A stretch of DNA of 64,000 nucleotides from Sacculina carcini (Eukaryota; Arthropoda; Thecostraca; Sacculinidae). The position numbers and the translations under genes are program-made. Below are positions 1 to 64,000 of the stretch, one piece after another (position 1 is the stretch's first letter; the number at the start of each line of letters is the position of its first letter). The notes under the pieces were generated by a model. It ran no database searches and was not told the DNA's origin. It worked only from the letters and a program-made list of their open reading frames with translations. The stretch is taken from NCBI GenBank assembly GCA_916048095.2, contig OU696577.1, forward strand, positions 5,256,940-5,320,939. The letters are read 5' to 3'.

Positions 1-3000
1 GATACTAGTGTATGATACACTGATACTAGTGTATGATACACTGATACTAGTGTATGATACACTGATACTAGTGTATGATACACTGATACTAGTGTATGAT
101 ACACTGATACTAGTGTATGATACACTGATACTAGTGTGTGATACACTGATACTGGTGTATGATACACTGATACTAGTGTATGATACACTGATACTGGTGT
201 ATGATACACTGATACTAGTGTATGATACACTGATACTAGTGTATGATACACTGATACTAGTGTATGATACACTGATACTAGTGTATGATACACTGATACT
301 AGTGTATGATACACTGATACTGGTGTATGATACACTGATACTAGTGTATGATACACTGATACTAGTGTATGATACACTGATACTAGTGTGTGATACACTG
401 ATACTAGTGTATGATACACTGATACTAGTGTATGATACACTGATACTAGTGTATGATACACTGATACTAGTGTATGATACACTGATACTAGTGTATGATA
501 CACTGATACTAGTGTATGATACACTGATACTGGTGTATGATACACTGATACTAGTGTATGATACACTGATACTAGTGTGTGATACACTGATACTAGTGTG
601 TGATACACTGATACTAGTGTATGATACACTGATACTAGTGTATGATACACTGATACTAGTGTATGATACACTGATACTAGTGTATGATACACTGATACTG
701 GTGTATGATACACTGATACTAGTGTATGATACACTGATACTGGTGTATGATACACTGATACTAGTGTATGATACACTGATACTAGTGTATGATACACTGA
801 TACTTGTGTGATACACTGATACTGGTGTATGATACACTGATACTTGTGTGATACACTGATACTGGTGTATGATACACTGATACTAGTGTATGATACACTG
901 ATACTGGTGTATGATACACTGATACTAGTGTGTGATACACTGATACTAGTGTGTGATACACTGATACTAGTGTGTGATACACTGATACTAGTGTATGATA
1001 CACTGATACTAGTGTGTGATACACTGATACTAGTGTATGATACACTGATACTAGTGTATGATACACTGATACTAGTGTATGATACACTGATACTAGTGTA
1101 TGATACACTGATACTAGTGTGTGATACACTGATACTGGTGTATGATACACTGATACTAGTGTATGATACACTGATACTAGTGTATGATACACTGATACTA
1201 GTGTGTGATACACTGATACTAGTGTGTGATACACTGATACTAGTGTATGATACACTGATACTAGTGTGTGATACACTGATACTAGTGTATGATACACTGA
1301 TACTAGTGTGTGATACACTGATACTAGTGTATGATACACTGATACTAGTGTGTGATACACTGATACTAGTGTATGATACACTGATACTAGTGTATGATAC
1401 ACTGATACTAGTGTGTGATACACTGATACTAGTGTATGATACACTGATACTAGTGTATGATACACTGATACTAGTGTATGATACACTGATACTAGTGTAT
1501 GATACACTGATACTAGTGTGTGATACACTGATACTAGTGTATGATACACTGATACTAGTGTGTGATACACTGATACTAGTGTATGATACACTGATACTAG
1601 TGTATGATACACTGATACTAGTGTATGATACACTGATACTAGTGTATGATACACTGATACTAGTGTGTGATACACTGATACTAGTGTGTGATACACTGAT
1701 ACTAGTGTGTGATACACTGATACTAGTGTATGATACACTGATACTAGTGTATGATACACTGATACTGGTGTGTGAGACACTGATACTGGTGTATGATACA
1801 CTGATACTAGTGTATGATACACTGATACTAGTGTGTGATACACTGATACTAGTGTATGATACACTGATACTAGTGTATGATACACTGATACTAGTGTATG
1901 ATACACTGATACTAGTGTATGATACACTGATACTAGTGTATGATACACTGATACTAGTGTATGATACACTGATACTAGTGTATGATACACTGATACTAGT
2001 GTGTGATACACTGATACTAGTGTATGATACACTGATACTAGTGTATGATACACTGATACTAGTGTGTGATACACTGATACTAGTGTATGATACACTGATA
2101 CTAGTGTGTGATACACTGATACTAGTGTGTGATACACTGATACTAGTGTATGATACACTGATACTAGTGTGTGATACACTGATACTGGTGTATGATACAC
2201 TGATACTAGTGTATGATACACTGATACTAGTGTATGATACACTGATACTAGTGTATGATACACTGATACTAGTGTGTGATACACTGATACTGGTGTATGA
2301 TACACTGATACTAGTGTATGATACACTGATACTAGTGTGTGATACACTGATACTAGTGTATGATACACTGATACTAGTGTATGATACACTGATACTAGTG
2401 TGTGATACACTGATACTAGTGTATGATACACTGATACTAGTGTATGATACACTGATACTAGTGTATGATACACTGATACTAGTGTATGATACACTGATAC
2501 TAGTGTATGATACACTGATACTGGTGTGTGATACACTGATACTAGTGTATGATACACTGATACTAGTGTATGATACACTGATACTAGTGTATGATACACT
2601 GATACTAGTGTGTGATACACTGATACTAGTGTGTGATACACTGATACTAGTGTATGATACACTGATACTAGTGTGTGATACACTGATACTGGTGTATGAT
2701 ACACTGATACTAGTGTATGATACACTGATACTAGTGTATGATACACTGATACTAGTGTATGATACACTGATACTAGTGTATGATACACTGATACTAGTGT
2801 ATGATACACTGATACTAGTGTGTGATACACTGATACTGGTGTATGATACACTGATACTAGTGTATGATACACTGATACTAGTGTGTGATACACTGATACT
2901 AGTGTATGATACACTGATACTAGTGTATGATACACTGATACTAGTGTGTGATACACTGATACTAGTGTATGATACACTGATACTAGTGTGTGATACACTG

Positions 3001-6000
3001 ATACTAGTGTATGATACACTGATACTAGTGTATGATACACTGATACTAGTGTATGATACACTGATACTAGTGTATGATACACTGATACTAGTGTGTGATA
3101 CACTGATACTAGTGTATGATACACTGATACTGGTGTGTGATACACTGATACTAGTGTATGATACACTGATACTGGTGTGTGATACACTGATACTAGTGTA
3201 TGATACACTGATACTGGTGTGTGATACACTGATACTAGTGTATGATACACTGATACTAGTGTATGATACACTGATACTAGTGTATGATACACTGATACTA
3301 GTGTATGATACACTGATACTAGTGTGTGATACACTGATACTAGTGTATGATACACTGATACTAGTGTATGATACACTGATACTAGTGTGTGATACACTGA
3401 TACTAGTGTATGATACACTGATACTAGTGTATGATACACTGATACTAGTGTATGATACACTGATACTAGTGTATGATACACTGATACTAGTGTATGATAC
3501 ACTGATACTAGTGTGTGATACACTGATACTAGTGTATGATACACTGATACTAGTGTGTGATACACTGATACTAGTGTATGATACACTGATACTAGTGTGT
3601 GATACACTGATACTAGTGTATGATACACTGATACTAGTGTGTGATACACTGATACTAGTGTATGATACACTGATACTAGTGTGTGATACACTGATACTAG
3701 TGTGTGATACACTGATACTAGTGTGTGATACACTGATACTAGTGTATGATACACTGATACTGGTGTGTGATACATTGATACTAGTGTATGATACACTGAT
3801 ACTAGTGTGTGATACACTGATACTAGTGTATGATACACTGATACTGGTGTGTGATACACTGATACTAGTGTATGATACACTGATACTAGTGTGTGATACA
3901 CTGATACTAGTGTATGATACACTGATACTAGTGTGTGATACACTGATACTAGTGTATGATACACTGATACTAGTGTGTGATACACTGATACTAGTGTATG
4001 ATACACTGATACTAGTGTGTGATACACTGATACTAGTGTATGATACACTGATACTAGTGTGTGATACACTGATACTGTTGTGTGATACACTGATACTAGT
4101 GTATGATACACTGATACTGGTGTGTGATACATTGATACTAGTGTGTGATACACTGATACTGGTGTATGATACACTGATACTGTTGTGTGATACACTGATA
4201 CTAGTGTATGATACACTGATACTAGTGTGTGATACACTGATACTAGTGTGTGATACACTGATACTAGTGTATGATACACTGATACTAGTGTGTGATACAC
4301 TGATACTAGTGTATGATACACTGATACTAGTGTATGATACACTGATACTAGTGTATGATACACTGATACTAGTGTATGATACACTGATACTAGTGTGTGA
4401 TACACTGATACTGGTGTATGATACACTGATACTAGTGTATGATACACTGATACTAGTGTATGATACACTGATACTAGTGTGTGATACACTGATACTAGTG
4501 TGTGATACACTGATACTAGTGTATGATACACTGATACTAGTGTGTGATACACTGATACTAGTGTATGATACACTGATACTAGTGTGTGATACACTGATAC
4601 TAGTGTATGATACACTGATACTAGTGTGTGATACACTGATACTAGTGTATGATACACTGATACTAGTGTGTGATACACTGATACTAGTGTATGATACACT
4701 GATACTAGTGTGTGATACACTGATACTAGTGTATGATACACTGATACTAGTGTATGATACACTGATACTAGTGTATGATACACTGATACTAGTGTATGAT
4801 ACACTGATACTAGTGTGTGATACACTGATACTAGTGTGTGATACACTGATACTAGTGTATGATACACTGATACTAGTGTGTGATACACTGATACTAGTGT
4901 GTGATACACTGATACTAGTGTATGATACACTGATACTAGTGTATGATACACTGATACTGGTGTGTGAGACACTGATACTGGTGTATGATACACTGATACT
5001 AGTGTATGATACACTGATACTAGTGTGTGATACACTGATACTAGTGTATGATACACTGATACTAGTGTATGATACACTGATACTAGTGTATGATACACTG
5101 ATACTAGTGTATGATACACTGATACTAGTGTATGATACACTGATACTAGTGTATGATACACTGATACTAGTGTATGATACACTGATACTAGTGTGTGATA
5201 CACTGATACTAGTGTATGATACACTGATACTAGTGTATGATACACTGATACTAGTGTATGATACACTGATACTAGTGTATGATACACTGATACTAGTGTG
5301 TGATACACTGATACTAGTGTGTGATACACTGATACTAGTGTATGATACACTGATACTAGTGTGTGATACACTGATACTGGTGTATGATACACTGATACTA
5401 GTGTATGATACACTGATACTAGTGTATGATACACTGATACTAGTGTGTGATACACTGATACTGGTGTATGATACACTGATACTAGTGTATGATACACTGA
5501 TACTAGTGTGTGATACACTGATACTAGTGTATGATACACTGATACTAGTGTATGATACACTGATACTAGTGTGTGATACACTGATACTAGTGTATGATAC
5601 ACTGATACTAGTGTATGATACACTGATACTAGTGTATGATACACTGATACTAGTGTATGATACACTGATACTAGTGTATGATACACTGATACTGGTGTGT
5701 GATACACTGATACTAGTGTATGATACACTGATACTAGTGTATGATACACTGATACTAGTGTATGATACACTGATACTAGTGTGTGATACACTGATACTAG
5801 TGTGTGATACACTGATACTAGTGTATGATACACTGATACTAGTGTGTGATACACTGATACTGGTGTATGATACACTGATACTAGTGTATGATACACTGAT
5901 ACTAGTGTATGATACACTGATACTAGTGTATGATACACTGATACTAGTGTATGATACACTGATACTAGTGTGTGATACACTGATACTGGTGTATGATACA

Positions 6001-9000
6001 CTGATACTAGTGTATGATACACTGATACTGGTGTATGATACACTGATACTAGTGTATGATACACTGATACTAGTGTATGATACACTGATACTAGTGTGTG
6101 ATACACTGATACTAGTGTATGATACACTGATACTAGTGTGTGATACACTGATACTAGTGTATGATACACTGATACTAGTGTATGATACACTGATACTAGT
6201 GTATGATACACTGATACTAGTGTATGATACACTGATACTAGTGTATGATACACTGATACTAGTGTGTGATACACTGATACTAGTGTGTGATACACTGATA
6301 CTAGTGTATGATACACTGATACTAGTGTGTGATACACTGATACTAGTGTATGATACACTGATACTGGTGTGTGATACACTGATACTAGTGTATGATACAC
6401 TGATACTGGTGTATGATACACTGATACTAGTGTATGATACACTGATACTAGTGTATGATACACTGATACTAGTGTGTGATACACTGATACTAGTGTATGA
6501 TACACTGATACTAGTGTATGATACACTGATACTAGTGTATGATACACTGATACTAGTGTATGATACACTGATACTAGTGTATGATACACTGATACTAGTG
6601 TATGATACACTGATACTAGTGTATGATACACTGATACTAGTGTATGATACACTGATACTAGTGTATGATACACTGATACTAGTGTATGATACACTGATAC
6701 TAGTGTGTGATACACTGATACTAGTGTATGATACACTGATACTAGTGTGTGATACACTGATACTAGTGTATGATACACTGATACTAGTGTGTGATACACT
6801 GATACTAGTGTATGATACACTGATACTAGTGTGTGATACACTGATACTAGTGTATGATACACTGATACTAGTGTGTGATACACTGATACTAGTGTGTGAT
6901 ACACTGATACTAGTGTGTGATACACTGATACTAGTGTATGATACACTGATACTGGTGTGTGATACATTGATACTAGTGTATGATACACTGATACTAGTGT
7001 GTGATACACTGATACTAGTGTATGATACACTGATACTAGTGTGTGATACACTGATACTAGTGTATGATACACTGATACTAGTGTGTGATACACTGATACT
7101 AGTGTATGATACACTGATACTAGTGTGTGATACACTGATACTAGTGTATGATACACTGATACTAGTGTGTGATACACTGATACTAGTGTATGATACACTG
7201 ATACTAGTGTATGATACACTGATACTAGTGTGTGATACACTGATACTAGTGTATGATACACTGATACTAGTGTATGATACACTGATACTAGTGTATGATA
7301 CACTGATACTAGTGTATGATACACTGATACTAGTGTGTGATACACTGATACTAGTGTATGATACACTGATACTAGTGTGTGATACACTGATACTAGTGTA
7401 TGATACACTGATACTAGTGTATGATACACTGATACTAGTGTATGATACACTGATACTAGTGTATGATACACTGATACTAGTGTGTGATACACTGATACTA
7501 GTGTGTGATACACTGATACTAGTGTATGATACACTGATACTAGTGTGTGATACACTGATACTAGTGTGTGATACACTGATACTAGTGTATGATACACTGA
7601 TACTAGTGTATGATACACTGATACTGGTGTGTGAGACACTGATACTGGTGTATGATACACTGATACTAGTGTATGATACACTGATACTAGTGTGTGATAC
7701 ACTGATACTAGTGTATGATACACTGATACTAGTGTATGATACACTGATACTAGTGTATGATACACTGATACTAGTGTATGATACACTGATACTAGTGTAT
7801 GATACACTGATACTAGTGTATGATACACTGATACTAGTGTATGATACACTGATACTAGTGTATGATACACTGATACTAGTGTATGATACACTGATACTAG
7901 TGTATGATACACTGATACTAGTGTGTGATACACTGATACTAGTGTATGATACACTGATACTAGTGTGTGATACACTGATACTAGTGTGTGATACACTGAT
8001 ACTAGTGTATGATACACTGATACTAGTGTGTGATACACTGATACTGGTGTATGATACACTGATACTAGTGTATGATACACTGATACTAGTGTATGATACA
8101 CTGATACTAGTGTATGATACACTGATACTAGTGTGTGTGATACACTGATACTAGTGTATGATACACTGATACTAGTGTATGATACACTGATACTAGTGTA
8201 TGATACACTGATACTAGTGTATGATACACTGATACTGGTGTGTGATACACTGATACTAGTGTATGATACACTGATACTAGTGTATGATACACTGATACTA
8301 GTGTATGATACACTGATACTAGTGTGTGATACACTGATACTAGTGTGTGATACACTGATACTAGTGTGTGATACACTGATACTAGTGTGTGATACACTGA
8401 TACTAGTGTATGATACACTGATACTAGTGTATGATACACTGATACTAGTGTGTGATACACTGATACTAGTGTATGATACACTGATACTAGTGTGTGATAC
8501 ACTGATACTAGTGTATGATACACTGATACTGGTGTATGATACACTGATACTAGTGTATGATACACTGATACTAGTGTATGATCCACTGATACTAGTGTAT
8601 GATACACTGATACTGGTGTGTGATACACTGATACTAGTGTATGATACACTGATACTGGTGTGTGATACACTGATACTAGTGTATGATACACTGATACTAG
8701 TGTATGATACACTGATACTAGTGTATGATACACTGATACTGGTGTATGATACACTGATACTAGTGTATGATACACTGATACTGGTGTGTGGTACACTGAT
8801 ACTAGTGTATGATACACTGATACTGGTGTGTGATACACTGATACTAGTGTATGATACACTGATACTAGTGTATGATACACTGATACTAGTGTATGATACA
8901 CTGATACTGGTGTATGATACACTGATACTAGTGTATGATACACTGATACTAGTGTGTGATACACTGATACTAGTGTATGATACACTGATACTAGTGTGTG

Positions 9001-9319
9001 ATACACTGATACTAGTGTATGATACACTGATACTGGTGTATGATACACTGATACTAGTGTATGATACACTGATACTAGTGTATGATACACTGATACTAGT
9101 GTATGATACACTGATACTGGTGTGTGATACACTGATACTAGTGTATGATACACTGATACTGGTGTGTGATACACTGATACTAGTGTATGATACACTGATA
9201 CTAGTGTATGATACACTGATACTAGTGTATGATACACTGATACTAGTGTATGATACACTGATACTAGTGTATGATACACTGATACTGGTGTATGATACAC
9301 TGATACTAGTGTATGATAC

Positions 9320-12300
9320 ATTGATACTAGTGTATGATACACTGATACTAGTGTATGATACACTGATACTAGTGTATGATACACTGATACTAGTGTATGA
9401 TACACTGATACTGGTGTATGATACACTGATACTAGTGTATGATACACTGATACTGGTGTATGATACACTGATACTAGTGTGTGATACACTGATACTAGTG
9501 TATGATACACTGATACTAGTGTATGATACACTGATACTAGTGTGTGATACACTGATACTAGTGTGTGATACACTGATACTAGTGTATGATACACTGATAC
9601 TAGTGTATGATACACTGATACTGGTGTGTGATACACTGATACTAGTGTATGATACACTGATACTGGTGTGTGATACACTGATACTAGTGTATGATACACT
9701 GATACTAGTGTATGATACACTGATACTAGTGTATGATACACTGATACTGGTGTGTGATACACTGATACTAGTGTATGATACACTGATACTAGTGTGTGAT
9801 ACACTGATACTAGTGTATGATACACTGATACTAGTGTATGATACACTGATACTAGTGTATGATACACTGATACTAGTGTGTGATACACTGATACTAGTGT
9901 ATGATACACTGATACTAGTGTATGATACACTGATACTAGTGTATGATACACTGATACTGGTGTATGATACACTGATACTAGTGTGTGATACACTGATACT
10001 AGTGTATGATACACTGATACTAGTGTATGATACACTGATACTAGTGTATGATACACTGATACTAGTGTATGATACACTGATACTAGTGTGTGATACACTG
10101 ATACTAGTGTATGATACACTGATACTAGTGTATGATACACTGATACTAGTGTATGATACACTGATACTAGTGTATGATACACTGATACTAGTGTATGATA
10201 CACGGATACTAGTGTATGATACACTGATACTAGTGTGTGATACACTGATACTAGTGTGTGATACACTGATACTAGTGTATGATACACTGATACTAGTGTG
10301 TGATACACTGATACTAGTGTGTGATACACTGATACTAGTGTATGATACACTGATACTAGTGTATGATACACTGATACTGGTGTGTGAGACACTGATACTG
10401 GTGTATGATACACTGATACTAGTGTATGATACACTGATACTAGTGTGTGATACACTGATACTAGTGTATGATACACTGATACTAGTGTATGATACACTGA
10501 TACTAGTGTATGATACACTGATACTAGTGTATGATACACTGATACTAGTGTATGATACACTGATACTAGTGTATGATACACTGATACTGGTGTGTGATAC
10601 ACTGATACTAGTGTATGATACACTGATACTAGTGTATGATACACTGATACTAGTGTATGATACACTGATACTAGTGTATGATACACTGATACTAGTGTAT
10701 GATACACTGATACTAGTGTATGATACACTGATACTAGTGTATGATACACTGATACTAGTGTGTGATACACTGATACTAGTGTATGATACACTGATACTAG
10801 TGTATGATACACTGATACTAGTGTGTGATACACTGATACTAGTGTATGATACACTGATACTAGTGTATGATACACTGATACTAGTGTATGATACACTGAT
10901 ACTTGTGTGATACACTGATACTGGTGTATGATACACTGATACTTGTGTGATACACTGATACTGGTGTATGATACACTGATACTAGTGTATGATACACTGA
11001 TACTAGTGTGTGATACACTGATACTAGTGTGTGATACACTGATACTAGTGTGTGATACACTGATACTAGTGTGTGATACACTGATACTAGTGTATGATAC
11101 ACTGATACTAGTGTGTGATACACTGATACTAGTGTATGATACACTGATACTAGTGTATGATACACTGATACTAGTGTGTTATACACTGATACTGGTGTAT
11201 GATACACTGATACTAGTGTATGATACACTGATACTAGTGTATGATACACTGATACTAGTGTATGATACACTGATAATAGTGTGTGATACACTGATACTAG
11301 TGTATGATACACTGATACTAGTGTATGATACACTGATACTAGTGTGTGATACACTGATACTGGTGTATGATACACTGATACTAGTGTATGATACACTGAT
11401 ACTAGTGTATGATACACTGATACTAGTGTGTGATACACTGATACTGTTGTGTGATACACTGATACTAGTGTATGATACACTGATACTAGTGTGTGATACA
11501 TTGATACTAGTGTGTGATACACTGATACTGGTGTATGATACACTGATACTAGTGTGTGATACACTGATACTGGTGTATGATACACTGATACTAGTGTATG
11601 ATACACTGATACTAGTGTGTGATACACTGATACTGTTGTGTGATACACTGATACTAGTGTATGATACACTGATACTAGTGTATGATACACTGATACTGGT
11701 GTATGATACACTGATACTAGTGTATGATACACTGATACTAGTGTGTGATACACTGATACTAGTGTATGATACACTGATACTAGTGTATGATACACTGATA
11801 CTAGTGTATGATACACTGATACTAGTGTATGATACACTGATACTGGTGTATGATACACTGATACTAGTGTATGATACACTGATACTAGTGTGTGATACAC
11901 TGATACTAGTGTATGATACACTGATACTGGTGTATGATACACTGATACTAGTGTATGATACACTGATACTGGTGTATGATACACTGATACTAGTGTATGA
12001 TACACTGATACTAGTGTATGATACACTGATACTAGTGTGTGATACACTGATACTGGTGTATGATACACTGATACTAGTGTATGATACACTGATACTGTTG
12101 TGTGATACACTGATACTAGTGTGTGATACACTGATACTAGTGTATGATACACTGATACTAGTGTATGATACACTGATACTGGTGTATGATACACTGATAC
12201 TAGTGTATGATACACTGATACTAGTGTATGATACACTGATACTAGTGTGTGATACACTGATACTAGTGTATGATACACTGATACTAGTGTATGATACACT

Positions 12301-15300
12301 GATACTAGTGTATGATACACTGATACTAGTGTATGATACACTGATACTAGTGTATGATACACTGATACTAGTGTATGATACACTGATACTAGTGTATGAT
12401 ACACTGATACTAGTGTATGATACACTGATACTAGTGTATGATACACTGATACTAGTGTATGATACACTGATACTAGTGTATGATACACTGATAATAGTGT
12501 GTGATACACTGATACTAGTGTATGATACACTGATAATAGTGTGTGATACACTGATACTAGTGTATGATACACTGATACTAGTGTATGATACACTGATACT
12601 AGTGTATGATACACTGATACTGGTGTATGATACACTGATACTAGTGTATGATACACTGATACTAGTGTATGATACACTGATACTAGTGTATGATACACTG
12701 ATACTAGTGTATGATACACTGATACTAGTGTATGATACACTGATACTAGTGTGTGATACACTGATACTAGTGTATGATACACTGATACTAGTGTATGATA
12801 CACTGATACTAGTGTGTGATACACTGATACTGGTGTATGATACACTGATACTAGTGTATGATACACTGATACTAGTGTATGATACACTGATACTGGTGTA
12901 TGATACACTGATACTAGTGTATGATACACTGATACTAGTGTATGATACACTGATACTAGTGTGTGATACACTGATACTGGTGTATGATACACTGATACTA
13001 GTGTATGATACACTGATACTAGTGTGTGATACACTGATACTAGTGTATGATACACTGATACTAGTGTATGATACACTGATACTAGTGTGTGATACACTGA
13101 TACTAGTGTATGATACACTGATACTAGTGTATGATACACTGATACTAGTGTATGATACACTGATACTAGTGTATGATACACTGATACTAGTGTATGATAC
13201 ACTGATACTGGTGTGTGATACACTGATACTAGTGTATGATACACTGATACTAGTGTATGATACACTGATACTAGTGTATGATACACTGATACTAGTGTGT
13301 GATACACTGATACTAGTGTGTGATACACTGATACTAGTGTGTGATACACTGATACTAGTGTGTGATACACTGATACTAGTGTATGATACACTGATACTAG
13401 TGTATGATACACTGATACTAGTGTGTGATACACTGATACTAGTGTATGATACACTGATACTAGTGTGTGATACACTGATACTAGTGTATGATACACTGAT
13501 ACTGGTGTATGATACACTGATACTAGTGTATGATACACTGATACTAGTGTATGATACACTGATAATAGTGTATGATACACTGATACTGGTGTGTGATACA
13601 CTGATACTAGTGTATGATACACTGATACTGGTGTGTGATACACTGATACTAGTGTATGATACACTGATACTGGTGTATGATACACTGATACTAGTGTATG
13701 ATACACTGATACTGGTGTGTGATACACTGATACTAGTGTATGATACACTGATACTGGTGTGTGATACACTGATACTAGTGTATGATACACTGATACTAGT
13801 GTATGATACACTGATACTAGTGTATGATACACTGATACTGGTGTATGATACACTGATACTAGTGTATGATACACTGATACTAGTGTGTGATACACTGATA
13901 CTAGTGTATGATACACTGATACTAGTGTGTGATACACTGATACTAGTGTATGATACACTGATACTGGTGTATGATACACTGATACTAGTGTATGATACAC
14001 TGATACTAGTGTATGATACACTGATACTAGTGTATGATACACTGATACTGGTGTGTGATACACTGATACTAGTGTATGATACACTGATACTGGTGTGTGA
14101 TACACTGATACTAGTGTATGATACACTGATACTAGTGTATGATACACTGATACTAGTGTATGATACACTGATACTAGTGTATGATACACTGATACTAGTG
14201 TATGATACACTGATACTGGTGTATGATACACTGATACTAGTGTATGATACATTGATACTAGTGTATGATACACTGATACTAGTGTGTGATACACTGATAC
14301 TAGTGTATGATACACTGATACTAGTGTATGATACACTGATACTGGTGTATGATACACTGATACTAGTGTATGATACACTGATACTGGTGTATGATACACT
14401 GATACTAGTGTGTGATACACTGATACTAGTGTATGATACACTGATACTAGTGTATGATACACTGATACTAGTGTGTGATACACTGATACTAGTGTGTGAT
14501 ACACTGATACTAGTGTATGATACACTGATACTAGTGTATGATACACTGATACTGGTGTGTGATACACTGATACTAGTGTATGATACACTGATACTGGTGT
14601 GTGATACACTGATACTAGTGTATGATACACTGATACTAGTGTATGATACACTGATACTAGTGTATGATACACTGATACTGGTGTGTGATACACTGATACT
14701 AGTGTATGATACACTGATACTAGTGTGTGATACACTGATACTAGTGTATGATACACTGATACTAGTGTATGATACACTGATACTAGTGTATGATACACTG
14801 ATACTAGTGTGTGATACACTGATACTAGTGTATGATACACTGATACTAGTGTATGATACACTGATACTAGTGTATGATACACTGATACTGGTGTATGATA
14901 CACTGATACTAGTGTGTGATACACTGATACTAGTGTATGATACACTGATACTAGTGTATGATACACTGATACTAGTGTATGATACACTGATACTAGTGTA
15001 TGATACACTGATACTAGTGTGTGATACACTGATACTAGTGTATGATACACTGATACTAGTGTATGATACACTGATACTAGTGTATGATACACTGATACTA
15101 GTGTATGATACACTGATACTAGTGTATGATACACGGATACTAGTGTATGATACACTGATACTAGTGTGTGATACACTGATACTAGTGTCTGATACACTGA
15201 TACTAGTGTATGATACACTGATACTAGTGTGTGATACACTGATACTAGTGTGTGATACACTGATACTAGTGTATGATACACTGATACTAGTGTATGATAC

Positions 15301-17966
15301 ACTGATACTGGTGTGTGAGACACTGATACTGGTGTATGATACACTGATACTAGTGTATGATACACTGATACTAGTGTGTGATACACTGATACTAGTGTAT
15401 GATACACTGATACTAGTGTATGATACACTGATACTAGTGTATGATACACTGATACTAGTGTATGATACACTGATACTAGTGTATGATACACTGATACTAG
15501 TGTATGATACACTGATACTAGTGTATGATACACTGATAATAGTGTGTGATACACTGATACTAGTGTATGATACACTGATACTAGTGTATGATACACTGAT
15601 ACTAGTGTGTGATACACTGATACTAGTGTGTGATACACTGATACTAGTGTGTGATACACTGATACTGGTGTATGATACACTGATACTAGTGTATGATACA
15701 CTGATACTAGTGTATGATACACTGATACTAGTGTATGATACACTGATACTAGTGTATGATACACTGATACTAGTGTATGATACACTGATACTAGTGTATG
15801 ATACACTGATACTAGTGTATGATACACTGATACTAGTGTATGATACACTGATACTAGTGTATGATACACTGATACTAGTGTGTGATACACTGATACTAGT
15901 GTATGATACACTGATACTAGTGTATGATACACTGATACTAGTGTGTGATACACTGATACTGGTGTATGATACACTGATACTAGTGTATGATACACTGATA
16001 CTAGTGTATGATACACTGATACTAGTGTATGATACACTGATACTAGTGTATGATACACTGATACTAGTGTATGATACACTGATACTAGTGTGTGATACAC
16101 TGATACTGGTGTATGATACACTGATACTAGTGTATGATACACTGATACTAGTGTGTGATACACTGATACTAGTGTATGATACACTGATACTAGTGTATGA
16201 TACACTGATACTAGTGTATGATACACTGATACTAGTGTATGATACACTGATACTGGTGTGTGATACACTGATACTAGTGTATGATACACTGATACTAGTG
16301 TATGATACACTGATACTAGTGTATGATACACTGATACTAGTGTGTGATACACTGATACTAGTGTGTGATACACTGATACTAGTGTATGATACACTGATAC
16401 TAGTGTGTGATACACTGATACTGGTGTATGATACACTGATACTAGTGTATGATACACTGATACTAGTGTATGATACACTGATACTAGTGTATGATACACT
16501 GATACTAGTGTATGATACACTGATACTAGTGTATGATACACTGATACTAGTGTGTGATACACTGATACTGGTGTATGATACACTGATACTAGTGTATGAT
16601 ACACTGATACTAGTGTGTGATACACTGATACTAGTGTATGATACACTGATACTAGTGTATGATACACTGATACTAGTGTGTGATACACTGATACTAGTGT
16701 ATGATACACTGATACTAGTGTATGATACACTGATACTAGTGTATGATACACTGATACTAGTGTATGATACACTGATACTAGTGTATGATACACTGATACT
16801 AGTGTGTGATACACTGATACTAGTGTGTGATACACTGATACTAGTGTATGATACACTGATACTAGTGTGTGATACACTGATACTAGTGTATGATACACTG
16901 ATACTAGTGTGTGATACACTGATACTAGTGTATGATACACTGATACTGGTGTGTGATACACTGATACTAGTGTATGATACACTGATACTGGTGTATGATA
17001 CACTGATACTAGTGTATGATACACTGATACTAGTGTATGATACACTGATACTAGTGTGTGATACACTGATACTAGTGTATGATACACTGATACTAGTGTA
17101 TGATACACTGATACTAGTGTATGATACACTGATACTAGTGTATGATACACTGATACTAGTGTGTGATACACTGATACTAGTGTATGATACACTGATACTA
17201 GTGTGTGATACACTGATACTAGTGTATGATACACTGATACTAGTGTGTGATACACTGATACTAGTGTATGATACACTGATACTAGTGTATGATACACTGA
17301 TACTAGTGTATGATACACTGATACTAGTGTGTGATACACTGATACTAGTGTATGATACACTGATACTAGTGTATGATACACTGATACTAGTGTGTGATAC
17401 ACTGATACTTGTGTGATACACTGATACTAGTGTGTGATACACTGATACTAGTGTATGATACACTGATACTAGTGTATGATACACTGATACTAGTGTATGA
17501 TACACTGATACTAGTGTATGATACACTGATACTAGTGTGTGATACACTGATACTAGTGTATGATACACTGATACTAGTGTATGATACACTGATACTAGTG
17601 TATGATACACTGATACTAGTGTATGATACACTGATACTAGTGTATGATACACTGATACTAGTGTGTGATACACTGATACTAGTGTGTGATACACTGATAC
17701 TAGTGTGTGATACACTGATACTGGTGTGTGATACACTGATACTAGTGTATGATACACTGATACTAGTGTATGATACACTGATACTAGTGTATGATACACT
17801 GATACTAGTGTATGATACACTGATACTAGTGTGTGATACACTGATACTAGTGTGTGATACACTGATACTAGTGTATGATACACTGATACTAGTGTGTGAT
17901 ACACTGATACTGTTGTGTGATACACTGATACTAGTGTATGATACACTGATACTAGTGTGTAATACA
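9320..17966. repeat. Higher-order duplication in the satellite, offset 4,931 bp
   Basis: Rare variant units recur at a constant spacing. A CATTGATAC variant lies at 9,320 and 14,251, a CACGGATAC variant at 10,204 and 15,135, and a GTGAGACAC variant at 10,386 and 15,317. All three pairs are 4,931 bp apart, so at least about 1.1 kb (9,320-10,386) was copied as a block to 14,251-15,317. The constant offset means no indel within the matched interval. The limits of the copied block are not resolved. Confidence 0.85.
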
Positions 17967-20900
17967 TTGATACTAGTGTGTGATACACTGATACTGGTGT
18001 ATGATACACTGATACTAGTGTGTGATACACTGATACTGGTGTATGATACACTGATACTAGTGTATGATACACTGATACTAGTGTGTGATACACTGATACT
18101 GTTGTGTGATACACTGATACTAGTGTATGATACACTGATACTAGTGTATGATACACTGATACTGGTGTATGATACACTGATACTAGTGTATGATACACTG
18201 ATACTAGTGTGTGATACACTGATACTAGTGTATGATACACTGATACTAGTGTGTGATACACTGATACTAGTGTATGATACACTGATACTAGTGTATGATA
18301 CACTGATACTGGTGTGTGATACACTGATACTGGTGTGTGATACACTGATACTGGTGTATGATACACTGATACTAGTGTATGATACACTGATACTAGTGTA
18401 TGATACACTGATACTAGTGTGTGATACACTGATACTGGTGTATGATACACTGATACTAGTGTATGATACACTGATACTAGTGTATGATACACTGATACTA
18501 GTGTGTGATACACTGATACTGTTGTGTGATACACTGATACTAGTGTATGATACACTGATACTAGTGTGTGATACACTGATACTAGTGTGTGATACACTGA
18601 TACTGGTGTATGATACACTGATACTAGTGTATGATACACTGATACTAGTGTATGATACACTGATACTAGTGTATGATACACTGATACTAGTGTGTGATAC
18701 ACTGATACTGTTGTGTGATACACTGATACTAGTGTATGATACACTGATACTAGTGTATGATACACTGATACTAGTGTGTGATACACTGATACTAGTGTGT
18801 GATACACTGATACTAGTGTATGATACACTGATACTAGTGTATGATACACTGATACTAGTGTGTGATACACTGATACTAGTGTGTGATACACTGATACTAG
18901 TGTATGATACACTGATACTGGTGTATGATACACTGATACTAGTGTATGATACACTGATACTAGTGTGTGATACACTGATACTAGTGTGTGATACACTGAT
19001 ACTAGTGTGTGATACACTGATACTGGTGTATGATACACTGATACTAGTGTATGATACACTGATACACTGATACTAGTGTGTGATACACTGATACTAGTGT
19101 ATGATACACTGATACTAGTGTATGATACACTGATACTAGTGTGTGATACACTGATACTAGTGTATGATACACTGATACTAGTGTATGATACACTGATACT
19201 AGTGTGTGATACACTGATACTAGTGTGTGATACACTGATACTAGTGTATGATACACTGATACTAGTGTGTGATACACTGATACTAGTGTATGATACACTG
19301 ATAATAGTGTGTGATACACTGATACTAGTGTATGATACACTGATACTGGTGTATGATACACTGATACTAGTGTATGATACACTGATACTGGTGTATGATA
19401 CACTGATACTAGTGTGTGATACACTGATACTAGTGTATGATACACTGATACTAGTGTATGATACACTGATACTAGTGTATGATACACTGATACTAGTGTA
19501 TGATACACTGATACTGGTGTATGATACACTGATACTAGTGTGTGATACACTGATACTAGTGTATGATACACTGATACTAGTGTATGATACACTGATACTA
19601 GTGTATGATACACTGATACTAGTGTGTGATACACTGATACTAGTGTATGATACACTGATACTAGTGTATGATACACTGATACTAGTGTATGATACACTGA
19701 TACTAGTGTATGATACACTGATACTAGTGTATGATACACGGATACTAGTGTATGATACACTGATACTAGTGTGTGATACACTGATACTAGTGTCTGATAC
19801 ACTGATACTAGTGTATGATACACTGATACTAGTGTGTGATACACTGATACTAGTGTGTGATACACTGATACTAGTGTATGATACACTGATACTAGTGTAT
19901 GATACACTGATACTGGTGTGTGAGACACTGATACTGGTGTATGATACACTGATACTAGTGTATGATACACTGATACTAGTGTGTGATACACTGATACTAG
20001 TGTATGATACACTGATACTAGTGTATGATACACTGATACTAGTGTATGATACACTGATACTAGTGTATGATACACTGATACTAGTGTATGATACACTGAT
20101 ACTAGTGTATGATACACTGATACTAGTGTATGATACACTGATAATAGTGTGTGATACACTGATACTAGTGTATGATACACTGATACTAGTGTATGATACA
20201 CTGATACTAGTGTGTGATACACTGATACTAGTGTGTGATACACTGATACTAGTGTGTGATACACTGATACTGGTGTATGATACACTGATACTAGTGTATG
20301 ATACACTGATACTAGTGTATGATACACTGATACTAGTGTATGATACACTGATACTAGTGTATGATACACTGATACTAGTGTATGATACACTGATACTAGT
20401 GTATGATACACTGATACTAGTGTATGATACACTGATACTAGTGTATGATACACTGATACTAGTGTATGATACACTGATACTAGTGTGTGATACACTGATA
20501 CTAGTGTATGATACACTGATACTAGTGTATGATACACTGATACTAGTGTGTGATACACTGATACTGGTGTATGATACACTGATACTAGTGTATGATACAC
20601 TGATACTAGTGTATGATACACTGATACTAGTGTATGATACACTGATACTAGTGTATGATACACTGATACTAGTGTATGATACACTGATACTAGTGTGTGA
20701 TACACTGATACTGGTGTATGATACACTGATACTAGTGTATGATACACTGATACTAGTGTGTGATACACTGATACTAGTGTATGATACACTGATACTAGTG
20801 TATGATACACTGATACTAGTGTATGATACACTGATACTAGTGTATGATACACTGATACTGGTGTGTGATACACTGATACTAGTGTATGATACACTGATAC

Positions 20901-22571
20901 TAGTGTATGATACACTGATACTAGTGTATGATACACTGATACTAGTGTGTGATACACTGATACTAGTGTGTGATACACTGATACTAGTGTATGATACACT
21001 GATACTAGTGTGTGATACACTGATACTGGTGTATGATACACTGATACTAGTGTATGATACACTGATACTAGTGTATGATACACTGATACTAGTGTATGAT
21101 ACACTGATACTAGTGTATGATACACTGATACTAGTGTATGATACACTGATACTAGTGTGTGATACACTGATACTGGTGTATGATACACTGATACTAGTGT
21201 ATGATACACTGATACTAGTGTGTGATACACTGATACTAGTGTATGATACACTGATACTAGTGTATGATACACTGATACTAGTGTGTGATACACTGATACT
21301 AGTGTATGATACACTGATACTAGTGTATGATACACTGATACTAGTGTATGATACACTGATACTAGTGTATGATACACTGATACTAGTGTATGATACACTG
21401 ATACTAGTGTGTGATACACTGATACTAGTGTGTGATACACTGATACTAGTGTATGATACACTGATACTAGTGTGTGATACACTGATACTAGTGTATGATA
21501 CACTGATACTAGTGTGTGATACACTGATACTAGTGTATGATACACTGATACTGGTGTGTGATACACTGATACTAGTGTATGATACACTGATACTGGTGTA
21601 TGATACACTGATACTAGTGTATGATACACTGATACTAGTGTATGATACACTGATACTAGTGTGTGATACACTGATACTAGTGTATGATACACTGATACTA
21701 GTGTATGATACACTGATACTAGTGTATGATACACTGATACTAGTGTATGATACACTGATACTAGTGTGTGATACACTGATACTAGTGTATGATACACTGA
21801 TACTAGTGTGTGATACACTGATACTAGTGTATGATACACTGATACTAGTGTGTGATACACTGATACTAGTGTATGATACACTGATACTAGTGTATGATAC
21901 ACTGATACTAGTGTATGATACACTGATACTAGTGTGTGATACACTGATACTAGTGTATGATACACTGATACTAGTGTATGATACACTGATACTAGTGTGT
22001 GATACACTGATACTTGTGTGATACACTGATACTAGTGTGTGATACACTGATACTAGTGTATGATACACTGATACTAGTGTATGATACACTGATACTAGTG
22101 TATGATACACTGATACTAGTGTATGATACACTGATACTAGTGTGTGATACACTGATACTAGTGTATGATACACTGATACTAGTGTATGATACACTGATAC
22201 TAGTGTATGATACACTGATACTAGTGTATGATACACTGATACTAGTGTATGATACACTGATACTAGTGTGTGATACACTGATACTAGTGTGTGATACACT
22301 GATACTAGTGTGTGATACACTGATACTGGTGTGTGATACACTGATACTAGTGTATGATACACTGATACTAGTGTATGATACACTGATACTAGTGTATGAT
22401 ACACTGATACTAGTGTATGATACACTGATACTAGTGTGTGATACACTGATACTAGTGTGTGATACACTGATACTAGTGTATGATACACTGATACTAGTGT
22501 GTGATACACTGATACTGTTGTGTGATACACTGATACTAGTGTATGATACACTGATACTAGTGTGTGATACA
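15135..22571. repeat. Recent higher-order duplication, offset 4,605 bp
   Basis: Markers in 15,135-17,966 recur exactly 4,605 bp later in 19,740-22,571. They are CACGGATAC (15,135 and 19,740), GTGAGACAC (15,317 and 19,922), GATAATAG (15,536 and 20,141), the 2-bp deletion unit (17,409 and 22,014) and CATTGATAC (17,966 and 22,571). The order of the A/G variants also matches over long runs, with a G/A difference seen near 17,961. At least 2.8 kb is therefore nearly identical, and the match appears to run on to about 18.37 kb against 22.97 kb. This is the youngest large duplication visible. Confidence 0.88.
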
Positions 22572-23854
22572 TTGATACTAGTGTGTGATACACTGATACT
22601 GGTGTATGATACACTGATACTAGTGTGTGATACACTGATACTGGTGTATGATACACTGATACTAGTGTATGATACACTGATACTAGTGTGTGATACACTG
22701 ATACTGTTGTGTGATACACTGATACTAGTGTATGATACACTGATACTAGTGTATGATACACTGATACTGGTGTATGATACACTGATACTAGTGTATGATA
22801 CACTGATACTAGTGTGTGATACACTGATACTAGTGTATGATACACTGATACTAGTGTGTGATACACTGATACTAGTGTATGATACACTGATACTAGTGTA
22901 TGATACACTGATACTGGTGTGTGATACACTGATACTGGTGTGTGATACACTGATACTGGTGTATGATACACTGATACTAGTGTATGATACACTGATACTA
23001 GTGTATGATACACTGATACTAGTGTATGATACACTGATACTAGTGTGTGATACACTGATACTGGTGTATGATACACTGATACTAGTGTATGATACACTGA
23101 TACTAGTGTGTGATACACTGATACTAGTGTATGATACACTGATACTAGTGTATGATACACTGATACTAGTGTGTGATACACTGATACTAGTGTATGATAC
23201 ACTGATACTAGTGTATGATACACTGATACTAGTGTATGATACACTGATACTAGTGTATGATACACTGATACTAGTGTATGATACACTGATACTGGTGTGT
23301 GATACACTGATACTAGTGTATGATACACTGATACTAGTGTATGATACACTGATACTAGTGTATGATACACTGATACTAGTGTGTGATACACTGATACTAG
23401 TGTGTGATACACTGATACTAGTGTATGATACACTGATACTAGTGTATGATACACTGATACTAGTGTGTGATACACTGATACTAGTGTGTGATACACTGAT
23501 ACTAGTGTATGATACACTGATACTAGTGTATGATACACTGATACTAGTGTGTGATACACTGATACTGGTGTGTGATACACTGATACTAGTGTGTGATACA
23601 CTGATACTAGTGTGTGATACACTGATACTGGTGTATGATACACTGATACTAGTGTATGATACACTGATACTAGTGTATGATACACTGATACTAGTGTATG
23701 ATACACTGATACTAGTGTGTGATACACTGATACTAGTGTGTGATACACTGATACTAGTGTGTGATACACTGATACTAGTGTATGATACACTGATACTAGT
23801 GTATGATACACTGATACTGGTGTATGATACACTGATACTGGTGTATGATACACT

Positions 23855-26800
23855 CATACTAGTGTGTGATACACTGATACTAGTGTGTGATACACTGATA
23901 CTGGTGTATGATACACTGATACTAGTGTATGATACACTGATACTAGTGTATGATACACTGATACTAGTGTGTGATACACTGATACTAGTGTGTGATACAC
24001 TGATACTAGTGTATGATACACTGATACTAGTGTATGATACACTGATACTAGTGTGTGATACACTGATACTAGTGTGTGATACACTGATACTAGTGTGTGA
24101 TACACTGATACTAGTGTGTGATACACTGATACTAGTGTGTGATACACTGATACTAGTGTATGATACACTGATACTAGTGTGTGATACACTGATACTAGTG
24201 TGTGATACACTGATACTAGTGTATGATACACTGATACTAGTGTGTGATACACTGATACTGGTGTATGATACACTGATACTGGTGTATGATACACTGATAC
24301 TAGTGTATGATACACTGATACTAGTGTGTGATACACTGATACTAGTGTATGATACACTGATACTAGTGTGTGATACACTGATACTAGTGTATGATACACT
24401 GATACTAGTGTATGATACACTGATACTGGTGTATGATACACTGATACTAGTGTGTGATACACTGATACTAGTGTATGATACACTGATACTAGTGTGTGAT
24501 ACACTGATACTAGTGTATGATACACTGATACTAGTGTGTGATACACTGATACTAGTGTATGATACACTGATACTGGTGTATGATACACTGATACTAGTGT
24601 GTGATACACTGATACTGGTGTGTGATACACTGATACTAGTGTATGATACACTGATACTAGTGTGTGATACACTGATACTAGTGTATGATACACTGATACT
24701 AGTGTGTGATACACTGATACTAGTGTGTGATACACTGATACTAGTGTATGATACACTGATACTAGTGTGTGATACACTGATACTAGTGTATGATACACTG
24801 ATACTAGTGTATGATACACTGATACTAGTGTATGATACACTGATACTAGTGTATGATACACTGATACTAGTGTGTGATACACTGATACTAGTGTGTGATA
24901 CACTGATACTAGTGTATGATACACTGATACTAGTGTATGTTACACTGATACTAGTGTGTGATACACTGATACTAGTGTGTGATACACTGATACTAGTGTA
25001 TGATACACTGATACTAGTGTATGATACACTGATACTAGTGTATGATACACTGATACTAGTGTGTGATACACTGATACTAGTGTATGATACACTGATACTG
25101 GTGTATGATACACTGATACTAGTGTGTGATACACTGATACTAGTGTATGATACACTGATACTAGTGTGTGATACACTGATACTAGTGTATGATACACTGA
25201 TACTAGTGTATGATACACTGATACTGGTGTATGATACACTGATACTAGTGTGTGATACACTGATACTAGTGTATGATACACTGATACTAGTGTGTGATAC
25301 ACTGATACTAGTGTATGATACACTGATACTAGTGTATGATACACTGATACTAGTGTATGATACACTGATACTAGTGTGTGATACACTGATACTAGTGTGT
25401 GATACACTGATACTAGTGTATGATACACTGATACTAGTGTATGTTACACTGATACTAGTGTGTGATACACTGATACTAGTGTGTGATACACTGATACTAG
25501 TGTATGATACACTGATACTAGTGTATGATACACTGATACTAGTGTGTGATACACTGATACTAGTGTGTGATACACTGATACTAGTGTGTGATACACTGAT
25601 ACTAGTGTGTGATATACTGATACTAGTGTATGATACACTGATACTAGTGTGTGATACACTGATACTAGTGTATGATACACTGATACTAGTGTGTGATACA
25701 CTGATACTGGTGTGTGATACACTGATACTAGTGTGTGATACACTGATACTAGTGTGTGATACACTGATACTGGTGTATGATACACTGATACTAGTGTATG
25801 ATACACTGATACTAGTGTATGATACACTGATACTAGTGTATGATACACTGATACTAGTGTGTGATACACTGATACTAGTGTGTGATACACTGATACTAGT
25901 GTGTGATACACTGATACTAGTGTATGATACACTGATACTAGTGTATGATACACTGATACTGGTGTATGATACACTGATACTGGTGTATGATACACTCATA
26001 CTAGTGTGTGATACACTGATACTAGTGTGTGATACACTGATACTGGTGTATGATACACTGATACTAGTGTATGATACACTGATACTAGTGTATGATACAC
26101 TGATACTAGTGTGTGATACACTGATACTAGTGTGTGATACACTGATACTAGTGTATGATACACTGATACTAGTGTATGATACACTGATACTAGTGTGTGA
26201 TACACTGATACTAGTGTGTGATACACTGATACTAGTGTGTGATACACTGATACTAGTGTGTGATACACTGATACTAGTGTATGATACACTGATACTGGTG
26301 TGTGATACACTGATACTAGTGTATGATACACTGATACTAGTGTATGATACACTGATACTAGTGTATGATACACTGATACTAGTGTGTGATACACTGATAC
26401 TAGTGTGTGATACACTGATACTAGTGTATGATACACTGATACTAGTGTGTGATACACTGATACTGGTGTATGATACACTGATACTAGTGTATGATACACT
26501 GATACTAGTGTATGATACACTGATACTAGTGTATGATACACTGATACTAGTGTATGATACACTGATACTAGTGTATGATACACTGATACTAGTGTGTGAT
26601 ACACTGATACTAGTGTATGATACACTGATACTAGTGTATGATACACTGATACTAGTGTATGATACACTGATACTAGTGTGTGATACACTGATACTAGTGT
26701 GTGATACACTGATACTAGTGTGTGATACACTGATACTAGTGTATGATACACTGATACTAGTGTATGATACACTGATACTGGTGTATGATACACTGATACT

Positions 26801-29485
26801 GGTGTATGATACACTGATACTAGTGTGTGATACACTGATACTAGTGTATGATACACTGATACTAGTGTATGATACACTGATACTAGTGTATGATACACTG
26901 ATACTAGTGTGTGATACACTGATACTGGTGTATGATACACTGATACTAGTGTATGATACACTGATACTAGTGTGTGATACACTGATACTAGTGTATGATA
27001 CACTGATACTAGTGTATGATACACTGATACTAGTGTATGATACACTGATACTGGTGTGTGATACACTGATACTAGTGTATGATACACTGATACTAGTGTA
27101 TGATACACTGATACTAGTGTATGATACACTGATACTAGTGTGTGATACACTGATACTAGTGTGTGATACACTGATACTAGTGTATGATACACTGATACTA
27201 GTGTATGATACACTGATACTAGTGTGTGATACACTGATACTAGTGTGTGATACACTGATACTAGTGTGTGATACACTGATACTAGTGTATGATACACTGA
27301 TACTAGTGTATGATACACTGATACTAGTGTATGATACACTGATACTAGTGTATGATACACTGATACTAGTGTATGATACAATGATACTAGTGTATGATAC
27401 ACTGATACTAGTGTATGATACACTGATACTAGTGTATGATACACTGATACTAGTGTGTGATACACTGATACTAGTGTATGATACACTGATACTAGTGTAT
27501 GATACACTGATACTAGTGTGTGATACACTGATACTAGTGTGTGATACACTGATACTAGTGTGTGATATACTGATACTAGTGTATGATACACTGATACTAG
27601 TGTGTGATACACTGATACTAGTGTATGATACACTGATACTAGTGTGTGATACACTGATACTGGTGTGTGATACACTGATACTAGTGTGTGATACACTGAT
27701 ACTAGTGTGTGATACACTGATACTGGTGTATGATACACTGATACTAGTGTATGATACACTGATACTAGTGTATGATACACTGATACTAGTGTATGATACA
27801 CTGATACTAGTGTGTGATACACTGATACTAGTGTGTGATACACTGATACTAGTGTGTGATACACTGATACTAGTGTATGATACACTGATACTAGTGTATG
27901 ATACACTGATACTGGTGTATGATACACTGATACTGGTGTATGATACACTCATACTAGTGTGTGATACACTGATACTAGTGTGTGATACACTGATACTGGT
28001 GTATGATACACTGATACTAGTGTATGATACACTGATACTAGTGTATGATACACTGATACTAGTGTGTGATACACTGATACTAGTGTGTGATACACTGATA
28101 CTAGTGTATGATACACTGATACTAGTGTATGATACACTGATACTAGTGTGTGATACACTGATACTAGTGTGTGATACACTGATACTAGTGTGTGATACAC
28201 TGATACTAGTGTGTGATACACTGATACTAGTGTGTGATACACTGATACTAGTGTATGATACACTGATACTAGTGTGTGATACACTGATACTAGTGTGTGA
28301 TACACTGATACTAGTGTATGATACACTGATACTAGTGTGTGATACACTGATACTGGTGTATGATACACTGATACTAGTGTATGATACACTGATACTAGTG
28401 TGTGATACACTGATACTAGTGTGTGATACACTGATACTGGTGTATGATACACTGATACTAGTGTATGATACACTGATACTAGTGTGTGATACACTGATAC
28501 TAGTGTATGATACACTGATACTAGTGTGTGATACACTGATACTAGTGTATGATACACTGATACTAGTGTATGATACACTGATACTGGTGTATGATACACT
28601 GATACTAGTGTGTGATACACTGATACTAGTGTATGATACACTGATACTAGTGTGTGATACACTGATACTAGTGTATGATACACTGATACTGGTGTATGAT
28701 ACACTGATACTAGTGTGTGATACACTGATACTGGTGTGTGATACACTGATACTAGTGTATGATACACTGATACTAGTGTGTGATACACTGATACTAGTGT
28801 ATGATACACTGATACTAGTGTGTGATACACTGATACTAGTGTGTGATACACTGATACTAGTGTGTGATACACTGATACTAGTGTATGATACACTGATACT
28901 AGTGTATGATACACTGATACTAGTGTATGATACACTGATACTAGTGTGTGATACACTGATACTGGTGTATGATACACTGATACTAGTGTGTGATACACTG
29001 ATACTGGTGTATGATACACTGATACTAGTGTATGATACACTGATACTAGTGTATGATACACTGATACTAGTGTATGATACACTGATACTAGTGTATGATA
29101 CACTGATACTAGTGTGTGATACACTGATACTAGTGTGTGATACACTGATACTAGTGTATGATACACTGATACTAGTGTGTGATACACTGATACTAGTGTG
29201 TGATACACTGATACTAGTGTATGATACACTGATACTAGTGTATGATACACTGATACTAGTGTATGATACACTGATACTAGTGTATGATACACTGATACTA
29301 GTGTGTGATACACTGATACTAGTGTGTGATACACTGATACTAGTGTATGATACACTGATACTAGTGTGTGATACACTGATACTAGTGTATGATACACTGA
29401 TACTAGTGTATGATACACTGATACTAGTGTATGATACACGGATACTAGTGTATGATACACTGATACTAGTGTGTGATACACTGAT
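23855..29485. repeat. Higher-order repeats near the array end (2,142, 1,953 and 504 bp)
   Basis: A unit with ACTCAT in place of ACTGAT occurs at 23,855, 25,997 and 27,950, spacings of 2,142 bp (102 units) and 1,953 bp (93 units). A GATATAC variant at 25,611 and 27,564 repeats the 1,953-bp offset. An ATGTTACAC variant at 24,937 and 25,441 gives 504 bp (24 units). This end has a different repeat length from the centre of the array, as expected from repeated local unequal exchange or slippage. Confidence 0.85.
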
Positions 29486-29980
29486 GATAGTCATAGTGTA
29501 TGAGAGATTGTTTGTGATGGCTGCTTTTGACTTCACTTTCACGGCAATGACAACTTTTCGCCACTTGTGTCCATATTCATGCAAATTTGTTGCCCTTGTC
29601 AACTCTTGATTGACTTCTGCTCCCACTCTCTAACTCCTCCTCTCTATTCCACTCTTTCTTACACACGATGAAGCACCGCTCTATCTTTCCTCTTCTCCTT
29701 CTATCACGCCGTAACCAAGATGAACAAACATGAAATGTTTGATGTATGTGTCAATAACTTTGCCTCGTGTACCGCTAAGTGTGTGTGTGTGCGTGTATGT
29801 GTGTGTGTGTGTCTGTGTGTCTGTTCTGACGTTCATTTCATGTTCTTTTTCATTGCATACACACGCACACACACACACACACACACACAAGCAAAATGCG
29901 TTTGATGTGAATGTCTGCGTATGATGTCTCCTGAGTGTTATTGCGTGACTGTCAGGATTGTGGTTGTGCCTGCTAATTTG
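29486..29980. other. Array-flanking DNA with TG and AC microsatellites
   Basis: The last satellite unit degenerates between about 29,485 and 29,505 into non-repetitive AT/CT-rich sequence. A TG-rich run lies at about 29,779-29,823 and an AC run at about 29,861-29,890, on opposite strands. No gene is seen. Confidence 0.8.
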
Positions 29981-30540
29981 GTGGCGTGTCAGTGGTGGCG
30001 TGTCAGTGGTGGCGTGTCAGTGGTGGCGTGTCAGTGGTGTCGTGTCAGTGGTGTCGTATCAGTGGTGTTGTGACAGTGGTGTCGAGTCAGTGGTGTTGTG
30101 CCAGTGGCGTGACAGTGGTGTCGTATCAGTGGTGTCGTATCAGTGGTGTTGTGACAGTGGTGTCGAGTCAGTGGTGTCGTGCCAGTGTCGTGTCAGTGGC
30201 GGCGTATCAGTGCTGGCTTGACAGTGGTGTCGTGTCAGTGGTGGCGTGTCAGTTGTGTCGTGTCAGTGGTGGCGTGTCAGTGGCGTGACAGTGGTGTCGT
30301 ATCAGTGGTGTCGTATCAGTGGTGTCGTGACAGTGGGGTCGTGTCAGTGGTGTCGTGTCAGTGGCGTGTGTCAGTGGTGTGGTGTCAGTGGTGTCGTGTC
30401 AGTGGTGTGGTGTCAGTGCTGGCGTGGCAGTGGTGTCGTGTCAGTGGCGTGTCATTGGTGGCGTGTCAGTGGCGTGTGTCAGTGGCGTGTGTCAGTGGCG
30501 TGTGTCAGTGGGGTTGTATCAGTGGTGGCGTGACAGGGGT
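29981..30540. repeat. GT-rich 14-bp minisatellite
   Basis: About 40 imperfect copies of a 14-bp unit close to CAGTGGTGTCGTGT, with GGCG, GTCG and GTTG variants and occasional short units. The plus strand is rich in G and T and poor in A, with many GG pairs. Three units make 42 bp, which leaves open frames that are artefacts. Confidence 0.93.
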
Positions 30541-32095
30541 GGCGCTATACCAGCAACATGCATCAAATTGGTTTATAATCACGCATTTGACAGCTGCGCG
30601 CCAACTTGCACGACAGACGTGTTATATTTTTGCAGCGACTGCTGTCTCTCTCTCTCTTATTCGTTATATCTCGATCTGTTTCTCTATATGCAGTGGCTGT
30701 TTGTGTTCAGTATGTGATATACGACAGATTTGCGGCAAACTTCCTGCACAGCCTCATCACTATAAGCACGCACGCACACACATACAAAGTTTTACATGAA
30801 AAAATTTGCCAACATTTTGCAACACAAATTGTCAACACACAATTATTGCGAAATTATTGCCACGTCTGTGAAATGTCTTGTACACACAGCCTCTTGTTCC
30901 TTCACCGTTTGATATTCATCTTCTGCGCTGCTCTGCCTAGCTGCTGATGGCAAATGCAACGCGAAACAGCAGCACAAAATAAGTAAACATCACAGACGTG
31001 CTAATTTTCAAAGAGGAAAAAATACAAGAGAGAAACGAGCGGAAACCAGGTTTCATCAGACGAAATGGGAATGCGGCCTACACAACAGACACGAATTGAG
31101 GTAGAGTCAGAAAGAAATTGAAGAGGGGAAGAGGGAACAACGGCCAAGCACTGACACAGTCGCACAGTAGCACAGACCGCTAGTACTGACGACAAATATG
31201 TACTAATTGAGTCGCAACTGTCAGAAACGTGTCAAAAACCGTCCCATCCCTTGACAACCTCACGCGACATCACCGCGCGCATCCAGCAAGCAAGCCATTA
31301 GCAAGTACATTCCCTCTCACGCACGCCAGCCATCACGTTCACTCTCACCCACAAGCAGCAGCAAGCACGCAGACAGCACCAATATGCCGCAACGAACACC
31401 GTGGCTGTTGCTGGCACGTCAAGCCCACGCGACAGTGCGCGAACACTGCCTTGTCCATGCGCTGTACATGCTAATGCAGTCAATTTACCTTGCGCGTGCG
31501 TGCCTGTGCTCACTGGAGGTCCCCCTGCCCCCCGCCCCCCGCCGACACGAGCAGATATGACGCGTGCAGGCATAACGAGCGTGGCGTTGATAAGTTTGCA
31601 CTTACTGCGTCGACAACTAGAGATCATAGAGGACGACGACGACCAGCTGGAATTTTCTGCTGAATCAACCCATGAGAGTTTTGCGATGAGGTAGCTCGCT
31701 AAAATGTCGTCGGCTGAAAGTGCAATGATGGCGAGATTGTGCTGGCTAACTGCTGGCACGGCACCAGTGCTGTCACTAACTGCGCCACAATAATGTGAAC
31801 TGATGCAGCCCCGGTATATGGGAGTGAATGACTAGTGTAAGACTGCTATTTCCAGGTTGCGCCCAGTCACAGCTTAAATTGGAAATACATGGAGACCAGA
31901 GAAAGATAGCCAATTTGCTCGCTAATGTATGTGCCTATTTGTACCAGTCGAATGACGTAGAACGGCTGCCATCATTTACGACCTGTTTACGCTATAAAGC
32001 CAGTTTCCATAACACAACACGTGTTTCACTTGTAACCACACACAACCTGCCGTGAATAATGTGACAGCTAATGAAAGCAGAGCATGCGGTTTGCG
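30541..32095. other. Mostly unique DNA, no supported gene
   Basis: This 1.5-kb stretch holds a short CT run near 30,640-30,660 and a GC-richer patch at about 31,230-31,760 that is open on both strands (97 residues on plus, 153 on minus). Neither frame resembles a family I know. The patch could be a 5' exon or promoter-proximal DNA, but nothing seen decides that. Confidence 0.5.
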
Positions 32096-32285
32096 CAGTG
32101 GCGGCGCCAGGATTTTTCCGGTGGGGGGATAAGGGGGGTCTAAGGAAAAGATGCGGAGGCTTTGCGAAACATGAGGAACTGCATTCGAAATGTGAATGGT
32201 CAGGATTTTCGGGGGAGCTTAAGGGAGCTTGGCATTTTTTTGGAGGCGTTTCAGTCCTTCTAATCCCCCTTTGGCGCCTCCACTG
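32096..32285. mobile_element. 190-bp hAT-like MITE
   Basis: Ends are near-perfect inverted repeats: CAGTGGCGGCGCCAG on the left and, inverted, CAGTGGAGGCGCCAA on the right. Flanking 8-mers GGTTTGCG and GGCTTGCC agree at 6 of 8 positions, compatible with an old 8-bp target duplication. No coding capacity. Related truncated copies lie at 42,603-42,706 and 48,290-48,367, both inverted relative to this one. Confidence 0.75.
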
Positions 32286-32688
32286 GGCTTGCCTCAAACA
32301 GCACCTGACTACAATCATAATGCAATCTTAATTTCGCGTGTGAGCACAGCACAGAGGAAGGATATGTCCGATTGTAATTTTGAGAAGACAAAGTCTCACG
32401 GCCTTGGCTGACACACCGCAGCAGGCCCGGCCGCCACACGGGTTATCTCGCAGCCGCAGCTAATACAGAAGACTGCACGGCTGCAAGTGCACACAAAACC
32501 CTCCTTGCGACAATTACGAAGCGAACCTTTGAGAAGCGAGTCCAACCGTTTCACTTCACCAGGAAGTCGAACTCGAAATCACTCGTGCACAGAGCGTGCG
32601 TTTCGGCCACTTGACTACGAGGCGGACAAACAAAGTCGTGCGTATTTATTTGTCATACCGTCCTGTACAAAAAAAATTTCAGTGTACC

Positions 32689-32867
32689 AGAGCCGTAGCA
32701 ACCGCCCCCCTTACCCCCCGGCCGGGGGGCCCCGAATGTTGAGGGGCCCCTTTGCTTCACGTATTATGTGATTATGTCTAATAAATGCATTCATTATTTG
32801 GTGATTTATTCACAATGGGGGCCCCAAGTGTTGCCTTCGGGGGGGCATAATTCCTCGCAACGGCTCT
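32689..32867. mobile_element. 179-bp GC-rich MITE
   Basis: Imperfect terminal inverted repeats (AGAGCCGTAGCAA on the left, AGAGCCGTTGCGA inverted on the right) enclose two blocks rich in GGGGCCCC. No clear target duplication was found. A relative, broken by other sequence, lies at 38,790-39,290. Confidence 0.6.
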
Positions 32868-33299
32868 TCAGCTTACAATGTGTACGGATATTTAACAGCA
32901 TATGACACATGATGCCGACGAAAAAGCATTATGAAAAGTACGCAAAAACATGAAGAAGAAAAATGCATTGTTAAACAAACTAGAAATTTCAAGGATTTAT
33001 AAGTGAATTGTAGCGTACGAGGATATGCACAATTGTAGACATAAAAGTTAGGAGTCCGGAAGTAAAAGACAAAATGGGTCATGAAAAATATAAAAATATA
33101 AAATCAAAATGTAAAAAATGAAACATGAGATGACGAATGAGCCAAGTTCGCGGGATATAATATACGGTGACGCATATAAAAACTTTATCAGATACACATT
33201 TAAAGATAAAAGTATCAAATGGAGGAGTTGTATGATGTCACTGCTCGACTCCTGAAGTGCATTTGCCAAGCCAAGCCATCAACAACAAGCCATCGCACG

Positions 33300-34120
33300 A
33301 GTGTTTTGTGAACTAAGTTGCTTCCTCAGCGAGAACATACTGGACAGGTTCTTGTCGACATTGTCACCATGGAACGATGTGTCCACTTTTTAACATCACT
33401 GGCCCTCACCATTTCTCGGACAGACTGCCAACCAAGAGACCGCAGAGCATTTGTGATGTGGTCGAATTTCCTCAGATCGAATACAACTCGAGCAGCAAAT
33501 ACACCACTGACCTTATTAATGTAGTCCTGTTTCATGCCGTCCCACACAGTATCGCGCTCTTGAAGATATGTGTACAGTGATCAATCGATGGACGATCTCT
33601 GGAGACAGAGAGCGGCGTATCTCGTACATTGAAGCCAGCAAGCGACTGCATTGTCGCAGTAAGTCACTGACATGACACCCTCAGTTTAACTACTCGTCCA
33701 GCTGCACACACAGCACACACACGACAGGATCAAGGATGACGTCAAATTATTCAAACTGAAAACAGTATATTTGGCAGTGTTGAACGTGACAGTGAGCGTC
33801 ATTGAATCCTGGCAGAAAGAAAAAAAGCTGCAAAACCCACCCTTGAGGGCACAGCAAACATAATTTTCGAGTGTACCACCTATCACATTCTGCCACCGCC
33901 CACTCAAATAACTTCGTGTCCACGTTGAGTTGATTCCATGGCATTAGAGTTTGCAGCAGAGCATGTCGCATCGAACACAATCGAACACTTTGCTCAAATC
34001 TATCCACACTACAGATGCATTTTGCCGGCGTCTATGGACTGAGATATGTAGTCAGTCATGTACAACAAAATGTCTTCAGTGCTCCCATTTTTCGATAGGC
34101 AAATTGCTCTGTGAATATCA
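33300..34120 (-). pseudogene. LINE reverse-transcriptase remnant
   Basis: Reading the minus strand from about 34,120 downward, broken frames spell LINE reverse-transcriptase landmarks in the expected order. QFAYRKNGSTEDIL is the segment before motif A, WIDLSKVFDCV is motif A with its catalytic Asp, FNTAKYTVFS resembles the FNxxKC region, and DHITNALRSLGW matches the C-terminal block that usually follows the AAR motif. At least one frameshift and one stop separate them. The YADD motif and the endonuclease are missing. The layout fits a CR1/L2-type non-LTR element, 5'-truncated and inactive. The clade is inferred; that it is a LINE reverse transcriptase is well supported. Confidence 0.75.
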
Positions 34121-34437
34121 AATTAAGTAGACTTGCAGCTTTGTCTGGCCACAAACCAGATCCAAAGCTGCATACCCCCAATTCGGCCTTGATATCCTAA
34201 ACCAACTACACGTTATGGATAGGTTCCATAAGAGGGTAAAGAAAAAGCAAAATGATGAAATAATTTGGGACAAGAAGATACACATATCAATGAGTTATAA
34301 TGCTTTTATTGTCTAGTACCTCACACACAAACTCAACCCGACACAAACTCAACCCCTAGTTAGTGATCATATCTTGACGTAGAAGAGGAGGTACGCATTC
34401 TTCGTCCTCACGCTTGACTCGCTGATTGGGGACACGA

Positions 34438-34545
34438 TGAGGCCGAATCCGCGGGATGAGACTGAATCCGCGGGATGAGGCCGAATCCTCGGGATGAGGG
34501 GCGAATCTGCGGGATCGGGATGAGGCCGAATCCGCGGGATGAGGC
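34438..34545. repeat. GC-rich 19-20-bp minisatellite
   Basis: Five to six imperfect copies of a unit built on GAGGCCGAATCCGCGGGAT. The copies differ by C/T and A/C changes and by small indels. Confidence 0.85.
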
Positions 34546-34740
34546 AGGCGGGGGGAGATAACTGTCTCTTTTTAATTTCTTTTGGTTAATCCTTCTTCGA
34601 AAATTTCCTTTGAAGATTGTTGTGAATGCGAGATGCGAGCTGCCGCCGACAAAACAAAAATCGACGGCGGCAGCGCTTGGCGGAAAACGGGAACGACGAA
34701 AAATCCATTGACAAACAAACAAAAAAAGTCCTCAAACGTA

Positions 34741-35167
34741 CACAAATGACCTCAATGACCTTGAAAAGGACCTCAGATGTCAACAAAACTTAAGCTATGA
34801 ATTTCTTGCATCCATTTTACCACTAGGGACCAAGTTTCATCAAAATCGGTCCAGTGGTTTAGGAGGAGATAGGGTAAACAGACACAAATGACCTCAATGA
34901 CCTTGAAAATGACCTCAGATGTCAACAAAACCTAGGCTATGACCTTCTTGCATCCCTTTTACCCCTATGGACCAAGTTTCATCAAAATCGATCCAGTGGT
35001 TTAAGAGGAAATAGGGTAAACAGACACAAATGACCTCAATGACCTTGAAAATGACCTCGGAGGTCAACAAAACCTAACCTATGACCTTCTTGCATCCATT
35101 TCACCCCTAGGGACTAGGTTCCATCAAAATCGGTCCGGTGGCTTAGGAGGAGATAGGGTACAAACAG
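34741..35167. repeat. Three tandem 142-bp repeats
   Basis: Copies start at 34,741, 34,883 and 35,025 with exact 142-bp spacing and a few substitutions each. The unit starts with CACAAATGACCTCAATGACC and ends with a block containing CAAAATCGGTCCAGTGG and AGATAGGGTA. No coding potential is kept across copies. Confidence 0.92.
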
Positions 35168-35214
35168 ACATTTAGACCATTTGCAATCAGTACTTAGGAT
35201 AATTTTTACCATCA

Positions 35215-35237
35215 ATTCGGCCCTTCGGGCCGAATTG
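35215..35237. other. 10-bp perfect hairpin
   Basis: Arms AATTCGGCCC and GGGCCGAATT flank a TTC loop, making a very stable stem shortly after the 142-bp repeats. It could be a transposon sub-terminal structure. No poly-T or gene end adjoins it, so a terminator role is not supported. Confidence 0.55.
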
Positions 35238-36020
35238 GATCATGCTGATTCATGTAAGCCACTATTTGATCGCTTACTGTTCTCTCCAGAGCCATGGCCA
35301 TGCTGCACAGAATCGCCATCGGTCTCGTGTTCGACGGATCATTCGGGTGTCCGTCCTTCGGTAATTGTGTCAGCAAATCCTATTTCCATGCATTCAGAAG
35401 CACGCCAGTCTTTAATGAACGGTTTATGACTTGCAGCAGAGGAGGGCCCAAAAATGCATATAATTTCAACTAAATAAACAACGAAGTATTATCGACGCCA
35501 GTAGAGTTTTTTTACTTTATGGACTTGAATTTTTGGAATAATGCAGGCAATGTAATTGGCTTGAGCTGCATGGCTCCAGATGTGACCGCTGGAGGTGCAG
35601 ACAGCTATTCATCACCATGTCATTCACGGTCGCCAAAAAAGGCTTATGAACTCTATGATGTGAATAAGGCATCACGTTTCGACATCATATGTAGCAGGTC
35701 CTAGCAATTTTGTACCCACGATCTATTACTCACTTTTGTTAAATGCCTATATTTGCCTATTTTATTGTTTTATTATGTCTATTTGCCTGCATATTTTGCC
35801 ATTTTGAGCGCCCAAACATCCGGTCTTTAATCATAATGAAACAAAATTGGCCATATATACTACATGGCACTCAATGCGTTCACGTGACGAGGGGAACATT
35901 GCCCCCAGGCCCACCTCTCTGGCTGTAGTCATGACACCATTACTGAAATTAGCAGGCAGAATGAGCACACGATGCAGAGCGTGATGACAACCCCACATGA
36001 CTTATTATTCATCTTTTCTT
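35238..36020. other. Unassigned AT-rich DNA
   Basis: No recognisable gene or repeat end. A short plus-strand frame at 35,519-35,704 has no family resemblance. Confidence 0.4.
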
Positions 36021-36121
36021 TCAGGCAACACGCGCGTGACCACGGCTTTAGCCACTCTTACAGCCGAAGCCAATTGTTCGCTTAGCCAACCATTGGCTTG
36101 GACAACTGTTGGCTTCGTCGA

Positions 36122-36745
36122 GGGGTCACACGAGGCCAATTATTGGCTTGACCAACTTTTGGCCAATTGTTGGCAGGACAATCCAATCGTTGGCTTGGTC
36201 AACAATTGTCCCGAAAACCGAAGTTTGAACATGAACGTGAACATGTTCAACTTTTCAAGCCAATTGGCCTGCATTTCAGCCGCTTGCCTCAAGAGGGCGC
36301 TACCTTGCCGTGCAATGAACGCGCACTGTTTTTTTTTATTCGGATAAATTGAAATAAAAAACGTTGTGCAGAGGCACCAACCCAGAAGGATTATCGCGCC
36401 AAAATCGCGCACTGTCACGCTGAAATTGATAGAATTCTCGCGCAAGGCATTAGATCCTCTGTTTTTTACCACATGGCGTTGAAGCAACGCGTGCAGTGAA
36501 TTCAACTCAGTTTGAGGGCCTGTGTGTATGTGTGTGCTTGTGTGACGTGTTGTTTTTTGTATTCGTTTTATTGTGATAATTTTATCATGATGAGTTGGAA
36601 TCTGTATACAGTATTTGTATAATTTATTGTAGTGTTTGATACATTACTAGATTAAATGTGGATAAATAGATATATAGGTAAGAAGATATAAAAGCTGTAG
36701 AATATGTTTAACATGTGTATATTATACGATCTGAATATATAATAT

Positions 36746-36789
<44 letters not shown>

Positions 36790-37227
36790 AATGTACAGAT
36801 CATATATATATATATATGTACATTCCAGAATACACCTGGATTAAATCAAAATTCAAATGGTATAGTCAGGAGACCGAAATCAACCACACCGACGTGCCGA
36901 GTGTATATTGTGATACATGGCACTGGCACAAGGTACATGACACTGGCACTGGCACACGGTTGCACAGCGCTTGACGAGACGAGTGACCCTCCTCCAATGA
37001 CACACACAATGTCGCCAGGACAGAGGACGCTTTGCACTTGCTTCTGGCAGGTTTCCGAAGTGGTGCGTGACGCTGTTACACGTGGCGCACCACACATCAC
37101 ATCTATTGGCTTGGACAATTACTGGCCTCGTGTGACCTCTCGCAAGTCAACTGTTGGCCGAGCTAACAACTGGCCTAGCCAACGATTGTCCGCTGTATGC
37201 CAACAGTTGGCCTCGTGTTAGCACGGC
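36122..37227. mobile_element. TIR element copy 1 (TTGGC/GCCAA-rich ends)
   Basis: The left end begins near GGTCACACGAGG and the right end finishes CCTCGTGTTAGCACGGC, the inverted counterparts of the termini of the copy at 59,250-60,328. The interior matches that copy in order: the AAAACC...AACATG segment, the TGAGGGCCTGTG segment, AGATATAAAAGCTG, and CTGGATTAAATCAAAATT. Both ends are dense in TTGGC and GCCAA. A TA run at about 36,749-36,825 lies inside, followed by arms GGAATGTACA and TGTACATTCC. A further TIR-like piece (GTGACCACGGC) at about 36,030 suggests a second insertion abuts the left end. No transposase frame is present, so this is a non-autonomous DNA transposon. Confidence 0.72.
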
Positions 37228-37299
37228 ATAATTCTTGTTAACCATTACTGAATCCAATTGTCGTTACATGTTGACAAAGATCAAAATCGTTGCTTATTA

Positions 37300-38602
37300 C
37301 AGTCGAAACCGCTTAATGTCATACCCTCGGGACCTGCAAAAGGTATGCCATTTGCCGAACTATGACATTTACCGAACTCAACCTTTTTGGCCATTTTTTA
37401 GCCTCCAAACTTGTGTTTATAAGTCGGTTTAGTTTTATAAGTATCGCAAATGTAAAAATAATTCACTGTACGCAAGTGATTTCTTCATGAAGAAATCGTG
37501 AATAAAAGTTTGTTTGCGTTTGCTCAGCAAGTTTTTATCCATTTTTCCTCAATGCTGCTGAACGACCAGTGCCCAAACTCCGCAAAATTGTTATCCAAGT
37601 ATGTGTGAATGACACCCATCGCCGCATGGGCTTCCTTCGCGATGGGGACTGGCACGTCAGTCCAGTCTTTTGGACGCCTATCCAGTCTTTTGCAGCATTG
37701 GGGATTTATGTGCTTGCCAACGACATAAGCCTAATTTTCGCTTCCATTGTTGTTTGCTAGCATAAGCACCGTCAACCGGTCCTTAGAAACCTTTCCCTGC
37801 GTCGGCTTGCTGCCGCTTACTGCAAAAGTGCGCTCTATAGAACAGTGCAGTCACGTTTGCATTGAAAATGCCCCTGGCCGCATAGCCGCCCAACTCCTTG
37901 GGCAGCACGTTTGTTCATTATTTTACCCCCCACCACATCAGCCGCCGCTTTCTCCCCTTACGCCTTCACAAATATAATGTTTTCCCGCTGCTTTAGCCGG
38001 CCGAGCCAGTCAATTGACGATTCAGATGACGAATTGACGATTCAGATGCCGCATCCGTCCCATCCACCAGCTTATTGGCCTTTTCCATCACGAGAGGCCC
38101 ATTCACGGACGTATTTTTGTTACGCATCTGGTGGAACCATATGAGCACCGCCTCATCCACCTCTGCAAGATTGTTCGATCTCTTGCGCTTTCAACTCAGA
38201 TTACTGCTGGTCATCGCAATGTCTCGAAATAAATTTTCTTACTGATTTTGTGATTGTTCTCTGATCGCAGCCGAGGTCCTTTGCAATGGTCGTTTGTTTC
38301 TTGCCAGCCTTGAGCTGGTCCAAGATTTGCAACTTATCCTGCAGCGTGAACTCAGTACGCTTTTCCATCATTGCTGCCACAATCACTACGCGCACATAAT
38401 GAATCTGCTTTTGACTGAATGGGCAAACACACAAAAAACATGGACTGGCTGACCACAAGGGTATGACAATAACCGAACTATGACATTAACCGGTATGATA
38501 TTAAGCGGTCTCTGTCCCTGTGTGAAACATAGGGCCGAAGTTTGGGGCCTGTCGACACTATGACATGTTTTGGTGTGACATTATGACAAGCGGTTTCGAC
38601 TG
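37300..38602 (-). mobile_element. pogo/Tigger-like DNA transposon
   Basis: Terminal inverted repeats start CAGTCGAAACCGCTT on both sides and are flanked by TA dinucleotides (37,298-37,299 and 38,603-38,604), the target duplication of the Tc1/mariner-pogo superfamily. The 1,303-bp element encloses a broken minus-strand transposase of CENP-B/Tigger type. Both ends are intact, so it inserted as a full unit or internally deleted derivative and then decayed in place. Confidence 0.9.
37545..38371 (-). pseudogene. Tigger-type transposase pseudogene
   Basis: From Met codons at 38,369-38,371 the minus strand reads a CENP-B/Psq-type helix-turn-helix (FTLQDKLQILDQLKAG, then TIAKDLGCDQRTITK). After a stop and a frame change comes the second DNA-binding domain, with WFHQMRNKNTSVNGP and LVMEKANKL. 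Further on are KVSKDRLTVLMLANNNGS, typical of the DDE catalytic core, and a C-terminal block near HAAMGVIHTYLDNNFAEF. Frameshifts and stops interrupt it several times and the catalytic acidic residues are not all recoverable. It lies wholly within the TIRs at 37,300-38,602. Inactive. The family call rests on the ordered HTH, CENP-B-domain and DDE-region signatures. Confidence 0.88.
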
Positions 38603-38789
38603 TATATTGCAGATACTGTTTGTGTTTCAGTGTTGAAGTCGTTGTTGCTCTTGTGCGGTGTCATGTGAATGAAATGTTGCCTCGATCATGCCTTCTTCAT
38701 ATGATCCGCCACACACAGCCGCCATTTTTGTCGCCAAATCATGTGACTCTTTGACTGCAGCACCTCTCCTCACTACCAGGCTATACTCA

Positions 38790-39290
38790 AAACCGTATCA
38801 ACCGCCCTGAAACCGCTCGGCCGGGTGCTCCGAGTGTTGAGGGGCCCCGATGCCGCACGTATGATATTTAGATCTATCATCAAGTAGCGGATAAAAGTAC
38901 CGTAAGCCCTCAGCTTAGTGGAAAACGAGGGGCCGCTCGTCAATACACTTTCCAAGTGTCGGGCCACTATTACACTGATGGATCCAGAGAGGGGCTCGAG
39001 GGGCTGAAGCCCCCCCTCAACGTTTCTATTAACTCCTCATAACTAAGAGGTTCACTGAAAGAAGTCAAGAAAAGAATATTTGTGTAGTCCTTCTGTAGCC
39101 TTTCTGACCCACGTCACGACCTTCACACGCTACCTAGTCAATCATACATCATTTAGCCCCCCCCCCCAAATTATACTCTTGGTTCGCTACTGGTCTATTA
39201 TAATGGTGCTTGATTCATATTGGGGGCCCCAGTATTACTTCCTAGGGGGGCCCAATAAGCCCTTGCTACGGGCCCAATAAGCCCTTGCTA
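38790..39290. mobile_element. Broken GC-rich MITE with insertion
   Basis: The left part (CTCGGCCGGGTGCTCCGAGT, then GAGGGGCCCC) and right part (ATTGGGGGCCCCAGT, then GGGGGGCCCA) match the two ends of the element at 32,689-32,867. Unrelated sequence between them, including another GC-rich stretch near 38,975-39,025, suggests a nested insertion. Boundaries are approximate. Confidence 0.5.
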
Positions 39291-39338
39291 CGGGCCCAAT
39301 AAGCCCTTGCTACGGGCCCAATAAGCCCTTGCTACAAA
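39246..39338. repeat. 22-bp tandem repeat, four copies
   Basis: Four virtually identical copies of a 22-bp unit made of GGGCCCAATAAG followed by CCCTTGCTAC, starting at the right end of the broken MITE. The lack of divergence suggests recent local expansion. Confidence 0.9.
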
Positions 39339-39604
39339 AGGGGAGTCGGTCCAATATAACCAATTGACCCGAGTTCGGTCCAATTGACCCATGATTTCCT
39401 CACTGTGTCAGTTCTCATTATTTCTTGTGTGTTTCAGTTAGAATAAATGGTGGATGAAGTGAAAGACAATGTGATCTTGGGATGTGTACCTGCCATTTGT
39501 GCCTGTGTGTGTTGTGTACCCAATCAAACAATATAAACGTGTGACACTCACGTAATAGCTCGCATGCCAGTCTGTCTGTCTGTCTGTCTGCCTGTCTGTC
39601 TATC

Positions 39605-39706
39605 AGGCTGTGTGTGTGTGTGTGTGTGCATGTACAAATGGAGCACAAGCAAGTCGTGATCGGCCACGCTTTGTCACGACAACGCTGCCAATTGCTGTCT
39701 GTCTGG

Positions 39707-39745
<39 letters not shown>

Positions 39746-39772
39746 ACACACACAGACACACATACACACACA

Positions 39773-39819
<47 letters not shown>

Positions 39820-39966
39820 ACATACAGATAGGCACAATGCGCGTGCCTGTCACGTTTGACGATCCTCGTCTTGGTGGTCTGTTTCAGCTATTTTTACACC
39901 CATACTCACCCAGCCACTCACACACACACACACGCACACACACACACACACACACAAACACACAAC
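39605..39966. repeat. TG/CA microsatellite cluster
   Basis: TG run at about 39,608-39,638, an interrupted CA run at about 39,709-39,832 with CAGACA interruptions, and another CA run at about 39,918-39,966. Short open frames here are low-complexity artefacts. Confidence 0.9.
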
Positions 39967-40227
39967 CGTGTTGTGTGTATGTTCGACACTCGTCTATCAC
40001 CAGACAGACATGCACGCACACACACATACATACACATTAGAAAACACAGACACCACTCAATTGTAGCGGTATTCACTAAAATCCCAGATTTATATGAATG
40101 ACACAATCGCACGTGACAAGCAAGATCGTAGAACTATAGAAACAATACAAATAAATCTGATTAGAAACAACTTACAACATTAATTTTGTTGAAATACCAA
40201 ATTGTTCCGGGGAGTAAAGGAAATCAG

Positions 40228-40640
40228 TATATATAACAAACAAACATATATTTGATATAGCGCCAAGCAAAGCAGAGGCGCGTAAACAGTAAAATGGCGG
40301 TAACAATATAAAAGAGTAATAGCTCATAGGGGTAAATAAATGAGCTAGCAGAAAATCACACAAATGATATAAAAAAAGAAAAAAAAGTTAGCGAGTATAC
40401 AAACAACAATAAAGAACACATTACACATTATTGGTTATCAAGCACCGGTGCTAGAGGACAAGAGAATATAGAGAGGACAAGTAAATGCTGTCGGAATGGA
40501 GGAATTAGAGGTGTGGGCAAGGACAACAAATATTTGTGCAGAACAGAAGAGAATGAGGAGTATGATTTTTGCTTCAGAACATGACGAGGAAGAGCATTAT
40601 AAAGATGGGGAAGGGCGGAGGAGGACGGAAGAGCTACTCG
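40228..40640 (-). mobile_element. LINE 3' fragment, minus strand
   Basis: Read on the minus strand, a frame near 40,620-40,470 gives LYNALPRHVLKQKSYSSF followed by LHKYLLSLPTPL. This matches the C-terminus of the LINE at 46,285-48,090 almost residue for residue. The copy ends at a GGCGCTATATCAAATA tail near 40,250 followed by GTTT repeats. It is 5'-truncated, as is typical of LINE insertions. Confidence 0.78.
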
Positions 40641-40889
40641 CTAGCTAACAACCATTTATTTCCTATTTCCTATGGCTTTTTATTCTTTTTTAATTTATAC
40701 TTTGCTTTCTTTTCTCTATTTTCCATAAGTGTGTGTCTGTCTGTGAATAGTGTGTGTGTTTCCACGTATATGTGCATGTGTATGTGTATGTGTGTATATG
40801 TTTGCGTGCGCATGTGTGTATGTATGTATTGTTTTTGCCAGCAGTCATGAAATTTCTGTCGATTTGTGCTCCTTGTTTTGTCTCCATAC

Positions 40890-40985
40890 TGGTCTCCATG
40901 TGTCTATACTTTCATTACTGCTCGCGCCTTTGCACTGGAAAGTGCGCTATATCAAATACATGCTGATGTTGTTGTTGTTGGGGAG
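40890..40985 (+). mobile_element. LINE 3' tail, plus strand
   Basis: GTGCGCTATATCAAATACAT followed by GCTGATGTTG and a GTT run is the same tail as on the minus-strand copies at 40,228 and 46,285, in opposite orientation. Upstream extent is unclear. Confidence 0.6.
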
Positions 40986-41454
40986 AAGAAAAGTAGAGAG
41001 TATGATCTATGTGAACAAATAGATAATTTATAAATATTGCTCGATGTAAAACAAGGCGTCACTGTACTCTAGAAACTATCTGAACTGCAAGATCCTCTCT
41101 TATTCCTAATTGTTTTGTCAATAAAAATATTTCTCTCGCACTCCCAGTCAACCAGCTTTCAGTCAGCTAGCCATATGTATCCGGAACTGGCCAAAAATCA
41201 GGCGCAATGGATAAAGGAAACTCAAGGGGTTACTACTCATGGATAGACGATCTCTAGACTCTAGATCTCTACGACTCTATAGACGATCAATAGTTGATAT
41301 CATAGATCTACCAATGATCAATGATTCAAGATCATCAATCCATCAATGATTAAGAGCTGAAGATCCTGAATCCATCAATAATCGAACGTTATACATCATG
41401 GATGAAGAAATGATAAATAATTACGGATACATTTTTGCTTCCACGCTGTCAGCT

Positions 41455-41585
41455 ATCAGTGTTTACTGAATACTGAATGTATCAGTGTTTACTGAATACT
41501 GAATGTATCAGTGTTTACTGAATACTGAATGTATCAGTGTTTACTGAATACTGAATGTATCAGTGTTTACTGAATACTGAATATG
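41455..41585. repeat. 26-bp minisatellite, five copies
   Basis: Five copies of a 26-bp unit made of ATCAGTGTTTAC followed by TGAATACTGAATGT. They are identical except at the last copy. Confidence 0.95.
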
Positions 41586-42323
41586 TCAATGGCCACTGAA
41601 CCGTACTTCAGTTTCTGCTAGCACCGAATACAGTGCGCAATTATGTACTGTACGATATAATTGGAAATATTTTTATCGTTTTTTTCTGCAATTCAAAATG
41701 AGCTGGAAGAAGTGAGCTTGTTCTGGGCCGGCCTTCCATAATCGGAGGACATGGACAAGATGTATTAGGCGGTCACAGATGAAATGGAATGGATGCTGAA
41801 TAATAAATTAAAGCAATTTGTTAAGATTACTGCTAAATATATCCAGATTAATGACTAGAGTTGGGAATTTTATGTGATCACATACAAAATATTTTACACA
41901 GAAAATGCCGATTTTGAGCTAAAAACATAAAATGTCATTTTCACTGAAAATATTGTCCAAATATATAATTATTTAGGTTGTGCCTGGAATTAATATATTC
42001 TGTTAATAATTGTGATTACACAGATAACTTATTCAACATGTTATGATACACTCGAACACTGCATATAGGTATAATAAGTCGGGAAAGAGTAAACTCTTGT
42101 AAACTTAGCAATTGTCGGGAAAGAGCCGGATAATCCGGATATAATGAGTGTCGCACGAAGTTATACCCTTAGATAACTACCGTTTGGGTTGTGGGTGTGG
42201 CTTAATTAGTGTGATCCAGTTGCTCCGAGCTAGGTACACGTGCCATTGGGTTTTTGGGAAGATAGGATCATGCATACATATACTTGGATCGTGCATATAT
42301 ATATATTCAGGAATTAACACAAA

Positions 42324-42608
42324 TTGCTGAAATGGCGTCTGTACTGTCATGCTCAAAAGGCTGAAGAAATTCAATGTGAAGTCAAATTTTCCCAGAAAAA
42401 CAGGTTTGATGGGAAGAGCATGTTTTGCGTTGCATGTGAGAAAGACGTGCCCGCTGGTCACAAGTCGCAACTCGATCGATACAGCAAATCGGCTGTTCAC
42501 TCGATAAACTTCAAACGCGTCTATACATGCAGAATGGAATCATGGGATTATTGCGCCTCTAATCAAAAAGTCCAAAATGGCACCCCTACAGTGGCATCTC
42601 TACCATGA
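42324..42608 (+). pseudogene. BED/CGGBP1-like zinc-finger fragment of a transposase
   Basis: The frame contains DGKSMFCVACEKDVPAG, then HKSQLDRYSKSAVHSIN. A CxxC pair followed by a spaced H..H arrangement and a K-S-x-[IL]-D segment resembles the N-terminal zinc finger of hAT transposases and the hAT-derived CGGBP1 family. The expected first His of the HxxxxxH pair reads Tyr (DRY), so the metal site may be broken. A Met codon slightly downstream in another frame (near 42,333) would give a better start, implying an old frameshift. It sits inside the TIR element, and its last codons run into a nested MITE. The call is by resemblance only. Confidence 0.5.
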
Positions 42609-42706
42609 ACATTTCGAGTGTAGTTCCTCATGTTTCGCTGAGTCCCCCTATCTTTTTCCTCAGTCCTCTTCAGTCCACCACCGGAAAAGTCCTGGTGCCG
42701 CCACTG
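42603..42706 (-). mobile_element. Truncated copy of the 190-bp MITE
   Basis: The minus strand reads CAGTGGCGGCACCAGG through GCGAAACATGAGGAAC, matching the left half of the element at 32,096. The other half is absent. It is nested in the TIR element at 41,858-42,980. Confidence 0.75.
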
Positions 42707-43404
42707 CACCTCTACCTACTTATCGGGAGGGCCCCATCAAGGTAAAACTTTCGCCACGTACTACGAAAATTTAGTCTCCCTAAGGGTGGCTCCCCAATGG
42801 AATGTGGCTGGATATATGCTTAAAATGCATATAAAATGAAAACGAAATACTGCAAAATTCACATATTATATGAATAATGAATCACATATTTTGGGACTTT
42901 TTGTCAACTTTTTTATGCCATTTTTCGTCACATACTAAAGACATAAAACGTCAAAAATTATCACATAAAATTCCCAACTCGATTAATTACTAATTGAAAT
43001 TCATACACCATATTCATACAGATGCATAGACGATCTAAAAATTTACTGTCCGTGATTTGATGGTCTCGAATACGTTGTGAGTAATCCAGTGAATCGACAA
43101 TACCATTTTTGCGTCCTTGTCGTTCTCGAATTGTTTCTGGCGATGACTTAACCTAACTAGTCGCAATAGTAATCGTATTGATCAATGTTATACGAACGTG
43201 CTATATTCCTGTGTGATGTTTGTGCGATACCTCCATCTATCTGAGGTCCTAGACGGCCGCCTAGTTTGCCTAAGGCCGACCCTGTCTTGATGTGAGCTGT
43301 TTCATTGTGACCAGTGTATCGCAGGAATGCGCTCAAATCACGTATATGTCACCTGATGACGAACATATGCGTGGAACGAATGTGTTGCTTGCGCGTGTAT
43401 GTCG

Positions 43405-43659
43405 ATGTGTGTGTGTGTGTGTGTGGTCCATCTGTCATCGTTTCTGCACGCATGTGTGTGCATGTGTGTGTGTGTGCATGTGTGTGTGCATGTGTGTGTG
43501 TGCATGTGTGTGGTAGACACCCGCTGTTCCGAATGCTTCCAGTTTCCTAGTTAGCCGAGATACGCCCCTGCATCCGGCCAAGGACCAGGACACCCGCACA
43601 TAGAAACACCAGTGACAGTGTCTATGTATGTGTGTGGGTGTGTGTATGTGTGTGGGTGT

Positions 43660-43700
<41 letters not shown>

Positions 43701-43806
43701 TGTGTATGTGTGTGGGTGTGTGTATGTGTGTGTGTGTGTGTATGTGTGTGGGTGTGTGTATGTGTGTGGGTGTGTGTATGTGTGTGTGCGTCTGTGTGTA
43801 TGTGCG
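43405..43806. repeat. TG microsatellites with GGGTG variants
   Basis: TG-rich runs at about 43,405-43,512 and 43,620-43,806. The second is organised as repeats of TGTGTATGTG and TGTGGGTG. Confidence 0.9.
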
Positions 43807-45390
43807 TGGTGGACAGCAAAATCATTTTCTATTATACGGCTACAGTTTTGTTTTTACAACCGATATTGTACGCCAGCAGGGGAATATAGAACACTGGCAC
43901 GTGACATGGTTGTGATGACACTTGCAGGAGACACTTGCACTTGATGGACTTGTAGTGAGGACGTGGTTGGTAGCCTTTTCTCTCTGATTCCCCACATATC
44001 AATGAGCCGACTCTTCATTTCTAAGAACAGTGCTGAGAAATCCAATAAATGCAGTTGTTTCACCAAATTTATGTAAGAAAGCCACTAGAATCGAAAATAT
44101 ACGAATTCAGATTGATACATTCTCATTACATTCCCTACAGTGTCAAAATTCCCACGGATTACCATTCACTGTTCTAAATGACCACATATTCAGTACCATA
44201 GTTTTTTTAATTTCCAATTTGTCCCCAGTAAGCGCTATGATTCTGAACGAATTTCCACTACATCACTTTCGAGTCGTGAAAACTTTATCAGCAAAATATC
44301 CAAAAATAATTGCACGAAAAATTATCAAATTTAAATAAATGACTATCTTTTCACACGCATACGACCGCGAAATTGTTGACAGAAGTTCAGCAGGGTACTG
44401 GGCACGAGCATTAATCCTCACATGCACATCATAACAAGTATTAATCAAGCAAAATCTGCGGGATTACCCCCTGGCTAAGACGTCTTGTATGCTCTTAATA
44501 AGACGCGCTTTTCAATGCAAACTTATGCTCACACATATGCAAACATCTCGTGAAAGTACGTGCGTGTATACGTGTAAGTGTGTATATGTGTGTGTGTTTG
44601 TGTGCGTGTGTGTGTGTGTGTGCGTGTTTGTGCGTGTGTGTGTGTGCGTGTGTGTGTGTGTGTGTGTTTGTATGTGTGTGTGTGTGTGTGTGTTTGTGTT
44701 GTTCGTTCTGCGTCACCTTTTCTGATCTCGATCTCGCATACATAGAGACAAACAGACATGCACGCCCGGGCAGTGATTGCGTCGTGATATGCATACTTGA
44801 GCACGACGCCTCGCTCAACTCACAGAACAACTCACTGTGCTGCTCGCTGCAATCACATGCGCACATTAACTACCCACCACGTGCTTTATGTATGTGTGTG
44901 TGTATGCGTGTTTTGCATGTCAATTCATAGTGGAGCGGTGCGTGCATGTTGTGTTCACTGCTTGAATACTGACCCGAGGTCAATTTGCACACATGACCCG
45001 ATTTGTATACACTGCCGGCTTACACCTACACACACACACACGCGTCATTTGTGTGCGCGTGTGTACTTTCATGTCAATACATTTACTTACTTACACACAC
45101 ACAAGTAGTTTCAGGCCGGTGCATTAAAAGATAATGCAAATGTTATTCTGAAAACCCTCCCATTTTGAATGAAAATGCATATTCAAATACGAATGACACA
45201 TGACAGATGTCATCAGCACCCTCCTTGCCGACGACTTAGTATATAAGTAAGTTTTCTCGTGTATTATAGATAAACAGTCCTCTGAATATCCAAATCCGGA
45301 AAATCGTCCAAGCTTAGCAATGCCATCGTGATGAAGGTTTGATTTCACTGAACTAAAAGCTTTGTATAACATTACGAATTAAGATTACTA
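43807..45390. other. No gene seen; one TG run
   Basis: Apparently unique AT-rich DNA with a TG-rich run at about 44,563-44,701. Short frames present carry no recognisable signature. Confidence 0.5.
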
Positions 45391-45395
45391 TTGCA

Positions 45396-45505
45396 CAGGG
45401 CACTAATGATATGTTCAACATTGATGAAACGGGTCTCTCCTGCAGACTGCAGCCTACCACAACCCGGGCGTCCAGAGGAGAACGCCACACAGCTGAATAA
45501 TTGTG
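45396..45505 (+). pseudogene. pogo/Tigger DDE-domain fragment
   Basis: The plus strand reads DMFNIDETGLSCRLQP followed by TTTRASRGER and a stop. The DETGL-centred block, with its Asp, is a hallmark of the first catalytic motif of pogo/Tigger/CENP-B transposases. Only about 35 residues survive. It is not part of the element at 37,300-38,602, which is on the opposite strand. TTACTATTGCACAG just upstream resembles a splice acceptor, but no partner exon was found. Confidence 0.6.
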
Positions 45506-45647
45506 TGGGATTATAAACAATCATGGATGAATCAGTTGAGAAAGATGCAAGCTGGACAATAATTAAAAATTATATTTATTTGAAAAGTTAACAATGTACA
45601 GTAAAAAGGGTTGATAAACATTGCTGCAAAGAACGCAACGGATAAAC

Positions 45648-45868
45648 AGAGAGGACAAATAGACAGGGACAAATAGACAGGGACAAATAGACAGGGACAA
45701 ATAGACAGGGACAAATGGACAGGGACAAATAGACAGGGACAAATAGACAGGGACAAATAGACAGGGACAAATAGACAGGGACAAATAGACAGGGACAAAT
45801 GGACAGGGACATATAGACAGGGACAAATAGACAGGGACAAATAGACAGGGACAAATAGACAGGGACAA
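45648..45868. repeat. 14-bp minisatellite, about 15 copies
   Basis: Unit GACAGGGACAAATA, nearly perfect. It differs in sequence from the 14-bp minisatellite at 29,981. Three units make 42 bp, giving artefactual open frames on the minus strand. Confidence 0.95.
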
Positions 45869-45984
45869 GCAGCGGCATGGAAATTGTTTTTATTGGCTTC
45901 ATTCTAGATAATTCATTCATACAAACAAGAAAATCGCACAGCAAGCAAACAAGCAATTCGTCAATTTGACACATGCAAGCCAAC

Positions 45985-46035
45985 GCACATACACACACAC
46001 ACACACATACACACACACATACGCACACACACATA
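45985..46035. repeat. CA microsatellite
   Basis: Interrupted CA repeat with CATA interruptions. Confidence 0.85.
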
Positions 46036-46284
46036 GACACGGACAGATGGATGGCTCGTGAGTCATTAGTCAGTCAGCACCACGAGACACCGGTGGTCGC
46101 GTGTCTAGCATACTACCTCCCTCGCCTTGCATGCCATTCCATTGCCCCCTGGCTTTTTGTCTGCCCGACTGATTCTCGCTTTGCTGCTACAAGCTCGTTT
46201 TAATATCGATTGCAATGTAATTAAACGTGTTGGGTATAATAATGAATATTAAATAATTATCATTTAGTACTTGTTGATTGAAGA

Positions 46285-48090
46285 GAATACAAGCCAACAA
46301 CAACAACAAGCGTGTATTTGATATAGCGCACTAATCAACAAAGGCGCGATGAACATGAAATATAGATATACAAGATAATAATTACATCAAAACGGGAGCT
46401 CAGAAAGGAGAAAACAAGAGCTAGCAAGGACAAAAATATAACAGGGAAGATAAACACCGGATTATTGTATGCTGAAAAAAACAACCACAAAGACATGAAG
46501 AGACACATATGAACACTGACGCACGTCACATACAAGCACGATTAGCACAAACATAAGATCAAGGGCTGTGAGCGGAATAAAAAACACAACAGGAAAACAA
46601 AACACAAAGTGCAGTATTATAAGCAAGAGTATATACATGGCGATAATATGGAGATATATATACAAAGGTAGTGTCAGTGCAATCTATAAGGAGGTGTAAG
46701 CGGCGACGGAAGAGAAAGCAGGTACTTATACAGCGCAGAGGAAAATGAAGAATATGATTTATGACGAAGGATATGAGGAGGAAGAGAGTTGTATAATCGG
46801 GGGGCAGAAAAATAGAAAGACTTCGCGGACCAATTTGATAAATGGTCGGCGGGAGGACAAACAAGAGGTGCAGGACGGCGGGTGAAAGGATGATCAGAGA
46901 AGGTTAGAAGTGAAAGCAAGTACGAGGGAGGAGAAGATGACTGGAGGAGTTTATATACAATACAACACAGCTTATATTGTATCCTTGAAAGAGCTGGCAG
47001 CCAGCCGAGTTCTCGGATATGAGCGGAGGTGGGTGTCTTAGGAGGAAGGCGAAGAACGAAGCGACAAGAAAGATTTTTTGTTGTTGTTTTTTTGCCAATT
47101 CTGTCATTATTTACATAACATAAATAGTGACAAGGATTCGACTGAAACTGAAGCTTTTTTGAAGTCGACCTTTCAACACATCAATTTTATATACACAAAG
47201 TATCACATGAGTATATAAAGAAATTGAATAATACATCAACACAATTTCACATTAAAGTCAAATAATGCATGTACATTAAAGTTAAACAATATATGTACAG
47301 AATTTCACATCAATATAAAGCAAATTCATACATACAATGGATAGAAGTAGTGAAGAAATGTAATGACAAAAATGTGTTGAGATAAATAGTTAATTAGCGA
47401 TCACCACTCGATCAAGTTTTTTATACTTATTGTAAAGCCATTTAAATGATAAGTCACTAAAATGTATTGTGTGCTATTTCAAATTGCTAATTTTAGGGTC
47501 TGTTTGTCATTGATGAAATAATTTTCCTTTTGAATGATCTCAAAGTTCTGCATTGTTTTGCTTTTTGTTCAATATTATTCCAAATCGTAACGCCGGTGAT
47601 GCTTAAACTAAATTGTCTGCAACGAGTTCTACTGAAACTTTGTGTGAATTTTTCAGGGTGTTTTGCGTTTCTCTGGATTGATGATAGATTGAAGAGAGCG
47701 AAAGAACTTCTTAGGAAGATGAAAGAATATGGAGTTACAATAGTCGAGACGAGAAGAAATAAATGAGTTCACTAAGAGGAGAGCAGACGCAATATCAATA
47801 TGAGAGTGGATCGGGTAGAATTGGCGCAAGGTGAAACGACAGAGGCTGGTAATTTTTGAAAGATGCTGAGAGAATGTTAGAGAGGGATCGAGAACAACAC
47901 CCAGATTACGAATATGAGATTAAAGAGGCAAGTTGACAGAACAAGGAGCAATACTGGGAGGGTGGAATAAGAAATATTCAGTTTTTTCAGTATTCAAAAG
48001 GAGATTTCTTGAGGACGACCAGGCAGCGATGTGTGATATAAGTTGAGAAATTAGACCAATTTTTGAGGAGGAAAAGGGGAAGTAAGAAGA
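46285..48090 (-). mobile_element. CR1/L2-like LINE, 5'-truncated and interrupted
   Basis: On the minus strand, 48,090 to about 47,655 encodes LINE reverse-transcriptase C-terminal sequence: NLLLNTEKTEYFLF, a stop, IRNLGVVLDPSLTFS, SRLDYCNS and LQSIINPEK. About 0.58 kb of unrelated DNA (about 47,075-47,655) intervenes. The frame then resumes with RFVLRLPPKTPTSAHIRELG, QSSSPSYLLSLL and RLYNSLPPHILRHKSYSSF, ending at a stop near 46,674. The 3' UTR ends with GCGCTATATCAAATACACGC and GTT repeats near 46,285. These blocks, in this order, are characteristic of CR1/L2-clade elements. The best-preserved of at least three related tails in the window. Confidence 0.82.
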
Positions 48091-48289
48091 AGCCAACACA
48101 CAGTATGTATATTTAGATTAGTCAAATTCCATATGTTCCCTCTACGAGTGTATAATGGTTTGGTCCGTGTGTAAAAGCGTCAATGAAAACATATCATGGG
48201 TGTAAAAGAAGGTAACATTTCAACAAAAAGTTTAGTTTTTCGCGCTCGCACAAAAATGTCCTCATTTTAGAGATTCGGAATATGGTCAC

Positions 48290-48367
48290 TATGTTTCGCC
48301 AAGCCCCCGCAGTTTTGCCTTGGCTTTCCTCAGCTCCTCGACAGAAAGAATGCTGGCGCCGCCATTG
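48290..48367 (-). mobile_element. Fragment of the 190-bp MITE family
   Basis: The end TGGCGCCGCCATTGG and the ATGTTTCGCCAAGCCCCCGC block match, inverted, the left half of the element at 32,096. Strongly diverged. Confidence 0.6.
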
Positions 48368-48976
48368 GTGATAGTTGTTTTGTGGGCACCCGTCTGTTAA
48401 TGCATGCTCAATTCATTCTTCTGAATAACCCTGAAATAATATATACTCGTAATACTTAGTTATATTCTATTGGCATTTTCCTAAGTCAAAACACAAAATA
48501 CAAAACATCCATGACACGATATATTTTAGCCTAGCATGATTTAGCTAAATGACAAACGATACGCAATATTCTCCATATTAAGTGTAAATTATAAAAGCAG
48601 GTGTGGAGGCAGAGCAAGCACATATTGATGAAAGATATGCCTGCAATAACTTTCAATTTGTCATTTCCAGACACCACCACTCGAGCAACAATATGTATGG
48701 TGATATAATCAGCTGTTGTATCGCTATTAACCCACACCAATCATACAGTGGCTACTCACTGACACACTCACTGTGGTCGCTTGCTAATTAGCACCATCAA
48801 CATAATCTTAGTTAATAATCAGCCTGGTTGGCTGCTTCCGTTCTGCAGCAGCGGTACCCATTGACTATTGCCACAAGTCGCTTGTACCATGCCACCCCAC
48901 TACCTCACATGAACACACACACACACACACGCTCATACACATAATTGAAAATTAACATAAAAAAGCATGTGTTATA

Positions 48977-49669
48977 ATGTTTCAAAATAGATCTAGAAAA
49001 TGCTCTTTTCCCACTGTATATCTTAATGGTGAAGCGGTCACTCAGGCTCAGTCAAAGTGGTTTCTTGGATTGACTGTTGATGAGAATATGAATTGGAAAA
49101 CACACATAAACGAGCTATACATTACGCTAAATAAAATCATAGGTCTATTATATAGAATACGTCATAATCTGACCATTGAAGCCAAAATAAGCATTTACTA
49201 CACACTTTTCTATCCTCATCTCTTTTACTGCATTCCTTTTTGAGCAAGCACTTGGACATCTTTCATTAAAAAATTCATTATTGTACAGAATATATTCTTC
49301 AGGTGTATCTTCCACAAACATAGATTCTCATCTATCTCCGATATATATAGTACCATGAATATAATAAATGTCACATCTATCCATAAATACTTCACGCTAA
49401 TAATTATTTTTAGAAGACTTAAGAATAACTCAATTTTCAAACCGGTGATTCATGTGTGTAATACTCGACATCGAAATACTAACCTCAAATTGCCAACATA
49501 CAGGAAACAAAATTATAAAAATAGTATATTCAGTTTTGGTCCGGAGCTTTTCAATAGTTTACCTGTGCACCTAAAATCTGATCTTGAAAAGTGTTCATTA
49601 TTTGTATTTAAACAATTAATTAAAAGATTCTTGATTAGTGAGCAGTTCACAACATTTTCATATATATAG
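48977..49669 (+). pseudogene. Non-LTR retrotransposon RT C-terminal remnant
   Basis: The first part (to about 49,243) contains KWFLGLTVDENMNWKTHI and IIGLLYRIRHNL, then IYYTLFYPHLFYC. This is the conserved segment after the reverse-transcriptase active site in jockey/CR1-like LINEs. After a frame change, 49,355-49,669 gives HVCNTRHRNTNLKLPTYR, GPELFNSLPVHLKSDLEKC and FKQLIKRFL, the usual C-terminal end. It is immediately followed by TA/TG repeats. Sequence differs from the LINE at 46,285-48,090, so a second LINE family is present. It is 5'-truncated and frameshifted, so inactive. Confidence 0.8.
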
Positions 49670-49675
49670 CATGAA

Positions 49676-49865
49676 TACTGTGCGATATATATAATGTTTG
49701 TATATATGTGTATATATATATATATGTATGTGTATGTATGTATGTGTGCATATATATGTGTATGTATGTATGTATATGTATGCATGTGTATGTCTGTGTA
49801 TATGCATGTGCATGTCTGTGTATATACATGTATATATATATATATCTATATATATAAAAGAGATC

Positions 49866-49900
<35 letters not shown>

Positions 49901-49915
49901 TGTGTGTGTGTGTGT
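49676..49915. repeat. TA/TGTA and TG microsatellites
   Basis: A complex TATATG/TGTATG run begins seven bases after the LINE stop and could be that element's 3' tail. A TG run occupies about 49,868-49,915. Confidence 0.88.
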
Positions 49916-51817
49916 TCGACCCTCCTTGGTCCATTTTCTATCAGCTATTATTCGGCCACCACTCAGCCTATTCGCTAACAATTTATACCATCACGTTGGA
50001 AATTTTCTTGTCTACACTTTAGATTAAATTTTAAATTTCAAAAATGAAATCAAAAAAGTTATAGCGGTGAAAAGACAAAATGAACCCTGAAAAATGCGAA
50101 AATTGTGGTCAATGCTCTGCCATCTACTCCTCATAAACCAGAAATGGTACAGCCAAACAGATTATACCACTGTGTAGAGAATTTTCTGTTCTACAAGATA
50201 GGTTATAATTAATATCTAAAAATTAAATATAAAATATGTAAAAATGACAAAATTTCAGTCTACATTCAAAATTATATTTAAGCTCGACGCGTCCGATTTT
50301 CTGTACTTTTTTCTCTATGTATCAAAAACTAATTATCACACAACTAAATAAATAATGCCATCATGCTGGGACTTTTGTTTTCTACAGCACGGTATAAATT
50401 TTAATTTTCCAAAGTGTATTGAAAAAAAGTTACGGCGGTGTGAAGTCAAAATGACAAAGTCAAAAATGCAAAATTAGCACTGGAAACCGTGAATGTTTTG
50501 GTAAATATTCCCCTATCTATTCCTCATAAACCAGCAATGGTACAGCTATAAAAATTATACTATTGTGTAGATAATTTTGTGTTCTACAAGAAAAGTTATA
50601 ATTTATACCCACAAATGATACAAAAAATGTGTAAAATTGGCAAAATTGTCAAATACATCCAAAATTACACTTGATCACCGGGCGCCTAAATTAATTCATT
50701 TTTCTACCTATTTCTCAGGAACTATTTGTCACACATTAAAATAAATTATATCATCGTGCTGGAAATTGTATTTTTTAAAATGCGGTATAATTCTTAATTT
50801 TCCAAAGTGTATCTGAAGGAAGTGACGGCGGTGTAAAGTCAAAAGGACATATTGCCAATTTGACAGCTATTATGCGCACTTGCGATTACACAGGAATATA
50901 CTACTGTGTAGAAAATTTTGTGTTCTACAAGAAAAGGTGTAATTTATACCCACAAATGATACAAAAAACGTGTAAAATTGGCAAAATTCTCAAATACATC
51001 CAAAATTACACTTGAACACCGGGTGACTACAATTTATTCATTTTTATACCCATTTCTCAGGAACTATTTGTCATACATTAAAATTAATTATACCATCGTG
51101 CTAGAAATATTGTTTCCTACAGTACGGTATAATTATTAATTTTCCAAAGTGTATCTGAAGGAAGTTACGCCGGTGTAAAGTCAAAATGTCATGTTGCCAA
51201 TTTGACAGCTATTATGCGTACTTGCGATTACACATGAATATACACTGATTAAATTTCACTGAAGTCCAATCACAATTTACGCACTTGCGATTACACAGGA
51301 ATATACTACTGTGTAGATAATTTTGTGTTCTACAAGATAAGCTATAATTTATACCCACAAATGATACAAAAAACGTGTAAAATTGGCAAAATTCTCAAAT
51401 ACATCCAAAATTACACTTGAACACCGGGCGACTAAAATTAATTCATTTTTCTACTATTTCTCAGTAACTATTTGTTACACATAAAAATAAATTATACCAT
51501 CGTTCTAGAAATATTTTCTTCTACAATACGGTATAATTTGTAATTTTACAAAGTGTATCTGAAGGAAGTTACGGCGGTGTAAAGTCAAAAGGACATATTG
51601 CCAATTTGACAGCTATTATGCGCACTTGCGATTACACAGGAATATACACCGATTAAATTTCACTGAAGCCCAATCACAATTAAGAATGCATCATATTATC
51701 TCCAAGCATGGATGGTGTGGTTTTATTGCGTACAGTTTAATTAATGCTACACTCTACTGAATATAAAGGCTTTATTGTCCTCAATAACGTTCCGCACGAC
51801 GGGCGGGTAAAATGCTA
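49845..51817 (+). mobile_element. Candidate non-autonomous Helitron (about 2 kb)
   Basis: The 5' end TCTATATATATAAAAGAG starts with TC after an A. The 3' end has the GC-rich motif CCGCACGACGGGCGGG, able to pair CCGC with GCGG, followed about ten bases later by CTAT. Helitrons end in a hairpin about 10-12 bases before CTRR, so the layout fits although the last base is degenerate. The interior is tandem repeats without a Rep/helicase frame. The same terminal motif recurs downstream. Confidence 0.45.
49980..51690. repeat. Degenerate tandem repeats of about 340-400 bp
   Basis: Four imperfect copies. The landmark GTAAAATTGG occurs at 50,631, 50,972 and 51,376 (spacings 341 and 404), with an older relative near 50,235. 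Each copy carries TACCATC, TTTTCCAAAGTGTATC and GCGGTGTAAAGTCAAAA. The third copy has about 63 bp more because a CTTGCGATTACACA...CACTGAAG segment is duplicated. Confidence 0.8.
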
Positions 51818-53542
51818 TTGGGAACAAAGTAAACTACTGAATTTAACTGTGTAATTTAATTGGTTTAATTTCAAGTTGCATAAGCATAAGTTGCATAAGG
51901 ATATGGATTGCAATATCATGTAATGCCAACTTATGCTGTTTTAGCGGAAGCATTAACCTGGAATTATAGAGATGACAGAAGGTTGCATTGTTTTGATAGT
52001 GTTGTGGAAAAACATGTTTTCTAAATTGAAACATAAATTTCACATTTAGACTTTTAGATTAGCTTTAACTTTCCTGTGGGTTTGTTTTTCTTTTTCAATT
52101 TGCACTAATTTTTTTATGAATTGAATATTAATTATATTTTATGAACTGTTCCGCACGACGGGCGAATTAAATGTATCTATAAAGAGTGGGTTTAAATGAT
52201 AGCGAGGTATATGATATTTTGCTAGCAGTAAATATTCTAGCGATAAAAGTAGAATAGCTCTTAAGCAAATGATTTTGGAGAATGATGTGAACCTTTAAAT
52301 ATATTTTGCGATCTGATGATATATGTATTAGGAATAATACGTAGCAGAATATAGATTGCATAATATAATATCGGCTGTAATATCAAGGGCTGCATTATCG
52401 ATGTAATCCAAAAAATAACAACTGTATGAATATGATGCATTAGTGGAAGCATTAACCGGGAATTATGAGATAATATGATAATGGTGTAAAATTATATCGC
52501 ATTATGCAACAAATGTGAATTTAGCTACCTTACAGTTTGGTCCCGATACTATATTGGCGGGTTGAGAGAAAAGTATTGGTGGGCCGCGTGTTTGGGACCC
52601 CTGGGGTAGATAATCTCAGTCTTCTGATTACAAATTATGATCGCATCAGTATATTTTGTGATCACAAACTAATAAGTTAAATCACCTCAGACTAGGCTGA
52701 GAGCGGTCAAGATTGAATGGTTGGGTTGGGTTGGGTAGGTTTGACTCAGGTTATATTGGGTTTTAATGATAGCGGAAAATATATAAATTTTAACAATAAA
52801 TATTATAGCGGTAAAAGTGAAATAGTACTTAAGCAAATGATATTGGGGAATGATGTTAAGTGATAAATATAGTTTGGAAACAGTCTGATGAAAAGATTTC
52901 ATCATCTTTCATTGTTTGTTTCGTGTTTGTGTTCTGAATTATACCACACGACGGGCAGATTTATATATCAGGCGGGTTGAGGGATAATATTTGTCAAAAT
53001 AAGAACAAAAATATTCACATTTAGACTTTTCTATTGGTTAAGATATTTATAGGTTACATTTTTTGCTTTTCAATTTGTATTAATTATATTTTATGGATTT
53101 GATATGAATTTTACTGTATGAATTGTTCCGCACGACGGGTGGGTTTAAAAAAGTGTTTTTAGATCATTTTTTCAAAAGGTTCATTTGAAAAAAGGTGTTT
53201 TTTTAAAATAAAAATGTTCCGCGGGCAGCAACTATAGACAATAGAACGTTCAATTTACCCTGTAGAATTAATCCATACACAAAACCAATGGATTTGACTT
53301 CAAGATGCAGAACGGATCGTGTTCGAGTTCTGAATTATTCAGCACGACGGGCGGGTTTAAAAATGACTCAGGCGGACTGAGGGGAAATATTGTGTCGAAA
53401 TAAAAATAATTAAACTTATAATTTTCAATTGATAAATATTTTTATGAGTGTACCCTATTTCATTTTTATTTTTCCATATTTTTTATGAATTGAATATGAA
53501 TTTCATGTTATGAATTGCTCCGCACAACGGGCGGGTTTTAAT
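51818..53542. mobile_element. Older Helitron-like terminal copies
   Basis: The motif CGCACGACGGGCGGG, or a close variant, appears at about 51,792, 52,151, 52,945, 53,127, 53,341 and 53,519, each preceded by similar AT-rich sequence (TTTATGAATTGAATAT, ATTTAGACTTTT). 53,110-53,542 is a diverged version of the 448-bp unit that follows. A lone hAT-type end (CAGGGGTCCCAAACACG on the minus strand) lies at about 52,585-52,603. Confidence 0.5.
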
Positions 53543-54443
53543 GCTATATATATACATAAAGAAGAAATTATCTGTCTGTCTGTGTATGTATGCTTGAATA
53601 TGAGGTGACATAATTGCGCTGGCTCATGGTTCGCTGGTTCAATTATCAGGGGCTTCAAACGCAAACGAAGCGATGGCTCATTTTTATGAAATAAAAATGT
53701 CCCGCGGGCAGCAATAAAACGTTCAATTTCACCGTATAGAATGAATTCATATACAAAACTAATGGATTTGACTTCAAGAACCAGAACGGATGGTGTTCGA
53801 GTTCTGAATTTTTCCTCACGTCGGGCGGGTTTAAATATGAGGCGGGTTGAGTGAAAATATTTTGTCAAAATAAAATTAAAAATAATGAAATTTAGACTTT
53901 TTAATTGATTAAGGTCTTCATGAGTTTGCCTTATTTATTTTTAATTTGCAATATTTTTATTAATTGTTCCGCACAACGGGCGGGTTTTAATGCTATATAT
54001 ACATAAAGAAGAAATTATCTGTCTGTCTGTGTATGTATGCTTGAATATGAGGTGACATAATTGCGCTGGCTCATGGTTCGCTGGTTCAATTATCAGGGGC
54101 TTCAAACGCAAACGAAGCGATGGCTCATTTTTATGAAATAAAAATGTCCCGCGGGCAGCAATAAAACGTTCAATTTCACCGTATAGAATGAATTCATATA
54201 CAAAACTAATGGATTTGACTTCAAGAACCAGAACGGATGGTGTTCGAGTTCTGAATTTTTCCTCACGTCGGGCGGGTTTAAATATGAGGCGGGTTGAGTG
54301 AAAATATTTTGTCAAAATAAAATTAAAAATAATGAAATTTAGACTTTTTAATTGATTAAGGTCTTCATGAGTTTGCCTTATTTATTTCTAATTTGCAATA
54401 TTTTTATGAATTCTTCCGCACAACGGGCGGGTTTTAATGCTAG
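53543..54443 (+). mobile_element. Two tandem 448-bp Helitron-like units
   Basis: Units at 53,543-53,991 and 53,992-54,443 are almost identical, with an internal offset of 447 bp and differences mainly in the last 40 bases. Each starts TATATACATAAAGAAG with an ATCTGTCTGTCTG stretch, and ends CCGCACAACGGGCGGG, TTTTAATG, then CTA. The final copy ends CTAG followed by T, the canonical Helitron 3' boundary. A minus-strand frame of about 120 residues recurs in both copies simply because the DNA is duplicated. Confidence 0.6.
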
Positions 54444-54464
54444 TATATATATATATATACAAAA

Positions 54465-55166
54465 CATTCAGTTGCACATGGTGAATTTGTGAGGGCTTGT
54501 AGGAGGTCGATAACACCACAGGATATGAGCATATCGCTTGGCAAAGTAAAACAGCGTTTGAAACAAAATAACTACCCCCATCATGCTATAAAACAAATTG
54601 AAAAACGAGCCATCGAGTCAGAACGAAAACAAAAGAGAAATTTAGACAAGAATCTCTACTATTTGAAAATGCCATTTCTCGGGGAAGCGCACAAACGTCA
54701 ATGTAAGGCTCTTCTAAGACGCACAGGATTGCCTGATAAGGTTCGGGTATGGTTCGATGCTGGTCGACCTCTAAAAAGTATCTTTGGACCTCCAAAAGAA
54801 AAACTGGGTTGCCCAGAGAAATGTAACACATGCCATATGGCTAACAAAAAGCAACAGTGCTGGAAAAAGCACTTGATATACAAAATCGAATGTGGCATGT
54901 GTCATAAAATATACATTGGGGAAACGGCCCGACCTATCAAAACTAGAATCATAGAGCACACTAATCCTAAACTGAATAGTGCAGTCGTACAACATTTCAG
55001 AGAGGAGCATCAGACGAACCCCGCAAGGATCAAATGGTCAATAATACATGAAGGTCTGAGAGATCACATCCAGAGAAAATACGTTGAGGCCGCATATATA
55101 CGGGAAGTGGAACCCAGTAAATTGATGAACGGCTGCAGAGGAGTTGATCTCAACTGCAAGTTTTGA
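54465..55166 (+). pseudogene. Penelope-like element: RT end plus GIY-YIG endonuclease
   Basis: 233 codons are open to a TGA at 55,164-55,166, with no start because the 5' part is missing (the frame begins right after a TA repeat). The N-terminal part (HSVAHGEFVRACRRS, then RLKQNNYP) looks like the thumb region of a Penelope-type reverse transcriptase. Next comes a Cys-rich zinc-binding segment (CPEKCNTCHM and following Cys). Last is the GIY-YIG nuclease: IYKIEC, YIGETARPIKTR with the catalytic Arg, EH, and a downstream Glu in KYVEAAYIRE. The endonuclease is complete without stops, so the insertion is fairly young, but the polymerase core is gone. Retrotransposition is impossible from this copy. 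Confidence 0.9.
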
Positions 55167-55193
55167 GACAACAGAGTATATCCTTAAATTCTA

Positions 55194-55368
55194 TTATATA
55201 TATATATATATATGTATGTGTATGTATATATATATGTATATATACATATATATATGTGTATATATATGTATATATATGTATACGAGCATATATATATATA
55301 TGCATGTATATATATATATATGTATATATGTATATGTATATGTGTATATATATGTATATATTTATGTC
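55194..55368. repeat. TA/TG microsatellite
   Basis: TATATG-type run in the 3' region of the Penelope-like element. Confidence 0.9.
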
Positions 55369-55453
55369 AGATATCCAATTAATGTATGATCACGTGTTTT
55401 AACATATTTTTGTGAATTTGGTTTCTTACAATGGCTGACGATATGTTATCACT

Positions 55454-55482
55454 GCTTGATAAAGCCGTAAGGCGAAACGTTG
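55454..55482 (+). ncRNA. Degenerate hammerhead-ribozyme-like motif
   Basis: GCTTGATAAAGCC, loop GTAA, then GGCGAAACGT. The order UGAU-A-A, short stem (GCC/GGC) with GUAA loop, then GAAA copies the hammerhead core CUGAUGA-stem II-GAAA. C3 reads T and G8 reads A, and both matter for cleavage, so activity is unlikely. Penelope-like elements are known to carry hammerhead motifs in their terminal repeats, and this lies about 290 bp after the endonuclease stop. AATAAA follows at about 55,492. Confidence 0.5.
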
Positions 55483-55575
55483 TGGTAAAAAAATAAATAT
55501 TGTGTCTGAAGAAGTTCAACCTCATCTTATATCATTTATCCACCAGACACGTGAGTACTCCATACATTTTGGATC

Positions 55576-55578
<3 letters not shown>

Positions 55579-55610
<32 letters not shown>
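55579..55610. repeat. TA microsatellite
   Basis: Uninterrupted AT dinucleotide run. Confidence 0.95.
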
Positions 55611-55940
55611 TTCTCAATATCTTGGGCTATGTCGATATGTATGTATATGTGTATGCGTGAGTGTATCGTGTGCATATATGTGGTCGTATTAGTGTGTGTG
55701 TTATAAGCGCTACTGCATTCGCTGTATCAAACGCATATGACTAATTGTACATGTATTGATGTGGTTGTGTATTTGATTTGACATTATGTACTCCTAAATG
55801 AAATTATTCTCCATAAAAAATAGTAGAAATTCATTGAAAGAATATGTGCATCAAAAAACTGCGGCTCGATGCACTTGTGCTACTAGTATATTGATATCGT
55901 TTTTGTTCTCTTATGATGCATGTTATTGTGGCAAAAATAT

Positions 55941-55963
55941 ATTTACTTACTTACTTACACATA

Positions 55964-56007
<44 letters not shown>

Positions 56008-56035
56008 TTTACTTACTTACTTACTTACTTACACA
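55941..56035. repeat. TTAC tetranucleotide microsatellite
   Basis: About 20 TTAC units in two blocks separated by ACATAT. It gives an artefactual leucine/threonine/tyrosine frame. Confidence 0.95.
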
Positions 56036-56837
56036 TATATATACACACACACGTCATATGGCAACAAACTATTGCTTCCGCCGAGAACAGAGGGTCATCA
56101 TTGCAGTGGTCGCATGTTTTCCAGAGGAGAAACATTTAGAACTGGAAACAATTGCTTCAAAGAAGCAACACATTCCAGGCAGGGCTGCCAGGTTTGCCAT
56201 TTAAGGTCAATTTGGCCTTTTTCTAACGACGTTGGCCTCGTGGAAATTCTGTTTAAAGGGCAAAAATAATTAGGCCTTTTTTACCATATTTATTAAAAGC
56301 GATCATTGCTATTTTTCTATCGTAAAATATTGTTGATATTTGAATAAATGAAAAGGAAAGTCGTGAAGGCGCATCCAACTCAACGACACCTCCCAGGGAC
56401 CTGGCTAAACAAGGTAGTCAGGCCCTGGATGAAATTCTGCCAGTACACTTCTAGGAAACTCATTAATCATTGTTGTGCACAGTATCACTTTGCAACATAT
56501 ATCATCCATTTATTTATTTTCTGCCTGCATTCGTTTTTTCATGTTCATAAGTGTTCATTGTTTTCAATTGCTGTGTAATGGAGCGGTCGTAAGGATTCAA
56601 CCATAGGACATTTGTTCAACAAAGGAACGGGTCCAACACCCAATTTTATAAGAGGCAATCATACGCTGATCACTTCAACAGTGTGGAATAACTAAATAGT
56701 ATGTATTTGTATTATTGTTCAATAACACAGATCTCAACATATTTATGCAAAAAGTAATTTTGCTTGTAATTCAATGTAGCTGAAATAAAATGTATTATTA
56801 TCCACTATAAATTATCCACTTCCTTTATCCTGTCCAT

Positions 56838-57490
<653 letters not shown>

Positions 57491-58402
57491 AGCTTGCTAG
57501 ATTGTCCCTAGTTTGTGAGATATTTGAAGAGAATATTAAGAAATGAAAGATGATAAATATTAAAATAAGAAAAATGAACGAAATGTGCGTTTTGAGTGTA
57601 TTTTCACACTACTACAAAAAATTCAATTGCAAAAATAGTAGAGGGAATTAAAAAAAGGATTAATAGTTGACCTAAGCGTACTGGAATCTATCTATAGATT
57701 TATAATCTATAGATATCTATAATCCGCTAGAAATATTTGAAATTTGAGATACATGTTTCCTCTGTACAGTAAACATATTCTCATGAAATCATTTTTCCGC
57801 CTGCAACTTACCTACTGGAAACAAAGATTTTTGTCAGCGTACCTTTCATATGTCTCACAAAGGAATTGACACCTCTGTTTGGCGTTTTGTAAACGCTAAT
57901 CTTGCTGTATTTTGAGGTTAGTCTTTTTTGGCTTTTTTTCGTTGGCGGTTTGGCCTTATACGGCTTGAGCCACCTGGCAGCCCTGATTCCAGGTTGGCTG
58001 TTCAATTGGTCATGCACAGTGGCGTTCAAACGTTATCAATCATTTTGGCAATTTTTTTAGTTCATTCATAGGCAAGTGTATGTATCTATGTGCATTGTCT
58101 TATGTTTATTGAAACAAATACTTCACCAATATTCGGCCGAATTCTCGCGAGATATAATTATATTTTCACTATCCCAGCGAAATTCTTGGAGGAAATATAC
58201 AGCTTCCTTTTCCACAGTATTCAAGCTGATATTGGCAATATCGTTTCATTCAACTCATTCATGGCATGTTAATTATTTCAGATGGCAATACATGAAGAGG
58301 TATAAAAGTTGTTTGGCAGGAATTGAAATTAGAGCAGAGTGCGGAGAAAAAATACTACTGGAGAAAAAATACTACTGGAGACTAGAATTGTGGGTTCATT
58401 TC

Positions 58403-58755
58403 CATGGGCGTAAATTTGTGTCGAGGCTCGGGGGGGATGACAGCCATCATGTATTAGTGTTCAAACTTGACTCAGTTGGCCAATTGCATGAGACCCTCAA
58501 CTATTTTCAGCCTATTCAATTACAACACACATAACCCAATGAAAGGTGTAATGCGTGATATAATTCTTTACATATTTATAACTTCTTACATTTTTGGTCT
58601 ATTGTCATTTACCTTCCATGCCGATTTTGATGATAATATACCCAATGAACTGAACTCAGCAGAATTCTCGGGGGGTATAATTGCATATGCAAACCCCCCA
58701 GCCAATTTGTCGGGGGTATATATACCCCCCATACCCCCCAGGATTTACGCCCATG
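58403..58755. mobile_element. 353-bp MITE with 8-bp target duplication
   Basis: Inverted termini CATGGGCGTAAAT at both ends. Flanking 8-mers TTCATTTC and TACATTTC agree at 7 of 8 positions, fitting a hAT-type insertion. Sub-terminal runs of G and C (GGGGGG, CCCCCC) can also pair. Non-coding. Confidence 0.82.
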
Positions 58756-59249
58756 TACATTTCTGTCCAGCAACGTGCTCGTAACACTCGTAACTTGATT
58801 TATTCGTGCTCGTAACTCAAATTATCATCCAAATTAATTTAAATCAGTATTATTTTATAATTTGCCATTTTATACCCATCCAAATGCCAATGTTTGTTGG
58901 GAGAATAATTGCGGTCATTATGGAGCAGAACTTCACATAAATCTAAATCATAAATAAATAAATGAAAATCTAAACGCTTAATAGGAAGTTTACAAAGCTG
59001 ATTTCAATCCTGACTAAAAACATTGATTATAACCTCGATCAATTTTCTTGAAATATTTGTAGCTTCGAAACACTCAAGTGCAGTCGCGTAGCTAGGTATT
59101 CTGCCGCCAGGGTAGGATAATTTTTGTACCGCCTCCACCATGTATGCTTGCTGGTCACTTAGCCGCAAGAGACTGTGCACTTCAACACGACTATAAGGGA
59201 ATTAGCAAGCTTATTTGTCTATTAGCTTGAAAGACAACCCCTTTATAAC
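58756..59249. other. AT-rich DNA with a possible MITE end
   Basis: No gene seen. GCAGTCGCGTAGCTAGG at about 59,080 resembles a MITE terminus, but no partner end was found. Confidence 0.4.
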
Positions 59250-60328
59250 GCCGTGGTCACACGAGGCCAATTATTAGCCAAGTCAACGATGGCTTTGCCA
59301 ACAATTGGCCAGAGCTTTGTTTGGACTCCGTGGTGTAGTGGGATCACACCCGCCTCACAAGCGGGAGGTCCGTGGTTTGAATCCCGACGCAGGAGAAATT
59401 CACTGGGCGAATTCTATAATCCAGCAGCCCCTCTTAACCCAGCAGTAAATGGGTTCCAGATATCAGTCATGTGTTGAACCATGTATTCTGGGGAGGTGGC
59501 CCTCTCTAATACGTCTTCCGTCCTCATTCATATGCAATATTTGGCCGTTATGGCCGTATTGGCCGTGACGCCATAATGTGGAGATGGTCAGTTCTGCGGT
59601 GGCAGTGAGCTGCATGGGGCACACCTGTGTGTTCATAAGCTTCAGCTTCTTCCCGTGTAGCAGCTGTCACTAGGCCTTAATCTTAGGCTTTAACGGAAAA
59701 CCAACGTTGAACATGCTTAACTTTTCAAGCCAATTGACTTTTCTTTTGCCGCTTGCTTCTAGAGGACTACCTTGTCATCCAATAAACGTGCACTGTTACG
59801 CTGAAAATGATTTAATTACATTCTCGTTCAAGGCAACTATTTATAATTTGTTCCTCCGATTTTTGACCACATGTCGCTGAAGCAAAGCATGCAGTGGATT
59901 CAACTCACTTTGAGGGCCTGTGATGTGTTTTGTCGTTTTATTGCGGCAATTTTATACGATGATGTGAAATATGTAATATAATATTTGTATACTATATTTT
60001 GATGTTTAATGCATTGCTAGATTCAATTTGGATAAATTGATATATAGGTTGAAAGATATAAAAGCTGCAGAATAGGTTTAACATTCATCTGTATGTTTAA
60101 TCGTCCACCTGGATTAAATCAAAATTAAAATGGTAAATTCGAAATAAACGACTCCTACGTAATCTGCACAACAGCTATCGGCTTGGCCAAATATTGGCCT
60201 CGTGTGACCCATCACTAGCCAACTGTTGGCCAAGCCGACGATTGTCCGCTGCAAGCCAGCCGTTGGCTTGGCCAACAATTAACCTCGTGTGATTACGGTT
60301 CACTAGTGTGACCTCGTGTGACCACGGC
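59250..60328. mobile_element. TIR element copy 2, split by a SINE
   Basis: Perfect 17-bp inverted termini GCCGTGGTCACACGAGG (59,250-59,266, and inverted at 60,312-60,328). The interior is homologous to 36,122-37,227 from AACATG through CTGGATTAAATC and the TTGGC/GCCAA-rich right end. A second internal TIR-like stretch (CCTCGTGTGATTACGG) lies 20 bp inside the right end. No clear target duplication: TTTATAAC on the left, TTAAACGA on the right. No transposase. The superfamily is not assigned. Confidence 0.85.
59320..59695 (+). mobile_element. tRNA-Val-derived SINE
   Basis: A Pol III promoter-like head has box A TGGTGTAGTGG (59,331-59,341), an anticodon arm CCCGC/GCGGG with loop CTCACAA (anticodon CAC, valine) and box B GTGGTTTGAATCCCG (59,372-59,386). 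The acceptor stem does not pair and the T stem is broken, so it is not a working tRNA gene. About 300 bp of non-tRNA body follows, including AACCCAGCAGTAAATGGG. The interruption relative to TIR copy 1 confirms it is an insertion. Confidence 0.8.
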
Positions 60329-60879
60329 TTAAACGACCTCTCAAAAGTATTCTTGCTAAATATGGAAAGTGGAGTATTTCTTCACTGGATACGCCGACTT
60401 TGTGACAATCATGTCATAATGCAATCACAACGGACGCACCAGCAGACGCACGCGCCAATAATAGAAACAAACTGCGCGCTCGTGCTAATTCGACACAGAG
60501 CAGTGCGTCTATCTGTTTGTGTGCGCGTTTGCAAGCCTAGTGCAGGGCGCCATCAATTGTCACCACACATAATATCTGCTCGTGTGCATGCTCGTTTTAT
60601 TGGCGCAGTCGATGCAAGCCAGCACTGATGGCCATTAAGCAGGCACCAAGCAGCGGCCGACATCAACGCACGAGCTCGCCAGCTCTCCTCCACTGTAGTT
60701 ACCGCCACCGCCGCCGCCACCGCTGCCGCATCTGCATAATGCTGCAATAAAAGTGACGTCGCGTCACATTTGAGAGTGCGTGGCGTGAAGACACTTTTAA
60801 CTGGCCGCAGGCCAACTCTGGCGCAGCGCAGCCAAAATGCAAACATCGTAGATTTTATCAGCGCCTCGTCCAGTGCTAG

Positions 60880-60972
<93 letters not shown>

Positions 60973-61603
60973 TGTGTGTGTGTGTGTGTCACATTGGCCA
61001 GTGATGGAGTGGAGGCCGAGCAAAGCGCCCGTGGGCAAGTGCAGCGTGTCAACAGGCCGCAGTCGGCAACTCTACCATTCAACATTATTTTGCGAGCATA
61101 GGTCGGCAGTGTGCTGCCAGATATGACACGTTATGCGATAAAAACACGAGCCATGTGGTCATAATACACGCCGCAGTAGCATACAAGACGACTGCGGAAG
61201 TACACCAACGAATCATCTCGTTGAAATATAGGCGCACACAATTACTGTAAACTCGATATGCATGTTTTTAGTTTACAAATATTCAAACCTCATGTCCTCC
61301 TCAAAACGACTATCTCATCAAAAAAACATCTATCTTTATCATCACCATCTACCCTATCACTAGTAAGTCACCAGATGGCTAGCTGAATAGGAGATATTTG
61401 TATGGACGTAGAGTGAAATGTAGTCATCTTTTTTAGATTACTAAATCCCACATGAACATGCGTATAATTACCGTATGTATTTGAATGTGTCGTTTAAATG
61501 AACAATGCTAAACCGTACTCTTCTGTGATATAATACAGAAAAACGTCCACATAATAAAAACATGGTCACATTTGACAATGTGAGGCTTCAGTCCAGTACG
61601 AGA
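60329..61603. other. Region downstream of the right-edge gene
   Basis: It contains a GC-rich patch with CCGCCG repeats at about 60,650-60,860 and a long TG run (60,881-60,990). For the minus-strand gene at 61,604 this is the 3' side. The first AATAAA on the minus strand is at about 60,601-60,596, so a 3' UTR of about 1 kb would have to include the TG/CA run. No other gene is seen. Confidence 0.45.
60881..60990. repeat. TG microsatellite (about 55 units)
   Basis: Near-perfect TG run with one AG interruption. Confidence 0.97.
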
Positions 61604-64000
61604 TCATCGGCGACCTCCAGAGCGTCTTGAAGCTTGACGTAGCGAGCTTTCAGATGATTCAATGAACTGAGGCTGCTCCGTCCGACACATTCCACACCAG
61701 CCTGATTCATTATCAGAGAGCGCGCTGTGCTGCTCGCCAGTGCTGCTCGAGCTCTGACCACTGATGGTGGCAGATGAGCTGGTGTCGGTGACTCTGGTTG
61801 ACTCTGTTTTCCGGCTCTGAGAACCGTGTGCCTTACTGGAAACACGCGATGTTCTGTTGTGCAAGTGTCTCAAATATCTTGCACCAGAACTATCATCTTT
61901 TTTGCCATCAAAAGACCCCAAGGTATTAAGGTTCATGCTGGGATCATCATCGAAGCGTTCAGGGCTGCCTTCGGACTGTGCACGTGCCGAATCTGAAAGC
62001 GACCCAGATTGGCTCGAGATCTGTGTGTGACGGTTGAAGCAGCAGACGGGTGTTGGTGCCTTATTATGACGAGATGATTCGCTGCCTTCGCTGGATAACA
62101 TTTGACTGCTTCGGCTGCTGGAATGCCCTCTGCTATTACTCGGCGACGAATTAAGGGAGATATGAGAATGCTTGACCTCAGAGGTGTCGTCAACAGCAGA
62201 TTTTGAGCTGTTTTGATAGCCCATAGAGCCAGGTGAAGTGGAACGTTTTCTTGAAAACAACATTCTGAAGCAGCCACATCCATCTCCCTTTGTGTTCTTC
62301 TCACCGTGAATGTCATCCTTATCGTCCATATTCACGATAGAGTCACTATTGATGTCGTTACTATAGCCCCTATAGCTAACGTCTGACCAGTTTTCATTGA
62401 GAGTTTCCACTAGTGGTCTGCTGTGTTGCTGCTTGGATAAAGAACGTTTATTCTCGTTTTCATTAGGTAATATGTTTTCTTTTCTGTCTAGTATGATGCT
62501 GTCCAAATTTAGAGGCGCATTCGAGTCCAACGTTGTTTGCTTAGGAATACCATCCAATTCAGTATCATTTCCGTTGACATCGTTTATATCACCGAAGGAT
62601 TCCAGGGAGATGAATCCTTTTTCGGAAAAGTCATCATTAGATTCATGGTTGCGCTGGTGATTCAAGCGGTCAGGTGACAACGGACTCTCTGAGATCTGTG
62701 TGCCGCGGGATATACAACAAATGAATGTTTGACGATGTAGTGCAGAACCTTGGGACCAAGTGCGATGCAAAGAATCACTATCGTTATCGCTTTCCGAATA
62801 TTGCATATGATTCGCTTGTGGACTCATGGATGACAAGCTGGAAGGTATACGTGTGGAAACTAATTCCAAGTCTGAATCGTCGGCATTTGCCCTGGAATCG
62901 CATTGACGTGCAAAAGAATCAGAAGAGGGAGAACGTGTTTGAACTAACGTTGTAAAACAGTTGCCCCCATCTCTATCCTCGTATCCTTCTGCAAGCATGC
63001 AGCTGACGTCGTCAGAAGTAAGACGAGTATATTCTCCTCCAGTTGCTAAGGTCTCCAAAGGGACATGTGTTTGAGAAGGGCTCTTCACTGTTATTGAGTG
63101 TACACCTTGTGTCTTTTCCATACACACAGAAGACAAAGAATCTGGACTCAAAGCCCTCCTTTGTTGGGTTTCATCCGTTGTTACCAACGACCGCAATGAT
63201 AACTGACTTTTTTCATACAGGACTATATCCTCATCCTTCCACTGTAGAGGCGAACGATCCCTGGGAGATATGCGGTCAAACTGATCACGATCTGCATCAC
63301 GGCCCCGGATCAGCTCTTTAAATCCAGTGACAAACTCGTGCGTTATCTCAGGACCAGGCAGATGATGTTCATGTTTTTCACTAGCAAATAGGTTATTGTA
63401 CGACATTCTAGTGTCAGAGGATGTTGTTGGGATCTTGACATGGGGTTTATCACTGCATACTTCTGTTGTAATGTGGCTTTGGCTGGTTTGTGGCAGCTGA
63501 GCAGCCCTCATCGCTGAGGAGATATTTTCTGTCCGTTTCATGATCAATGCCTGCTCTCCGATTGATGAGTCTTCCTGAGAATTACTTCTAACAATATCAA
63601 TGAGTCCACGTTGCAGTGCAGCATCTGGAAGGCCCACAAACCGTTTACGTTGCTCCAATAATACGCTTGATTCTTTAATGACAGTTATTTCTTTTTCCGG
63701 TGAATCTACTGATTTCAATTGCTTCATGTTTTTTGCTTGGGTTTGACTTTCATTACCAGTAATCTTGTTTACTTGTGACCCATTCAACACATTATTTATT
63801 AGTGATCGGCGCCGTAACGGTGGTTGAAGGAACATGGAGCCTGCCTCTCCGTCGGTCAGACGTTCACTGCTTGATGATTTGTTCGGTGACAATGAAAAGA
63901 GATTCGGTTCAAGGACGACGCTCGGATCAGGTTGCTCGCTGACTGTGCTTGTAACGTGGGCGTCATTGTCTGCACATCGATCAACCTTCCGTACAACGAC
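61604..64000 (-). CDS. Serine-rich, probably disordered protein (3' exon, partial)
   Basis: A single frame is open from the right edge to a TGA at 61,604-61,606, at least 798 codons, so the 5' end lies outside the window. Codons upstream of 63,892 remain open (VVVRKVDRCADND at the edge), so any start drawn inside the window is not the true one. The protein is rich in Ser, Asp, Asn and Gln with little hydrophobic sequence. No signal peptide or membrane segment is visible. Four short Cys clusters stand out: CCISRGTQISES (about 62,690-62,722), CGCFRMLFSRKR (62,250-62,280), CCFNRHTQISSQ (62,015-62,046) and WCGMCRTEQPQF (61,677-61,702). The first two CC-x-x-R-x-TQIS copies are clearly alike. Many SP and RS sites suggest phosphorylation. 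I do not recognise the family. A frame this long without stops in AT-rich surroundings, with balanced composition, argues for a real exon. Confidence 0.85.
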   Translation of the reverse strand, partial: VVVRKVDRCADNDAHVTSTVSEQPDPSVVLEPNLFSLSPNKSSSSERLTDGEAGSMFLQPPLRRRSLINNVLNGSQVNKITGNESQTQAKNMKQLKSVDSPEKEITVIKESSVLLEQRKRFVGLPDAALQRGLIDIVRSNSQEDSSIGEQALIMKRTENISSAMRAAQLPQTSQSHITTEVCSDKPHVKIPTTSSDTRMSYNNLFASEKHEHHLPGPEITHEFVTGFKELIRGRDADRDQFDRISPRDRSPLQWKDEDIVLYEKSQLSLRSLVTTDETQQRRALSPDSLSSVCMEKTQGVHSITVKSPSQTHVPLETLATGGEYTRLTSDDVSCMLAEGYEDRDGGNCFTTLVQTRSPSSDSFARQCDSRANADDSDLELVSTRIPSSLSSMSPQANHMQYSESDNDSDSLHRTWSQGSALHRQTFICCISRGTQISESPLSPDRLNHQRNHESNDDFSEKGFISLESFGDINDVNGNDTELDGIPKQTTLDSNAPLNLDSIILDRKENILPNENENKRSLSKQQHSRPLVETLNENWSDVSYRGYSNDINSDSIVNMDDKDDIHGEKNTKGDGCGCFRMLFSRKRSTSPGSMGYQNSSKSAVDDTSEVKHSHISLNSSPSNSRGHSSSRSSQMLSSEGSESSRHNKAPTPVCCFNRHTQISSQSGSLSDSARAQSEGSPERFDDDPSMNLNTLGSFDGKKDDSSGARYLRHLHNRTSRVSSKAHGSQSRKTESTRVTDTSSSATISGQSSSSTGEQHSALSDNESGWCGMCRTEQPQFIESSESSLRQASRRSGGRR

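What the first reader, a model, noticed from the sequence alone, without database searches (positions are those of the whole stretch)
1..29485. Satellite variants keep RNA pairing on one strand only
Each 21-bp unit holds complementary arms ATACACT and AGTGTAT. The only two common polymorphic positions are both A-to-G changes in the AGTGTAT arm (its first base and its sixth base). In a plus-strand transcript each change turns an A-U pair into a G-U wobble, so the stem is kept. In a minus-strand transcript the same changes give A-C mismatches. If variants were neutral with respect to structure, they should also appear in the other arm, the spacer and as C/T changes. Inference: either selection or a strand-biased mutation process (A-to-I-like deamination in a structured RNA intermediate is one speculative route), or one ancestral pair of variants simply spread by amplification.
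Basis: partly seen in the sequence, partly recalled or inferred. Interest (0 to 1): 0.72.

Follow-up and report, generated by a model that had tools for sequence, protein, structure and literature searches.

The report
Ordinary satellite array, two spread variants
A long block of 21-letter DNA repeats carries two common spelling variants that happen to suit RNA pairing on one strand, but the pattern is close to what copying of old variants by block duplication would give, so it is most likely ordinary.

Summary
The array (window 1-29485) splits into 1,405 segments of a 21-bp unit; only two positions vary often, A14G (183 of 1,398) and A19G (477 of 1,404), both A-to-G in the AGTGTAT arm. The selection and editing inferences are weak. 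The evidence is two sites, not 660 copies: 21 of 210 pairs of transition sites are both plus-strand wobbles, 42 of 210 both wobbles on one strand or the other. Rarer changes occur in the other arm and spacer and include C-to-T; six arm transversion types break a pair on both strands, uncompensated. The array grew by block duplication. In the two youngest block pairs sites 14/19 show 1 A/G difference of 567 comparisons; three further pairs show 18 of 464 there and 0 of 4,408 elsewhere, which I read as exchange of standing variants or misaligned units, though recurrent A/G change is not excluded. Other plus-strand adenines: 1 A-to-G of 7,021. Residue: all five arm transition types seen are plus-wobbles (two-sided p = 0.06). 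Best reading: an ordinary single-locus satellite, mid-chromosome, whose two old variants spread by amplification.

The parts
1..29485 (+). 21-bp satellite array, 1,405 segments (first and last partial), unit ATACACTGATACTAGTGTATG; left end lost in an N stretch
14814..18402 (+). block pair 1, first copy (units 706-876, counted from 0)
   Evidence: 169 of 170 aligned units identical
19440..23007 (+). block pair 1, second copy (units 926-1095)
8140..10575 (+). block pair 2, first copy (units 388-503)
   Evidence: 110 of 114 aligned units identical
13113..15506 (+). block pair 2, second copy (units 625-738); its end overlaps the start of block pair 1
935..4000 (+). block pair 3, first copy (units 45-190)
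   Evidence: 129 of 140 aligned units identical, 8 unit gaps, 12 base differences, all A/G at 14 or 19
4211..7192 (+). block pair 3, second copy (units 201-342)
23512..24729 (+). block pair 4, first copy (units 1120-1177)
   Evidence: 52 of 58 aligned units identical, 6 base differences, all A/G at 14 or 19
27607..28845 (+). block pair 4, second copy (units 1315-1373)
25549..26262 (+). block pair 5, first copy (units 1217-1250)
   Evidence: 34 of 34 aligned units identical
27502..28215 (+). block pair 5, second copy (units 1310-1343)

Best explanation
This is an ordinary, most likely non-coding, 21-bp satellite found at one locus of the genome. It grew and was homogenised by tandem block duplication and unequal or conversion-like exchange. 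Two old single-base variants (A/G at unit positions 14 and 19) reached about 13% and 34% of units and were copied around the array with those blocks. That both sit in one arm and both are plus-strand G-U wobbles is most likely coincidence between two sites. Shown: the array, its variant table, its block copies, the copying of both variants with the blocks. Inferred: that A is the older base at each site, that the changes were neutral, how few origins they had, and the kind of exchange.
For: Variant table. Block copies: units 706-876 and 926-1095 are identical in 169 of 170 aligned units, 388-503 and 625-738 in 110 of 114. The T2G unit type occurs six times, each time in nearly the same neighbourhood, so probably six copies of one origin. 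In those two block pairs the six base differences are A3C, C12A, A1G, G21A, one A/G at 19 and one C/G at 19: 1 A/G of 567 comparisons at 14/19 and 4 differences of 5,395 elsewhere (p = 0.39 with 568 and 5,396 entered; p = 0.10 if both site-19 differences are counted). Spacing between successive G14 units favours even numbers (68 even, 52 odd after dropping later block copies; p = 0.03), a possible trace of 42-bp dimers; G19 shows no such effect (p = 0.60). The genome-wide count of the exact unit pattern, 1,349, equals the window's count.
Against: In the three other block pairs sites 14/19 differ in 18 of 464 comparisons and the other positions in 0 of 4,408. I read this as exchange of standing variants or alignment one unit off (some lie in adjacent units), but repeated A/G change at these two sites would give it too. 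All five arm transition types seen (A1G, C4T, C6T, A14G, A19G) are plus-wobbles: two-sided p = 0.06, or 0.125 for the four seen more than once. Counting transversions as possible, two common variants both being plus-wobble transitions has chance 0.011-0.045, or 0.022-0.09 for either strand, over assumed transition fractions of 0.33-0.67. Sites 14 and 19 are in linkage equilibrium (r2 = 0.0004); in a simple neutral block simulation r2 was under 0.001 in 4.8% of 209 common pairs, and two or more common variants arose in 0, 2 and 5 of 60 runs at three mutation rates.
Confidence: 0.8

Rival explanations
1. Selection keeps a hairpin in a plus-strand transcript of the array, so only wobble-preserving variants rise to high frequency.
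For: Both common variants and all five arm transition types are plus-wobbles; A19G costs no folding energy on the plus strand and 1.6 kcal/mol on the minus strand.
Against: Arm types A1T, T2G, A3C, C6A, T7G and A19C (A3C and C6A in one unit each) break a pair on both strands, with no compensating change in the units listed; T2G stands in six block copies. Leaving out the two common variants, 38 changed cells fall in 14 arm positions and 12 in the 7 other positions, so arms are not better conserved. Six units lack two bases of arm 2. No Rfam family reaches its threshold in the array. No transcript data were at hand.
Confidence: 0.06
2. A strand-biased or site-specific mutation process keeps making A-to-G (or G-to-A) changes at positions 14 and 19, by A-to-I-like deamination of an RNA intermediate copied back into DNA, by transcription-linked mutation, or by another route.
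For: Both common changes are A-to-G on the same strand; in three of five block pairs differences, where present, lie only at 14/19 (18 of 464); A14 lies in TAG, a context that I recall (from no call) as favoured by adenosine deaminases.
Against: The other five plus-strand adenines show 1 A-to-G of 7,021, including A3 and A11, which share the TA context. G states at 14 and 19 are independent within a unit (r2 = 0.0004) and slightly under-represented in adjacent units (lag-1 correlations -0.05 and -0.07), though positive at lags such as 2, 6 and 16. The two youngest block pairs show 1 A/G difference of 567. C-to-T types are also present.
Confidence: 0.05
3. The array is (part of) the centromere of this chromosome, and its short dyad symmetry, not strand-specific RNA pairing, is the relevant feature. 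This can be true together with the best explanation.
For: The array centre lies at about 49% of a 10,683,906-bp contig that has TTAGG-type arrays at both ends; the unit has a 7-bp dyad. Papers on dyads and centromeres exist (search listing only).
Against: No exact match of the unit elsewhere, and with up to 3 mismatches only about as many outside the window as in the reversed control; 29 kb as assembled; no chromatin data; the mid position was noticed afterwards; middles of other chromosomes were not examined.
Confidence: 0.15
4. The array codes for a 7-residue-repeat protein and the variants reflect codon constraint (by my reading A14G is silent in the two longest open frames).
For: Open frames of 2,545 and 2,532 codons, without a start codon asked for, run through the right part of the array.
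Against: A stop-free frame of a unit whose length is a multiple of three stays open by itself; 2-bp deletions in six units and two units with insertions break the frame; A19G changes the residue; no Pfam match for the longest frame.
Confidence: 0.02

Closest known systems
Satellite DNA with block (higher-order) duplication and concerted evolution
   Same: Head-to-tail units, block copies, variants shared by copying
   Different: Four rotations or strands of the unit were not found in the papers held; only one locus found in this genome
Hammerhead-bearing satellite pDo500 of Dolichopoda cave crickets (PMC2837043; abstract and section list seen)
   Same: A satellite whose RNA structure is argued to be under selection
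   Different: There, by the abstract, stems are more conserved than loops and carry compensatory changes; here neither is seen, and no ribozyme family reaches its threshold
Satellites with dyad symmetry at centromeres (titles and starts of abstracts in a search listing only, e.g. PMC9070824, PMC13081366)
   Same: Short dyad in the unit, mid-chromosome place
   Different: No chromatin evidence here; unit found on one contig only

Membership tests
Satellite DNA with higher-order block duplication | Long head-to-tail array of near-identical units | tested here: met
Satellite DNA with higher-order block duplication | Multi-unit blocks duplicated with the same variant pattern | tested here: met
   five block pairs above the score cut-off, identical in 169/170, 110/114, 129/140, 52/58 and 34/34 aligned units
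RNA-structured satellite under selection (pDo500-like) | Stems more conserved than loops | tested here: not met
   12 substitution types in 14 arm positions, 4 in 7 other positions; without the two common variants 38 and 12 changed cells
RNA-structured satellite under selection (pDo500-like) | Compensatory double changes in stems | tested here: not met
   none among the 25 listed unit strings; T2G keeps A19 in 6 of 6
RNA-structured satellite under selection (pDo500-like) | Known ribozyme or RNA family in the unit | tested here: not met
   the only match at gathering threshold in the window is a tRNA outside the array
RNA-edited or RNA-templated repeat | A-to-G at many adenines | tested here: not met
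   1 of 7,021 at the five other adenines
RNA-edited or RNA-templated repeat | Changes clustered by molecule | tested here: inconclusive
   no clustering in adjacent units, some positive correlations at lags 2, 6 and 16, as block copying also gives
Centromeric satellite | CENP-A chromatin on the array | not testable with these tools
   no chromatin data
Centromeric satellite | Shared by, or matched by similar arrays on, other chromosomes of the set | tested here: inconclusive
   this unit is not found elsewhere; other satellites at other chromosome middles were not looked for

The most novel reading that the evidence does not exclude
A chromosome-specific, mid-chromosome 21-bp satellite is transcribed from the plus strand, and weak selection on the hairpin of that RNA filters transitions so that only G-U-preserving ones (A1G, C4T, C6T, A14G, A19G) persist.
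Probability: 0.05. Interest if true: 0.65.

Novelty: new member of a known kind. Interest (0 to 1): 0.15.

Why it matters
As it stands it is a worked example of how a striking pattern over hundreds of repeat copies shrinks to two sites once block duplication is accounted for. If strand-specific RNA constraint were shown, it would be an unusual case of a simple satellite whose RNA shape is selected.

Tried and rejected
Search for the unit elsewhere in the genome: exact pattern 1,349 matches, the same number as in the window. With up to 3 mismatches 1,400 forward and 1 reverse genome-wide, against 1,397 forward in the window by my own scan and 4 and 3 in the reversed-pattern control, so chance level outside; one outside place, on C1, was listed. 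My first pattern used 7 instead of 6 spacer bases and found 3 unrelated sites. Full-text search for four rotations or strands of the unit: 0 papers. Term sets on wobble and hairpin in satellites: 0 papers and 1 paper (the cave cricket one); on dyads and a 21-bp unit: 1 paper on yeast centromeres, not followed. Pfam on ten frames gave matches for two of ten: a sub-threshold GIY-YIG, and helix-turn-helix families including a sub-threshold CENP-B_N. The organism was not identified. The long open frames across the array were considered and rejected as coding. The neutral simulation is simple, started from a uniform array, ran a fixed 4,000 events, and did not tally wobble classes; the number of extra runs behind its 209 pairs was not printed. 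Singleton variants (A1G, A3C, C6A, G21A, G21T) could be sequencing errors. The parity test measured spacings across dropped blocks too. The block search stopped at a score cut-off of 60, so older block copies may be missed.

Full report
What is there. The window starts inside a 29,485-bp array of a 21-bp unit, ATACACT-GATACT-AGTGTAT-G, in one orientation. I aligned the array to the unit with a cyclic alignment: 1,405 segments, the first and last partial, 25 distinct strings. The two common changes are A14G (183 of 1,398; 11 of these also have T at 15) and A19G (477 of 1,404). No other type exceeds 11 copies. Just left of the window lie exactly 2,500 N, so the true left end is unknown.

Pairing. 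In single-hairpin RNA folding the consensus gives -6.4 (plus) and -5.4 (minus) kcal/mol; A14G -5.4 and -3.9; A19G -6.4 and -3.8. The direction of the asymmetry is as claimed, though A14G costs about 1 on the plus strand. With DNA parameters both strands weaken about alike.

How surprising is it? By the pairing rules each arm pair has one transition that makes a plus-strand G-U and one that makes a minus-strand G-U. Of 210 pairs of transition sites, 21 are both plus-wobble and 42 are both wobble on the same strand; if both sites must lie in arms the fractions are 0.23 and 0.46. Counting transversions as possible lowers the chance to 0.011-0.045 for one strand and 0.022-0.09 for either, over assumed transition fractions of 0.33-0.67. 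The pattern was picked out after looking, so its weight is less than these numbers suggest. Adding rare types, 5 of 5 arm transition types are plus-wobbles (p = 0.06; 4 of 4 without the singleton, p = 0.125). Against a protected stem, six arm transversion types (two of them seen once) break a pair on both strands and none is compensated in the listed units; without the two common variants 38 changed cells fall in 14 arm positions and 12 in the other 7.

Copies are not independent. A unit-level self-alignment found five block pairs above its cut-off. Units 706-876 and 926-1095 are identical in 169 of 170 aligned units, 388-503 and 625-738 in 110 of 114. Their six base differences are A3C, C12A, A1G, G21A, one A/G at 19 and one C/G at 19. 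At sites 14/19 that is 1 A/G difference (2 of any kind) of 567 comparisons, and 4 of 5,395 elsewhere; tested with 568 and 5,396, p = 0.39 for A/G and 0.10 for any kind. So among the youngest copies the two sites are not shown to be hot.

The result that cuts the other way. The other three block pairs show 12, 6 and 0 differences, all of them A/G at 14 or 19: 18 of 464 comparisons there and 0 of 4,408 elsewhere. The 12:0 of the third pair differs from the 1:5 of the first two pairs pooled (p = 0.0007). I read this as exchange of standing variants between units, or alignment one unit off (several differences lie in adjacent units, and the third pair has 8 unit gaps), because new mutation should also touch other positions. 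Repeated A/G change confined to these two sites is not excluded.

Linkage. Haplotypes at 14/19 are AA 806, AG 404, GA 117, GG 66, r2 = 0.0004. After dropping the spans of the later copy of each block (490 of 1,405 units dropped, 915 kept) they are AA 522, AG 263, GA 80, GG 41, again independent. This needs exchange within units or some recurrence. In a simple neutral block simulation 87% of 209 common pairs showed all four haplotypes and 4.8% had r2 under 0.001; two or more common variants arose in 0, 2 and 5 of 60 runs at three mutation rates. So the simulation allows the pattern but does not make it typical. I hold it as mildly unexplained.

Editing-like process. The five other plus-strand adenines show 1 A-to-G of 7,021, two of them (A3, A11) in the same TA context. 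Adjacent units are not enriched for G states (lag-1 correlations -0.05 and -0.07), though lags 2, 6 and 16 are positive for site 14 and 6 and 16 for site 19, as block copying would give.

Setting. The exact unit pattern counts 1,349 in 264 Mb, the same as in the window; with 3 mismatches allowed the excess outside is at control level. The contig is 10,683,906 bp and the array centre lies near 49% of it, with telomere-type arrays at both ends: 116 CCTAA in the first 600 bases, 119 TTAGG in the last 600. Flanks hold open frames that look like retroelement pieces (named by eye, from no call) and weak GIY-YIG and helix-turn-helix matches. A centromeric role is possible and untested.

Verdict. Ordinary satellite; two old variants most likely spread by amplification and exchange. 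The strand-specific RNA idea keeps a small probability because of the five-of-five transitions.

Noticed in passing
contig C9 of the genome, L059 and L060: The window's contig has TTAGG-type telomere arrays in its first and last 600 bases, so it is probably a whole chromosome, with the 21-bp array near its middle (about 49%).
   Followed up: partly
L057 1-1200, L058 1-1200, L063 1-600; L054, L055 1-200 (seen by eye): Five contig ends carry an 11-bp array of TTAGGTAACAC and TTAGGGCACAC variants, which contain the telomere word TTAGG; at the start of C11 (L057) its orientation is opposite to that expected of a telomere. Six of the 14 contig starts fetched are N.
   Followed up: partly
window 1-29485: Sites 14 and 19, five bases apart, are in linkage equilibrium with all four haplotypes present, which calls for exchange within units or recurrence.
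   Followed up: partly
window 1-29485: All six units with the 2-bp deletion at 14-15 and all 11 units with GT at 14-15 have G at 19 (17 of 17), where the sequence reads TGTGTG, suggestive of slippage; several are block copies of each other.
   Followed up: no
window 21992-29629: Open frames of over 2,500 codons run across the array on both strands because the unit length is a multiple of three; judged non-coding.
   Followed up: partly
window 29979-30541: A second, degenerate 14-bp tandem array (TGGTGTCGTGTCAG) lies about 500 bp right of the satellite.
   Followed up: no
window 59329-59389: Rfam reports a tRNA (34.3 bits) that ARAGORN does not; possibly a tRNA-derived repeat.
   Followed up: no
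G000:C9:5236940-5241939 and 5254440-5256939: Two N stretches of exactly 5,000 and 2,500 bases lie left of the window; assembly gap or withheld sequence cannot be told apart.
   Followed up: no
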